Below, piece by piece: positions 1 through 64,000 of a DNA stretch of 64,000 bases. The notes under the pieces were generated by a model. The model worked only from the letters and a program-made list of their open reading frames with translations, was not told where the DNA came from and ran no database searches. Positions within the stretch are counted from its first letter, which is position 1, and the number at the start of each line of letters is the position of its first letter. This stretch comes from Paramacrobiotus metropolitanus (lineage: Eukaryota > Tardigrada > Eutardigrada > Parachela > Macrobiotidae). The stretch spans positions 3,782,001 to 3,846,000 of the forward strand of contig NW_026570221.1 in the NCBI RefSeq assembly GCF_019649055.1, given 5' to 3'. Made by a program: the position numbers and the translations under genes.

Positions 1-918
1 CGCTCTACTCCGTCAGGACTTATGGGAACTCGGGCCATATTCCCGACGTCCAAAAAGCCTTACGGCGACGTTAAGGGAGTGACCCATGTCATAGAAGTCG
101 GCGACGCTGCACCAATTAAAATGAACCCAACCCGAACGAGTTGGAAGGGACGAGAGTTCATCAATAAGCATGTCCAAGAAATGTTGGACCAAGGCGTGAT
201 TGAACCGTCCATGGCAGCGTGGAGTTTCCCAGTGGTCCTCGCCTCGAAGAAAAACGGCGACGGGACCATGGGCACCCGGTTCTGCATAAATTACATAAAG
301 CTGAACTCGGTGACCAAAAAGAACAACTACCCATTGCCCAATCCAGACGAACTTCTGGATCAATGTGCAGGCAACGCCTATTACGGCAAGGTAGATTGTC
401 AGTCCGGATTCTGGCAAATCCCTATTGTCCCAGCGTCTATGGACTACACTACCTTTGTGACTCCAGAAGGGATGTTCCGGTTCAAACGAATGCCGTTTTG
501 CGTCTGCAATGGGCCAGCCACATTCCAAATGACCATGGACAAGATTATGGCGCCAGCACGCAAACAAGGCGGCGTCTTCGCATACATCGACGACGTGATA
601 TTCTTCGGCAAGACATTCGAGGAATTCAGGAAGGCGTTTAGAAACACGCTCCTCTGCCTCAGAGACGCCGGATTCACAATAAAACCGTCGAAATGCGAAT
701 TTGGAATGGAAAAACTCCATTTCCTCGGACACATCCTCAGCAAGGACGGTGTCCATACTGATCCCGAGAAGGTAGCGGCCATCGCCGAGAAACTACCACC
801 CAAGACCGTCAACTTCGCTCGTTTCTTGGACTCGCTAACTACTACCGGAAGTTCATTCTGGGCTACGCCCAGAAGACTTCCAAGATGTATGAACTCCTGC
901 GGAAGGAAAGTTCAGTGA
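1..918 (+). pseudogene. pol: E1 reverse transcriptase (partial, frameshifted)
   Basis: Reverse transcriptase domain of a Ty3/gypsy Pol, which copies element RNA into DNA in the cytoplasmic particle. The frame is open from base 1, so the N-terminus lies outside the window. Visible landmarks are the SKKPYGDVKG lead-in, the fingers region with NNYPLPNPDELLD, KVDCQSGFWQIP, and the catalytic YIDD box at about 588-600 (FAYIDDVIFFGKT). It is closely similar to the RT of E2 at 38359-40300. The family sequence expected next (the QLRSFLGLANYYRKF region) appears in another frame from about 810, so a one-base indel near 805-812 separates RT from RNase H. The last 35 residues before the stop at 918 are therefore off-frame. 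Confidence 0.9.
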
Positions 919-1967
919 AGAACGACTGGACCGACGCCCACACCGCTGAGTTCAACGAAATCAAAAAGGCCCTAACGGAAGCCCCAATATTGGCCAAATT
1001 CGATGCGACCAAACAGACCACCATCGAATGTGATGCAAGTGGCGCTGGCATTGGAGCCATACTCAGCCAGGACTCGAGGCCAATTGCCTACGCAAGCCGT
1101 GTCCTACATGGAGCTGAGAAGAACTACGGCGTAACCGAATGGGAATGCTTAGCCGTAGTGTGGGCCGTCCAAAAGTTTAAGCACTACATTGACCACGGAC
1201 CTATCACAGTAAGGACGGACCACAGAGCCCTAACCAAACTGCTCAGATGCGAGTCTAACCGGCCCGGCATCAATCCTCGTCTTACTCGATGGGCCCTCGC
1301 CTTACAGGGACGGGACATCACCATTGAGTACAAACCAGGCACATTCTGTGATAACGCTGACGCATTGTCCAGATGGCCACTCGAACGGGACGATGACAAA
1401 GGCCCACATGAAGAGTTGGACCAAGTCCCTAACTTCGAGGATTACAAAGACGAGATTCCAGCACGCATCATAAAGGTGCGCAGGCTGCAAGTTACGGACG
1501 AGGACCCCGCAAATGAATGGGACAAGCCTCTCCTTCCCGATTGCAATGCAATCACAGATTGGGACCATTTCAGCACGGCGGACATAAGGGTGATCAATGT
1601 ACCGGCGCCCACATTGGGAGATCCAAAGCCCGAAGTCCCACCGTGTCCAGAAAAAGTCACGGACCGCACCGCGCAAGAACTGCGACGGATGCAACACCGT
1701 GACCCAACTCTGGCCAAGAAAATCCATGAGTTGGAACACCAAAGCGAAATGGACAAGAGGTCCAAATTACCTGAACATTACCAGATGGACAAAGGTGTGC
1801 TCTACCGACTCACCAACATCAATGCGAAACTCGAAAGGAGATTCGTTGTCCCTCTGTTTATGCGGAAAAATATATCCAGTCCCTCCATGATGGAAAAACA
1901 GGGAACCACTTTGGATACCGCAAAACTATTGAAGCAGCCAAACTTCGGTACTACTGGGTCCGCATGA
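840..1967 (+). pseudogene. pol: E1 RNase H and integrase zinc region (frameshifted)
   Basis: Continuation of Pol after the frameshift near 810. It starts with the RT thumb/connection (LANYYRKFILGYAQKT), then RNase H, which removes the RNA template. Catalytic acidic positions are visible as ECDASGAGIGA, the E of EWECLAVVWAV, RTDHRAL and DNADALSR. After a linker of about 150 residues comes the start of the integrase His-Cys region. A second indel near 1885 throws the last part off-frame: the zinc-binding pattern (H..H in HDGKTGNHF, then CQTC) continues in the next frame to about 2015. The stop at 1967 is thus not the natural end. Confidence 0.85.
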
Positions 1968-3073
1968 GCTGCGATATTCACGACTACATCGATCGATGTC
2001 AGACGTGTATTTTCGGCTAAGTACCGCGGCGAGCTGCCTACGGTAAGCTGCAGCCGACTGAAGCTGTTGCGCCTTGGTACCGCGTCTTTGCTGACTTTAA
2101 AGGACCTCTACCGGTGACCCAAACTAAGAAATACCGGTACATCGCTGTGGTGGTCGACCAAATGACGAAGTTCACCATAGCCCGACCGACTAAAACAAAC
2201 TCGGCCAAAGAATTTGAGAAGTTCTTTGTCGAAGAAGTCGTACTAAAGTACGGCATGCCACATACAATGCACTCCGACCGGGGCACGCACTTTACGGCAA
2301 AATCCTTCGCCAAAGTGGCGAAAATCTTCGGCATCGAGCAGACCTTCGGATCCGCTTATCATCCAGAGGGCCAAGGCCAAGTCGAACGCCAGATGCAAAC
2401 CATCTGGGACGGAATTCGAAACTTTGGCGGCGCCGGCGACGAACATCGTTGGCACAGGGCTCTACCTTACGTCATTTCCGGCATGAACCGTGCCGTTCAC
2501 GCAACCACTGGATTCTCGCCATACCACATGTTGTTTGGACGAGAAATGACCATACCACAAGACGTCCTCGCTGGGACCAACGTCCCAGAAACCTTTACGA
2601 CTAACGAACGTTATGTCCAGAGGATGCAGCAGCGCCTGAACCGGGCGCATGAAATCGTCAAAACGCGGATCGAAGAAGGGTTCTTAAGGGATGCGGCCAT
2701 CTACAACAAAAAGAAGTCGCAGGCCGAGTTCAAGAAGCGGGACTTGGTCACCCTAAAGAACATGGTGGACGACACGACTAATCCAAACAAGTTCGAAGGC
2801 GTCTACATTGTCATCGGCATACCTAAGCCGAACACTTACTGGATCCGAGAGCGGGACACCGGTGTGGAACACACCGTATGTGTTGACCGCCTAAAGCCTT
2901 ACCTTAATCCGGACGGCCCAACTCGCAGAATAACTCGCTCGACTAAGAAGAAGGGCGGCGATGCCGAACCGGAAGGTACAGAGCCAAGAAGGTGTGCCAA
3001 GACAGAGCCGGACAAGAGCAAGATGCGGCTTCCCCGGCAGCTCCTCCCGAAACTAAACTTGAGGAGCTGCTGA
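1885..3073 (+). pseudogene. pol: E1 integrase (frameshifted)
   Basis: Integrase inserts the element cDNA into the chromosome. The HHCC zinc domain lies at about 1885-2015 and is followed by an in-frame TAA at 2018-2020. The catalytic core runs from about 2080, with the DDE triad recognisable as the D of FADFKGPL, the D of HSDRGTHF and the E of GQGQVERQ, correctly spaced. The C-terminal domain (about 2640-2920) contains NKKKSQAEFKKRDLV and the SH3-like region ending with DRLKPYL. No chromodomain is seen. After about 2990 the frame drifts into a tail that is better read in another frame (next entry). Confidence 0.88.
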
Positions 3074-3654
3074 GGAAGCAGAAGCCCGGAAAGGGCTCGT
3101 CCAAGAAACTTGTGGCGGAGCAACAAAAGACTTTGCGAATCCCTGGCTATGGCCCACCTGACTCAAAGACATCAGACCTAGAGCCACCAGTGAAGCGTGG
3201 CCCCGGCCGACCTCGAAAGGCCAAACCGGATTTCGAGACACCGGCGCTGACAAAGCTTCAAAACCAGCCATTAACCGCTATCGACCCAACTTTGGCCCCG
3301 GCGGAACCGGAAAAAGGGACATCCGCCACGGACAAGCCAGCGGCGACCGAAGAGCCAAAAGTGGCCCCGGTGCCCAAGGAAAAGCCCAAAAGACCAAAGA
3401 CGCCCAAGAAGCCGAAGGCAACCCTTACGGCCCAGCAGGTCCTAGAAGAGGACGTAGTTGCTGATGATGAGGCGGATAAAGACTTGCTCACCCGCATAAC
3501 CACAGGACGGGAAAAATCTGAGAAAGTCTCAAAGGGCAAAAAGCAGAAGTCCAATACGGTCCCACCGGACGTATCGGACAAGTCCAGTACCGTCCCACCG
3601 GACGTACTGGACAAGGCGGTTGATAAGGCTGGACAGAATGACGCTCTAAAATAA
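2950..3654 (+). CDS. E1 integrase C-terminal tail, Lys/Pro-rich, with AT-hook-like motif
   Basis: A stretch of about 220 residues, rich in Lys, Pro, Ala and Glu, directly after integrase and overlapping its off-frame end; probably the C-terminal tail of the same polyprotein after a one-base shift near 2985. It contains KRGPGRPRKAKP at about 3193-3228, which fits the AT-hook pattern (GRP flanked by basic residues) known to bind the minor groove of AT-rich DNA. Near its end the sequence TLTAQQVLEEDVV..DLLTRIT matches the end of the E2 tail (TLTEFLTRRGVDED..LLDRIT at 36571-36660), so the tail is conserved in the lineage. A DNA-tethering role is inference. Confidence 0.65.
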   Translation, partial: EGRRCRTGRYRAKKVCQDRAGQEQDAASPAAPPETKLEELLRKQKPGKGSSKKLVAEQQKTLRIPGYGPPDSKTSDLEPPVKRGPGRPRKAKPDFETPALTKLQNQPLTAIDPTLAPAEPEKGTSATDKPAATEEPKVAPVPKEKPKRPKTPKKPKATLTAQQVLEEDVVADDEADKDLLTRITTGREKSEKVSKGKKQKSNTVPPDVSDKSSTVPPDVLDKAVDKAGQNDALK

Positions 3655-3912
3655 TATCCGACATGGTAGACTTAGAATTAGTCTAACTAACTCAGCCCAC
3701 GGTGACCCAAGCTCAATTAACTGAGCTGCTACCGAAATTAACTAACCTAAATTCAACTAACCTAACTTTAAACGACCAGTAGCTTAGAAGTAGCTTAACT
3801 CGGTCCAATATCTGACAAGGTAGCTTAGAAATAGCTAGCCGTACATTGAACTAACCAGTAGGTAGGAGTCTAACACCGCGTGATTCGTCTCGTGACAGCG
3901 CCCCATTCAACG

Positions 3913-6900
3913 ATGGAAGGACGCCGACGTACTGATCGCTCAGATGACTCCGACCGCAGTAACCGCACACATCCATATTCACGACCGGAATCCCGGTCGG
4001 GCGGATCTTCCACTCGGTCGTCTAACCGGCCTCCGAGTGTACAGGTACCTAATATTAGGGCCAACCTAACCGCCGAGCAGCTGGCAACTATGTCAGTTGG
4101 CCCCAGTTCACGGGCCGACACACCGCTACCGCAATGCCAGCCTCTGCCACCACGAGCCATACCGCCTCAACTTTGGCCGCCAGGGACATTCTCTGACGAT
4201 ACCGGACTCCTGGTCAACGCAGCAGTAGCTGGAAGCCAGCCAAGCTCTACATCGGACCAAACGATCCGACGTTATCTTCAAGGCCGCACTGGCCCACCTC
4301 AACCAATGCGGTATGGCGGTCTACCGACCACAACGGCAAGCCAACCGGTCTTTACAACTGCGGCAGTCGGGCCAACGGTCACGACTACGCCGGTCCATAC
4401 TGGACCGCGGCCACAGTTTACTCCGCCGCCATACTATAACCCCCATTATGGATATCCACCGTATCCTGCGCCTGGGCCTTCAAACCAGCCGCAGCCGGAC
4501 ATAAACCCATGGCGATACCCACCACCGTGGATGTATCCGCCAGGACTATATGGATATCCACCGCCTTATGGCGGATATGGAGCATACGGCCAACCGCCGT
4601 ATAGCCCACCTTCAGCGGCACAACCTGACCCTACGGGCCAGACGCCGTCTGATTCATCCATTGAGCCTCCGCGAGCGGGACCGGAAGCGTACAGAACTCC
4701 AGCGCCGCCGGAAACCCAGCCAAGCACATCACAGCTCAACGAGCCAAGTGATTACCCACTACGGGTATTTGTGAATGGACGGCTCACAATATATAACCGG
4801 CCAGAAGAGGTTCCACCAGAATTGGCGGCCGAACTTGGCTTAGCCGAACCGGAACCAGCGGCACGGCCACCACTGAACCCAGTGTGTGTAGTCAGGCGTG
4901 ACCAGACTGTCCCACCGACAGAACCTGTGTCATCGCCAGAGCCAGAAGACGAAGGGGACTTCCGATGCGATCCAACTACACCGCCGATGAGGATTGAATC
5001 CCCTATCGAACCTTTGGCCGATGGCCGGACTCCACTCTACCAACTTCAGGACAATCTGAAGGAAGTAGAGAACGCCATCCAAGAGCTGGAGGCCATGATT
5101 CAAGAACTGGACAGACGCAGCCCTCACTACCGTGAGATGGCTCAGCGCATCATTCTCGATCAAGATGAATTCCGGCGCCTTGCTCATGAACTTAGTGAGG
5201 AAATTGCGACCCGCCAGGCTCAGAACGAGATATTCCCTTTGCATGACCAAACCGGTCAGGCATTTCTGGCGGCATCTCGCAGGCTGAGGGACCAGCTGGA
5301 ACAATATCGGACGGAAAAACAGCTGAGGACCGAAGGATCCGCAGCACCAACACGTCCAGCGCCAGCACCATCAGCACCGCCTCCCCCACTGAACCCAACA
5401 GTCGTAGTTACCGCTACGACAGGGGAATCTTCCGCGCCACCAGTGGCCCAGCCTACGTCAACCGACGAGGCAATGTTGACAGCCACTGGTATGGAATTGC
5501 GCGAAACAGCATCTTCTCCGTATGACCTGAGGGCTTACCCAGACATACCGCCCTTGGAGCGTGAACTACACGCCGCGGAACTCCTTGAAGAGGAAATCCG
5601 CAAAGTTATCACCAGCCTGAAGGGGGTGGACATCGCCACCTTACGGAGAAAAGTCGCGTTGAACTTAGAATTCCAACGCGTCCTGGAATACATTACCAGG
5701 ATCCGACGGGCCATGCTACGGTTCATGGATAAGCCATTAGATACGGCCGACGACGCACCAGCGCTGCGCGACTTCCGTAACCGGCAATACCAGCTTGGCC
5801 TGATCGACGAAGCACTTCGCCGTGTGTTGCCTAAACCCCGACCGGGGCAGCCAACACGCGTCGGACAAACCGGACTTCTCGTACCGACACGATCCTCAAC
5901 ACGCCAACCGGCGGAAGAATTGAGGATGAGAGTCTCGAGAATTATGCGGATCTCGGCGGAACGATTTGCAGCCGGACCGGCACTAAGTCGACCAGCCAGC
6001 GCGTCGGACACAGAAACCGACAGCGACATTGAATGGTTCGACATGCCCGATCCAATCCCCGTACCAGGACTTACAGCTCCGCCTGATCACTTGGTCGCGC
6101 CAGAACGACAGGTCCACCCGAGGCCAACTTCATTGGCGCCGCCACCAGCCATAGCGGAACGCCTGGAATCGATTATGCGGGGCAACGTCACGCAAGGCAG
6201 ACCGGCTTATGCGGACGATTTTCCGGTATTAAACCAACCGGACGACAACAATCGGCCGGCCCCTCGGACTTTACGTCAACAATGGGACGATGAACAGGCA
6301 GCAGCGAACCAACGGTTGCGCGAGGCTGATACTGGTCCCATGCAAATGACGGTTGTCCAAGCACTAAGCATTCGGCACCTCATCAGCGACGCTGGAGATG
6401 TCGAGCGCCGCATAACCAACCGGATCCAAGAACTCAGCCCATTTCACCTAAAAAGGTCAGCCTACACCGAAGCCAATCGAGGGCGACACATCAAGTGGAA
6501 CCCTTGTTGTACGGACAACGACCAGGAAATCGACAGGAGGACGGCCAGAACCAGCCACTCCTGCCACAACAAGTGGTCCACAGTCGCCCAGGTTCAAAAA
6601 GAAGAAGAGGACTCCCCCAGAAGCAGAGGAGCCTCCTTCACAACGGTCACTCCCACCTTGGCGATGGCCAAGAGTAAACTTGGAGCTGAACCACCCAACC
6701 AGGCCCACTCTACGAGCGTGGAGTGGCCTGCCAACGGACTTAGATGTCCCTGGCCCTACCAGGCCAGGCCGGTCCATACTCAAGCCGAAGAAGGCGGAAC
6801 TACCGACTTTGACGCTTCGCGGCCTACCGACCAAGAAGAAGAAGTCGCCGCCAAAGAATTTTCCCGGCAAGGGACATGTGCTTTCACCACCGAAAGCACC

Positions 6901-7029
6901 GAAGATTCCGTCAGGAACAACTCAGCCCTTGCGGGACGAACCTCCAACGAGGCATCGTATCCGATTGACTCAGACAGAGTCATGAGACGACCCGCACAAC
7001 CGGGCTGTAAGCGAGATCATAGAACTTGA
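3913..7029 (+). CDS. E1 ORF2, N-terminal block (Pro/Tyr-rich, then coiled coil)
   Basis: Large ORF downstream of integrase where errantiviruses carry env. No signal peptide or membrane segment is seen, so it is not an envelope gene. I chose the ATG at 3913; the frame opens slightly upstream at a GTG (3880). Residues 1-60 are Arg/Ser-rich, about 90-250 are Pro/Tyr/Gly-rich low complexity (YGYPPY-type runs), and about 380-480 and 560-640 are charged helices with coiled-coil character. From about 6450 the reading turns implausible; a natural-looking Pro/Lys-rich frame runs at 6680-6985 and then, past an in-frame TGA (6983-6985), into the next block. I therefore read this and the next two entries as one ORF2 of about 2350 residues, now broken. 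The E2 counterpart is at 34935-36552. Confidence 0.6.
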   Translation: MEGRRRTDRSDDSDRSNRTHPYSRPESRSGGSSTRSSNRPPSVQVPNIRANLTAEQLATMSVGPSSRADTPLPQCQPLPPRAIPPQLWPPGTFSDDTGLLVNAAVAGSQPSSTSDQTIRRYLQGRTGPPQPMRYGGLPTTTASQPVFTTAAVGPTVTTTPVHTGPRPQFTPPPYYNPHYGYPPYPAPGPSNQPQPDINPWRYPPPWMYPPGLYGYPPPYGGYGAYGQPPYSPPSAAQPDPTGQTPSDSSIEPPRAGPEAYRTPAPPETQPSTSQLNEPSDYPLRVFVNGRLTIYNRPEEVPPELAAELGLAEPEPAARPPLNPVCVVRRDQTVPPTEPVSSPEPEDEGDFRCDPTTPPMRIESPIEPLADGRTPLYQLQDNLKEVENAIQELEAMIQELDRRSPHYREMAQRIILDQDEFRRLAHELSEEIATRQAQNEIFPLHDQTGQAFLAASRRLRDQLEQYRTEKQLRTEGSAAPTRPAPAPSAPPPPLNPTVVVTATTGESSAPPVAQPTSTDEAMLTATGMELRETASSPYDLRAYPDIPPLERELHAAELLEEEIRKVITSLKGVDIATLRRKVALNLEFQRVLEYITRIRRAMLRFMDKPLDTADDAPALRDFRNRQYQLGLIDEALRRVLPKPRPGQPTRVGQTGLLVPTRSSTRQPAEELRMRVSRIMRISAERFAAGPALSRPASASDTETDSDIEWFDMPDPIPVPGLTAPPDHLVAPERQVHPRPTSLAPPPAIAERLESIMRGNVTQGRPAYADDFPVLNQPDDNNRPAPRTLRQQWDDEQAAANQRLREADTGPMQMTVVQALSIRHLISDAGDVERRITNRIQELSPFHLKRSAYTEANRGRHIKWNPCCTDNDQEIDRRTARTSHSCHNKWSTVAQVQKEEEDSPRSRGASFTTVTPTLAMAKSKLGAEPPNQAHSTSVEWPANGLRCPWPYQARPVHTQAEEGGTTDFDASRPTDQEEEVAAKEFSRQGTCAFTTESTEDSVRNNSALAGRTSNEASYPIDSDRVMRRPAQPGCKRDHRT

Positions 7030-8938
7030 TCTACGCTTAAACCTTACTGAGGAGGATATGCGCCAGCGACTACGAGCCGGCGATCCAACACTAACGGACC
7101 GTGAGATTGACCGCATCAACCGCGGTTGTCAACAGATGGTCCAAGGACGCACAATTCTCATCAGAAAACTGATGGCTATGCGGAGCAAGAGCCAGGCACT
7201 TCGCCAACGCAAGTTGCCTAGCGAAATTATCGAGCATGCCATCTACATCCGTAGCCCTCACATTAACCCAAGGGCATGGACAGTCGAACCGCGCCCGCGA
7301 CCAGGCCAGTCAGTGGAAGACGAACTTCCACCAGAAGAGGCAGAAAGTGAGGACGAACATCCTCAACTGCCAGCGGCCTTCTGGGGCGTCTCCTCTAGCG
7401 AGGAGTCGGAAATCGAGGAAGACTTAGACGAAAATGCCCAAAGGGCGTTATATGAGACCAGTCAGGTCCGGCTACCTTCAACGAAGGAATCGCCACGCCG
7501 AAGCCGATCTCCATCAAAAAGGACTTCTCCTGGATGCGCCACATCAACCCCGGCGCGAATGCCCAGTATGCCGGCCATCGAACCGGCGCCCGCCAGGTTC
7601 ACACCGAGCCGGCCAGGCAAGTCCCCAACCAAAGAGAGGATGAATACAACACATCCTCCAGAGCCAACGATGACCATTACTGTGGAACGAATCGCAGCAC
7701 CTACGGTGTCTGCAGATTCAACACTTGAGCCAGTAACGGTCACGGTTAGGACTCCTGCACCAGTGGTCGCAGAATCGGCCAGAATGACGGTGCGGATAAC
7801 TCCGGCTGTCGCGGCCATAGAAGTGGAAGCCGACGCGGCCTTGATGCCCATGAGTGCTCTCACTCCTATCGAGCAGAGACAGTTATTGATCCATGCTGAC
7901 CATAACGAGCGCCGGCAATATCCGTTCCTGCTCACAAAGAGACAGGAGGCCAAGGAGCAGAATCGTACCGAAGAGTACGATATGATAACCGAAATGCTCC
8001 GATCCTTGGTCCTACGGATGATAGATGATTACCGGCGCCGTCGCAACCAGAAAGACTTTCCCCAACCGGAGGAAGACTTCAGAATGGCTGAAACCCTGTC
8101 GTCAAATGCGCCACCAACTGTGGTACCGCCAAAGACGCAGGCACAACCACCAGCGGCTTCAGAGCCAATGGACACTTCTCCGTCTGGACCTGTGGCCACA
8201 GCACCACAGCCAGAACCAGTCCAACCGGAGGAGCCACCGAAGGCCACTTCGTCGGCACAAGAATCGGCAGGCCAAAGTCAGTCCGGAACAGGGCCAACGG
8301 CTGCTGCTCCGATAATACTGACGAACATGCCCGCCAGTATCGACGACATACCTTTCGGCCGTCCAGTAACCTTCCCTGCAACAGGGACAATGGAGAACTT
8401 TGCACTTGGCATGGGTGTAATTCACTCAGCTAACTCCCAACGGAGTAAGCAGCCGAGAAAAGCCAAAAACCCAGAGAGGGTCAAACCGACCTCTCGTCCA
8501 AACTCTCCTCAACCGAGAGCCAAACCGGCCACTCGTCCAAACTCCCCTCAACCGAGTGGGAGCCAGGCGACCACACCTCGGCCAACATCAAACCCAGAGG
8601 CCGAACCCGAAAGGAACCGCCAGAAGAAACAAGCAGCCAAAGACAAGAAAAGTCACGAGGCCAAGATCGCCCAGCTTGAGAAACGGCTGTCCGGCGATGA
8701 AGATGTCCAAGTCCTATCGGACAGTATGGACAAGCCTGAAGGGCCAGCAACATATCACCCATGGCAAGAAGAGGAATACGAGCCAGTCCCCGAAGGCGAA
8801 CCGCCTTCGGAGGAGACAATGCTCCCCTCGCCTGGGGACGACGAAGCTGAGCTCCCGGACCCTGGACCGGAGGCCACGCACATTGAGATCCCAACGGGTC
8901 AAAAGTGCGCCAATGGGTGGCAGCGGCCAGGATCATGA
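6989..8938 (+). CDS. E1 ORF2, middle block (Pro/Ala/Ser-rich)
   Basis: Continuation of ORF2 in the frame used at 6680-6985, separated only by the TGA at 6983-6985. It begins with a helical segment (LRLNLTEEDMRQRLRAG, REIDRINRG) and becomes an acidic, then Pro/Ala/Thr/Ser-rich, probably disordered region. Near 8480-8570 there are two short repeats of the type TSRPNSPQPRAKPATRPNSPQP. It ends off-frame: a one-base shift near 8900 leads into the following block. No family is recognised. In E2 the same position (32900-34300) holds an equally acidic/Lys-rich stretch with little sequence identity, as expected for a disordered linker. Confidence 0.55.
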   Translation, partial: DPHNRAVSEIIELDLRLNLTEEDMRQRLRAGDPTLTDREIDRINRGCQQMVQGRTILIRKLMAMRSKSQALRQRKLPSEIIEHAIYIRSPHINPRAWTVEPRPRPGQSVEDELPPEEAESEDEHPQLPAAFWGVSSSEESEIEEDLDENAQRALYETSQVRLPSTKESPRRSRSPSKRTSPGCATSTPARMPSMPAIEPAPARFTPSRPGKSPTKERMNTTHPPEPTMTITVERIAAPTVSADSTLEPVTVTVRTPAPVVAESARMTVRITPAVAAIEVEADAALMPMSALTPIEQRQLLIHADHNERRQYPFLLTKRQEAKEQNRTEEYDMITEMLRSLVLRMIDDYRRRRNQKDFPQPEEDFRMAETLSSNAPPTVVPPKTQAQPPAASEPMDTSPSGPVATAPQPEPVQPEEPPKATSSAQESAGQSQSGTGPTAAAPIILTNMPASIDDIPFGRPVTFPATGTMENFALGMGVIHSANSQRSKQPRKAKNPERVKPTSRPNSPQPRAKPATRPNSPQPSGSQATTPRPTSNPEAEPERNRQKKQAAKDKKSHEAKIAQLEKRLSGDEDVQVLSDSMDKPEGPATYHPWQEEEYEPVPEGEPPSEETMLPSPGDDEAELPDPGPEATHIEIPTGQKCANGWQRPGS

Positions 8939-10962
8939 GACGCACAACAGGAAGAGACATGTACCAGTGTCTCGTCCGAGTTCTCCGAGCCAGAATGGTA
9001 CATGAAGAAGAATTCAGGGGGCTACCGCCAGCGGACCGTGTACTAACGGCACCCTTTATGCGGCGGGTAGTGACTCTCATTTTGGATATGGGACTTCTGG
9101 TCCGCACACACCGTGACTGGACCAGCATGATGGAGCTTTACGTGCCTCATCGGCCAGCAGGGCTTTCCCGTTGCCGGGATTACCCCTTCCACCAGATATG
9201 CAGGACCATCGCTTACCTGCATAACCCAAAAGGCTCCAACTTAGTCGACATCGTCAGGACCCTTAATGCTCTATATTAAAAAGGAGAGGGTGACCTGGAA
9301 GAACTAGAGCGCATCATACTCGACGAGCTGTTAGCGCTGGTTAAGAACGGAACCTTGGAGACGACCAACGCCTACCGGGCGGAACCCATCCGCTTCACCA
9401 TCCCCGGGTTTATCCCGCAGAAGACCCAACGGTCTCTGTACGAGTCACAAGATGTGGGCACAAAATGGGACCCGGATAGAAAAAAAGCGGTCGGACCGCC
9501 GAAAGACAAGTTGACCGGCAGAGCCAAGGAGGCATATTTGATCTCCCAAGTGGCCAAACTGCCTGGTCCAAAGAACTTGCCGGTAGAAAAGCCTCCTCGG
9601 CCGTCCGTTACAAGAAGAGAATTGGCTGCACGACAAGAAGCGGAGGAAGAGATGCGCGCGTCCGGAATTCGGCCCGCGCCTAGAGACACAGTGTCACTGC
9701 CTAACGCAGCTGGCCGGTCCAGACCTCCTTCGCCAGCCTTATCGGCCACATCCACAAAGAGCCGAAAGGCCACAGCCACAAAGAAAAGAGGGAAAAAAGA
9801 TCCCTCACCGCAGCCAAGCGATTCGGACTCTGAGGACTCACAACCGGAGGACTCAGAGGAAGAGGATCAAGAAGAGCCGGACCAGGACCAAACCATGGAG
9901 TCCCAAAAGTCCGACTCTGATGACGATGATGACCAAAGCCCTGGTAAACTTACCATGGACCTCCCACCGGACCATGACATGGAAATCCCACCCGGTGACG
10001 AGAATCAGCCACCTAACGGTGACCAGGACATGGAGGACCAGGGTGGCGCAGAAGGCGTCAACCAGGAACAAGGCAGCGCAGAGGGCGCTAGCCAAGAAAG
10101 TCCAGCCAGCGTGGACAACGCTAAGCCAAGTGTAAGTGCTGCATCACCCGAACGGGAAAGGATGCGCGACTCGACCTCACCGGAATCAGATGACGGTGAG
10201 ATTCCATGGACTTTACCTGACCCATGCCCGGCCATACCGCGGATTGACTATGTCTCACCACCAACACCAAAGGTGGCCAGAAAATGGCCCGGCGGAGATC
10301 CTTCCAAAAAGCCGCGGATCTCCAACTCCGATAAGCGATGGGCATATATTAAGGCGGCCTTAAAGGCGTTGTCCCAAACGGGTACAACCCTTGCTACAGG
10401 GGGCTTGGCCTTCCAACTCATTAAGAAATGGAATGGCCCACCGCTGACCAAGTCCAAAGTGATAAAGTACATACAGATGGCCTACCATGAAGGAGATATA
10501 TTACGGACCCATCTGCCCAATACGCAGATCTTCTACACTTTCCCACCGGAAAAAGTGGATAAGGCTCCTCAAGGCTACTGGGAATGGCGTAACGCCGTCC
10601 TCACAGTGCTGACCACCACTCAGCACCCATTAGGCCTCACACGAGGCGAAATAGCCAACCAGCTCCTGGGCCGATACGATCTGAACGTCATCTCGCACCA
10701 TCCACAACTTATCGATGCGATAGCATATATGCCGAACCAGGGCCGCCCTAGCGGGTTGTACCCTATTTGCGAGGACGTCAGATACGTCGTACGGAAGATG
10801 TTAAACGAAGGATGGCTCGAGCAAACTGTCGACGAGCCCGAAGCTCAGCAGCGGTACAGACAACATAACATCCCACCGGATCGTTACGGCCCTCGTCCCA
10901 CCGAATCCGACTCCTTGGCCTCAACCAAGTCCAAGAAGAAGCGGCGTACTTACCATCAGTGA
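8905..10962 (+). CDS. E1 ORF2, C-terminal block with winged-helix-like modules
   Basis: About 685 residues interrupted by one in-frame TAA (9277-9279). Four segments of about 75-90 residues share a pattern of helices ending in a glycine turn and a beta hairpin: about 8935-9150 (..LDMGLLVRTHRDW), 9170-9420 (..VKNGTLETTNAY..FTIPGFIP), 10330-10560 (..YHEGDILR..FYTFPPE) and 10575-10840 (..LNEGWLEQ). This resembles repeated winged-helix DNA-binding folds; that fold call is inference. An acidic/Ser-rich linker of about 200 residues (9780-10230) separates the second and third modules. E2 keeps equivalents of all four (TTNAYEGSPIRYTILGFIP is nearly identical to the second), so the block is constrained. 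No known transposon protein comes to mind. Confidence 0.6.
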
Positions 10963-11096
10963 CCTAGGCGTAGAATTCGCATAGGGTCTAGGGGGTGATC
11001 CCGAAATAATTCACCGGGCAAGAAAAGCCTAGTTAACAAATCACATGTAAAATCATAGGGACGTAAAACGTAGGGCGTAATTATCATAGGGACCCG

Positions 11097-11106
11097 TTAT
11101 AAAAAG
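11097..11106 (+). promoter_or_regulatory. Possible internal TATA box before E1 ORF3
   Basis: TTATAAAAAG lies 47-56 bases before the ATG of ORF3, in the 190-base non-coding gap between ORF2 and ORF3. A splice-acceptor-like CAG (GTTACCACAG) also lies just before that ATG. ORF3 could thus be made from an internal promoter or a spliced RNA; the sequence does not decide. E2 shows an acceptor-like AAAATTGCAG in the same place but no TATA box. Confidence 0.3.
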
Positions 11107-11152
11107 TGGACTCAACCTTATTCTGCAAGTTTCATTTCTGTTACCACAGAGA

Positions 11153-13120
11153 ATGGGACTTACACCTCAGCAGAAGTATGAGCCGCGATGCTCGGACTGC
11201 AGACGCAACAGTAACAGCGGAGACCAAAACCGCCGGGACAATTCCTCACGGGAGTTGTTCCCCTGTGCATATCACCTGCGGCCGGGCTTCCGCGACGAGA
11301 GTGACCGAGCCTACTGCTTCTACTTAGAGGTGGTGAGAGGCAACTTTGACGCATACTGCCACATGACCAGCCGCGACGGAAGCAACCTGATCCCCCTACT
11401 GAGGGACCACGAGCAGATAGAGATCTACGATCTCTACATGCAACGTAGTGGCGCCCGACAACCTGGTTGGAGCAGTACCGGAACCCCGATTCCCCCACTC
11501 AGCCAATCGGCTCGAGAACGGAAGGACGAGCGGGACCGGGAACGTCGATCCCGCAACTCGGGATCTGACCAGTCCTCAGGGCGTGGCCTAACGGCCGCCC
11601 CGAGCAATTACGCACACCAGTCGCAGCGGCCATCATCAGGCTCTCGATCCTACGGATACGAGTTGCCCATACCCATGGAATACAACCAGGGGTTCGACAA
11701 AACGATCCTGGAAAACATCAATAAAGCTATGGTTGACCAGGTGACCCGACAGCTGTTGGAAGGTGGATTGCTGGACGCCTTAAAAGGCCAATACCAGCCA
11801 GCGCGCTCTGAACAGCGCACACCGCTGACACCGCTACCGCGGAACCCGGATGACTTACGTCACCAGATTCAGAGCCGCAACCAGGACCAACCTGGCCGCC
11901 AAAGCCGTAGCCAGGCCGACGAGCGCCGAACGCGCACATCCCCCGGAAAACGGAACGAAACCGAGTCCAGCCTGGTTGTCGCGCAGTCCACCAAGCGACC
12001 AGAACGAAGTGTCAGCTCGGTGGCCCACAACATCAGTATCCATATACCAATGGAGACTGAGGCCACACTGCCAGCGGCGGACCTACCGGTCCAGCCTGCA
12101 CCAACTGGCAGCACTTCGGACTTCGATCCTTACAAGTATGCTGATGACCAGGGCCTCAACATCCGGCCACTTCCCCACCGGGTGGTGACGGATTATATTA
12201 TGGGTGCTATCCCATACCCAAGGGACAGATTGGCCCAAGTGGATGCCATGGTCCAGAACCTGCAAACGTTCGTCACCAGGTCTGGCCTTGAAATGGAAAT
12301 GCAGCGGAAAGATTGGCCTCGTGATTTTAGCATGGCCGAACACATACAGAACCGCGAGGGCTACCCGATGGTCCGTGACAATGCTCTATCGAGCATCACG
12401 GACGTGAACTTACTTGGACAGCCCATCACCAGACCGGACTGGAACGACTTGTGCCAACTGCACATTAAGGACGACCAACTTGATGTTGTCAAATACCTGG
12501 CTCAGTTTGTCCTACCGGACGCAAACGCCAGTTTCATCATCGCAGCTTGCAGAGCTGCCATAGACATCCCATGCAAACCGGCGGACCACAGGGATGATCC
12601 AGAGACACAAACTTACTCCTATAACGGCACGATGATACGCATCTTTGCCGCCCGACTCGGCCACCTACATTGCCACTGGGAACTTGAAGTTGCCTACCGG
12701 CAAGGGAAAATCGTCCCTCGGTTACTGACCCAGGTGGCGCTTCTGGGGAATCAAATCCATGAAGTTGAAGCGGGAGTCAAGATCCAAAGCGCCCTCAACG
12801 TTTACAGGAGCCGCGCCAAAGATTACCGCTATAAACATCCGACGGACTTCGACGACAATGCGGAAGTGTTCGTCAATCGAACAGCAACGAGGAAACTTCC
12901 AACGAAGTTTCGAACTCAGCGATCCTCAACAGGATCGTCCGCACACGTCCAAACCCAGGCCGTCCAACCAGACCAAGAAGTCCAGCCGGCCAGCGCCTCC
13001 AGCCAACATCAACAAAACCTGACAGAACAGGAATTGGCGGCTATGGAGGAAAGCGTCGTCGACCCACTCAACCCTGGGTTGGGCGACGGCGACCAAGCCG
13101 GACAAGGAGGGCAGGGATAG
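11153..13120 (+). CDS. E1 ORF3, lineage-conserved protein of unknown function
   Basis: 655 residues from an ATG with an intact frame. The N-terminal 90 residues contain paired cysteines (PRCSDC, then FPCAYHL) in a zinc-binding-like arrangement, followed by FDAYCHMTSRDG. The middle (about 120-330) is Arg/Ser/Gln/Pro-rich and probably disordered. The C-terminal 270 residues are ordered and match E2 ORF3: KYLAQFVLPDANASFIIAACRAAID here against EYVAQFVLRNVNPAFKILAARAAIG there, and later IFAARLGHLHCHWEL against VFAARLGHFPTQNQL. No signal peptide, membrane segment or catalytic motif is seen. A structural or nucleic-acid-binding role is possible but unproven. This is the only long ORF of E1 without an obvious break. 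Confidence 0.65.
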   Translation: MGLTPQQKYEPRCSDCRRNSNSGDQNRRDNSSRELFPCAYHLRPGFRDESDRAYCFYLEVVRGNFDAYCHMTSRDGSNLIPLLRDHEQIEIYDLYMQRSGARQPGWSSTGTPIPPLSQSARERKDERDRERRSRNSGSDQSSGRGLTAAPSNYAHQSQRPSSGSRSYGYELPIPMEYNQGFDKTILENINKAMVDQVTRQLLEGGLLDALKGQYQPARSEQRTPLTPLPRNPDDLRHQIQSRNQDQPGRQSRSQADERRTRTSPGKRNETESSLVVAQSTKRPERSVSSVAHNISIHIPMETEATLPAADLPVQPAPTGSTSDFDPYKYADDQGLNIRPLPHRVVTDYIMGAIPYPRDRLAQVDAMVQNLQTFVTRSGLEMEMQRKDWPRDFSMAEHIQNREGYPMVRDNALSSITDVNLLGQPITRPDWNDLCQLHIKDDQLDVVKYLAQFVLPDANASFIIAACRAAIDIPCKPADHRDDPETQTYSYNGTMIRIFAARLGHLHCHWELEVAYRQGKIVPRLLTQVALLGNQIHEVEAGVKIQSALNVYRSRAKDYRYKHPTDFDDNAEVFVNRTATRKLPTKFRTQRSSTGSSAHVQTQAVQPDQEVQPASASSQHQQNLTEQELAAMEESVVDPLNPGLGDGDQAGQGGQG

Positions 13121-15145
13121 GCCAACGGCCATTCCTGCATGTTGGCCCTAAAAAGGGACCAACATCACCTGAAACCAGACTTGAACACCACGATGGGTAC
13201 AATCCAACGGTTGTAGCCCTTGCCCAACAAACGTGGCTTACGGCCATGTACCGCCTACCTCACCGGACCTAAATCCCTGGATCTTAACCGGATTCCCCGG
13301 ATAGGCTCTGGCTTAGCGGCTGGGACCATGAATTTGGCTCGGCCATCCCAGACCATCCGACGGAGTCCACCGGATCGAACTTGGCGCGAGTGGGGTTCAC
13401 CGGCATGGAAGAGATCCAGCGCCCAGAAAGCGGCGACGGCCCGCATAGAAGTTGCGACAAGCCGTGGATCAGCCTGGCCCGCATACAAGTTGCGACAAGC
13501 CAAGGCCAAGTCCTGGCCCATAGAAATTGGACCAGGCCCACTATGCGTCTAACCGACCATAGATGGCTCACGAGTTTAGTTGCCATACCAGGCAACTGGG
13601 ACAAGTGAGTTTGGGAGCCACATGAAAGTTGTGGTACACCCACCTTGCATGCCACGTCCAACATCCTCACCACGGATCGCCCAGAGGCCCATCCAATAGA
13701 TGCACCGCCCCGAGGCCAAATGAGGATGCTCCTAGTCAGCAGACCGACTCCTTTGTGGAAAACGCCTACCGGCGCCCACAATTTAATTTTTTGGAGTTTG
13801 GCCCGGCAACCCTGATGTTTTCGTCAGACGCCACTTAATTTTGTTATGGCCACGGTCTCAGAGAAACCTACCTGACTCATCGGACATGGTAGCCAACTCA
13901 TGGCCCACGGCCAGTGAGACGGACCAACTTTGGCCCGCCATCAATTTTGGACCATCGAAAAAACGACTAAGTCCATTTGGCCCGCCATCAACCGCGGACA
14001 GTCGAAAAATCGACTAAGTCTTTTGGCCCGTCCAACGACGTGGCCACTGGAAAATCGACTAAGTCTTTTGGCCCGTCCAATGACGTGGCTCATCAAAAAA
14101 CGACTAAGTCCACATCGGAGAGCCAAAACCTGTTATACAGGACCCCCACGTCCCACACCAGCCGGAGGTGAGCCAAATCACAATGAAACCTTGTATCCCG
14201 GCCCAGAGCACGTCAGAGACCGAGTTTGGACCGCCCCAACGGGTTTGGTCCATTACACCACTTGGTCCTCGGACTTAGAAATTTTTCCATTATGGCCCTC
14301 TTGGACTTAGAAGATTTTTGGACCTAGGCGCATGACCAAACCGGCATGCAAGGCCAAAACCGGTCCAAGTTAGAGACCCTTATGGGCCATCCAAACGGAA
14401 TTGGTCCAAGCATACTATTTTCGTCACGGGAGCACCTCTCCTGTCCAGAGCCATCACTATGGCCCACCACGGACCGCCCAACCGGGCTTGGTCCTCCATA
14501 TCAGGAAGGGGATAACTGTCCTTGCGCATGCAACCGTGCCTTCCTCATACAACTCCGCTGGAATTACTTCGCTGGACCCCTGTGGACATCTCTGGAAACC
14601 GTCGCCCCGGATTCACAGGACCAGACACATCCTACCGGATAAAGCGGACCGTTGACTAGGACCCGTGTGGACATTGGCCCTGTGGCAACCCTAGTCGGAA
14701 TAAGCCCTTCTGTTTTGTCTAGTTTTTTAACCAAACCTGGTTTTTCTAGACTTTATTAACCAAAGATGATGTTTTTATTTAGCCATTTAACCAAAGGAAT
14801 TGGCTTTGGGGATCTCTAACTATGATCTTACTTTCTTTATTTCTCACCGGAATAGTGATCTTTTTTATTTCGATGTTTAACCTACGAGCCTTATAAACTT
14901 TATATTTTTTACTTGTTCGACCAACCAAGCCTTCAAACCCCACTGGAAACCCCTGCAACCAGAGTGCACTCCAGATTTCGGCCGTTCGGTGCACTGCACC
15001 GCGGGTCTGGAGGAAGCGACCCAACCGGGTTCAGAGACAAAGTGGCATCCGGCCTTACCGGGTATCGGATCCTGGCACCCTACCGGGTTAGCCAGGGGCA
15101 GAGTCGGAAGGTGCTCGCAGGAGCTCCCACTCCCGCCCAGAGGCA
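13121..15145 (+). other. E1 3' untranslated region
   Basis: About 2 kb between ORF3 and the 3' LTR with only short chance ORFs. It holds a four-copy tandem repeat (13930-14110). It ends with the conserved pre-LTR string GGAGCTC..CCCGCCCAGAGGCA, which E2 shares. No gene is seen. Confidence 0.6.
13925..14112 (+). repeat. Four-copy tandem repeat of about 50 bp in E1 3' UTR
   Basis: The phrase TCGAAAAATCGACTAAGTC followed by TTTGGCCCGYC recurs four times with small changes. It lies in the non-coding part upstream of the 3' LTR, where LTR elements often keep regulatory repeats. Function is unknown. Confidence 0.7.
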
Positions 15146-15529
15146 TGTCAGAGACCGCTCACTCGAGGCGGTAGACACCTCTCGTGGCTCTCTCTGTCGC
15201 CCGCCCGAACGTGGCAACGCCACTCGTGCCGCGCTATTACGCTGCTCACTCAGCGTATACTTTGTCTACGCTGACCAATCAGCGCATTTCTCTGCACTCT
15301 TGGGGGTGGAGCCTAGCGCTTACGGGCGATTCCGTGCTTTGCAGCATCAGCTGTTGCACACCGGCAGCACGCGGAATCATTATCACGATTCCCAGCTAGC
15401 GCACTGCAGGCACTTTTTCCACAGCTTTTTCCCACATCGGGTTTTCTGTTGGTTTTGTGTTGTTGTTGCTTTATTGCTATCACAATAAAGGCATATTTTG
15501 CCCCATTTTCCATCTGCTTCTGTGTCATA
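15146..15529 (+). repeat. 3' LTR of E1 (outer end tentative)
   Basis: Starts with TGTCAG after the conserved CCCAGAGGCA, exactly where the E2 LTR starts with TGTAAG after the same string. A CCAAT-type box (CTGACCAATCAGC) lies near 15270, and E2 has a matching GATTGGCTGA. A poly(A) signal AATAAA lies at 15484-15489. The end at 15529 (TGTCATA) is chosen by length and the ATA ending of E2; without the 5' copy it cannot be confirmed. Confidence 0.6.
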
Positions 15530-15906
15530 TCTGACAACTGACTGGTACGGTGTGGAGGGGTGCTTTATATATGGTCCTGGTCCGGATGGGCTCGGCTGCC
15601 ATGGGTGGGGCTGGTGTGGCGACAAGCCAATGACAGAGTGCATGACGGCATGATGATGTAATATGCGGTCAGCGTTACGTCATATGACCGCGCAGGAATG
15701 TGCAGGGCATACCAACACGTAGGCTTCCCGTGACTAATGGTCGTGCAGTGCGACTAGTGACGATGTCGTCACATTACCACCAAAGAGTGTCAACATTCAA
15801 AATTCACTGCCCAGTTAAATGCGATGAATTAGCAGCTTTGTTCGCTAAACAGCAACAAATTTCATGAATAATACTGGTTTTCACCACTGAACTCATTCTG
15901 ACAGCA
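15530..15906. other. Spacer after E1
   Basis: Non-coding, with a short inverted repeat GCGGTCA..TGACCGC near 15665-15695. Nothing else is recognised. Confidence 0.5.
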
Positions 15907-16370
15907 ATGTCCCCCATGCCGGACACCCCTAAATTCGTTCCGGCAGTAATGTCCCCCATGCCGGACACTACTAAATCCGTTCCGGCAATAATGTCCCCCA
16001 TGCCGGACACTACTAAATTCGTTCCGGCAATAATGTCCCCCATGCCGGACACTACTAAATTCCTTCCGGCAATAATGTCCCCCATGCCGGACACTACTAA
16101 ATTCGTTCCGGCAATAATGTCCCCCATGCCGGACACTACAAAAGTTGTTCCGGCAATAATGTCCCCCATGCCGGACACTACTAAATTCCTTCCGGCAATA
16201 ATGTCCCCCATGCCGGACACCACCAAATTCGTTCCGGCAATAATGTCCCCCATGCCGGACACCACTAAATTCGTTCCGGCAATAATGTCCCCATGCCGGA
16301 CACCACTAAATTCGTTCCGGCAATATTGTCCCCCATGCCGGACACCACTAAATTCGTTCCGGCGTTAATG
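15907..16370. repeat. Minisatellite, 42-bp unit, about 11 copies
   Basis: Tandem copies of a 42-bp unit that begins ATGTCCCCCATGCCGGACAC and ends GTTCCGGCAATA. Copies differ at few positions. The unit is a multiple of three, so both strands stay open (plus strand reads MSPMPDTTKFVPAI again and again); one copy near 16287 lacks a C and shifts the frame. Each unit contains TGCCGGA and its inverted partner TCCGGCA, so each could form a small hairpin. I regard it as a non-coding satellite, not a gene. Confidence 0.92.
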
Positions 16371-18217
16371 TCTTTTGGGTCACCGATTATCGCAGTTGTT
16401 TCCCGTTGGTTACGCTATGGTAACGCTAATGGTACTGTTTTAAAGGTCATCGATTGACCTGAAAATCAGCTTCCCGTGGTAGGTCCCCCATGTTACCATT
16501 CTGGCCAAAGGGTTACAGTTTTGGCGAATGTGGCAGGGGGGACACGGCAAAAATGTCCGGGGGGACAGGGGGACAATTTTGCCGGTCACATATGTACGCA
16601 TCCTTAGTGGATACAATACCTGTTGCAGCAATATCCAGCTGACACCTGTGGATCCTACGCCGACGTACAGCGACCGCAGTGCTGTATAAAGAGCTTTGAG
16701 CCCATTCGAAGGGCTAGTTTCACCTAGTCACCTCTCGGCGGGGGTTCGGTTCCATCGGTTTTCACCAATGTATCGAAGTCGCTCTGGTGGCATTCACTTT
16801 AATGCGGTTACCATTAAGCGGCGTATTCCGGCCCCGGAAATGGCTTTATTAAGCCAAAGCTGCGTTCATTACATTCCGTTATCGGGAGAACACTGTCTAC
16901 TATTTACATGTTCCTATTTCCTAGAGACTTGTTAGTGGCCTTCGTCGATAACACCACTCGATAAAGTCAGAAAAAGCTTTGCATATTCGTTCGAACGACG
17001 ACATACATTTTGATTTATTTTGTTAAAAGCTAACTGCATGGCTAATCACAGACCTGGACAATATTTTATGATGTATTTGCGTCACGCAAATAAGCGGACA
17101 AAACGGTAAACCATAAACATTGTTAATTTTTCGCTAATGTACCATTATTGGCAAAATTTTTTTTTATTTAAAACCGATATGGTACATGGAATGTACATTT
17201 GCATCACTGTAGCACTTGCAAACTTTTCTTGAATCGGTTTAGAATATCTTTTCAAGCCATGTGGTTTGTACTTTGTACAAGTTTCCGGTTAAAGGCTTGG
17301 GCTTTTCAACGTCTTCAATTTACCTAAAGTGTAATTCTTCCCACAAAACGCTCGTCCACACTGGGAGCATCGCGGGTATTGCAGCGTCTAACATTTAACT
17401 GTACTTGAAAGCTTTCAGTTGTTATTGCCAGTTGCCAGGACAGTGCCTCTTATTAATTTTTATTATTGCTCCGCATTAAATCGCAGCCGAATGAAGTTTA
17501 TAATATATATTATAATTATACATACAAAAGGTAAAAAAATCATTGTTTGAATGAGGTATGGCCTTATTTAGTACGGCGGTATGCTAGCATTTCCATGTTT
17601 TCACACTCACAATTTCACACACAATTGTGTTTCTCTCATCGTCGCCATTCTTTCCGCAGCGCGGTCAGTGTGATGCGGCTCAGTTTGCTTTCATCCAAAA
17701 AATGCCAATCTTCCTGATCCCATTCACAACCGCGGTAGTGGGTAGTCGGACGAGGATCAGCGCTCTGGTAGGTGCGCAGAATCTATGCACGACCAACAGA
17801 CCAACCGCGTAGGCTCGTAGCATGAACAGACAAAGCTTTGATATTTGTAGGTAGTTATTAATCTGAAAACTATGTTCCCTTTCCGTCACATGTTATCGCT
17901 TAAAGCATGTGGACCGCACGCCTGAAAAAGCAGTGCAGTACAGCACAGCAACCGGTTTTTTGACTGAGCCCAAAGATCTGCGGCTTTGCCTGTGAATAAA
18001 ATGTGTATCTGGATATGTTTCATGTTTCGGTCAGTTTAAGTTCACAGTTTCATATTTCGGTCACCGGTCACTTGCTCCACCCCCCAAACGGCGCGTTACG
18101 TGAATAACTGCTGATCGCACAACGTGTTTTTTATGTGTTTCTCACTGGTCTGTGTGATTAAAACAAAACTGAAAATGGTGGAATTTAAATTTGCTGAAGT
18201 TGGTAAACGCGGAAGTA
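16371..18217. other. Non-coding spacer
   Basis: About 1.8 kb, AT-rich in its middle (around 17140-17180 and 17490-17530). A short imperfect inverted repeat GGCAAAAATGTCC..GGACAATTTTGCC lies at 16546-16583. No convincing gene, RNA gene or element end is seen. Confidence 0.5.
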
Positions 18218-18876
18218 TGGTGTACCGATTGCGCAAAGGTTTTGCAAACAAATGCTAAATGACAAATGCTTTCTAGTTTTCAATCAAATGTTACTGACAA
18301 ATGTTTTTTGCTACCAGACAAATGTTTTTAAAAAATTATTAACAGACAAATGTTTCGGACAAATGTTTTTTACTTTTTTTTAAAAAACATTTCACAGACA
18401 AATGTCACTGACAAATGTCAGAAACATTCAGACAATTGTTACTGACAAATGCCAGAAACTTTCAGACAAATGTTTCTGACAAATGTCTTGATGTGATTGT
18501 AAGTGCCGTCTCGTGCACCAGAGGCGCGAACGCTGAACGCAACCACACAGTCCGCACTCAGATTTGCGGTGGTAGGCTTCTAAGTTGTGAGTCTCTGACA
18601 TTTGTCAAAAACATTTGTCTGAAAGTTTCTGAAATTTGACAGTAACATTTGTCTGAATGTTTCTGACATTTGTCAGTAACATTTGTCTGTGAAACTTTTT
18701 TAAAAAACATTTGTCTTAAATTAAAAAACATTTGTCCGAAACATTTGTCTGTTAAGAATTTTTTAAAAACATTTGTCTGGTCGCAAAAAACATTTGTCAG
18801 TAACATTTGATTGAAATCTAGAAAGCATTTGTCATTTAGCATTTGTTTGTAAAACATTTGCGCAATCGGTACACCA
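18218..18876. mobile_element. Foldback/MITE-like element with long inverted repeats and TA duplication
   Basis: Two inverted arms of about 270-280 bp (18218-18489 and 18594-18876) face each other across a spacer of about 104 bp. The outer ends are TGGTGTACCGATTGCGCAAA and its complement, and each is flanked by TA (18216-18217 and 18877-18878), the target duplication of Tc1/mariner-type elements. Both arms are built from many degenerate copies of GACAAATGT. There is no transposase, so it is non-autonomous. The short ORFs inside are by-products of the repeats. Confidence 0.85.
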
Positions 18877-19165
18877 TACGGAAGGGCGGTTACCTATTTT
18901 ATTTTGCACAATTCCTGTTCTTACTTTGGTTTTTTATGGAAGTTTTTTGTGTGAATTCAAGCCTTGAAATTCATGAGCGAAGTTTTTACTATGAAAGCTA
19001 TTTATTTCTGATATTTTTGTTGGTCCACAAATTTTGACACCAGGAGACCGAAATATGAAACCGCATGCTTAAAGTCACCGAAATATGGGCTAAGCATTTT
19101 ACAATTTTTGGTTGTTTTGTTGTGTTCGTTGAACGGTGCGACGGGGAAGAGAATAATGTTCTCAG

Positions 19166-19972
19166 TTATACGTAAGTATTGTGCCATCTCACCCAATCAT
19201 ACTCATCGGGCCAGTGCCGCCAAACATGTATAGTCAATTTTACAGCGGATTCCAGGTCCAAAGGTGTCCCGACCAGATGCGTCTCGAAAATGTCCCACAG
19301 TTGCGAGGTACTGCTGTCCTTTAAAGGGATCACCGCATGTGCAATGCGCCATTGTAAATATTCCTCTTCAAATGTCACATCTTTTAGGACGATTTTGTCA
19401 CAATACGATGCCAGTAGGCGGTGCGCGTTGATCATTTCTTCGAAGCCTTCTGCTGGATTTTGATAAGTGGGATACATGTTAACATAGCGCCGACAGAAGA
19501 TCATTCTCTGAAGTCGTCGGCCTGTCCGATCCAGCACCTTCCGGACGCAGCCGATCAGGGCGGCGCCCCAGTCATCCGCATAGGAGCGGTGCGTGTCGCT
19601 GCCCAAAATGCAGATGGTACGCGTTATCGATGTGATGTGTTTAAGGAAGCAACAATAGATCACGTAGTTACACGACAGCAGGAAACATTCGTCGCTGCAA
19701 TTATAGGAGACCCGCATATCGCTGCACATGTTAGCCGAAGTTAAAATCTGTTCCCACAGGTAGCAGGTGCGGCGACAGCGCAGACGATCGAAGGTGTCCA
19801 TCGACTGAAAGATCTCTACAAGAAGCATGCGAGGCAGCGGAATCCCGTCTGCACTGTGCCCCATTGGCATCTTCCGTTTGACTTCAATTGTCTGTAAATT
19901 GACTAAATTCCGGTAGTAATTGTCTCGAATCGCACCCTTTGCGTTGCGCTTTGCTGTTTCGAACTGTCCTAC
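19166..19972 (-). CDS. F-box family gene A, C-terminal exon
   Basis: Exon opened by a splice acceptor (TTTTTTTAG on the minus strand, 19973 side). An F-box-like motif lies about 35 residues in (LPRMLLVEIFQSMDTFDRLRCRRTCYLWEQIL region, about 19745-19845). F-box proteins recruit targets to SCF ubiquitin ligases through Skp1. About 190 residues without a recognised repeat follow, with ITSITRTICI, which matches ITSATRTICI of gene B. The family has an N-terminal domain encoded by an upstream exon (next entry). The reading phase across the 155-bp intron does not match the frame left by that exon, so the gene is probably damaged or misread. Confidence 0.65.
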   Translation of the reverse strand, partial: VGQFETAKRNAKGAIRDNYYRNLVNLQTIEVKRKMPMGHSADGIPLPRMLLVEIFQSMDTFDRLRCRRTCYLWEQILTSANMCSDMRVSYNCSDECFLLSCNYVIYCCFLKHITSITRTICILGSDTHRSYADDWGAALIGCVRKVLDRTGRRLQRMIFCRRYVNMYPTYQNPAEGFEEMINAHRLLASYCDKIVLKDVTFEEEYLQWRIAHAVIPLKDSSTSQLWDIFETHLVGTPLDLESAVKLTIHVWRHWPDEYDWVRWHNTYV

Positions 19973-20127
19973 CTAAAAAAATGTGTTTGGTTCATTTCAA
20001 AAACAGCAGCAATACATACCAAGAAAACACAGTTGCAGATCATGCCAAGACGTGCGAACTGATACCAAAGAGAATCTCGAGTGAAAAGAATTCCACGCCG
20101 ACAAAATATAAAATTTATACGACTTAC

Positions 20128-20792
20128 GAGATGCCTTTTCTGAATTGCTTTACTGTTAAGCGCTGCAGATACTCCAGCCTATCGCTGCGGAAGCGGATGC
20201 ATTGAACTTGATTCTTTTGGATTTCCTGGGTGAATTCTCTAGACAACACCGGGGTGACACATTTCCAATATCGTTCTGGCAGTCCAACGGAACGTATGAC
20301 GAAATCACCAGCCCGAACGAGTCGCCGCTGCATCACTTCAGCAGACCGTGAGTGGCGCAGTTGCGCACGGGGCACTAGCTCGCGAAGCATCGCTCCGCCT
20401 AACGGCACTTCCACAAAGAAGTAGTCAGAGGCGAGCTCGAAATTGTACATGAGCAGTTTTCCTGGATGCCACACCCATGGACCATCGTGGTGGGCCCGCA
20501 GCAGCACCAGCTCATCCGGTTTGTTGGCTAAAGCGACCGGCCAATCAAAGCCTTCTGTCCACTGGTCGAAGACAGACAAACCCAACGAAAACCTTATCAT
20601 TAAACCATCCTCTGTAAATCCTCCCGAATTCTATTAACACCGTGCGCTGTGCACTACAGTGAAGTCCACCATCAGGCCGTTCTTCGAGACGTTAATTACG
20701 CTGCCATGCTGTAGTGGTCCGTTCTGCTCCACTAACACATGGACCGAATTCCATGCCGTCACTTGCCGCTTGTTAATCTCGTACAGATTCAT
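20128..20792 (-). pseudogene. F-box family gene A, N-terminal exon with frame breaks
   Basis: The start MNLYEINKRQVTAWNSV at 20792 matches MHFYETNGQSLGAWNSV of the gene at 63460, so I take this ATG. It continues with GPLQHGSVINVSKNGLMVDF. A one-base shift near 20640 and another near 20580-20610 are needed to reach the conserved remainder (GPWVWHPGKLLMYNF.. then LRELVPRAQLR). A good donor GTAAGT lies at 20127-20122. The small beta-rich repeats (around QHGSVINV..LMVDF) recall Tudor-like barrels; that is a guess. Two breaks in one exon suggest a pseudogene or indel errors in the assembly. Confidence 0.55.
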
Positions 20793-22061
20793 TTGCTAAC
20801 CGCAGATGCATACGCACAGATGCATTTCGTACAGATGCATTTCGCATTGTAAACTGTTTAACCGTTTGCCTGATTTTGTAGCTATGCCACTTCTAACCGT
20901 GAACATTAATTCTGCAAGGAATATGAGTGCGTAGTATTACTAGTGGTAATGCACGGAATTGGAAAAAAATTATGTGCCTACTGCTTACTGCAGGCTGCGT
21001 TTCCGGACAATGGATTACAAGAGATAAGCTCTAGATAATCCGCGTTTTTCCTGAATTAGTAACACAGGCTCTTATCGCTGCACCACAAACAGCTATCTGT
21101 CAAACACAGTCTGCACGCGTAAGCAATTATTTCAGCAGCTGCGCGGCTCGTCCCTAAAATCCGAAACCTTCTAGACATTATTGTAGTACATATCAAATTC
21201 GACCGGCAATAAAAAATTAAACGATGAGTGTGGTGTTGACCAACCACGGGTCCGCATGATGAGGCTTCTCTTTTTCTTTAACGGAAGCTTAAAAGGCAAC
21301 CCCCACGACGTTTGACTGTAGATCAGCCGTGAATAAATTACAATGGACGCCATAAATTTGGTTACACCGATAGGGCTATGCTTGCAAGGAGCTATCGGTG
21401 TGACCACATTTGCGGCGTCCACTGTGCCTGTACTATCGCATTGGCAGTTCGCGGCCAACGACAAAGACAGCGGCGTCAATGATTTATAAGAAACGACCAA
21501 GAGGAGTACGACGGCATAAAACCCGATGGATATTACCTGTACATAATTTTATTCAGACCAATACTTTACACGTGTTAAAACACTTTTAGCAGAACCAAAG
21601 CCCATTAGACATTTCAGATTTCTCCACAGTGCCCATGACAGAAACCGCATTACCACGCTGTATCTCTAAAGACAGTCGCTGTCGTAGAAATTCATGTGAG
21701 CGGGCATCTCCAGAATGAGCCCGTAATCTCTTTCCTAAACCGATGGATATGGATATTCGCCTGGATGGATATTCGCCTGAACGGATGGGTATGGATATTC
21801 GCCTGAACGGTAAACACCAGCTACTGCACGGCCCTGAAATCAACGCTGTCGAGACGGCCTTGTCAATAGACAGATCGACCCTTATCGTCCCGTAAGTTTT
21901 CTGCGGGTAGGATAAGCCAGCCAATAAATTTGGAACAGGTAAATCCCTGTTTAGGAATTAGTATTAGTGCAGAATAAACACCGTATAAAAAGAATAACAT
22001 TATTCAAACAACTGAATGCTTGTAAATCGCATAGCTGTCGAAGGAACGTAGCCTTTCGCCT
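20793..22061. other. Spacer between gene A and element E2
   Basis: Non-coding by inspection. Contains the imperfect hairpin at 21340-21425 and short repeats of GGATATTCGCCTGAACGGATGG near 21740-21810. The four bases 22058-22061 (GCCT) are the left target duplication of E2. Confidence 0.5.
21340..21425. ncRNA. Candidate precursor-microRNA-like hairpin
   Basis: Arms 21340-21373 and 21392-21425 are inverted copies matching at 29 of 34 positions; at least two differences would be G-U pairs in RNA. The loop is 18 nt (21374-21391). Stem length, loop size and scattered mismatches fit an animal microRNA precursor, but a small MITE remnant would look alike. The sequence does not show which strand is expressed. 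Confidence 0.35.
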
Positions 22062-22440
22062 TATAACCGTGGACTGTGAAAGAGTCCAGGACGGAAGCCC
22101 AGACTGACAGGACTCCGTGTAGTGTAGAACGTGACGTACTAGGGATGAAATGCGCAACGCACGATATCCAGTCTACGTTCTACAATTTAATAGCGTCTTC
22201 GATCGATCATCAAAACACACTGACGTTCAATGCTCAATGAGCTAACGTCTACTAGATTTCTCTCATATAAACTGCACGGCGCATAGTGAACACAGTGAAC
22301 AGCAGCCGTCAGCCAATCAGAAAAGAGACACGCCACAGACGGTAATTCCATGGGGAAATCCCCAGTGCGTAGTGCAACGAAGCACTCCCCCAACTCCAGT
22401 AGCGTCACGCAAGTGGACGCAAGGGAGCCATCGCCTTACA
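22062..22440 (-). repeat. 3' LTR of E2
   Basis: 379 bp; on the minus strand it begins TGTAAGGCGATGG and ends CCACGGTTATA. It is preceded inside the element by the string CCCACCCAGAGGCA, shared with E1. It carries a TATA-like TTATATGA (about 22264-22271) and an ATTAAA poly(A)-type signal (22186-22191), both on the minus strand. An ORF of 73 residues is open in both LTR copies but has no ordered look; I do not call it a gene. Confidence 0.95.
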
Positions 22441-23210
22441 TGCCTCTGGGTGGGAGGCTGAGCTCCGTCGAAGCTAATTCCATTCCATCTCGCTCCGGTC
22501 GGTGGTCTGTGCGCGCTCTCGTAAAAAAAAACATCAAATTCTCTTATTCCTTCTTATCACATAATTTCAAATGCACAATGTGAATAAAGAGATCTGTAGA
22601 AAAAAAAATACTATTCCATATCAACATAAACAGATCAACAGTAAGAAAAATAGATCAACAGAAGCAGTTAATGAAAACATGTAGACTAGGATCCTCCATT
22701 GACTCGCATAGGTCACAGATCCTGTCCACCGTTTTCCGCATCTTTGGCCCATTCCGCTCCATTTCGAGCAACTTCGCTCCGCTTAAGCATCTGTGCGCAT
22801 CTTCGTGCGACTTTCATCACATCCGCTTTGTAGGATTAAGGTGCGTATCGAATGTACGTCTTAGGAATACTGCTTCAGCTTTGGAATAGGTGCGTATCAG
22901 TTGTACGACATCATAATGAGATCTGGTTAAGTCATGGAGGGACATCATATAGATAAGCGAAGTTCGCTTCCTCCCTAGTGAGATCATCATTTTTCATCGG
23001 CTTTCAAGCTCATCTGAGCTTGCCTTCCTGGTAAAATTCATCTCGTCGCACAATCCATCTCCTCCGCCTTATTTAGAGAGCCGGCCAAGTGTACGGTGGC
23101 TACTCTTAACTAAGATGAATCGATAAATAGGGATGCCGACATAAGCCGTAGCAACTCCTATCAGATCGGTTTTACTGATCCATCATCTCGTTCGACCCAT
23201 CTCCATCGTC
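22441..23210 (-). other. E2 3' untranslated region
   Basis: 770 bases between the end of ORF3 and the 3' LTR. The part nearest the LTR is the conserved GGAGCTC..CCACCCAGAGGCA, which stands where a polypurine tract is expected although it is only partly purine. No gene is seen. Confidence 0.6.
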
Positions 23211-23690
23211 TTAATCTCGCGGTGGACGTTTTCGAGTTGAGCCTGGCTGGTTTTTAGCAGAAGTCCGATCAATTGGTGCTGCTGATCCAGCCGGCACGTC
23301 CTCATCCGCTTGAACTCGCAAGACGATGTTCCGTGGACCACGACCTTTTCCTTGTTGCGAACGCTTGATCGCGTTCAATCGATGTCGTGCGTCATCTTCC
23401 TCACGTTGCAAGTTCCGATTTTGAGGATCTTCAGCTAATCGTTGTCTGACATCCTCGTACTGATTTCGGATTTTCTGATTTCGAGCAGCTCGTCTGCCCG
23501 GTGTATTCGGAACAGTAACAGTTGTCGACTGTTTCGGTCCCTTCCATACCAGGTGATCCTCGATGTACTCATGGACTCGATCTTTCGGCTCGATATACGG
23601 TGTGTCCATGGTATCGCGAATATGGTTGATCCTTTCCTGGTATTGTGCTTCGTGCGTTTCGTGAATGTTACAATCATCAAATCGTTTTTT
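23211..23690 (-). CDS. E2 ORF3, C-terminal end after frameshift
   Basis: About 155 residues in the frame reached by removing one A from a run of seven near 23690. They start KRFDDCNIHETHEAQ and end in a basic tail (STRKRPPRD). The region is Arg/Gln/Asp-rich and helical in appearance (YEDVRQRLAEDPQNRN). E1 has a low-complexity C-terminus in the same place, so this end is less conserved than the domain before it. Confidence 0.55.
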   Translation of the reverse strand, partial: KKRFDDCNIHETHEAQYQERINHIRDTMDTPYIEPKDRVHEYIEDHLVWKGPKQSTTVTVPNTPGRRAARNQKIRNQYEDVRQRLAEDPQNRNLQREEDDARHRLNAIKRSQQGKGRGPRNIVLRVQADEDVPAGSAAPIDRTSAKNQPGSTRKRPPRD

Positions 23691-25740
23691 TGCAGATCGC
23701 CAGTCCTTCTTTCGCTTTACGCGCGAAATCCTGATGTTTCGACGGCATTCCTAATTTAGCAAAATTTTCCCGAAACACAGACGGAACTTTCCCATTCGTA
23801 AAGTCCGAAAATAACTGATTCTGTGTCGGAAAATGGCCCAGTCTTGCAGCGAAAACTTTCTGACCGAACGTTCTCGATTTGTAGTCGGTAGGGTCCACTA
23901 TCAGGCCAATAGCTGCTCGTGCGGCAAGTATCTTGAATGCCGGATTCACATTTCGTAGCACAAATTGTGCCACATATTCGCGTTGCTCCTTGGTTTCTTG
24001 ATAATGGAACTGTGTCCACCCCGTTGTATCGATCGTGTCCAATGGAACTTCCAGTAGACTCAGGTCCAGCAAACTTGGTAAACCACACTGCCGGATCGGT
24101 GCATAACACGTTTTAGCCGATTCGGTAGTGATCTCCAGACTACTGAGACTCTTTTCTCTCAGCTCCTCTTCGTATCCGGAGTCTCTCAGGAATTCGCGGA
24201 GATGGTGGAGCTGCGTATGTATCATTACTGACTGCTCCGACTCGATGTCCAGTCCGAAGTATCGGCAAATTTCTGCTCGTTGAGTTTCAACGTCGTCCAT
24301 ATCATAAATTTTACTGATCAATCGTCTTTGTGCGTTTTCAAACCTGGAGGTGGTATTACGCCTCTGACGACCATCTGATTCACGTTGTCGATCATGTTCC
24401 GGTTGGTTTCGTTGTTGATATCGGTTAGCTGATTCGTGAGGGCCTTCCTGCTCACGTTGTGCCGTCCTGGCTGATGTCGACGGTTCGAGATCACGGTCCA
24501 ATACGACATTCCGTTTGTGAACGATGCTTTCAGATGATAGTTCCATTGGCTCATCATCGTCCATCGTAACGACTAATGGTTCTACCATGTGGACCACTGA
24601 CTTCACTTTCGGATATTTCGGCGGAGTATCATCGCGTTCTCCACTCGAAGTCCGTTTATGATTGATAGGGAAACCTGCGAAGTAATTCATGTCATCCTGC
24701 CATCCCTTATCGTAAGGGCTGCGACTTCTGGCAGGTCCCTTTAAGGTTCCTTCTCGTCGTTCTGGTGTGAACCCCCTGACTTTTGGATGACAGAAACCAA
24801 CTCCCATCGGTATCTGTTGGTGTGGATCATCTCGACGCGTTTCATCTTGACGAGGTTCATCTCGTCGTCGGTCGACTGGTTCATGGCGACGATGTGCGCT
24901 GGTCTCAATTACTTGATCTCCATGTCGTACCCATGATCTCCCGCCGCGATATGCATAGTCACGCGAGCGTGATTTATCATCTCTTTCGTTATGATAGTAA
25001 CGAGTGCGTTCGCGAGAATACTCCCTTGACCGCTCATGTCGAGAGTCGTAGTTCCGTTCGTGTGAGTATTCTCGTGATCTCTGGTGTTCCCTTCTCGCTG
25101 GTGGTCGAGGTCGTTGGAAACCTTCATCTCTTCTAAAACTTTGAAACGCCTTCATGACGTCTAGTTCCATCTGATGAGTTTTTCGGGCTTCCTCGACCAT
25201 CTTTTCGATCAGCAATTTAGTATCCGGTTTGGGCGGTTCACCTCCTTCCAACCTCATCTTTTCTCGCACGAGGATGTCGAATAGACTTGCCCGAATTTTA
25301 GACGGTTCTTTAATCAGCTCATCGATCTGGAGGATGGTGGCCTTCACCCTAGCCTCCGCTTCATCTGCGTTCAATCGAGCCACAGGAATGGGAACTTTGC
25401 CCTGCACCGACCCTTCTCGGTGCTCCTGAGCTGCCCGTTGTTCGGCACGTTTTCTACTAGCTGTCATCTCATCTGCCAGATCCTTTTGTCGTTTCTCCTC
25501 CATCATCCTTGCTTGATTTGCTTCGAACTTTTTACGAAAGGCATCGCATAGATCATCTTGAGGAGGTTCGTAAGTAGCATCCCAGCCGATCTCACCGTTC
25601 CTGATCGCCTGACGATATCGATCTTCGATCAGCATCTTTTCTCTTGGTGGGACCGTCTTCCGTGCTTCTGCAGATGTTATGGCTCGAAAGACATCTGTAT
25701 TCTTGCGAAACGGCTTCGTTGTATGCCACCAAAGTTCGAT
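23677..25740 (-). CDS. E2 ORF3, main part with conserved C-terminal domain
   Basis: Continuation of ORF3 after a one-base shift near 25735. It opens with RKNTDVFRAITSAEARKTVPP, equivalent to FDAYCHMTSRDG.. of E1. A helical charged region follows, then a long Arg/Glu/Ser-rich stretch with RSREYSHERNYDSRHERSR-type repeats (about 24930-25100), a low-complexity linker, and the conserved domain: EYVAQFVLRNVNPAFKILAAR and VFAARLGHFPTQNQLFSDF (about 23790-24000). RS-type repeats are typical of RNA-binding proteins; that role is inference. The frame formally stays open up to 25962, but the part above 25740 is off-frame. The ORF ends early at a seven-A run where one extra A shifts the frame. Confidence 0.65.
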   Translation of the reverse strand: MELWWHTTKPFRKNTDVFRAITSAEARKTVPPREKMLIEDRYRQAIRNGEIGWDATYEPPQDDLCDAFRKKFEANQARMMEEKRQKDLADEMTASRKRAEQRAAQEHREGSVQGKVPIPVARLNADEAEARVKATILQIDELIKEPSKIRASLFDILVREKMRLEGGEPPKPDTKLLIEKMVEEARKTHQMELDVMKAFQSFRRDEGFQRPRPPARREHQRSREYSHERNYDSRHERSREYSRERTRYYHNERDDKSRSRDYAYRGGRSWVRHGDQVIETSAHRRHEPVDRRRDEPRQDETRRDDPHQQIPMGVGFCHPKVRGFTPERREGTLKGPARSRSPYDKGWQDDMNYFAGFPINHKRTSSGERDDTPPKYPKVKSVVHMVEPLVVTMDDDEPMELSSESIVHKRNVVLDRDLEPSTSARTAQREQEGPHESANRYQQRNQPEHDRQRESDGRQRRNTTSRFENAQRRLISKIYDMDDVETQRAEICRYFGLDIESEQSVMIHTQLHHLREFLRDSGYEEELREKSLSSLEITTESAKTCYAPIRQCGLPSLLDLSLLEVPLDTIDTTGWTQFHYQETKEQREYVAQFVLRNVNPAFKILAARAAIGLIVDPTDYKSRTFGQKVFAARLGHFPTQNQLFSDFTNGKVPSVFRENFAKLGMPSKHQDFARKAKEGLAICKKTI

Positions 25741-26203
25741 TCGGTTCCTTAAAGATGCAGAACCAACAAGGATAATCTCCTTTTTCGACCTTGTTGTTTC
25801 CAATACAGTCCGGACATTTAGCATTATAGCCCGTAAACGGATCAATCCACGGTTCCACAAGACGTTTGGCTGATGAAGTCGCCTGATTTGTAACCGGTGC
25901 GGCCGCAACTTGGGTTCGCGGGGGTGCCGGCACTGGCTGACTTCGCACATTCGTGGGTGCAACTGAACTCTTCGCTGGTGTGGCTGCGGCTTGATTCTTC
26001 GCAGCTGCCGGTTGACTTCTTTGGGACGCAGGTGCTGCCTGACTTGTAGATGGCGCTGCTTGGCTCCGCGTAGATGCCAATGTCACTTGATTTCCTCTAG
26101 TCGCAGATCCGGACTGATTATTCGCGGCTGCTGGTGCTGCTTGACTTCTCACCGCCGGTGATGCCGCCTGAGTGTTGGGTTTGGTCGGACCTTTTTCCGC
26201 CAT
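25592..26203 (-). CDS. E2 ORF3, N-terminal part (Ala/Gln/Ser-rich, Cys cluster)
   Basis: Starts at ATG 26203 (MAEKGPTKP), just after an acceptor-like AAAATTGCAG. The first 110 residues are low complexity with repeats of the type RSQAAP/NQAAA. Then come CPDC and YPCWFC, a CxxC..CxxC arrangement equivalent to the Cys cluster of E1 ORF3 and likely to bind zinc. The reading below about 25735 is off-frame; the true continuation is in the frame of the previous entry. Confidence 0.6.
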   Translation of the reverse strand: MAEKGPTKPNTQAASPAVRSQAAPAAANNQSGSATRGNQVTLASTRSQAAPSTSQAAPASQRSQPAAAKNQAAATPAKSSVAPTNVRSQPVPAPPRTQVAAAPVTNQATSSAKRLVEPWIDPFTGYNAKCPDCIGNNKVEKGDYPCWFCIFKEPNRTLVAYNEAVSQEYRCLSSHNICRSTEDGPTKRKDADRRSISSGDQER

Positions 26204-26580
26204 CTTCGGTATTAATCTGCAATTTTAAAGCATCATCAAAATATCATCTCATAGCCATCTCACGATCATTCTTATCATCTTTTACGCCTATTTTAGGCTA
26301 TTCCCGTACTGAGCTGAGACCTTCCTAGCTCATGATGACATTTTTAACACTGTAACATGGTGACCTTTCCATGTTGTCAGTTCTAAGCTCATTCGCCTAT
26401 TTGACCGATGTGAGTATCTCATCTCCTCATCTTGTTTAGCGCGTTCGCTAAGTTATTTCAACCATCTGTTTCAACGTTTTTCATCTCGGTTGTTTCAGTT
26501 TTTCGCCTTCGTTAAACTGGTATGATGCTGTTTCTTCTGTGATATGCGGTGGACCTTCCTAACCGCACATCACGCATCTC
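26204..26580 (-). other. E2 gap between ORF2 and ORF3
   Basis: 377 non-coding bases, AT-rich, at the same place as the 190-base gap in E1. The end next to ORF3 looks like a splice acceptor. No TATA box is seen here, unlike in E1. Confidence 0.5.
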
Positions 26581-26860
26581 TTATTCACTCTTGAACTGTT
26601 GTCTCAGCCGACTCCACTGTTTCAGTCGCCGCTGGGACAGTGTCTCCAGTTTTTGCTGATTGGTTTTCTGTATCGCCGGTTTTGAGCTCGGCCGGTGCCG
26701 GCTGTTGCGGTTCTGAGGTAACTTCTTGAGATGAAGGAGTCTTCGCTGGGTCCACGATCTCCTTCTCCGGAGTATCTTCCGGAAGCTCCTCAGGTTTTGG
26801 AAAGATGCGGCCGTTTTTGATCTCCAGCAGTTTATCATCGATTAAACTCTCGACTGCTAA
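26581..26860 (-). CDS. E2 ORF2, C-terminal end left of the Helitron
   Basis: The minus-strand frame read from 26860 (LAVESLIDDKLLEIKNGRIF) joins exactly in phase with the frame ending at 31249 (TYNIESDREVIK) once the Helitron is removed, restoring the fourth winged-helix-like module. It then becomes a Glu/Pro/Thr-rich tail ending at 26581. A competing Arg-rich frame of 85 residues here is a shadow. The join is direct evidence that the Helitron inserted into a coding region of E2. Confidence 0.75.
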
Positions 26861-27307
26861 TCGACCGGAGCGCAGCGAAGGTCCTCTAATTCAGCAAAAC
26901 TGGAAAAATGTCTGTCTGTCACGCTGTCTGTCTGTCCCAAAAGAATCCAGATGACGTCATTAAAAACTAGCCCCTGTGACGTCACCTCCTGAATGATATA
27001 CATAGTCAAGTACATATACATAGAGCGAGTACATTACAGTCTGTACTTTCTGTACGCTACAGAAAGCATACACACAGTATCCGTACAATATAATAGTAAT
27101 GCTTTTTGTATTGTATACAAAACTATCGCTTAATACTTGGATACTGTTCCTTAGATACTTACTGAAATGTGGTTACGCCTCGGCACCACAGTGGTGCCTA
27201 TAAAGTACAAGCCCTATAAAATACAAAGTAAGTACTACAAGTACTATAAAAGAACAACAAACGCAAAAGCTTCGACCATGTAATTAAAAACGAAATTTGT
27301 GTCATAA
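26861..27307 (+). other. Helitron 5' non-coding region
   Basis: 447 bases before the presumed start of the replicase. It contains short repeats of CTGTCTGT near 26915-26935 and an inverted motif around 27035-27070 (CTGTACTTTCTGTACG..CAGAAAGCATAC). No gene is seen. Confidence 0.5.
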
Positions 27308-27374
27308 ATGAAACGTAAAAATCCTCCTTCCAAGAGACATCCAAAACGCCCGAAAACCGATCCTCAAACATCAG
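27308..27374 (+). CDS. Helitron replicase, predicted first exon
   Basis: Short basic exon (MKRKNPPSKRHPKRPKTDPQT) ending TCAG^GTATTT. Joining it to an acceptor TGCAG^ at 27452 keeps the phase and leads into the long basic frame that runs to 29038. The 78-bp intron 27375-27452 has GT and AG ends. No other ATG in that frame serves the start equally well. This is a prediction from phase and splice signals only. Confidence 0.5.
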
Positions 27375-27452
27375 GTATTTACCATGATTACTAAGATTGC
27401 GCATTCATTTATGCATACCTACAGTGCACCTGACCAAATTGAACAACTGCAG

Positions 27453-29038
27453 AAAGCACTACCAGTAGATCCCCACAGCAGGTTCCTGCACCAACAGAAT
27501 CCCCCAGAGTACGAAAAAGACGATACCGCCAAACAGAAACATCAGAGGCTACTGCTCGAAGGCAGCAGAATGACAGGGACCGTGCACGGGCTCGTCGAGC
27601 TGAAGAAACGGCGTCTCAGCAGTCCGCAAGACGCCGAGCTGATCGCACGAGACGCGCAGCCAGAAGAGCTGCATTGACATCCGCAGAACTTTCTACAACA
27701 CGACGCAATGCTCGTGAAAAGCAAGCGGAAGATCACCAAACAGCTTCCCAACAATCTGCAAGACGCCGAAATAATCGCGCTCGACAAGTTGACAAAAGAA
27801 GAAGAGAAACAAATAGCGAAAGGTCACGCAGGCAGGAAACCGACAGACTACGGCGTGCGGCAAAGCGAAATCAGGAAACCAACAGTCAGAAAGCTCGCAG
27901 ACTTGAAGAAGGCAGACTACAGCGCGCAGTGTCACGGGCAGGAAAAGCTGCTGATGTTCGCTTTGGTGCATTAGAGCAGCACATGGGGCAGCTGAAGTGG
28001 CAGTCCTGCGTTATTTGCAACGAGGCTTGGCCAGGATTGAAGATAGACTCCCGCAACCGATGTGCCCACTGTAAAAAGTCCACCTCGAAGTTTTCCGAAG
28101 CTAATAATATGGATACAAGGGACGTTCCATTGCCGCTACGTGAGCTGACGCCGCTGGAGGAACAGCTGATTGCCCGTGTTCATCCAGTACTATCAGTATA
28201 TAAACTCGGTAGAGGGCAGCAGCTAGCCTATTCTGGGAATGTCATCAACTTCCGCCAAGATGTCACAACATTTGCCAGAAATTTGCCTCACCATCCCTCG
28301 TCACTGCTGTCGGTGGTAGTGGCTAATCGAAATGATTCAGATAACTATACCGCATTTAACGTCTCCGCTGTCAGAGTGAGACGAGCACTGAATTTTCTTA
28401 AACGAAATAATCCGTCTGTGAATCCAGGTTTAAACAGCCCACCGTCAAACTTCCATCCATCGTTTCAAAAGTTGTCCGACATTACAGATAGTCAGGCGGA
28501 CTATGTTAACCTAGTCAACCGCCTTGAACGGCATACAATTTGCAAAGAAGGCGCCTGTCTAAGAAAGAAGAATGGTAGACTGGTTTGCCGATACCAGTTC
28601 CCAAAAGTTATCAAAGACGCCTCGTCACTGGAAGAAGCTGCTGGTAAATGGGCACTGGAACTGAAGCGCAACGATCCCAGAGTAAACCGACATAACGAGT
28701 TTGCTTTACGAATATGGCGAGCAATTATCGATTTTTCCCCAATAGTGGACAGATATGCAGTTCTCAATTACGTTTCCAAATATGCATCAAAATCCGAGCC
28801 TCGATCATCGACTTATGCGGAAATTCTGCAAAATATTATTCGCGCCGAAGTAACTGACACAGATCCGGCAAGGAAAGCGGTGCAAAAACTACTAATAAAA
28901 TCGATATCGGAACGAGACTATTCAGCACAAGAATGCTGTCACTTATTGCTTGGACATGACCTTTACAGTAGTTCTCGGCCGTTTGTGACCATCGTCCTAA
29001 AATCAGATGAGTGGATACCTGTAGCAGATTTGGACTAA
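27453..29038 (+). pseudogene. Helitron replicase: basic N-terminus, DUF6570-like region and Rep remnant
   Basis: The first 170 residues are repeats rich in Arg, Glu and Ala (RRQETDRLRRAAKRNQET), typical of the N-terminus of animal Helitron proteins. Next come a Cys pattern (CVICNEAW..CAHCKK) and the segment around LPHHPSSLLSVVVANRN (DUF6570 type). After RALNFLKRNNP the sequence jumps to NPGLNSPPSNFHPSFQKL, which normally lies after the HUH motif; several hundred residues with HUH are deleted near 28410-28435. The tyrosine motif region survives (RYAVLNYVSKYASKSEPRS). The TAA at 29036-29038 is in frame with the next block. Relaxase activity is impossible without HUH. Confidence 0.8.
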
Positions 29039-29700
29039 GAGGAAGTCCAACCGGCTAAAGAGAATAAAACTATTCTTCAGAAATATTCTGCTAGACACCC
29101 TGAATTGGAAGACGTATCCCTTTTGACGATCGCTAAGCAGTACAACTGGATTCGGAACGGATGGAAAAAAAGAGTTAGGGCGAAAGAGGCAGTCGTCCGA
29201 TTGTTCCCAAAGCTCCAACTAACCGAGGAGATTGCAAGCAGGGAAGAGTATTTTCGTCAACAGGTTTTACTGCAGGTACCATGGCGAGATGGTAACGATA
29301 TTATCAATGGAAGATCATGGGAAGAAGTTTACGAAGAGAATCAGTTGCGTCCTCAGGTTAACATACCGGAAGTGTCAAACGAGCAGCAAATTGATAGCAG
29401 TGATGACGAAACACTTGCAGAAGAACCAGAAAATGAACAAGAAGAGTACATGGTTGTCCAAGGACTTGGCCCCAGATCCGCTGCACCATTTGTTGAACTT
29501 GGGACAAGGCAAATTGACCGGGAATACAACTGGTCATCTGCATCCAACCAGTACGAAAACATTGGTGATATATGTTCTTTCCTGGACACGGTGAAAAAAG
29601 ATTGTGACACCGCAGATGGTCCTGCTGCCATGCCCGCTGTTACCTTGTCCGAAATGCTTTGGAATTCTTCCGACTACAACTTACAGGGGAAGTTCGCGAT
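29039..29700 (+). pseudogene. Helitron replicase, linker to helicase
   Basis: In frame with the preceding block, from which only one TAA separates it. It reads EDVSLLTIAKQYNWIRNGWKKR and an acidic linker (SSDDETLAEEPENEQEEY). Around 29655-29690 the frame must change to reach the helicase P-loop; the open frame to 29845 beyond that point is a shadow. The usual helicase lead-in is shortened, so a deletion may lie here. Confidence 0.65.
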
Positions 29701-30498
29701 AGATGTTGTGTCGTCCAAGGAAAAGCGGGCAGCGGAAAATCAGTACTTTTGCGTTCTATGCAAAGCTTATTGTGCTCGACTCAGCAGTACGGAAATACTT
29801 CTTATCTTCTCCTTGGACCGACAGGAGTTGCCGCTGATAACATAAATGGTTTGACCATTCATTCCAAGTTGCGACTTCCAGTGAACCGCGCTTTTCGCGA
29901 ACTTGAAGGCGATGAACTACATCGTTTTCAGGAAGAAATGGAAGACGTAAAAGTAATTCTCATTGATGAATTCAGTCTTATTGGCTGCACTTTACTTGGA
30001 AAAGTTGACAATCGGCTGCGCCAAGCAAAACCTGATCAAGGGCATCTACCGTTTGGTGGTTTAATCGTTTATCTCTTTGGAGATATTAAACAGTTGCCAC
30101 CGGTTTTGGACCGTCCACTGTACGGTGATGGGTTTAGAAGTGAACTGGCTGACCACGGGCAGCTTATTTACCGATCAGCATTCACCAAGGCATTCATATT
30201 TACCACATCACAACGACAAAGCGGAAGCGAACCTGAGCAGCAGCATTTTAGGGAAGCACTAGACAGGCTCAGCGTGGGAGAATCGACTTTACTGGATTAT
30301 GACAAGATGATTTCTCGCAATTATGGCCTACTTCAAGATGATGAGCGCGATAACTTCAAAAGTGCCATCAGGCTTTTTACTGAAAGAGAGCCAGCACGCA
30401 AGTACAACATTAAAGCCCTAACGGATCTCAAAATGCCCGTAGCGAAAATTAAAGCGAAACACAACACCCCAACCGCTGCCAGAGGTAACAGTATATAA
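29659..30498 (+). pseudogene. Helitron Pif1-like helicase, N-terminal half
   Basis: SF1B helicase domain that unwinds DNA during rolling-circle transposition. Walker A is QGKAGSGKS (about 29720-29750), motif Ia is LLGPTGVAADNINGLTIHS, Walker B is ILIDEFSLIG (about 29955), and motif III is FGDIKQLPPV (about 30075). The C-terminal half continues after a stop at 30496-30498 in the following entry. Confidence 0.85.
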
Positions 30499-30569
30499 CT
30501 TATTGCTAAACATCCCTATATTTCCGTCGCTTCATGCATTTCTGGTTTCGTGAAGGTAACGACCAACAG

Positions 30570-31097
30570 GCCATGGGCCTGGAGCCGGTTCTCTATTTAT
30601 CAAGAGGATCACGGGTAATGTTGAAGCGGAACTTATGAACGCATAGAGGGTTGGTCAACGGAGCGCTGGGTTTCGTTCGAGATATTATCTATGCGCCGGG
30701 CACATCTCCAGAAAATGCCATGCCGCTTGCAGTACTTGTAGAATTTGACAAGTATAAGGGCCCGACTTTTGCCAACAACTGCATACCCATTTGCCCAATT
30801 ATGTCAGAATGGATTGAAGGTGGTCACAAGTGTCTGCGCACACAATTTCCGCTAGCACTATCGTGGGCGATTACTGTCCATAAAGCACAGGGCATCACTT
30901 GCGATAGGGCCGTTATCCATCTCGGTCTGCGGGAATTTGCATCGGGTTTAATCTACGTAGCCCTTTCCCGAGTCAAATCATGGAAGGGTTTAGCTCTGGA
31001 ACCAACGTTTCCTTTTTCGCTCCTATCGGGCATCAAGACAAAAAAGGCAACGCTCCAGCGAATCAAAGAAGAGGAGCGTTTACAGCGGCTGCGATGA
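30570..31097 (+). pseudogene. Helitron Pif1-like helicase, C-terminal half
   Basis: Carries the late helicase motifs: LSRGSRVMLKRNL, then an in-frame TGA where the family has Trp, RGLVNGALGFV, LSWAITVHKAQGIT (motif V) and YVALSRVKSWKGL (motif VI, about 30955-30995). It ends with a basic tail at 31097. The single TGA at 30636-30638 and the break at 30498 confirm decay. Confidence 0.85.
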
Positions 31098-31221
31098 AGT
31101 TTACTATTGCGTGTACTTTTACAATACATTAGCACGAATGAGTTGATGCTTCCAATTTGCATGAATAAATTTAGATAATAAAGTTTCTACCGTGTAAAAG
31201 TAAGCTGCGCTCCGGTCTACC

Positions 31222-31248
31222 AATGCACGCGCAAGTGCATTTTCCTAG
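31222..31248 (+). other. Helitron 3' terminus: hairpin and CTAG
   Basis: AATGCAC-GCGCAA-GTGCATT forms a perfect 7-bp stem, followed after TTC by CTAG. This is the canonical hairpin plus CTRR ending used as the rolling-circle terminator. Confidence 0.92.
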
Positions 31249-31665
31249 TTTAATCACTTCCCGATCACTTTCGATGTTATAAGTCCCCAATTCATAATTC
31301 ACGGCGAAAAAGTTTGATAGATCGTCCCATGTGACTCATATCGATCCGCCGAGTCTCGGCATCGCCGCGTCGGTAATGGCGATTTTCCAAAACTTCAGTT
31401 CCATCTTCAGTCGTGGAGGGAGCATAGGCTGTGGCAGATAATATGACCATCTGTTAGAATCCGAATAACAAAAGCACAACTTTCCTTCTTTGTAGGCCCT
31501 CTTGGTCATCCTATCGAAGCCCACGCCGGATAATCTCAAAACTCGGTTGGCACAAATTACTGATCTGAGATCTTTCTGAGTCATCGTCTGAAATGGCTGC
31601 CTCGCTAAGATGCCCTTCAATTCGCACCACGCATGGTTCTGATTATCCAATGGTAATCCGAGCAT
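31249..31665 (-). CDS. E2 ORF2, winged-helix-like modules three and four (interrupted)
   Basis: Reads ILARQPFQTMTQKDLRSVIC then YKEGKLCFCYSDSNRWSYYLP (module three). After an in-frame TGA near 31336 it continues WDDLSNFFAVNYELGTYNIES up to the Helitron insertion point at 31249, where module four is split. The pattern of helix, glycine turn and hairpin is the same as in E1 at 10330-10840. Confidence 0.65.
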
Positions 31666-31676
31666 ATAGTCGCGAT

Positions 31677-32468
31677 CTATATGCTCGGATCGCGATATAT
31701 AGATCGCGACGTCGACGTCGACTCGACGTCGACTGACGTCGACTCTTTTTCATCAATTAAAAGCTTCGGAATTGAACTTGATAATGATTTCGTCGATTTC
31801 GGTTCGTTTCTCTGGGTGGGAGCCGAGTCCGTCTCATCATCTTTCGATGCTTCTTCAGCAGTTTCACCTTCTTCTTGGGAAGTTACATCGTTTTTCGACT
31901 TGCCACCGCTAGTCATAGCTGATTTCGGTTGTGGCAATAGCAATGTCTGTTGTCTACGACGGCGCATTTCATCCAATTCCCCTTCGGTTTGTGCCGTCAG
32001 CTTATCCATGGGAGTAACGGCCTTCGTTTTCTCACCATGTGACTGTTGGCTCGTTGTAGCTGCTTGTCCCGACATTGAAGGTGCATCCGGTTCTGGTTCG
32101 TTATCCGATTCGTAATCGAATTCCACGATGCCCTTCAGTGTTAATGAATTCTTCGACTTATCTGCCTCGATCTTGTCTCTGGCAGCTCGCTTCTGATCTC
32201 CCTTCTGCAAGATCACATTCAACATGGGAGTTTTCGGATCATTTCGCTGGGGAATTGGAAGTTTTTCCATCACTTCGCTAGACGAGAAGTTGCAGTAATC
32301 GTGTATTTCCTCCGGTATGAATCCCAAGATGGTGTATCTGATCGGGGATCCTTCATAAGCGTTGGTGGTGAGGAGTTTACCCTCTTGAAGCATCTGTGTT
32401 AATGTCCTCCCGTTGCCCGCTTCGATCTCCACGATCCTACCCATCCCGTCTTGCCATACTCCATTCAT
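31677..32468 (-). CDS. E2 ORF2, winged-helix-like module two and linker
   Basis: The N-terminal 60 residues contain TLTQMLQEGKLLTTNAYEGS and IRYTILGFIP, almost the same as LETTNAYRAEPIRFTIPGFIP of E1 (9355-9415). This is the strongest single match between the two ORF2s. A Lys/Glu/Ser-rich linker follows and ends in a stretch coded by GTCGAC repeats (31705-31745). It starts off-frame relative to the previous block through a shift near 32468. Confidence 0.7.
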   Translation of the reverse strand: MNGVWQDGMGRIVEIEAGNGRTLTQMLQEGKLLTTNAYEGSPIRYTILGFIPEEIHDYCNFSSSEVMEKLPIPQRNDPKTPMLNVILQKGDQKRAARDKIEADKSKNSLTLKGIVEFDYESDNEPEPDAPSMSGQAATTSQQSHGEKTKAVTPMDKLTAQTEGELDEMRRRRQQTLLLPQPKSAMTSGGKSKNDVTSQEEGETAEEASKDDETDSAPTQRNEPKSTKSLSSSIPKLLIDEKESTSVDVESTSTSRSIYRDPSI

Positions 32469-32690
32469 GTATTGGCGATACGATGTCTAGTAGATCCTAC
32501 CGGGCTTCGCAAGCCTGCGATGGCCACTTCAATCTGTCTTCTTTTATTGGCATGTGGTTCAAATAGCTTCTTATCGATTCCACCAGTTCTGACTAACTTC
32601 GACTTGCAACGCCAATCAAGGTGTTTCTTAATCAGCCTACCCGAATTCAGGGCAAAATCAATTATCGTATCCAACTTTGATGGAGTTAAA
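32465..32690 (-). CDS. E2 ORF2, winged-helix-like module one
   Basis: LDTIIDFALNSGRLIKKHLDW matches MRRVVTLILDMGLLVRTHRDW of E1 (about 9060-9120). The reading enters by a frameshift from the segment above (32686-32889) and leaves by another near 32468. Confidence 0.6.
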
Positions 32691-33181
32691 CTCCATTTCG
32701 TTTATTCAACCATTCTTTAACACGTTGTCGGAACCTTACTGTCACCGAGGTATCACCTCGCGTGCGAAATGTAGCCATAGCGAAATTTGCAGCCTCAATC
32801 AGATCATTCTCTGTTAAGGTATCGTCATCGTCCCCTAATTCCTCGAAGTCGGGAAAGGGTTCATCATCATCTGGTTCCGAATATTCCAAGTCGCTATTAC
32901 CCTATCTTCTGGTATACGCTGCTAATCCGACTTCATCGATACGTCGGACTGCCGCAGGTTTAGACTTTTTCTTGGTACTCTTATTCTTTGCACTTTTCTT
33001 CTGTTTTTCCAACGCTGCTTGTTTCTGTTTTTCCAGAGTCGCTTCGAGACTGTTCGGGGCCATCTTCGGCTCCGTCGTCATACTTCTCGTAGCTCGAACT
33101 GGAATGCCGGGCTTCGACTTCGAAGCAACTGTCGATGTACTCGGACTACTTTACTCTGATGCTGTCGACTCGCGGGATGTT
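32686..33181 (-). CDS. E2 ORF2, Lys-rich and acidic linker
   Basis: Minus-strand frame with in-frame stops near 33146 (TAA) and 32900 (TAG). It reads Lys-rich KQKQAALEKQKKSAKNKSTKK and then an acidic patch (EPDDDEPFPDFEELGDDDD) before a short helix. Disordered linker between the middle block and the winged-helix region; no function assigned. Confidence 0.5.
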
Positions 33182-34255
33182 TCACGTTTCCCTTTTTCCT
33201 TCTGCGCCTTTCTCTCTGCGTTCCTTTTGAGTCGACGCCGCCATAATCTGTCTCATATTAATCGCTCTCTTTATCGCGATAGGTGGTGGTTTCGGTTTTT
33301 CATCCGGCGACGTTGCTGATTGTATGACACCTTTTTTTGGTGTAGTCGTTGACGACTTCAGACTTTCGTCGATATCGATTACCTCGTCGTCATCTTCTGA
33401 TTTCTCGCTCGCGATCTCTTCATCATCAGATGGGGATTGGTCCTTCCTTTTTCCCTCTTTTTGTTTCTGAGGTTTCCCTTTCGAGCTTTTTGTTTCCGCT
33501 TTTTCGGTTTTAGCGATCACTTTCTCTGGTTTTTCCGGTTTCTTTGACTTTGTCTGCGCTTTAGCTGAGCTCGGTTTTGATTCCTGTTTGGATGATTTCG
33601 TTCTGGATTCATCTTTAGAGGATTTCGACTTAGATGCATCCTTGGATGATCTCGGTGTTGGTTCATCCTCTTCCGAGTCTTCGTGAACCGTCTCTTCTTC
33701 ATCGTCTTCCTCTTCCTCTTCAGATTCCGCAGGTGGGTGACATCTATCACAATTCACATCGTTGCATGCCTTGTGATCTGCTCCTTGGATAATCGCGATC
33801 GCCCGTTGCATCGATCGTCTTGGGTTATTTTCATCAACTGGTTCATCTTCCATCTGAGGAGCATTTTCTCCTTGTGGGGCATCCTCCCCCGATGGAGCAT
33901 CTTCGGCTTCCATCTGCTCCACACCTTCACCTTCCATCTGCTCTTCACCTTCACCGGCAGGACCTTCCTCATCTGCCTGTTTAAGTTGGCGATAGATCGC
34001 ATCAACTTCTGCTGCTACTGGATAATGTTTCGTTGGTGGATCCATCTCATAGACCAAATGATATTGTGGTGTGTAAACCGCCTTACGAAGCTGTCCATCG
34101 TCTGTTGAGGTAGCCGTCACCCTGACGTATGCTCCGTCTGCAGCAGCTCGATGGCTCATGATGTTCAGAATTCCATCTCTGTTAGCTTTAACATCCTTCT
34201 TCGATTCGGGCGGCAGCATGTTATACAGGTCTGTCAGTGCTTTTTCGTTCTCCAC
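33182..34255 (-). CDS. E2 ORF2, middle block (acidic/Lys-rich)
   Basis: Starts with an ordered stretch (ALTDLYNMLPPESKKDVKANR, VYTPQYHLVYEMDPPTKHY) and then becomes a long Glu/Asp then Lys/Ser-rich disordered region. One in-frame TGA near 34289 separates it from the block before. A short Cys motif CNDVNCDRC lies near 33750. No family is recognised. Confidence 0.55.
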   Translation of the reverse strand: MENEKALTDLYNMLPPESKKDVKANRDGILNIMSHRAAADGAYVRVTATSTDDGQLRKAVYTPQYHLVYEMDPPTKHYPVAAEVDAIYRQLKQADEEGPAGEGEEQMEGEGVEQMEAEDAPSGEDAPQGENAPQMEDEPVDENNPRRSMQRAIAIIQGADHKACNDVNCDRCHPPAESEEEEEDDEEETVHEDSEEDEPTPRSSKDASKSKSSKDESRTKSSKQESKPSSAKAQTKSKKPEKPEKVIAKTEKAETKSSKGKPQKQKEGKRKDQSPSDDEEIASEKSEDDDEVIDIDESLKSSTTTPKKGVIQSATSPDEKPKPPPIAIKRAINMRQIMAASTQKERREKGAEGKRET

Positions 34256-34291
34256 ATTAGCATATTCCTTCTCTTCTTTCGATGTGAACCA

Positions 34292-34942
34292 TCATGCGAA
34301 TGGAACGGGATCTCCCGATATAGGATCGACGATCTCAGCGATCATCACTATTGGCAATCCGACCGTACAATGGATTCCCAATTTAAATGTTCTACAAGTC
34401 ATTTCCTGATACAGGTAGGTCGTATCGTATGCCTCCTTCGGCTTCCTTTGACCATCTGACTCGATCCCCTCTTTCAACTGATTTCTATCAACTGCCAGCA
34501 TCTCCCCGTCAGTTGCGTACATGTACACAAAGTGGTCGTCGTGCGTTCCCACTCGGATACAGATCCATGCCTTCTCTTTCACCGTTACTGGCGTGATCAG
34601 TTGTCCTAGCATCTGAATGAGGATTCGTGGGTTTGTACGATCTTCCTCCCGTTCAATCTTGAGTAGCGCCCCCTGCACTTCATCTCTCGACTGTTTGGTA
34701 ATCTGGTTTCTGATTTCCGTCGGTGTATTTCGTTGATATGAGGGAATCTCCTCTTCCGTGACTTTATCGACAATCTGGGCAGTAACTTTGTTCGGGGGTC
34801 CTTCCGATCTCGAGTATGTCACTGTATATGCCCGAACCTGCGGTATGATCATCGGAATTCTTGCCGGTGTTGGTGGTGGTTGAGTCGAGCTCTTCTCCAC
34901 TGGTACAGCGATCTGTTGCTCCTTCGGTGGTTTCTTACTCAC
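34292..34942 (-). CDS. E2 ORF2, ordered domain absent or diverged in E1
   Basis: About 215 residues. The first 60 are Pro/Ser-rich. The remainder looks folded, with beta-type segments (AWICIRVGTHDDHFVYMYAT, MTCRTFKLGIHCTVGLPIVMI). I cannot find a clear match in E1 ORF2. The C-terminus runs into the next block past a TGA at about 34289. Confidence 0.5.
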   Translation of the reverse strand: MSKKPPKEQQIAVPVEKSSTQPPPTPARIPMIIPQVRAYTVTYSRSEGPPNKVTAQIVDKVTEEEIPSYQRNTPTEIRNQITKQSRDEVQGALLKIEREEDRTNPRILIQMLGQLITPVTVKEKAWICIRVGTHDDHFVYMYATDGEMLAVDRNQLKEGIESDGQRKPKEAYDTTYLYQEMTCRTFKLGIHCTVGLPIVMIAEIVDPISGDPVPFA

Positions 34943-35360
34943 CGAGGGGTTTCACTGGTACAGGCATCTCATGCTGTTTCGGCAGTTCCTTACTCGCCGT
35001 CGGATTCTTAGCCTGATGACCTTTTTCTGTCGACTTCGGACTTGTCGTCTGCGATCTGTTCCGTTTAACGCTACAGCGAGATGAATCCGCTGTCGAAATT
35101 TCTCGAGATCGCGCTCGCTGTTCAATGGCTTCATCGATTCGTTTCTTCTGTTCTCTTAAGTCCGCGTCGGTCATCTCCTCTACCGACTTCGCAGTAGATG
35201 TACCAGGTTCAGGTGCGCTGCTCGCCGTGGGTTGCATCTGTGATGAACCAGCTGCGCGAACTTCGGGTTGTGTGGTTTCTTCCGGAAACTTATCAATCCA
35301 CCTCAGAATCCTTTCGATCATCTTCGGCCATGGTCTGTTTATCAACGCCTGATGATTATG
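34935..35360 (-). CDS. E2 ORF2, linker after coiled coil
   Basis: Continues the coiled-coil block after a shift near 35356 (RPWPKMIERILRWIDKF) and then a Ser/Thr/Lys-rich linker with a charged helix (DADLREQKKRIDEAIEQRAR). It ends near 34935 and overlaps the next frame, another single-base break. Confidence 0.5.
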   Translation of the reverse strand, partial: HNHQALINRPWPKMIERILRWIDKFPEETTQPEVRAAGSSQMQPTASSAPEPGTSTAKSVEEMTDADLREQKKRIDEAIEQRARSREISTADSSRCSVKRNRSQTTSPKSTEKGHQAKNPTASKELPKQHEMPVPVKPLGE

Positions 35361-36552
35361 TCTTCATTGTGGCGATTCTGATTCCGATCTCCTTTCGTGC
35401 TTCCTGCACTTTTTCTTTCCGTTCTTTGAGCACGATGTGTCCCGGATCGGTTACAGCCATCTGCTCTATCATGTATCCATAGAAGAGTTGCTCGTCGTTA
35501 ACTCGTTCGTGTATTCTGTAGAAATCACGGCATAGACGTTTGAAGTTGTGAACAGCCCTCCGCTCATCTTCTGTGATCACTTCGGATTCTCCCACGATCA
35601 TACTGAGCTGGTCATCATCCTCACTTACGTTCACCGCCAATCTCGGCACGTATCTGGAGTGTGAGCCTGGGGGACTCAGTTTCATCGTTTCCATCTGAGG
35701 ACCCAATGGGGGCAACATTCCTCGTGGTCGAGGTGAGCTGCGGTTTCCATGTTGCGATCTTCCGACTCTTTTGTTCGGAGATCGTCGCTCAAATCGGTGA
35801 GATGGACGAGGTGCTCTCGTAGGTGCTGCCTCGACCCAATCTGGGAATAATGACAAGGAAGATGGTGTAGCTGGTGCTGGCGCCCTTCCGCCACGCACTG
35901 ATCCTGGCGGTGATCCGCCGATTATCCCACCATGTTGGACCGCTGCTGACATCGGACCGAATCCGTGGTGTCGAATAGGTGACGGTGCCACTCCGCTAAA
36001 TCCACCATGTCGGACAGGTGCTGATGACATCCTGCCGAATCCGCCATGTCCTGTCGGGAAAAGCGATACATTCGATCTTGGGGGTGGTTGTGGTCCCATA
36101 GGCATTTGCACCGATCCATACATTGGTGGAGTGTGCGTTCCAGGAAACGGTTGAAATGGATCGTTTTGTACCGGATATTGTTGTGGCCCGACTAGATGGC
36201 CGTGGGTCACCCAATTCAGTGTGTTATAGTAATTCGTTGGGTCCTGGTACGGGTAATATGCCTGAACATCGGCCGCATAGATCGGTTGATCTCCCTGTCC
36301 CGGGTCATTCTGCGCCGTTCCTGCAGACGACGTGGACTCATCTCTGTAGTGAGCAGCTTGGCCGTGACCGCCTTCCATTCTTATCGGCGTCGGTGCTTTT
36401 AACGGGTTTCCAATACTTTCCGAATCGGAATTCTCTGAATTTTGCCGTTCCAGTCTTTCCATTAACTTTTTATTCCCTGCTATAACAATGAAACGATATC
36501 TGTTAGCCAGTTTACAACGGTGAACTTTCACACCTCCCCAACTCCTGTTCAT
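35356..36552 (-). CDS. E2 ORF2, N-terminal block (Pro/Gly/Tyr-rich, then coiled coil)
   Basis: Equivalent of E1 3913-5300. The ATG at 36552 (MNRSWGGVKVHRC) opens the frame, but an acceptor-like TTGTTATAGCAG about 75 bases on suggests that a spliced RNA may start translation at MERLERQNSENS instead. Pro/Gly/His-rich repeats follow (SAPVRHGGFSG, SPIRHHGFG, AAVQHGGIIG, about 35920-36060), then a helical region (AVHNFKRLCRDFYRIHERV) ending at 35356. There is no signal peptide or membrane segment, so it is not env. Confidence 0.6.
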   Translation of the reverse strand: MNRSWGGVKVHRCKLANRYRFIVIAGNKKLMERLERQNSENSDSESIGNPLKAPTPIRMEGGHGQAAHYRDESTSSAGTAQNDPGQGDQPIYAADVQAYYPYQDPTNYYNTLNWVTHGHLVGPQQYPVQNDPFQPFPGTHTPPMYGSVQMPMGPQPPPRSNVSLFPTGHGGFGRMSSAPVRHGGFSGVAPSPIRHHGFGPMSAAVQHGGIIGGSPPGSVRGGRAPAPATPSSLSLFPDWVEAAPTRAPRPSHRFERRSPNKRVGRSQHGNRSSPRPRGMLPPLGPQMETMKLSPPGSHSRYVPRLAVNVSEDDDQLSMIVGESEVITEDERRAVHNFKRLCRDFYRIHERVNDEQLFYGYMIEQMAVTDPGHIVLKERKEKVQEARKEIGIRIATMKT

Positions 36553-36570
36553 ATCATCATAACGCCCTTT

Positions 36571-37062
36571 TTAAATGTTATTTTGTTTAGTTATCCGATC
36601 AAGGAGTCCCGTATCGGCGGCATCTTCATCAACTCCTCGTCGCGTTAGAAATTCCGTAAGAGTGGGTTTCGACTTTGTCTTTTTGACCTTCCTTCGCTCG
36701 ATAGCAGCGGCGATGTCGTTTGCCAACTGTGCAGCTGTTGCTTTCACTGCATCGGGCTGCTGCTGCCTATCAGCGGCAGCAGAACGAGCAAAAGGGCTTC
36801 TCAAATCCTGCTCTGTTAGTTCAGTCCCCTTCGACTGATCTCTTAGAAGGTCAGCCACATCTTTGGTAGCAGTGCGTGGTTTGAAAGAAGACTGTTGGTT
36901 CAAGTCTTCTGGAAAAGCACGATCTACTAGTTCAGCATCTTTCTGCTGATTAGTAGAAGTGCGTGGTTTAAGAGAGTCTTTTAAATTATGCTCTGCTACG
37001 CCAGAACGTGGTTCGTTCATTTCTGCCAAATTTCCGGCTTGTTCATTCAACTTGATGGTCAC
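36571..37062 (-). CDS. E2 integrase C-terminal tail
   Basis: About 163 residues with four degenerate repeats of the type LKPRTST/FKPRTATK/LRSPFARSAA (also in the end of the preceding frame). It closes with SKPTLTEFLTRRGVDEDAADTG and LLDRIT, matching the end of the E1 tail. Likely the C-terminal end of the gag-pol polyprotein, ending at a stop at 36571. It lacks the AT-hook seen in E1. Confidence 0.6.
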   Translation of the reverse strand: MTIKLNEQAGNLAEMNEPRSGVAEHNLKDSLKPRTSTNQQKDAELVDRAFPEDLNQQSSFKPRTATKDVADLLRDQSKGTELTEQDLRSPFARSAAADRQQQPDAVKATAAQLANDIAAAIERRKVKKTKSKPTLTEFLTRRGVDEDAADTGLLDRITKQNNI

Positions 37063-37135
37063 TGCTGTTTCAAAGTCCTTATCTTGTTTTTTTTTATCTT
37101 CCTCTTTTCTTCTTCTTAGTCTCCGTCACATCTTC

Positions 37136-37930
37136 TCATAACTCAGGTAGCACTGAGCGTGGTTCGGGAAATGGAGTTGCTTCATTTTGCGGAGGACGCT
37201 CTGCTATGTCAGCGCCATCGGCAGCAGATCGTGATTCAAAAGCATCTTTTGGGCTGTGCTCTGCTTCGGCCTCCATCTCATCCATTCCGGTAGCATTGCG
37301 TGGTTTGAGAAAAGCGCGCTCTGATACCGTTGTGTCCAGACCGTCCTCTAATTCTTCCGTCAATGGCGGGTGCCATGGTTTTAGTCGATCGAATGAAACG
37401 ACTTTCAGGTCGGCTTCTTTTATCGGGTTCATTTCGATGACTTCAACTTCGTTCGGTCGTGGGAAACTGAGGATTTTCCATACTTTATCGTACTTTTTCT
37501 TGAAATCAGATTGAACTTCCTTTTTCCCTTGTTTCGTATCTTTGGGAAGTCGGATAAGTACGAAGTCGCCGTTTTTGAAGTTCGGTTCCGATTTCTTCTT
37601 GTTATAGATCTCAGCGTTCTTTTCATATGCATCTTTTATATTGCATCTGGCAACTTCCTCAGCGAATGTAAGATTCTTTTTCATGGTCTCCACCCATTCG
37701 TCTGGAGTACCATAATCATCTGGTAAGTTCGTTTTTGTCACCATATCCTCTGGCATAGTCATCTCTCTTCCATGTAGCATGTAATATGCCGAGTAGCCGG
37801 TTGTAGCATGTATCGCTTTATTCATCCCTGAGACCACATACGGGAGATATTTGTTGATATTCCGTTCATTTACCGCTTTCATATATTGTGCGAGACCGTC
37901 TCCGATGATCTACATCTGCCTTTCGACTTG
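37136..37930 (-). CDS. pol: E2 integrase, end of core and C-terminal domain
   Basis: Contains the third catalytic acid (E of GQGQVERQ at about 37920) in a frame that meets an in-frame TAG near 37910. Then follow HATTGYSAYYMLHGREMTMPE, typical of Ty3/gypsy integrases, KKKSEPNFKNGDFVLIRLP, and DRLKPWHPPL at the end of the SH3-like domain. The tail has LKPRNATG and FESRSAADG repeats that continue into the next entry. Confidence 0.85.
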
Positions 37931-38343
37931 GCCCTGGCCCTCAGGGTGGTACGCCGTTCCGAACGTGTGTTTAAATTTAAACACATTGGTGACTTTCGAT
38001 AGGACTTCCGCTTTGAAGTGCCTTCCCGATCCGTATGTAAGGTGTGCGGTGCTCCATGTATCAATATCACATGTTTTACGAAGACTTTGGCAAACTCCTT
38101 CGCTGTTGCCGTCTTCATTGGTACTGATATCACATATTTCGTCAGCTGGTCGATGAACACCGCTATGTACTTATATCCTCGTTTCTTTGTCGGTAATAAA
38201 GGTCCTTTCAGATCGGCGTATATTCGGAAGAAAGGATGTCCCACTTTGATCTCTTGCAGCTTTCCAGGTGGGCATTTCCTTGGTGTCTTGGTAAACCGAC
38301 ATCCCTGACATGCGAGTATATAATTCTTCACGTCCGTAGTCAT
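37879..38343 (-). CDS. pol: E2 integrase, zinc region and start of catalytic core
   Basis: CQGC closes the HHCC zinc domain whose histidines (HALHDEKAAGHLG) are at about 38400-38440. The first two catalytic acids are ADLKGPL (about 38210) and HTDR (about 38035). Just after HTDR the reading leaves the family pattern, so a frameshift near 38025 is needed to reach GTAYHPEGQGQVE in the next frame. Confidence 0.85.
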   Translation of the reverse strand: MTTDVKNYILACQGCRFTKTPRKCPPGKLQEIKVGHPFFRIYADLKGPLLPTKKRGYKYIAVFIDQLTKYVISVPMKTATAKEFAKVFVKHVILIHGAPHTLHTDREGTSKRKSYRKSPMCLNLNTRSERRTTLRARAKSKGRCRSSETVSHNI

Positions 38344-38358
38344 TCTGTCCCAATAATA

Positions 38359-40139
38359 TCACAGTCTTATCGCTGCTAACGTCTTTTCATATCCGAGATG
38401 ACCTGCTGCTTTCTCATCATGCAGCGCATGTATGATCGCTCGTCTCATTGACAGTGGTACGACGTATGACCTTTCTAATCTCCCTTTATTGTCTTTTATT
38501 CGGTACAAGATTCCATTCCACAACTGGTAATGTACTTCGAATTTCGATCTCGTTTGGGCATCTGCTAAGTGTTCGAGTTCATCGATGATCATTGCAAAGT
38601 GAGGATCTTTCAGTTGCTTGTTTCGGAGCTGCAAGTTCGAGTCATATTCTTCTTCCTCATCTCCTTGCAAGTTGACGATACGGACAGTGGCAGTGCTGAG
38701 ATCGTTCCAGTCCGTGATGACTTTGCATCGAGGTAGCGGTTTATGTCGGTTATCTTTCTTTTTAGGGAATCTCAACAGTTTGATCGGGCATTCAGTTAGA
38801 GCTCGTACAAGGTTAACGTTAATCGTTGATTCAGCCGGCTCGTTCGCCGTAGCTGGATCATCTTTTACTCGCTTGTCTCTCTCTTCGGCCATCTGTACGA
38901 AGAGTTGCCACACTTCAACTGCTGGTTCTTTTATATCATACTCTTTTTTGATGTCTTCGAAGTTCGGTATCTCATCAAATTCTTCATCATGGCATGTCGG
39001 ACCTTCGATTGGTGCCCTCAATAGTGCATCCGCGTTGTCGCAGTACTTTCCCTGTTTGTACTCAATTTTGAACTGATGACCTTGTAATGCCATCGCCCAT
39101 CTCGTAAGTCGCGGATTCATGCCAACTTTGTTCGTTTCCGATCTCAGCAAGTTCGTCAGCGCTTGATGATCCGTTCGTACGGTGAACACGGAGTAATCGA
39201 TGTACGATTTGAACTTTCTGACGGCAAACACAACCGCCAGACACTCCCATTCAGTTAAACCGTAGTTCCGTTCAGCTCCATGTAAGACGCGGCTCGCATA
39301 GGCAATTGGATGACCTTCTTGTGATAGTACTGCTCCAATTCCTTCTTTGCTCGCGTCACATTCGATTACTGTTGGCTTAGCTGGATCAAATTTCGCTAAG
39401 ACTGGTCCTTCGCATAGCAACTTATTCAAGTTGTCGAATTCCTTCGTATGAACTTCTGTCCAGTCCTTTCGCACATGTTTATCGTTTCGCAACAGCTCAT
39501 ATAAGTGGCGGGTTTGCTGCGCATATCCAGCTATGAACTTCCGATAATAGTTCGCAAGTCCGAGAAACGATCTCAGCTGCCGTTCAGTCTGAGGTCGTTT
39601 GAACTCGGATACTGCGGTGATCTTTTCGGGATCCATGCGAACTCCATCTTCACTGAGTATATGACCTAGAAATCCCATCTCCCGCATTCCAAATTCACAC
39701 TTCGTCGGTTTAATGGTGAAACCTGCTTCGACCAAACTTTGAAGGACATTCCTCATATTCTGCAGGAAAATCTCCCAAGTCTTTCCAGCGAAAATGACAT
39801 CATCGATGTATCCGAAGACGCAGCCCTTTCGCTTTGCCTTGGATAGCACACGATCCATACAGAGTTGAAACGTTTCAGGTCCATTACACACTCCAAATGG
39901 CATTTTTTTAAACCGATACATGCCATCTTGCGTTACAAAGGTCGTTTTATTAATCGATTCCGGATCCATCGGTATCTGCCAGAATCCACTTTGCAGATCT
40001 ATCTTCCCATAATACTTGTTGCCTGCACATGCATCTAGCAACTCATCTGGATTCGGTAACGGATAGTTATTTTTCTTCGTTAACTTGTTCAGCAAGATAT
40101 AGTTGACGCAGAATCTTGTGCCTGTTGTCCCGTCACCGT
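38359..40139 (-). CDS. pol: E2 reverse transcriptase and RNase H
   Basis: RT palm with KIDLQSGFWQIPMDP, catalytic YIDD at about 39800 (GYIDDVIFAGKT), thumb region SFLGLANYYRKFIAGYAQQ, then RNase H with ECDASKEGIGAVLSQ, the E of EWECLAVVFAV, RTDHQALTNLL and DNADALLR. A linker of about 170 residues and the first His pair of the integrase zinc domain follow, up to a stop at 38359. The N-terminal part of RT is in the previous frame: a run of seven A near 40140, where six would keep the frame, separates the two. Confidence 0.93.
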
Positions 40140-42355
40140 TCTTTTTTTGCAGCCAGCACGACTGGGAACCTCCAATCGGCGTCTGATGGCTCGATGACGT
40201 CCTGCGCCAGCATCTCTTCGATATGCTTTGTGATGAACTCGCGACCTGTCCAGCTCGTTCTGGCGGGATTGCTTTTCACTGGTTTCGCATCTCCCGTGTC
40301 GATCACATGGGTGATCCCTTTGACGTCCCCGTACGGTTTCTTCGATGTCGGGAGCACCTTCCAGAACTCCCAAAATGCGTTATACACATCGTTTTTCTGT
40401 GCTTGTGTGAGATCAGGTCCGAGTTTCAAATTTCCGATGATCTTTGTCAGCTCGGCTTTCGTTGTGTCATCCACTTCGGGATCAAAAAGCACGTACTTTA
40501 CTGTGACACTATTGATCTGGACGTTCTCCATATGGTCGTATGGTTCAACATAACCAAGGAACTGACCTTTCTTAACAACTTGCCGTTTAATGCTGTGGTT
40601 AGCGATGACCAGATCAAAGTGCTTTCCTCTATGATCGGACACTCCCGCTAGCGGTTCGACATCGGTTTCCACTTGGAAGACGGGTGTGAACATCAGTTTC
40701 TCTCTAGCTGGTACAAATTTCCCCATTCTGACTTTTACGCGGGTACAGACGGATGGTTTCAAAAGGATCCGTTGGTCACTGTAAACTCTAATTGTGTCTC
40801 TGTTCAATTTCATCCTTTGCACCTTCGTTCTTCTTACTTTGATATCCTGCTCCTTTTCTTCATCTACTTCATCATCTTCATCGAGATCGAGGAGATCCTC
40901 TTGATCTGAGAGATCGTTTACACCTGAATCTTCTGAGGTTGTAGAGTTGTCACTTGAACTCGTCCAATCTGAATCTGAGTCGCTGCTCTCATCGTTAGAT
41001 GCAGCGCTCTTGTCAAGTGGTCGTTCATCAACTCCATCTTCCTCGGATGAGAGGTCACCTTTGTCACCCTGGGAATCGCTAAGCTTTTTCGCTTTCAGAT
41101 TTTTGAGCAGGGGTTTGCCCGTTTCTTTTGTCTTAATTCCACATCTCGCTGCGATTCTCGGATGACTGCGCGTTACTCGTACTTTCGGCGATGACCTTTG
41201 TTCATCTGAGATCGATCTCTGATCATCTGGAACTGTTCCTTCGAGCTGATCGATCTCTTCGAAGCTCATCAATCTGCCATTTTCAACTGGTGGACCTTCC
41301 TCACCAGAGCCGAATATGTTTCCATCTCCTTTTGCTTCTGTTACTGGGTTTTGTTGCCCCGCAGAGATCCTTTCGAGCTCCTCTTGGATCTTTTTCCACA
41401 TTTCTCCCTTTTCTGAGATCATCTGTGAGATCTCAAATGCGGTTGTTGACCTTTCGTCGTCTGCTTCGATCATCTCCTCATCTCCAACATCTTCATATCC
41501 GATGGGTCTTTTATTTCCAATGAAGACACAATTTGCGTTTAAGTCTTCGGCGAGGAGTTCATTGTTAGGAGTCATCTCATACATGCACCATTTATCCTCT
41601 CCTCGTTGAGGGTATTCAGCTCCATTTGGAACTGGTGCGAAGGTCACCTTTTTCTTGACCGGGTAACCAGCTGGTCCAACTTCTCTTCGTTTCCGATATA
41701 CTTTCGGTTCAAGTATATCGGTATCTGGCAGTGGAGGGAATTCCGCTTCTAACTGTTTCCAATACTTTTCAAAAGATTTTCCATCTCCCCTCTCTAGCGC
41801 CTTATAGAACATTTCGAACAGCTCATATACTGGTTTGCCAAGTCCGGTTGGGAAAATAATCGTTGTTCCTTCTCTCTTATAGAGGTTATTAACACGAAAA
41901 TCCCAGAATAGGTCAAACCTTGCATTCTCCCACATGATTCCTTCATCAAATACTTCGTTTATTTCTCGATCAAGTTTCAATCGGAGATGCTTGACCTTAG
42001 GGTCTGATCTCCCTAAGTTCGCGATCAAGCTGTCAACGCTGTTATCCCAATGGAGTAATGATCTCCCCCTTCTTATAATGAAGTTCCGAACGCAGGATAA
42101 CCATTCCTTATATCGCTGCCAATGGTAGCGTTCAATATGCTGATTCCACATCGAGTTCGTCCGGCATATGCTTTTAACTTCTTTTTGGACATGATTTTTC
42201 ATGTCATCTATTGCTGCGTTGCACCTTGGCCAGTCTGTGAGATCATCTTGGTGGGCATCTCGACAACATTCCTCGCATTTCCATTGAGGTTGCACTCGAC
42301 ACGGATTCTCGTTGTAACCGTGATGACAACTGCTAACACGTTCTTCCAGTGTCAT
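40133..42355 (-). CDS. pol: E2 protease-to-RT insert and N-terminal RT
   Basis: 740 residues. Residues 1-120 hold a Cys/His-rich patch (CHHGYNENPC, WKCEECCRDAH, WPRC) that could bind zinc. Then come a charged region, a strongly acidic Ser/Asp/Glu stretch (about 40870-41100), and a beta-rich segment (LKPSVCTRVKVRMGKF, KKGQFLGYVEP) of the type that precedes RT in Ty3/gypsy. The start of RT follows (SKKPYGDVKGITHVIDTGDAK, TSWTGREFITKHIEEMLAQ). Most Ty3/gypsy elements have only some 100-200 residues between protease and RT, so about 400 extra residues are unusual. The ATG at 42355 need not be a real start: the frame is open above it through DDSNNPFACLDK. Confidence 0.7.
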   Translation of the reverse strand: MTLEERVSSCHHGYNENPCRVQPQWKCEECCRDAHQDDLTDWPRCNAAIDDMKNHVQKEVKSICRTNSMWNQHIERYHWQRYKEWLSCVRNFIIRRGRSLLHWDNSVDSLIANLGRSDPKVKHLRLKLDREINEVFDEGIMWENARFDLFWDFRVNNLYKREGTTIIFPTGLGKPVYELFEMFYKALERGDGKSFEKYWKQLEAEFPPLPDTDILEPKVYRKRREVGPAGYPVKKKVTFAPVPNGAEYPQRGEDKWCMYEMTPNNELLAEDLNANCVFIGNKRPIGYEDVGDEEMIEADDERSTTAFEISQMISEKGEMWKKIQEELERISAGQQNPVTEAKGDGNIFGSGEEGPPVENGRLMSFEEIDQLEGTVPDDQRSISDEQRSSPKVRVTRSHPRIAARCGIKTKETGKPLLKNLKAKKLSDSQGDKGDLSSEEDGVDERPLDKSAASNDESSDSDSDWTSSSDNSTTSEDSGVNDLSDQEDLLDLDEDDEVDEEKEQDIKVRRTKVQRMKLNRDTIRVYSDQRILLKPSVCTRVKVRMGKFVPAREKLMFTPVFQVETDVEPLAGVSDHRGKHFDLVIANHSIKRQVVKKGQFLGYVEPYDHMENVQINSVTVKYVLFDPEVDDTTKAELTKIIGNLKLGPDLTQAQKNDVYNAFWEFWKVLPTSKKPYGDVKGITHVIDTGDAKPVKSNPARTSWTGREFITKHIEEMLAQDVIEPSDADWRFPVVLAAKKER

Positions 42356-42600
42356 TTTATCGAGGCAAGCGAACGGGTTATTGCTATCGTCAATTTCCGT
42401 GTTCCAAAACCCGTGATTCGGTGTCCCTTTAGTCTCGTCAGATAAGATTTCGATGATCTCCGGTTGTTTTTCATTCGTTGATCTCTCAACTGTTTAACTG
42501 CTCCATCTCGTATCTCACTTAGGAGTACCTGTTCGTCTTCCGTCACCTTTTTCGGAGCTTCTAATTTCTTTTCCAACTTCTTATCATTCCAAACTTTGGC
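42352..42600 (-). CDS. E2 linker between protease block and insert
   Basis: Reads KVAKVWNDKKLEKKLEAPKKV and LLSEIRDGAVKQLRDQR, reached from the PVPEALG repeat region by a shift near 42610. A second shift near 42460 leads into EIIEILSDETKGTPN and the next block. It shows that protease and RT blocks were one continuous frame. Confidence 0.5.
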   Translation of the reverse strand, partial: AKVWNDKKLEKKLEAPKKVTEDEQVLLSEIRDGAVKQLRDQRMKNNRRSSKSYLTRLKGHRITGFGTRKLTIAITRSLASIK

Positions 42601-43390
42601 TACTTTATTCCCAGTGCCTCTGGTACTGGGATAGACTTTGCTAACTCCATACCAGGTACAAGAGCTCGTTTCACTTCGATAGCTGCTTCCTTTTGTACAG
42701 CTGCTATCTGCTCCCTCGTTAACGGAGTTCCATCTTTCGTTCCCAGTGCCTCTGGTACTGGGATAGCATCTTTATCAGTTGCCTTTTGATCATCTTTCGT
42801 CGTTCCCGGTGCCTCTGGTACTGGGATAACGACGTTTGCCTGTTCTTTCGGTTTAACTGATGATCTCCCAAATCGGGTCGCGATCTCCTTTTGGATAGCT
42901 GCCATCTGTTGAATTATCGACGGATGAGCAGGTGAACCTCCCCTTCGTTGGTTCATCGTATGCTTTCCCAGTGCCTCTGGTACTGAGATAGCCTTTTGAT
43001 CCATTTTAGCTGCTTTTACAAGTCCGGTGACCTTTCCGGCTTGAACTTTGACATCTGATTTCGGCTCATCTTCAACTTCCTCCTCCCCATGATTATCGAT
43101 CAGGACGAACTTTGTCGCCAAAAAATCATGTCTTAATAGTACTTGTACATCATCTGATTTTGGTCTTACGTAGAAGGAGTGTTGACTGGTCCGTTTTCGC
43201 AATGTCACTGGTGCTACGCAGTAATGCGTCACATTAAAGCCCGATGTCCCGCTAATTCCGTTAATCCTCATCAATCGATCTGGTGGCAGCGGTAAAACAA
43301 GAAGTCCGTTCTTTTCGCAAAATGATCGGCTAATCAGCGATGTTTCCGCACCGGTATCCAACATCGCCAAGACCTTTGTGTCACAGATTT
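42600..43390 (-). CDS. E2 aspartic protease and PVPEALG repeats
   Basis: Retropepsin that matures the polyprotein: catalytic triad region MLDTGAETSLISRSF at about 43340-43375, then LLRHDFLATKFVLID at about 43090-43140 as the late strand of the fold. Downstream are five copies of a short repeat (VPEALGK, PVPEAPGT, PVPEALGTK, PVPEALGIK), coded by near-identical 24-bp DNA repeats at about 42613, 42749, 42812 and 42970. The start lies in the overlap with the preceding frame, where a shift near 43385 is needed. Confidence 0.85.
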
Positions 43391-44950
43391 CACCTCTTGT
43401 GTGTTCGCTTTGATCCTTTTCGGCAAGTTATGCTTCGATCCATTTTGTACTTTGAGCGTACGAACGGTACATTTAACTGGGATGAGCGATGCAGGTCCCG
43501 GATCCATATCAACTGCTGAAGAAGGCACCTGCCCGTTCGCTAAGGTGTTATCCCTCTTCAGTATCGAACTCAGATGATCGATCCTATGTGGGACATCAGT
43601 TAGGACTTCGTAAAATTGTCTCTTCTTTTCGCCTTTTGAGCTTTTCATCATCTCACACCCCTTTTTCTTTGCAGCTTTTTCATCATCGACGATCTTTGCA
43701 ACTTCGTTTAGTTGCCCCTTCGCAACTTCCGTGTGATTTTTGAGCACCTCGGGGATGGTCTGATGCAATGTCACATCATCTGGTTTATCGCACAGATGCT
43801 CAATGACCTCATCTGTGATCTGGTCAGCTCGTTTTAACTCGTCTGCTTCGCTATCTTTCAGCTGATTTGGTGATCTCTCATATGTGACCATCTCATATCC
43901 GTTCTGGGTCATCCAGTTGATCACCTTCGCAGATACCTCATTGTTCGTTTTCGTCGGGTCGATCTGTGAAGACATCCCATCTGTTCGAACTGGTGACTTG
44001 TCATTGGGATCTTTTTGCAGTGCTTCGGTTAAGTCCCGTGACCTTTCAGTCGGTGTAATAGCGAATCCGCCACTTGGCAACTTTTGTAACGGAACTTTTT
44101 CTCCGTAATTCGGCGGTTTATTAGCTGGTGGAGCATTTCGGTTCTGATCGGCGAGTGTCTTTTTATACTCCATATCGTTGAACACTGGGACAGGGTTTCC
44201 CCAGATTTGCTTCCGCTTTAGCGTAACTGCATCATCCAATGAGTCATCGGAGATCTGTTGTGTCCGTTCGCTTTCTTCAAGCTGCGCTTTTCGCAGCGTC
44301 AGTTCCTTTTCCTGACCTTTTGCAACGATCTTTTTGTCGTTGTTTTTAGCGACTGCACTTGCTCCCTGATGTCTCACTGGTGCGGAAGATGGTGACGGGT
44401 CATTTCCCTGTTTACGCCGATACTCTCGGAACTTGGTATGCTGCTCCTCAGCATCTTTTTCTTCCATCTTCTTCTTCAAGTTCGCTTTTCGGATGATCTC
44501 ATTACGTTGAGCTCGCCGTTCTTTTAACTTCTCAGCACTGCATTTCCCCGTGCTGTTCAGCTGATCATCGGCAGTACAAACCTGCTGTAGTTTCGCAGTT
44601 CCATTCTGCGCAGGTGGTCCTTTCTTCACTTGTGATGGCATCTTATTAGCCATCTCACTCACAGTATCATTCTGTGGTGACTTCGCAGTACCGTTCTGCG
44701 GAAGTGGCCCTTTGTCCACTGTCGATGGCATCTTTTGAACCGTCTCTTTTGCTTAATGTGATGGCATCTTATAAGCCATCTCCTTTGACTGATGTAATGG
44801 CATCTTGTAAGCCAAATCCTTTAACTGCTGTAATGGCATCTTATAAGCCATGTCTCTCGCAGTACCATTCTGCGGAGATCGTGCAGTACTATTCTGCGTT
44901 CCTCCTTTATCCGGTGGTTTCGGTTCAGGGAGATCAGCAGGCTCACCGGC
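43334..44950 (-). CDS. E2 gag-protease linker with tandem peptide repeats
   Basis: From the zinc-knuckle region to protease: about 530 residues, highly charged and Lys/Gln-rich. The first 90 residues are repeats of KMPLQQLKDLAY / KMPLHQSKEMAY / KMPSTVDKGPLPQNGTAK with the phrase PQNGTA occurring at least four times (44600-44900). An in-frame TAA at about 44755 cuts the repeats. The following region has helical and disordered parts without known domains. The reading after about 43385 is off-frame; protease continues in another frame. Confidence 0.55.
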
Positions 44951-44952
44951 GC

Positions 44953-45460
44953 CTACTGACCTTGGCCGTTTCCCTGATCCAGCACCTGCTGTTGCTGCTG
45001 GATTTGTTCGTTTCCCGGGTCAGCGCCGTTCGCGCCGCCACCGCCATTATTATCGGCGCGTCCGTTGCCGCCGCCGTTCCGACTGCCGTATCCGCCGCGT
45101 CCATTGCCGCGACCTCTTCCTCTGCCGTTATATCCGCCGCCACCTTGTCCATTTCCTTGGCCGGCGCCGCCACCGTTCCCCTGCTTGAACGCGGCCCATT
45201 TCGCGACCAAGTCGTAGCTGTTCGCTACTGCTTGTTGCCAGCCGCCTTGAGCTCGCAACCGTTCCCATTCTGTGGTGGCGAACAAGTTCGGGTTCCGGTT
45301 TGGTGGCATGCCAGCGAACATGCAATTCTGTGCATCGTGGTTCCCAAATCCACAATTTTGGCACAGCTGCACTCCCTGGGCGATCCATCCGTCAATTCGG
45401 CCAAATTTCCACTCGGTTCGAGAACCTTGCGGCTGCTGATGTTGCCGCGGTTCTGCTAAT
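44953..45460 (-). CDS. gag: E2 nucleocapsid: CCHC zinc knuckle and Gly-rich tail
   Basis: CQNCGFGNHDAQNC (about 45325-45366) is a CX2CX4HX4C zinc knuckle as in retroviral nucleocapsids, which package RNA. It is followed by a Gly/Asn/Arg-rich tail with RGRGRGNGRGGYG (RGG type, RNA-binding) and a Gln run (QQQQQ). The frame enters by a shift near 45460 from the capsid block. Confidence 0.85.
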
Positions 45461-46300
45461 AATTTCCTTGTCGGTTATTCTGCTGGAAATTGCCCTGCCC
45501 CTGATTTCGGTTAAAGTTGCCATTTCGTTGGCCACCATTCCAGTTTCCGTTTCCGTAGTTGGGCCTTCCTTGTTGTTGGGGCACCCCTCCCTTCAGGGGA
45601 CTCGGCATCACATTAGCCGGAGCCGCTGGTCTTGCCTGCGCTTGTATCGCGGCGACCATGGCGTACGAGATCGGCTGCCCAGTTCGACTGTCGATGAATG
45701 TCATCTCCTTTTGATTTGGAGTTGGCGATCTCGTCTGATATTCCACTGGGGACGGTGTGGCTGCGTATTGTCGCTGTGCCATCTCAACTTGGCCCGAGCG
45801 GATGGTCACATAATCCGGTTGATTACGTTGACCTTCTACCACCTTGTATTTGTCTTCGCCAGCTGCCCATGATCGGAAGAAGTCCTTTATCTCCGTTGGC
45901 GTTCTGAACCCCTTCGTTTTCAGCGCCTTATAGAGATCGTTGTCGACTCTGCATCCATCGATGAGGAATGCAACTGCTTGCAATTCGGTGATGGGTTTCT
46001 TAGCCTTGAACTTCATAATCGCTTGGTAAAACTGCTCAAGCGTCTCTTTTCCGGGTCTAAATTTCCTATTCATGGCTTCACGTAAGCCCAGGACTTCTTC
46101 ATTTCGATCCCCGAACTCATCTTTGAATTTGTTTAGCCATTCAGTGACGGTATATACTTCTTCTTCAGCTTCTTCAATGTCTCTTTCGCCGTCGAACCAG
46201 ATCTTTGCTGGTCCTCTGACAGCACTGGCGATATCATTCAGTATCTGATCATCTGTCATGTCGTATGTCCGTTGCGTTTCTCTCACCAATCGGATCCATC
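45456..46300 (-). CDS. gag: E2 Gag capsid domain
   Basis: Retrotransposon gag fold: TDDQILNDIASAVRGPAKIWFDGE, then WLNKFKDEFGDRNEEVLGLRE, KFRPGKETLEQFYQAIMKFK and VAFLIDGCRVDNDLYKAL, as in capsid proteins of Ty3/gypsy elements that build the particle. The C-terminal part is Gln/Asn/Gly-rich (NGNWNGGQRNGNFNRNQGQ). It is in frame with the block above, separated by one TGA at about 46299-46301. Confidence 0.9.
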
Positions 46301-47440
46301 AGCTTACCGCGGCGCGGTTGCCGTCGAAAGTCGCAAGAACGGTTTTGCGGCCCATATTTCTGATGGATCTGTTGAACTCCCGTTGCCCTCGATTTTCATT
46401 CCGGTCATCTCGTTGATTACGTTCATTTTGATATTCGCGGAAGTATCTTCCGTCATGTTCGTGCCGTGGGGAGCGTGCATCCTGATTTGCACCATCCTTG
46501 ACTGCTGTTTCAATAGGCTGTTGGAATTGTGAAGGGTCACCGAAGTTCATGTGTGGCTGGTGACTACTTGATGGCTTCTTATTGTCCGTGGTTTCTCCAT
46601 CTCCTTCCGTTTTCAGCCCCCCTGTGCCACCGCCCGTTCGCAGTGGCATCTCGAAATGGAAGCTCCCGCCCGCTTCTTGTGCCTTACTGTGGCTGGGCGG
46701 GGGCGTGTCAGCGGTATCTCTTTTCGCACTTCCTCTTTGCAGGAGTAGCTCTTCTCTGTGCTTATTTGTTACCTGCAGACCTCTGTTCTCATCTTCCAGA
46801 CGTTTAATTCTGAAGGTGAGCTGCTCATTCTCCGTTCTCAACTGATCTCGCTCCTGCTTGAGCATGTGGGCAAAGTTCTGTCGTTGAATCGTTTCCTCGT
46901 TGAGCTCCTTTTCATCTGTTTCCCTCTGTCGGATCTGTTCAATCAGCTGATTCATTTGTTGTTCCAGTTGTGCATAAGCATCTGCTGCCACCTTCAGCTG
47001 CTTCCTTGACTGGGTGATTTCATATTGGTGAGTCATCGCCGTTTGCGTCATATCGACCAGTTCCGTGTTGAGCTTTATGTTCTCGTCTGTCAGCTCGCGG
47101 ATCTTTTTCTGATGCTCTTTGCTCTCCAATTCGACTTTTGTCACCTTCGTGTCTAGTCGTCGTGCTTCATCTTCCCATCTTTGGCCACATTCGGCCGCTC
47201 TCTGACCAGCTTCTTTGAGCTGTTCGTTCTCCTCAGTGACCTTGTTGATATCCTCCTTGAGCAGCTCACCTTCCGTAGCCAGGAGCTCTCGCAGATCTTG
47301 TGCCACTTTGAGGGCATCGTCAGCTCGTTTCTGATGATCTGCCGATTCTTTTTGAAGCGTTTCAATGTTCTCATCTCGTAGCTTCAGGTCATCCTTGAGT
47401 TTAAACATGTCCTTATTCACCGCTGTCAGTCGTTTGGTTG
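46299..47440 (-). CDS. gag: E2 Gag N-terminal coiled coil, second part
   Basis: Some 250 residues of heptad-like coiled coil (DENIETLQKESADHQKRADD, ENIKLNTELVDMTQ) followed by a Gly/Ser/Asp/Arg-rich linker (about 46370-46720) and the start of the capsid domain (LATFDGNRAAV). Such a long coiled coil ahead of the capsid is not usual for Ty3/gypsy Gag and may drive oligomerisation; that role is inference. Confidence 0.75.
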
Positions 47441-47810
47441 CTTCAGTTATTTTGTCGCATATTTGTTTCGTTTTGCTTCAGCTTCGTCTGCCGTTTTACG
47501 CAATTCATCGCATTGATCTTTCAGTTTGGCCATGTGCCGTGACCTTTTGGCTGTCTCTTCGGACATGCTCTCATTAAGTTCGTTGACAGCTATGTAACCT
47601 TCCATCTCCCTATCATCGGCTATCTTCACCGATTCTTCAGCAATCTGTACTTGGCGTTCATATTGAACTTTCCATTCTTCCGCTGAGCTCTCAAGAGCAC
47701 TCTGTTGTTGTTCTAAGTCATAGATGCGCGACTGCAAAGATCCCAGATGAGTTCGGTATTCTTGTTTCTTGCGAGTAGCCTGGGCCTCTTTTTCTTCCAA
47801 TGATGTTCTC
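47440..47810 (-). CDS. gag: E2 Gag N-terminal coiled coil, first part
   Basis: Coiled coil (LQSRIYDLEQQQSALESSAEEW, KLKDQCDELRKTADEAEAKR) between the Ser/Glu-rich N-terminus and the next coiled-coil frame. It connects to both by one-base shifts near 47800 and near 47450 (ACAAAATAACTG). Confidence 0.7.
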
Positions 47811-48572
47811 TAACTCGAGTTCGAGTTCTCTAACTCGTCTTTTCAGGCTCAAAGTAGGGCTGTTTGGAGATGGAGATCGTACATTGACGATCTTTCCTGT
47901 CTGATTACTTTCAATCAGACTTTCAGGGATGTCCTCGAAGGATGTTATTCCCTGAGCTCGATCAGCTTCCTTCATGGCCGTTTTAAACGACATATTCAAT
48001 GTAATCTCATCCTCTGTGAAGTACGATTCTTCGTTCCCGCGATTGGACATCATCTCATCAGATGCCATTGGACTCTCGAAGATATCCTCAGTTGTTGTTT
48101 CATCTCCAAGTGTGAGGTCATCTAGATTGAGTTCATTGAGATCGTCAGATGTGATCTTTAACTGCTCGTTGAGATCGGTTTTATCCAGGTTCTCCTTCTT
48201 ATCCTGGGCGGTTACATCCTTTTGCGATGTCAGATCCATCTCTGTAGCTCGTTCCGAGCTCGTTCCTTCTTTGGTGACCTGCTGGTTCACCTCACTACTT
48301 CCCGCCGCAGGCGCGGGAGATCGTTTTAGATCGTCGCTGGAGCTCTCCTGAGCTGACATCGCTTCGAGTGCTTTCTGGTATGTCGCATCAGACCCACGTG
48401 AATCCTTCTTCACGGGGACTTTCGGTGCTCGGGTGTTTCGTTCATGTCCCACTGGACGTGTGTATGAGTTGAAGTCCCTCTCATAAGGATTAGGTGCGCC
48501 TTGCTGTGAGGCTTGGGAGCTTCGGCTTCCCTGGCTGCTGTTAGATGTCGATTCGATGATGTTCTTTTCCAT
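47718..48572 (-). CDS. gag: E2 Gag N-terminus (Ser/Asp/Glu-rich)
   Basis: ATG at 48572 (MEKNIIESTSNSSQGSRSSQ) is taken as the start of ORF1. About 250 residues are Ser/Thr/Glu/Asp-rich and probably disordered, ending in SLKRRVRELELELENIIG, the beginning of the coiled coil. From here to 36571, with shifts and stops removed, runs what I take to be a single ORF1 of about 12 kb. Confidence 0.65.
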   Translation of the reverse strand: MEKNIIESTSNSSQGSRSSQASQQGAPNPYERDFNSYTRPVGHERNTRAPKVPVKKDSRGSDATYQKALEAMSAQESSSDDLKRSPAPAAGSSEVNQQVTKEGTSSERATEMDLTSQKDVTAQDKKENLDKTDLNEQLKITSDDLNELNLDDLTLGDETTTEDIFESPMASDEMMSNRGNEESYFTEDEITLNMSFKTAMKEADRAQGITSFEDIPESLIESNQTGKIVNVRSPSPNSPTLSLKRRVRELELELENIIGRKRGPGYSQETRIPNSSGIFAVAHL

Positions 48573-49825
48573 GTTGATCGGATAACTGTGACGCGCCTGT
48601 CAATCTTGCTCGCACACACGTTATAATGAGATCGTTTTAAATCCCTGAGATCGCTTTTCAGCTGGTCAAATTCGATCAAGTTCGTTTTTAAAGGCCACTT
48701 TTTTGATGAAAAGATCGAGAGTTTTGCCTCAGAAATGAGCTCGTTCAGCTGCTGATATCAATAAAACCCCTAAAAAGATCGTTTTGAGTTCGTATCTAGT
48801 TGAAATAGATGATCTCAGCTCATCTGTAAAGGTCACTATCTGATCTGATCTGATGTCAAAGGATACTGATGATCTCGATCTGATCGATCTCCGAGATGGT
48901 CACTTTTCGGTCAACTTAATTCGATTAAAACCAACTTCATTTAACTAATTTTAGATCGTTTCCGATAAAAATAGTTCAATTTAACAGCTGGCGAGATCGT
49001 TACGAGATCGTTTTAGATCGATTTTTCCTTCAAAATTTTCGACCAATCAAAGTTCATTTAACTGATCAATCACGTGTACCCGTTGAAATTTTCTGACCGG
49101 CCTGGCGTCACAGATCGACGGCCAGACTTGCGCGCCGTGTGCAAAAGCTACGCCTACGTCTAGCTCAGCTCAATACGGACCAATGAAAATTGCGCTTTTT
49201 ACGCTTCAACCAATCCAGTAATTAATAACGGTTTTCACCTGTCTACCGTTCCGATCCCGCAAAAAGATGACCCAGATGATCCAGATGATGGAGATGATCC
49301 AGATGATCTTCTCCAAACTCCGATCCCGCGCAGCCGTATTCCGTACGGTTGTGGCGCCTTCCTGTCCGACCTAGTCTGCCTTCTGCTGGGCTTGTCAAGC
49401 CTACCAGCAGGTCGCTCTACAGCCAATTTTGGTGGAGCGCGTTAACTGATCTCTTGGCACCTCCTTCGGTGCTGCCAACTCGTGGCTTCTCGGCTCTTGT
49501 GCCCGACAGCCTTGACCCCAACAAGAGGTGCCCGCTGCCTAGCAGAGGAAACAGCACAAGTTCTCCGACAGGAGAGCTCTTGCACCGCAGCCGTCTGCCG
49601 TCTGAATCGATGTGCACGACGAGTTCTCCTACAGGAGACTCTCTAGTCAGTGCTGCCTTGAGAGCTGGTAATCCGATAGATGAGTGCGCCTTGCTTCAGA
49701 TGAGGAAAACCAGTGCCTTAATGGTGAAATGAGATCAAGATGATCCAGCTCAATATGGCCGTTCGCCTAACAGATGAATGTGGCCGCTCGCCAAACAGAT
49801 GAAGAACTCAGAAACCTTCTGTTCA
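48573..49825 (-). other. E2 5' leader
   Basis: About 1.25 kb between the primer site and the presumed gag start. Contains repeated GATCTGATC and AGATCGTTTT motifs (48840-49030) and a GATGATCCA repeat (49257-49312). No gene is seen; the ORFs here are short and in no conserved frame. A packaging signal and a splice donor would be expected here but cannot be pointed out. Confidence 0.55.
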
Positions 49826-49839
49826 CGGCTCTGCTACCA
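49826..49839 (-). other. E2 primer-binding site, initiator-Met-tRNA type
   Basis: On the minus strand TGGTAGCAGAGCCG directly follows the 5' LTR. TGG at the start pairs with the CCA tail of a tRNA; TGGTAGCAGAG pairs with an acceptor end ..CUCUGCUACCA, as in eukaryotic initiator methionine tRNA. It fixes the orientation of the element and the inner LTR edge. Confidence 0.85.
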
Positions 49840-50218
49840 TATAACCGTGGACTGTGAAAGAGTCCAGGACGGAAGCCCAGACTGACAGGACTCCGTGTAG
49901 TGTAGAACGTGACGTACTAGGGATGAAATGCGCAACGCACGATATCCAGTCTACGTTATACAATTTAATAGCGTCTTCGATCGATCATCAAAACACACTG
50001 ACGTTCAATGCTCAATGAGCCAACGTCTACTAGATTTCTCTCATATAAACTGCACGGCGCATAGTGAACACAGTGAACAGCAGCCGTCAGCCAGTCAGAA
50101 AAGAGACACGCCACAGACGGTAATTCCATGGGGAAATCCCCAGTGCGTAGTGCAACGAAGCACTCCCCCAACTCCAGTAGCGTCACGCAGGTGGACGCAA
50201 GAGAGCCATCGCCTCACA
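49840..50218 (-). repeat. 5' LTR of E2
   Basis: 379 bp, begins TGTGAGGCGATGG and ends CCACGGTTATA on the minus strand. Differs from the 3' LTR (22062-22440) by six substitutions and no indel. Flanked outside by GCCT (50219-50222), matching the other side. Confidence 0.96.
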
Positions 50219-51450
50219 GCCTGTTTAAACATACCTTCAGTCGGAATCAGTCTCGCCGTAGCATGCAGTTATGCCGTTCCAGGAAGATTGTCGGCATCTA
50301 CCCTAGGTACCTACTATCTACATCTGCTTTCCCGTTGTCTTCGCCGTTAAGCAGTTTCACTATCTTCGATGGTACGGGTAGGATTCGAAACACTCTCCAA
50401 AATTAATCTTGTCTTACACCAGCCGACCATAACACTGCCATGATAAATACTGTGCCTGACAGTGCCTATACATGCCGATGCTCAGAAATTTTTTCCGTGC
50501 ATTTCATTATAAATCGCTGTTGTAATATTTTATTATAGGTCACAAAAAATTTTCATACTTTGAAACTTTTTTGCGATTTTTAATTCCACTTACACCCTTC
50601 CACTTACACAAGTACTAGTACTGCGTGTTTTGGTTTTTTGTGTTTCGTGTAAGTGTTTGATGTTTTTGAAATTATTGATCTTCGGTGATTTGCTGTACGT
50701 GATTGATACAAGCAAGAACTTACTGTAGGTAGAGGACTGGGAAGCGACTCTGCAACGGTCGACTACGTCATCACTGTCGCATACAGAATGCACTGGGGTG
50801 CTATTGCTTAACGTAGGCCCACAGATTTTATTGTCCCTTATTAAAGATATTCTCAGTTCCTTTCTCCTATGAAACTTTCTGATATTTCTAACAGATCATA
50901 CTGAACTTACAAACCCAAACATGAAAGGCTAGAAATAGAAGAGAAAAGAAATATGCTGAGAAGACTGACAAAAACCGTAAAAAACGCGCATCTGTCACCA
51001 TGGCAGCCGCCCTCCCGTGTATGCGAGAGTGATGACGTCAAACGGTAGGTTACCAGTCCTCCGCACACTATAGTAAGTACTTGATACGTTTTTTGTGTGT
51101 TTTGATGCATCAGGATTTGATAATCGGACCCAAACGGCACGCTATTTCTAGCCACCTTCCGCGAGGCAGTTACTGTCATTCTCACTAAATTATCTGGTGC
51201 GCGGCACTGCGCGCCAAGCCACTATCACAGCCAGACGCATGTTACGTATCTAAGCAGTGTGGAGGGGCGCGCCGTAGCATGCAGTTTGCGGTTATTCGAT
51301 TTTGTCTCTAGTAAACTTTATCGAGACTTTCGAGTGTCGAGAGTCATCTGACGCTATTTGTTTCACAACAATCAACTTTTCTCGTATTCTTTTTCGGAGT
51401 AAAGCTGTTTCTGCTACTGAACAAGGCATTTGTGCCTCTCGTTATCAATA
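50219..51450. other. Spacer upstream of gene B
   Basis: About 1.2 kb, AT-rich between 50480 and 50700. It should contain the promoter of the gene starting at 51451, but no clear TATA box is seen. Nothing else is recognised. Confidence 0.45.
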
Positions 51451-52064
51451 ATGCACCTGTACAAAGATGAACGCCCTGTATTTGCATGGAACGCGGTGGA
51501 TGTGGAGATTGACGGGCAGATGCAGCACGGATACGTCATCGGCGTGGAAGAGAAAGGCAGCACTCCGCCGCGTCTGATCATCGATTTCGGATGCCCAGCA
51601 CAGTCTTCTGTGCTGGTTCCATACGGGAAGATCTGGGACTGCTCCAGTTATCCATACAGCTGTCTGGGCGAGGGAGCCAGTGTGGAGGTGCTGCTGCGCG
51701 ACGGCCCGATGCGTTCCTGGAAATGGTATTTGGGGAACAATGTAATTTGCTTGTTCACCAGTATGAATTCAATGGCGCTGGTGGAGGTGATGATGGACGG
51801 CACGCGTCGTCGCGAACTGGTTCCCCGTCGACAGATTCGGGATGTTCTAAAACAGCCATCAGTGGAGGACTTCTTGCAGCGGGCCATTTTACCTTGCAGA
51901 CATGCAGCGTTCCCAACGGCTACTGGGCTATGCAGCAGTCGGCCTCAGCGTTGCTGCTAAAACATGTGGAACAAACCTTTCGTCTCCAGTTTGTGAAGAT
52001 ACTCAGTCACGAGATGTACTTTGTGCGGCGGCGATACGAGTCGCCCATCGGGGACGAAGATATA
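51451..52064 (+). CDS. F-box family gene B, exon 1 (one frame break)
   Basis: ATG at 51451 (MHLYKDERPVFAWNAVDVEIDGQ) aligns with the starts at 20792 and 63460. Two beta-type repeats follow (HGYVIGVEEKGSTPPRLIIDFG; ALVEVMMDGTRRRELVPRRQIR). Near 51890 the frame must shift by one base to continue as FTLQTCSVPNGYW.., matching VIRSVGLPERYW of gene A. The exon ends GACGAAGATATA^GTACGT. The break could be a real mutation or an indel error. Confidence 0.65.
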
Positions 52065-52150
52065 GTACGTCGTTCACTTCGTTGCTAGTCATGTCCGTTC
52101 ACGTTTTGCGACTGTAATGCTTATTGCATGTTTTCTTACGGATATCATAG

Positions 52151-52972
52151 GCGAGGGTATTCGAAAGAGAACGACAGAATCCTGCCTTTTGCGGACGCTT
52201 ACTCGAGGAAACGAAAGAGCTGGAGTCAGAACCGAAGCGAAAAAAGCCGTCGATCGACGTCGAACAAGGCTTGAATTTGCCTTTAGAAGTGCTGAAGGAG
52301 ATTTTCCACTCTCTGGATACCGTGGACCGACAATGCTGCCGCCGCACCTGCCCACTGTGGGAGACCATTCTGACGTCGGCGGAGCTGTCCCGAGATCTGC
52401 ATGTATCGCGGCAGCAGCCCAGCTCGCCATCGCAGGCAAGGTGGGACTGTGATAATTATGCTATGTACGCCTGCATCTTCAAGCATATCACGTCAGCCAC
52501 ACGCACCATCTGTATTCGCGAAATAGGCACAGAATACATTCACCACAGGAACTTGCATTATTCAAATGAAGCTCTGGATCTTATTAAGAGGTTTTTTGCC
52601 GATACTGGCCTCCGCGTCGACCGATTCATCTTGTACCAGAGATCTATCAGGATGGCACAGCCAGCATTTGATCGATGGAAATTCAGTGCGTTTTCCGCCG
52701 AAATCTATGGGCAAATGTCCAATCTCGTACCTTACTGTGATCGCGTCATCTGGAAGGATTACGCACTCACACTACTAGACAAGGAAGACAATGCCCTGAT
52801 GGGATTTCGCGTTCCCATTGCCACCTTCACGCGGGGGCATGTCGATGAGGCGCGCATTGTGGATTTGCTTGAGCAGCATCTGCGCTGGGATGGGTCGCCG
52901 GAGGAAGTGCAACGCATTTCTCAGCACTTCACCAGCCGGATGGATAGCAAAAGGAAGTCAGAAGTGAAGCAG
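52151..52972 (+). CDS. F-box family gene B, exon 2 (F-box)
   Basis: Acceptor ATCATAG^ at 52150; the 86-bp intron joins in phase 0. After a basic linker comes the F-box LPLEVLKEIFHSLDTVDRQC then CRRTCPLWETIL (about 52275-52375), the Skp1-binding motif. About 190 family-specific residues follow (KHITSATRTICIREIGTEY, VPYCDRVIWKDYAL). It ends AAGCAG^GTATTC in phase 0. Substrate unknown. Confidence 0.75.
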
Positions 52973-53317
52973 GTATTCTTACTTTAGGAAGGGAGCAACC
53001 GCAGTCGTAGCATGTTAGGGAAATCGTATAATTCTTTACAAAATATGTTATAGCCTTATCGGTAGACTATTCTAAGCCCTCGCTGAACCGATGACATAGT
53101 TTGCAGACAAAACATTCCAAAGTTTTCGAAAACTTTCTGAAAACATATGTGTTTTGTCAAGTTACTACTTAATCATGTTTGATTATGCTATATTTATCTC
53201 GATCGTTTCTATTGGAATTCGAAAGAAAAAGGGATTGGTTTGCATGGCCGTATAAACGGAATACGTTCGCAACCTGTCTTCTGGTGTATCAAAGCGCATA
53301 ACCTACTGTACTTGTAG

Positions 53318-53542
53318 ATTCTGGTGAACTACCAGTCGAGCGATCCGCGTCCGTCCGCGCACTACCGAAATCACCAGTGGACGCTCGATAATGTGACCAA
53401 GGCCAACGTTGACAAGCTCAACCGGTTCTGCTTGTGTGCTTTATCACGCTACATGCAGGACTGCAGTCCAGGCTATTCGGCATCCGCCCCGGACAACAAC
53501 CCACAGGCTGGGCAATCCAGTGGTTCCAGTAGACTCTACTAA
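53318..53542 (+). CDS. F-box family gene B, exon 3
   Basis: Acceptor CTTGTAG^ at 53317 closes a 345-bp intron; phase 0 is kept. Reads ILVNYQSSDPRPSAHYRNH, then VTKANVDKLNRF and a Ser/Asn/Pro-rich tail to a stop at 53542. The same exon, decayed, occurs at 56510-56620 (YQKCDPRLSSHYESP..AEVNKLN), which supports the exon call. Confidence 0.7.
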   Translation: MLVNYQSSDPRPSAHYRNHQWTLDNVTKANVDKLNRFCLCALSRYMQDCSPGYSASAPDNNPQAGQSSGSSRLY

Positions 53543-53754
53543 ATCTAGCATTTACGAGTGGGAACTTTGAAGACTCAGATGATTAAATAGCCTAAAATCA
53601 TTAGTCCGGAATTATGGGGAATTTAGTTTTTTTCTTATCTTTCACGAGTGTTTTTCTTCTCCAATCAAAATTGACGGTTTTCTTAGCCACGTTTTGTTCT
53701 CCCGTCACATAATATGATTACTGTAAATTTTATCGTCTCTCTCCATTTTTCGTA

Positions 53755-54136
53755 ACCTAAAGAATGTTTGGCAGAAGGCCGATGTATTTTCTTCGTAATT
53801 CACTGTAAATGTGGCTACGAAGTGTGCGACATCGTGGTCAACATATCTAATTGTCGAGTTGGCTTACTGTGGCATTGTATATTCGGTGGCCTGGGATGTA
53901 ATTCAACAAAAGCAAACATTTTCTGTAGCGATGATGGTGATGGGATTTATAAAGCGCGCATCACGAACAAAAAATCTACAGTGATTTGCGTTGCAAACAA
54001 CGTTGGCTTTAGTCTGCAAAATGTTGGTACAGTAAGTGGATGGCCAATCTACTCAGCGTCGATACATCCAGCTGCCGCAGATCAACTCCATCCCATCGGT
54101 CTGAAGGGTCGCCTGGTCGAAAGCTGCTGCATCTAA
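53755..54136 (+). CDS. Possible Cys-rich exon, unrecognised
   Basis: Open frame of about 120 residues without an in-frame ATG at its start, following an acceptor-like AACCTAAAG. It reads CIFFVIHCKCGYEVCDIVV, GGLGCNSTKANIFCSDDGDG and GLKGRLVESCCI. The paired cysteines suggest a secreted or disulphide-bonded piece. It might be an exon of an unrelated gene or chance. Confidence 0.3.
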
Positions 54137-54205
54137 AACAGCACAACTTGGCTTGCACTGCCATAACATGAAACATTTTCCCGTTATCATTCAGGGGTTA
54201 CTTAC

Positions 54206-54500
54206 AGGCTAAGAAGCATTCGAACACCGGTCCACTCGTCGGGGTAATCCAAAGACTGCACCCGACGCGCATGCACGAGCGCACCCTTTTCGTAGAGCTG
54301 ACGACCGACGGCCGGGCAGTTCCCGTTTAACGCGGTCAAGAAACGTCGGCAGTGTTCCGTTTTTGTCTCGGCGCCATGAAAGCGTAGCAGCGGAATGAGG
54401 ACGTCGATGGGTGTTGAATCTGTTCCCGGTATTCGACGGCCTTCCAACCATTTCACGTCATTAAAATTATGATCGAAGAGCCTGGCTAGTAGTTACTGCT
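54206..54500 (-). CDS. Possible exon of an unrecognised minus-strand gene
   Basis: Open from about 54500 (DHNFNDVKWLEGRRIPGTDS) to AGCCT^GTAAGT, a consensus donor at 54205-54200. It reads as an ordered protein (HCRRFLTALNGNCPAVGRQL). Above it, 54510-54610 reads EYGCTELSSLLCMCDELRLM with a stop between, perhaps an intron. No family is recognised. Confidence 0.35.
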
Positions 54501-54595
54501 TGGCAGGACAAATGGAGGCGGTATAATTCATCAGCCGCAATTCGTCGCACATGCACAGCAAGCTGGACAGTTCGGTGCAGCCATATTCCCCGCTG

Positions 54596-54665
54596 TCAGA
54601 AACCAGCATGAGCCCCAATGACGAATCATGAGCCCAGCATGAGCCCCAATGACGAACAATGACGA
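54596..54665. repeat. Short tandem duplication
   Basis: CAGCATGAGCCCCAATGACGAA occurs twice in a row with a small spacer, followed by a further CAATGACGAA. Simple local duplication. Confidence 0.7.
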
Positions 54666-55309
54666 ATCCGGAAATCGACCATCATCGTCGCATTCCTTGA
54701 CAGTAAGAATTGGCAGGCGAATGCCCTTAATTTCAAGGATCGCATCGATGACGTACAAATTAAGCCGGAAACCATGCGCGTTCTCCTTCTTCTGACCACA
54801 CGTTTCCTCGGATATGAGCGCCAGGGAATGGGTACGCTAAGAAATGTAGCCATCTAACACCATAACGGATTCGTATGCAAGTTTGAGGGATGGGGCGTTG
54901 AAGATAGGTGCCGGTCGGTTGCATGGTTTTGCAGCAGAGCCCTCCATAGTGCGCACACCCTGATAAAGACACAACGAACAACCTTTTCAATGGTCAGTCT
55001 CTCAGTTATAAGTTTGATTTCATGAAACTAAAAACAACGAGGTGAAACAGTCCATCCAGAGTTATAAAATACCGGACCGGCTGATTTGTACGCAAGTGCG
55101 GATGTCAAAATTCAACAGAATATCTGACAGGATCGGATGGGAAAGGTCAATGATTTTCGCTTCTTCATCGTCTAAAAAATATACAGTTAATTCTGCAAAA
55201 CCACTGTTAGCTCTGCTTCTGAAAGGTTATCGCTGTACAGTTTAACTTGACATAATTATTCAGAATCTGCAATCTTATACCTGTTGTATGGGTGCCGTAT
55301 GGGGGTAGC

Positions 55310-55475
55310 ACGTCAATTCGCCGACCTACAATATGCTGACCGACCATTTGCTGACCGACATGTTGCTGACTTACACAACTCGCTGACCGACAACTTGTCA
55401 ACCGACAATTTGCTTTTCGGCTAAGTTGCAGACCGACGTTTTGTTGAAACATTCTAGGTGACCGACAACTTGCTG
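55310..55475. repeat. Degenerate short tandem repeat (GACCGACAA type)
   Basis: At least six imperfect copies of GCTGACCGACAACTTG with varied spacing. No coding sense is seen. Confidence 0.7.
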
Positions 55476-55569
55476 TCAAGTTCGGGACGTTAGTTTTGAG
55501 TTTTCTTAACTTTTTCTTGTTTATTCTATGTTTACGCCGGTTGGTTAACGTCTTGATGTGGTTTTGCAG

Positions 55570-56721
55570 CAGATCGTTCAACCGTTGCACAGCGGGCTGA
55601 TTGAACGGCTTCCAAACATGCCTGACCGGTGTGCTCTTCCGGCTCCAGTTGAACTAGGTACGCCAGAGGGTTTTGCCTGAGAGTCCGGAAAGGGCATAAT
55701 GTAGTCAGCTGCAAAGGTATTTTTGTTCTTCCACTGCAGATGAAGGTGTTTAAAAGACAGCGCCGGAATTACGAGTTTGCCGATAGTGGTAAGGATAACA
55801 AGACTGGTGAACGAAAGCGGAAGAAGCGACTTACTAGTGCACGCAGTTTGCCGTTGCCGAAGGAAGTGCTGAAGGAGGTCTTCCTTTCAATGGATACCAT
55901 CGATCAACAACGCTGTCGGCGCACATGTCAACTGTGGGAGGGCTCACGTCGGAAGAGGTGCGCAGAGTGCTTAATGTCTCCCCTGAGTCTCTCATTCTGA
56001 ATGAGCGGTGTTTGACGCTGGGCACATTGCCGTTGAAGCTTCTTTTCACTGAGATGGCAGCGCTGCATTCCCGATTGGCGTCCTGTTGTGACCGCGTACC
56101 CTGAACAAATACAGGATATGCTATAAGCCCGGTGATGACGTCTCCATGGGGTTTTTTATACCGTCGGCTGTCTTCGTTCCGGAACATGTGAGCGAAGCTC
56201 AGATTTAGGATGTGTTCGACTGTTCGAGGGTAATCTGCGCTGCATTGGGGAGCTAGAGTTGACTGATGACTCTGATATTGGTGGGTTCGCGAATATCAGC
56301 CCCTGTGTTTTTAGCTGATAACCCACATCCGATTGATATGCAGCGCACTGCCCACTGCATAACGATGTTGATTAACAGCAGGACGAGAGCATCGAATGTG
56401 AAGGAGGTAACGTGCGACGGTGCGAGTGACGTCCTTTAGAGCTTGTTTCTGATTTTTGAAAGTCTGTGGCGGACCGCATCATGTGTTGACCGGAACGAGA
56501 TTGCAGATTCGCAAGGACTACCAGAAATGCGATCCGCGCCTTTCGTCGCATTACGAAAGTCCAAGTGGATCTTGTACAATCTTCCTAGCGCAGAGGTTAA
56601 TAAGTTGAACATCTGGGTTTATTTAGTCACTTCGTATGTTTATTTAGTCACTTCGTATGTTTTACTTTTGGCTATGGCTATTTTGCCGCAGTCCAACAAT
56701 AGGGGTCTGAGTAGCCCTTAG
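55570..56721 (+). pseudogene. F-box family pseudogene E
   Basis: Starts after an acceptor GTTTTGCAG^ with SGLIERLPNMPDRCALPAPVE, nearly the same as exon 2 of gene D (MIERLPDMLRRRAVPAPVE), but meets a TGA at about 55680. A second F-box start (PLPKEVLKEVFLSMDTIDQQ then CRRTCQLWEG) lies at 55845-55940 and stops at 56000. Decayed exon-3 sequence is found at 56510-56620 in shifting frames. The mix of gene-D-like and gene-B-like pieces suggests a chimaeric or repeatedly broken copy. Confidence 0.6.
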
Positions 56722-56960
56722 GCTATTTTGCCGCGCAGTGCGCCGGAATAGCCAGTTGGCTATTTTGCCGCACTATGGTGGGCGAAATAGCTTGTTGGCT
56801 ATTTTACCGCACACTGCGTACCGTCTATCGTGGGTCCATTTTGTGTTGCGACAAGAATCTGTTGAAAGTGCGCGGCGAGACAGGCTGCAACAATGGTGTG
56901 GCAAAATAGCCAACTGGCTATTTAGCCGCAAACACTGCGGCAAAAAACCACTTCGCTTAC
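56630..56960. repeat. Cluster of GGCTATTTTGCCGC repeats in both orientations
   Basis: TTGGCTATTTTGCCGC or close variants appear at about 56672, 56727, 56756 and 56796, and in inverse form (GGCAAAATAGCCAACTGGC) near 56897. A duplication of TTTAGTCACTTCGTATGTTT precedes them (56618-56660). It may be a decayed small inverted-repeat element; no clear ends were found. Confidence 0.55.
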
Positions 56961-57208
56961 AGTACTTTTAAATGAAACTCCAAGATGCAATGGCAGCCTG
57001 TTGTGTATTGTCGCGCGCCCGCTTACGCGTGGCACCTACGTGCACTGTTCCACGTGCTTGCTGAAGTCAGCAATGCAGATTTGCCCATTCGGATTTTCTA
57101 GCATTTTTCAGTCTGTTGATAAAGTTCTTGCAATCACGCCGTTTCTCGCTGTTTAGCACTGCCAGAATTCTTTGGCAGGCAGAATTCCTTTCTGCAGCGT
57201 GAACTTTG

Positions 57209-57517
57209 TCAGGTCCGCGCCTCATACATCACTGCCTGCCCTTTGGATCTTTCCTTCCGCGTTAGGAATTCAGGTACGAGTGTCATGACAAGCAGGTACT
57301 GGCTGCTTCTTATCAAAATGGCAAAAGAATCACGCCAACCGTAGACATCCTCACTAAGCCAGCGGTAAAGCTTACCAATGCACAGTTTAAGGCGAAGGTA
57401 ATGAGCGATTGCTATTACAAGGACTGGATCCCGAAATCCGTCTTCAATCTTTAGTGCAGTTTGTATTATGCTGGTGGTCTTTAGACCCAATTTTTCTAAG
57501 GGAAAACAGTAAAACAC
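57209..57517 (-). CDS. Open frame of 102 residues, unrecognised
   Basis: Starts MFYCFPLEKLGLKTTSIIQT, with hydrophobic stretches (PVLVIAIAHYLRLKL, YLLVMTLVPEFL). No match is recognised. It may be a remnant or chance. Confidence 0.2.
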   Translation of the reverse strand: MFYCFPLEKLGLKTTSIIQTALKIEDGFRDPVLVIAIAHYLRLKLCIGKLYRWLSEDVYGWRDSFAILIRSSQYLLVMTLVPEFLTRKERSKGQAVMYEART

Positions 57518-57823
57518 ATAAGTTTTTACCAGTGTTCTTAATTTATTGATAAATTTTCCAAAACTGGGGATATCATTGCTTAATAGTTAATTTTAACTAC
57601 CAAATCTTCATGATACGGCGAGGACCATGGCCCTCGAGGCCACTATTAAACATTCGCCACTATTTCCGCTTGTAATTAGATACGGAACCCGAACCAGTAA
57701 TGCTGTCTACTGAGTAATGTGCTTCACCGTAACTTCGTAGCGCAGTTTGCTGGACTGCGCGCTGGTGGCAAACTAATTCCACTGTGTGTTTCGTCAGATT
57801 GTGGCCAGGAATTTACGGCAGCC

Positions 57824-58531
57824 ATGTTGGAAGTATGGACCAGTCAGATTAACGTTATGGGCGACGACGGCAAGACCCTGCTGTACGGGCGTGTGGTGGA
57901 CTTGGCGGCCGACGGGCTGTATATCGACCTCTTGTGCCCCAACCGTCGAAGAGAATTCATCCCCTTTCACCGTGTCTTTCTCTCCAAACGCGCAGACGAA
58001 TTTGGTTTCCTTATGACTCAGCTGGATAAAACATGGACGAGCGTCCCCGTGGAAGTGTTGAGTCGTAAGTATCCCGGCGGGGCGTGGCGCTGGTGGCCCG
58101 GGGAACTGGTGAATCCCTGTCCGACGCCAGCGTCAGAGCGACACCTCAGTTACGCACTGGCCGTCGTTCAGGGACAGGATAACAGCGGCGCCACCTGGAC
58201 GGACATCGTCGGCGTACAGCACATTCGCTGGCCCGTCCCAGGTAGCTGGTGGACCGAAAAAGATATCGAACAGCCATCAACGGCGTTGGACGTGACGCTG
58301 CTTCGAAGCACCGGACCGGGGCGCCTGGTGAAATGCTGTCCGCCGCTGCCACCCAGCTGTCAGGGAGCCTCAGCCGCACAGTTGCTGAAGGCGCTGAAGG
58401 AACCGCTGACGAAGTGGATGTTTCCATTTGACGACCGGGTGGTCAGTGTCGACTTCGCGGATGGACAGGTCCAGTATGTCGTGGAGCTGAGCGATGGCGT
58501 CGAGTATGCGCAATCGCAGGACGCAGCACAG
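57824..58531 (+). CDS. F-box family gene D, exon 1
   Basis: ATG at 57824 (MLEVWTSQINVMGDDGKTLL) sits where the other members start; an upstream in-frame ATG at 57719 is less likely. The intact domain of about 235 residues has GRVVDLAADGLYIDLLCPN, REFIPFHRVFL, GGAWRWWPGELV (equivalent to WVWHPGKLL of the other genes) and RPVPGSWW-type segments. It ends GCAGCACAG^GTTCGT. GC content is clearly higher than in the flanks. Confidence 0.7.
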
Positions 58532-58984
58532 GTTCGTCATGCACTGTCTGAAATTTTAGTGTGATCTTAAAGATAGAGTGATGACTAAAACTCAGCCGTT
58601 ATGATAGGAAACGATTTAAACTTTGGTTTTTCCGATTTAAACTTTAATCACTTAATTAAAGAGTGTGTTTCCATATACATATTGGTTACCGCTCTGCGGT
58701 ACCAAGCCACTCCATGTGGCGCGCTACAAGCATACCTCCTCGTTTAGCGGGACTTGCATTTTGCCTTGTTCCTCACTGTTGTGTTGTGCAGTCAGTAAAA
58801 AAATCATGCATCCGGCTCAAATCATGGTTTTCGTTTTGTTTACTTATGGTTAGGGACATTTGTTATTGTTTTTGCATTAAAATTCATGAGCGAAGATTTT
58901 ATTATAAAAACATTTCAACTCCTCTAATCTGCAGCACAATGAGCCTCAAGGCCATTGTGAACCATTTTCTGAACAATGGATGCC

Positions 58985-59090
58985 GCAGGCAGAAAGGTTT
59001 ACGGATCCGGCAGAAAGGTTAATGCAGTTCGGCAGAAAGGTTTAAGCGGCTTCTTTGACCGTAAACTATTCACCCGTAAACCTTTCTGTC
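58985..59090. repeat. CGGCAGAAAGGTTTA repeats with inverted partner
   Basis: Three direct copies of GGCAGAAAGGTT (about 58989, 59008, 59030) face the inverse ACCTTTCTGTC at about 59078 inside the gene D intron. A small hairpin could form. Confidence 0.55.
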
Positions 59091-59199
59091 GGTGACACGC
59101 ACAACATCCGGATGAGGGGCTATGTGTGAAACGAACTGTGAAAACCTTTCACGGGGATTTGTTTCGCGGGTTTGTCAACATGCTGATGTGGTTTTGTAG

Positions 59200-60092
59200 C
59201 ACTCTGTGCAATCGTTGCACAACGGGATGATCGAGCGCCTTCCGGACATGCTGCGCCGGCGTGCGGTGCCGGCTCCGGTGGAAGTGGGAACGCCAGAGGA
59301 ATGGCGAGCCGTGGCGTTTGACGTGTGGCAGCAGGTGTTCTCCTACGTAGATACGCTGACGCAGACCCGGTTGCGCGCGGTCTGCTCAGCATGGAACGCT
59401 ATCCTGGACACGCCGGGGTTGACTGGCAACGTTTTCATCGACTCGGACGTTGCCAGCGGACAGCAGACGGATCTCCACTACACTCTAACGGTGCCTATCT
59501 TCAAAACCTACGACCCTCTACCCAGTATCTGATCGTTCATGACCGCCACCACCGCCTCCGCCTCTATGACCTTTTAGCGGTGTCCGACATGATTCACTAT
59601 GTGGCGCAAACCCACCCCGACATCCAGCTGGCGGCGCTGTATATGATGGGCGTGACGAATGTGTTCCCGGAACTGGGCCGCCTCGCTGATACCATGAAAC
59701 CGGGGCGCTGCGAGCTGCATGATCACCCGGAAGTGGCGCGGAACCGGGAGGATTTCATCGCAGCCTACCGCGATGTGCCGTGTGAGACCATCTATCTGAT
59801 CCGCTGCACGGTGCGCCTGCAGTTCAACCCGAAAGGTCACCAGGTTCCCCGCTGCAGCACAGCGCCGGCATGCCGCTGGTCCGACTGCCGCCGAACGGCG
59901 ACTGGGCCGCCACGGTGTGGGAAGCGTTTTGAGGCGGCGCTGCCGGTGTCCAGTGACGCCCAGCTGCGCTCACTGACGCAGTGGCTGACGGTGATCGGGG
60001 ACCAGGGGCGACTTCACCAGACAGTCTGTCAAGTAAAACCTGGAGTCGAATATCACGTGGATGCTCTTGAAAATATATTCAAGGAGAATTAA
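59200..60092 (+). CDS. F-box family gene D, exon 2 (frame breaks)
   Basis: Acceptor GTTTTGTAG^ at 59199; the 668-bp intron joins in phase 0. The F-box VAFDVWQQVFSYVDTLTQTR then LRAVCSAWNAIL lies at about 59312-59405. Near 59515 the frame must shift to continue IVHDRHHRLRLYDLLA..; near 59840 and at GCGTTTTGAGG (59932) two more compensating shifts restore AGMPLVRLPPNGDWA and EAALPVSSDAQLRSL. It ends at a stop at 60092. Either a decaying gene or several assembly indels in a GC-rich exon. Confidence 0.6.
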
Positions 60093-61254
60093 TCATAGAT
60101 TTACGTTATCAAAACATAAGCATAAGATCATTATCAGAAAATAAATTAGGGAAAAATATATTTAATGGACTAGGGACTAAGGGTTTTTCTTCGAACATAC
60201 CGTAAAAGCAATGTGCAAAGCAAACAAGCAATACAAAGAAAACATAAGTATTTAATTATTTATTGTGGGACAAACTAAATATTAAGTAGCTAAATTTTTT
60301 GGAAAAAAATTTTATATAGAAAATTAGGAAAAATATTCAGTCAATTGGGTAAATATATTTTAATAAACATTAAAAATATTGTATATACCATAATATACGT
60401 AGACATTAAACAGAAAACAAATAAGTAGATAAACAGAAATAAATATGAATATAAAAATATTAATAATAAAGAAAATAGGTAATTACAAATATACATAACA
60501 AATACTATCGTAAACATTATCCAGATATTAAACTATAATTATAATACAATAAATATAATTATACTACCGTAAATAGTATCCAAATATTAAACAGCTAAAT
60601 TGAGTAGAAAATCTCTCAACGCAGCGAAACAGGTAAAGTTTTCATCCCACCCAGATGTTGGAAATGAGATATGATGTTTAAAGTAAACGTTTAGTGGGAC
60701 GAATGGGAAATAAAGTTAAATTTACACGCAAAAAAGAATACCTCGTGCGTTTAACCTTCTGATTTTTCGATTATGTAAAAAGACTACAGTATGTTTCACT
60801 TCCATTTCACAAATTTTTCTGCTACGTTTCCTCCTGATTCTTTAATTTTCCAATTAAATCAATAAATTTGCTGGTAGTTTACTGAGCCACTTTACTCAGT
60901 TGAGTAATACATGCTGATTAAATCATCGTTCGGTAACAGTCGCTCGTCGTCCCAGTCATCATACCCAGTCCGCTTGAGTAGTTTCTGGTTATGTTTTATG
61001 ACCTAAAGTTTTTGCAGTCTTATAAGCGCGGGAGCGCTCTGAGTAATTACCATACTATTTTGGGTTTGGTCAAACGCAATAGACTCATGTGAGTCAATTC
61101 ATCTGATAAAAGCTGATCCCACTGCTGAACATTTTTCATTCTGAGAAACACATTCCGTTCGCTTTTGTATCATGTTTTGAGTAATCAGGGTTGGTCACGG
61201 TAAACTTTTGTATGACTGATGAAATACTAATACGCGTTCTCAACCGATCACCGT
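60093..61254. other. AT-rich non-coding spacer
   Basis: 60110-60620 is extremely AT-rich with runs of AAATATT and ATAATATA type. The remainder is ordinary spacer leading to the gag-like gene. No gene, RNA or element end is seen. Confidence 0.55.
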
Positions 61255-62082
61255 ATGACTTCGAATGATCATCCCCTCGCCAATTTTGATGAGCTGCTCT
61301 CCAGTGACGCATCATCAAACTATTTCAGTCGTGTCGAACCCGCTTCGCCTTCTCAAGGTGTTCTGTCATGCCAAAGTATTGACTTCCACCTCGTAGTCGC
61401 TTCTGCCAGTGAGTTTGAAGACTCAGCATTTAATAACGTAGTACTCCCATTTGCAGGGAACACTAAAACTGTCGGCAACAGAATGAGTAATAACGACCGA
61501 CATGATCATAAAGGTCCACCTGATGCAGGTGATAAAGTACACCAATACGCATCAGCTACCCTGAGCGCGCCTGCAATTCGTGACCTGCCCAAGTTTAGCG
61601 GTTTTGTCTCTGAAGATGTCGAAGATTTTATTAATGAATTCGATGCGCAAGCGCAGGTATATGGATGGCAAGATGATCAAATGATGAAGTATACTCATGT
61701 ATGTCTTAAAGGAAGCGCATTACAGTGGTTTGTAATGCATGAAAAGAAAGATTCCTGGGACGAAATCTGCCAAGCGCTACGACAGACATTCGGCAAAAAC
61801 GCTATTGATTACGATATCGATAACCGGTGCATGTCAATGCAGGCTGCAGACGACCCACTTTTTTATGTAAATCGAATAACGCGAGTACTGCGTGCCCGAA
61901 ATCCTAACGGCTCGCATAAGGATGTACTATTGCACCTATTTCAAGGGTTGCCAGACGCTTTGAAGGCGGAGATGGTACAGTACTTCGACAACCTTGCAGA
62001 CACAGATGATTTCCTTGATAAACTAAAAAACATATCGCGTGCGTACCGCTACCGCTCTCGCCTATTCGATACAGTTCAGTAA
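61255..62082 (+). CDS. Solitary retrotransposon-type Gag capsid gene
   Basis: 275 residues, uninterrupted, from ATG 61255. After about 110 unstructured residues comes a gag capsid domain: IRDLPKFSGFVSEDVEDFIN, WQDDQMMKYTHVCLKGSALQ then WFV, WDEICQALRQTFGKNAIDYD and VNRITRVLRARNP. There is no zinc knuckle, protease or RT downstream within 1.9 kb and no LTRs are seen, and the frame is intact. It is unlike the E2 capsid in sequence. It may be a domesticated gag (compare the Arc and PNMA class in other animals) or a stranded fragment of an element; the intact frame favours the first, but not decisively. Confidence 0.7.
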   Translation: MTSNDHPLANFDELLSSDASSNYFSRVEPASPSQGVLSCQSIDFHLVVASASEFEDSAFNNVVLPFAGNTKTVGNRMSNNDRHDHKGPPDAGDKVHQYASATLSAPAIRDLPKFSGFVSEDVEDFINEFDAQAQVYGWQDDQMMKYTHVCLKGSALQWFVMHEKKDSWDEICQALRQTFGKNAIDYDIDNRCMSMQAADDPLFYVNRITRVLRARNPNGSHKDVLLHLFQGLPDALKAEMVQYFDNLADTDDFLDKLKNISRAYRYRSRLFDTVQ

Positions 62083-63459
62083 GAAAATTTCCGGTTTAGC
62101 GATGTCACGTCGACTTATTCGGGATATCAGTTTTTACTGCCAGATTACAGTTATGTTTCCGTTTTTATTTTCGATGCAAGAAAAACGACATCTGCGTTGA
62201 TACGGCATGCTAAAGTTTAAATCCGAAGTGATGCATGCGGATTCGCAGTGGATTACAGTCTACCGACAGGTGCAATGTTAACAACTACTTCAGTCGTAAC
62301 TTTACATGAAATAAGTCAGCAAAAATATGTGTGCACACGTGTCGAGATGAGTTGAGAAAGGCAGTGGCTAAAGTTAGGCAGCAAAAAAATTTGAAAAATG
62401 ATACAGAAAAAAGCAATTTTATAAAATACAGCTGCAGTCAGCGAACCGATATAGCTTTTAGCAAGAGCAATTAGAAAATAACATGATTTAGTACTACTGA
62501 CTTGCGCTGGTCGCAATTTATGTTTTGGTAACTAAGTCTTGTTGGCCGATTTCATATAGTAAGTCGACGTTCCTTATGAAAGCGGCGCATATTTTCTAAT
62601 AAGATTGTTATGTGCTTGTCGCGAAAGCATATAGTAATCTGCCGTCACGAGATTGTGTTGTAGAAGCCACTGTAAGTAATTACGGGTACCCAAAAAGAAA
62701 CGGCTAAGCTATATTCAGAGTCTCGCTGAAGTTTTGGTGAAATAATTAATGGTGACGTAGATATTTGGTAAAGTTGCGGCACAATGTACTTTGTAAAATG
62801 TCGAAGTTTTCGGAAATTCGTATTGTAGAATTGGCCGATGTCTTAAAAATCAGTTCTTGAGAGCCGATCTGGACTTCATTTTACTGGTTTAAATTGCTTG
62901 TCAAATTGCTTTGTTCGTTTTTCAGAATTCAAAACTGACTGAGGTTTATTTTTACGTAATGGTTTTCATTGCAATAAGTGCAATTAGCGGCTGATGTTTT
63001 GTATGCGATTTTACTTCTATTTTGAGTTATTATACAGAAAGCGGAAAGGCGGGAAGTAATACGATATAAACTGCAAAAGTGCCGGCCATTTTGCCACATT
63101 TCCCTTATCATTTCAGTAGATAAGTTCAAAATTGTATGTCATCCGTTTTATCACTGACACCGCTTATCTTTGCGCAACAACATTACTAAGAAGTAAGAAG
63201 CACGTATCGTCCGTTACATATCGGACAGTTACGGTACAGTTAATTATACAGTGCCAGGCGTGTGTTAAACTTGCAACAAGGCTGCAAAGCGCATGTTGAT
63301 GAAATAAAAAGTTCTATTGACGCGTTAAGTCGGCTTTTTGGCATATAAACCAGAGCCTAGGACTTTTATGATACATTCTTGGCGGCCACTGCTGTTGTGT
63401 GCTGAACTTAGCACATGCATTAAAACGGAATTAGGCATGTGCTAGAGCTAGAGAGCAGA
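62083..63459. other. Non-coding spacer
   Basis: About 1.4 kb of AT-rich sequence without convincing ORFs. The end should hold the promoter of the gene starting at 63460. No remains of protease or RT were found. Confidence 0.5.
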
Positions 63460-64000
63460 ATGCACTTTTATGAAACTAATGGACAGAGTTTAGGCGCATG
63501 GAATTCGGTGGAGGTGCTGCTAGATGACAACGGTCCGCTGCAACGCGGCAGCGTTATGAACATCGTCGAGGATGGTCTGATTATTGAATTCCACTGTGTC
63601 GGCCAGCGGCCGGTGCTGGTGGAGTTCGGGAATGTCTTTGGTACGAGCCTGGATGAACGGTGTTTTGGTCGGATCCGCGTTTTCCCGATAAGGAATCAAG
63701 GAATTCCTTTGCTTAGCGCCGCCAGCAGCCGGCAGACTGGACTTGCAGGTGCTGCTGCGCGCCCGTCCCGGCCCGAAGGTCCGTGGCATCCTGGAAAGCT
63801 GCTGATGTGGGATACAGACCATGCCCGTGGTTACGCCTTCGTAGAAGCGCATTTGCTCGGAGCGACAGTCCGTAAACTGTTATACCAAAGGCAGGTGCGC
63901 TCTCTGCCGTCGAATGAGGACACGAAGCAGAAAACAATTCAGCCCAGTGATTCGTTATGCGCTCCGTTCCTCTGCCGGAAAGATACTTGTCACGACTTGA
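63460..64000 (+). CDS. F-box family gene C, N-terminal part (runs off the window)
   Basis: ATG at 63460: MHFYETNGQSLGAWNSVEVL, then GPLQRGSVMNIVEDGLIIEF and RPVLVEFGNVFGTSLDER. It is the closest relative of gene A. Between about 63690 and 63790 the family sequence (LDLQVLLRARPGP) is in another frame while the outer parts (GPWHPGKLLMWDTDHARGYA) are in this one, so two compensating shifts are suspected. The frame stays open to the end of the window. Confidence 0.6.
   Translation, partial: MHFYETNGQSLGAWNSVEVLLDDNGPLQRGSVMNIVEDGLIIEFHCVGQRPVLVEFGNVFGTSLDERCFGRIRVFPIRNQGIPLLSAASSRQTGLAGAAARPSRPEGPWHPGKLLMWDTDHARGYAFVEAHLLGATVRKLLYQRQVRSLPSNEDTKQKTIQPSDSLCAPFLCRKDTCHDL

Follow-up and report, generated by a model that had tools for sequence, protein, structure and literature searches.

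A conserved pair of genes after integrase in giant gypsy-type LTR retrotransposons of a tardigrade, with predicted winged helices that in part probably resemble linker histones

Giant gypsy-type elements with extra genes, as well as third ORFs placed after pol, are already known from the available text of three studies (PMC6431247, PMC5408684, PMC7264820). The planarian element Burro is described there as a giant of gypsy type, with extra MATH, BIR, ankyrin and BCL2 domains in a polyprotein of 4,873 aa, where an env-like part separates BCL2 from protease; Ogre is a further giant of gypsy type (PMC6431247). Plant elements have additional ORFs and, in the sections available, some of their products are nuclear (PMC6431247, PMC7264820). 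In the accessible part of a curated study of tardigrade repeats, which deals with two other species, neither Paramacrobiotus nor the word giant is present in the main text. Among the literature matches listed, none reports linker-histone-like domains in an LTR element. Here we describe two elements, E1 and E2, found in a window of 64,000 nt (C1:3782001-3846000) of the tardigrade Paramacrobiotus metropolitanus, whose genome (169.8 Mb, 533 contigs) we have searched for further copies. Each represents one of two related groups of giant LTR elements of gypsy type within this tardigrade. Both have the gene order gag, PR, RT, RH, IN, followed by two additional genes, ORF2 and ORF3; positions below are those of the window.

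E1 lies on the plus strand and has a length of about 23.9 kb. Its 5' LTR begins 8.4 kb upstream of the window start (L001:9614) and its gag is an open frame of 1,420 aa (L002:924-5186). Inside the window we find RT and RNase H at 1..1967 (Pfam RT_RNaseH_2 2.9e-33, RT_RNaseH 4.3e-33), with the start of RT before the window, and the integrase core with its C-terminal part at 2021..3073 (rve 3.9e-15). At the other end a 3' non-coding region (13121..15145), with short tandem repeats at 13929-14110, ends in CTCCCGCCCAGAGGCA ahead of the 3' LTR (15146..15536, TGTCAGA...TCTGACA). The two LTRs have 391 bp and are 99.2% identical.

E2 lies on the minus strand and spans 28.2 kb; a Helitron-like insert within ORF2 makes up roughly 4.5 kb of it. 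The nested element itself (27443..31097, plus strand) has a Pfam match to DUF6570 (7.7e-26) and helicase-like frames recognized by eye; we take it to be Helitron-like. The 5' LTR of E2 is at 49840..50218 and the 3' LTR at 22062..22440, with edges set by eye inside aligned blocks 49837-50222 and 22059-22445; TGGTAGCAG comes directly after the first and CTCCCACCCAGAGGCA before the second. The pair has 379 bp and is 97.9% identical over the aligned block. Between them, all on the minus strand, are a frame-broken gag region (44953..48599, by eye) with a coiled coil and a zinc-knuckle-like C-terminus, an aspartic protease (42600..43427, Asp_protease_2 1e-6, above cut-off) and RT, RNase H and integrase (36571..40275; RVT_1 1.2e-26, RT_RNaseH 3.8e-33, Integrase_H2C2 1.8e-6). 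Two pieces of the gag region were scanned with Pfam and gave no gag family.

No alignment was obtained between the LTRs of E1 and those of E2. Nevertheless, TGGTAGCAG is found directly 3' of the 5' LTR in both elements, as a primer binding site, and CTCCCRCCCAGAGGCA immediately precedes the 3' LTR in both. We looked for a short target-site duplication: E2 has AGGC on either side, before the 5' LTR and after the 3' LTR, while the flanks of E1 are unlike (ATGT and ACTG). The Ty3/gypsy order protease, RT, RNase H, integrase is present in both. In E2 it is based on Pfam for protease, RT, RNase H and H2C2 and on similarity to E1 for the rest of the integrase; in E1 on Pfam for RNase H and integrase and on a protease motif seen by eye. 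Comparison of E1 and E2 gives 70.6% DNA identity over 479 bp in RT, 49% identity in RNase H with its connector and 37% in the C-part of integrase. Scanned with Pfam, the C-terminal integrase pieces of both elements show no chromodomain, and no MATH, BIR, ankyrin or BCL2 domain appeared in the pieces scanned, among them two of the E2 gag region.

The sequence-only reading had placed ORF2 and ORF3 after integrase, in the same order in both elements. Both genes are found at these places, in E2 on the minus strand, but ORF2 of E1 spans three frames and is not a single ORF. It starts with ATG at 3913 and, by codon-usage scoring, runs in frames 0, 1 and 0 at about 3.9-6.9, 7.0-8.9 and 8.9-10.9 kb; three other copies have, near 6.45 kb, about half a kilobase that is missing here. 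Its first piece (3913..7029, all E1 pieces being on the plus strand) contains the Pro/Tyr-rich N-terminal part with coiled coils and two PPPY motifs, PPMY in E2, and its frame breaks near the end. The second piece (7058..8938) is defined by codon usage and by comparison with other copies. The third (8887..9276) has winged-helix-like segment 1 and the first half of winged helix 2, as indicated by a match to E2 (E 0.001) and by alignment of the array. In the C-terminal piece (9280..10962) what is left of winged helix 2 ends at about 9418, while winged helix 3 lies at about 10318-10551 and winged helix 4 at about 10567-10860; the piece is supported by alignment, by the structure model of an E2-type homologue and by purifying selection. 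ORF3 of E1 (11153..13120) is intact, with 655 aa; it is supported by its open frame, by selection and by its similarity to E2.

In E2 both genes are split over several frames. Its ORF2 (31336..36570, minus strand) covers the first three wings and the beginning of winged helix 4, as judged from frames and alignment; the end of the gene, with the rest of winged helix 4, is past the nested insert (26585..26890, minus strand) and was placed against other copies. Its ORF3 (23211..26224, minus strand) was delimited from its frames and from the genome search; elsewhere E2-type ORF3 stays open for as many as 1,010 aa. ORF2 is found in a single open frame of 2,540-2,559 aa, in copies of which parts were read, in 5 of its 90 matches in the genome: it is therefore naturally one long ORF.

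The pair is by no means limited to two copies. The search with E1 ORF3 gave at least 73 matches, their identity ranging between 100 and 55%, and with E2 ORF3 at least 62, in groups near 85, 60 and 47% identity. These counts are lower bounds, from 68 of 719 and 59 of 663 first-look candidates scored, and some copies are hit in more than one piece. Of the 30 best E1-type loci, one of which is E1, 29 carry ORF2 directly upstream of ORF3. Two loci (L007 and L011) have integrase at most 1.5 kb from ORF3, that is, internal deletions, and L011 has no ORF2. Three further E1-type copies were examined and all have integrase and ORF2 upstream and an E1-type LTR downstream. In the E2 type ORF2 precedes ORF3 in the six copies examined, out of eight fetched; linkage of the pair to integrase and LTR is seen in E2 alone. 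Three P. metropolitanus proteins share 80-95% identity with ORF2, in alignments covering 31-70% of the query; within the limits of the search tool, no homologue outside this species was returned by the protein search.

Values of dN/dS are pairwise (Nei-Gojobori) and were computed on open copies, a choice which may bias them downwards. They indicate strong purifying selection on both genes. In the E1 type the pooled value is 0.145 for ORF3, with 136 of 136 pairs below 0.5 (17 open copies, coverage at least 90%), and 0.173 for the C-part of ORF2, with 153 of 153 pairs below 0.5 (18 open copies). In the E2 type ORF3 has 0.07-0.16 in all ten within-group pairs and the C-part of ORF2 has 0.10-0.16 (four pairs computed). 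Integrase gives 0.05-0.06 in four pairs of E1-type copies, so that constraint is a little weaker on ORF2 and ORF3. Along ORF3 the values go with its domains: 0.116 and 0.109 in the Cys N-domain, 0.313 and 0.192 in the RS-rich middle, 0.085 and 0.074 in the C-domain and 0.297 in the tail. There is hardly any doubt left for us that the module of ORF2 and ORF3 is real, carried by the elements and under selection.

The two genes have been retained while E1 and E2 diverged. The C-domains of ORF3 in E1 and E2 are 29% identical over 170 aa (E 1e-11), and this domain includes the shared YVAQFVL..AARAAI match that had been pointed out from the sequence; the other such match, TTNAY in ORF2, has E 2e-7 and sits within the winged-helix array. 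HMM searches with the ORF2 and ORF3 pieces scanned found nothing at the Pfam cut-off. Compared as profiles, the ORF3s of the two types match: the C-domains do so with 98.2% probability over 182 columns and the N-domains with 94.8% over 95 columns. The ORF2 array can be aligned between the two types from wing one through wing four. Given these matches of two ORF3 domains and of the array, independent capture is unlikely. The location downstream of integrase would suit a much-diverged env, or host genes taken up separately by each element, but such an origin is scarcely credible. No membrane segment is apparent, in agreement with the sequence-only reading: hydropathy means over 19 residues reach at most 1.64 (one broken E2 piece) and, in 28 open frames or frame parts of other copies, at most 1.39. 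The Pfam scan of ORF2 and ORF3 pieces is empty at cut-off, with no env, gag or host-gene family. Separate capture also disagrees with the presence in both types of the two genes, in one order and similar at the profile level, which points to one common origin, and the protein search, within its limits, gave no homologue from another species.

ORF3 has the make-up first proposed: in E1 it consists of a Cys-cluster N-domain (residues 1-115), an RS-rich middle and a conserved C-domain (about 331-560). The N-domain has a CxxC...C pattern followed by helices, with CSDC...CAYH in E1 and CPDC...CxxC in the E2 type. The middle is rich in Arg-Ser and Arg-Asp; that of the E2 type presumably resembles the tails of SR proteins. 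The C-domain carries YVAQFVL...AARAAI and FAARLGH and has no known relatives in Pfam for the pieces scanned. This composition suggests a role in RNA handling. The structure model of ORF3 is confident only around residues 49-136, and the fold comparison made with it tells nothing.

The C-terminal end of ORF2 is predicted, with the model of an E2-type homologue, to be an array of winged helices. The array suggested by the sequence-only reading is borne out and can be narrowed to a partly linker-histone-like one: winged helices 2 and 4 have a probable likeness to the H1 globular domain. This likeness is based on structure and on sequence with a shuffle control, in which winged helices 2 and 4, unlike 3, surpass almost every shuffle of host H1. 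We grade it slightly lower because winged helix 4 of the E1 type has no sequence support for it. The best PF00538 score of the wings is 18 bits, with a gathering cut-off of 22.4. A long lysine-rich C-terminal tail is absent: ORF2 stops soon after winged helix 4, and in the E1 type its end has a short basic stretch only.

LTR elements must package their RNA, bring the cDNA into the nucleus and integrate it into chromatin. An element over 20 kb has the added load of a long RNA and a long cDNA. It is quite possible that ORF2 is an accessory protein engaging chromatin or DNA. Its tyrosine/proline-rich, coiled-coil N-terminus would drive assembly and its winged helices would bind linker DNA or nucleosomes; in this way it might condense the unusually long cDNA, tether the integration complex to chromatin, or both. 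ORF3, given its Cys-cluster, its RS-rich middle and a presumably helical C-domain, could act on the RNA of the element, in packaging, nuclear export or splicing control; an RS-rich, zinc-type protein would be suited to export or packaging. With a little more reserve we propose that these giant LTR retrotransposons form an animal lineage which encodes an H1-like architectural protein of its own, ORF2, and a Cys-cluster/RS-type RNA-handling protein, ORF3, a pair which would package a genome of over 20 kb and deliver it into chromatin.

Other roles may be considered. Both proteins might be additional structural components of the particle, required for holding and packaging a genome of at least 20 kb: both genes are selected, coiled coils and low-complexity regions suit assembly, and the PPxY motifs of the ORF2 N-part (two PPPY in E1, PPMY in E2) would serve as late-domain-like motifs. 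However, these motifs are short and may occur by chance in a Pro/Tyr-rich sequence, and an array with H1 likeness points to DNA or nucleosomes; we find this role somewhat unlikely. It is also unlikely that the wings are generic modules for binding nucleic acid or protein, unrelated to linker histones, for instance in a transcription factor of the LTR. The matches of winged helix 3 are to wings of Fur, cullin, MecI and SAMD1 without distinction, many other wings rank ahead in Foldseek, linker-histone scores stay below cut-offs and E1-type winged helix 4 is without sequence support; but the shuffle control separates winged helices 2 and 4 from 3, and the matches listed for winged helix 4 (15 of 15) also disagree with it. 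A module that counters host silencing, by competing with host linker histone or by upsetting RNA-based silencing, would explain H1-like modules in a selfish element whose copies are recent (E1 LTRs 99.2% alike). We consider it rather unlikely, since the genes are under purifying selection with no sign of the rapid change usual in antagonists, and no host target is known.

Two general questions are how retroelements grow past their usual size, about 10 kb, and in what way chromatin is located and dealt with by an integration complex. For both, a large selected family with a partly linker-histone-like array would be a direct test object, and it would suggest that retroelements can recruit histone-type modules. 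The gene pair would add to the annotation of giant elements which pipelines leave as unknown, and it explains NCBI gene models with host-like names in P. metropolitanus.

E1 and E2 likely constitute a new lineage, as judged by comparison within one genome. Like Burro, as described in the text available, they are LTR elements with an internal region of at least 20 kb and much added coding sequence; unlike it, they have two separate extra genes past integrase, without Pfam match (PMC6431247). They share with Ogre and other plant elements the presence of additional conserved ORFs, in plants often between pol and the 3' LTR, but those hosts are plants and a linker-histone-like array is absent from the available descriptions (PMC6431247, PMC7264820). 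With the LTR elements of bdelloid rotifers they share an animal host and a non-envelope third ORF, whereas the rotifer ORF3s, in the part of the study available, are a GDSL esterase, a DEDDy exonuclease or an env-like protein (PMC5408684). Winged helices 2 and 4 are comparable to linker histones H1/H5 (PF00538) in predicted fold and in a weak sequence pattern; the differences are that the ORF2 wings, several in tandem, are part of a much longer retroelement protein (about 2,550 aa) without a long lysine-rich tail, and that they score under the family cut-off. Chromoviruses carry a chromodomain on their integrase. E1 and E2 have no such chromodomain in the integrase pieces scanned and would use a separate ORF with winged helices; like chromoviruses, they are retroelements which possibly read chromatin through a protein of their own.

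E2 (window 22062–50218) has a pair of LTRs which are about 98% alike, yet its gag, pol, ORF2 and ORF3 contain many frame breaks. Either this element has been copied by the proteins of other elements, or the breaks are indel errors of the assembly. Nested in E2 there is also an insert on the + strand (window 27443–31097) with DUF6570 and helicase-like frames, which we take to be a Helitron-like element; it is inserted in the region of ORF2 which codes for winged helix 4. In two of the 30 best E1-type ORF3 loci of the genome, L007 and L011, integrase is found at most 1.5 kb from ORF3, so that ORF2 is mostly or wholly missing. They are internal deletion derivatives.

ORF2 pieces have also been built into NCBI gene models of this species (P0005–P0007). 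Two of them are named as host proteins (armadillo-like helical domain-containing protein 4 and SETD1B-like), which looks wrong.

The two flanks of E1 show no matching target-site duplication, despite the 99.2% likeness of its LTRs: the adjacent 4-mers are ATGT (9610–9613 of L001, the stretch upstream of the window) and ACTG (window 15537–15540). Such mismatched flanks around near-identical LTRs may result from recombination between copies. A short way outside the E1 3' LTR lies a tandem array with a 42-bp unit (window 15798–16376). Long inverted repeats with arms of 162 and 111 nt (window 18215–18879) are possibly a separate DNA element, and a repeat array in L001 (3622–5706) has several frames open on both strands.

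The LTRs of E1 and E2 do not align, but both elements have CTCCCRCCCAGAGGCA directly before the 3' LTR (E1, window 15130–15145, + strand; E2, window 22441–22456, − strand). This common tract differs from the usual purine-rich one.
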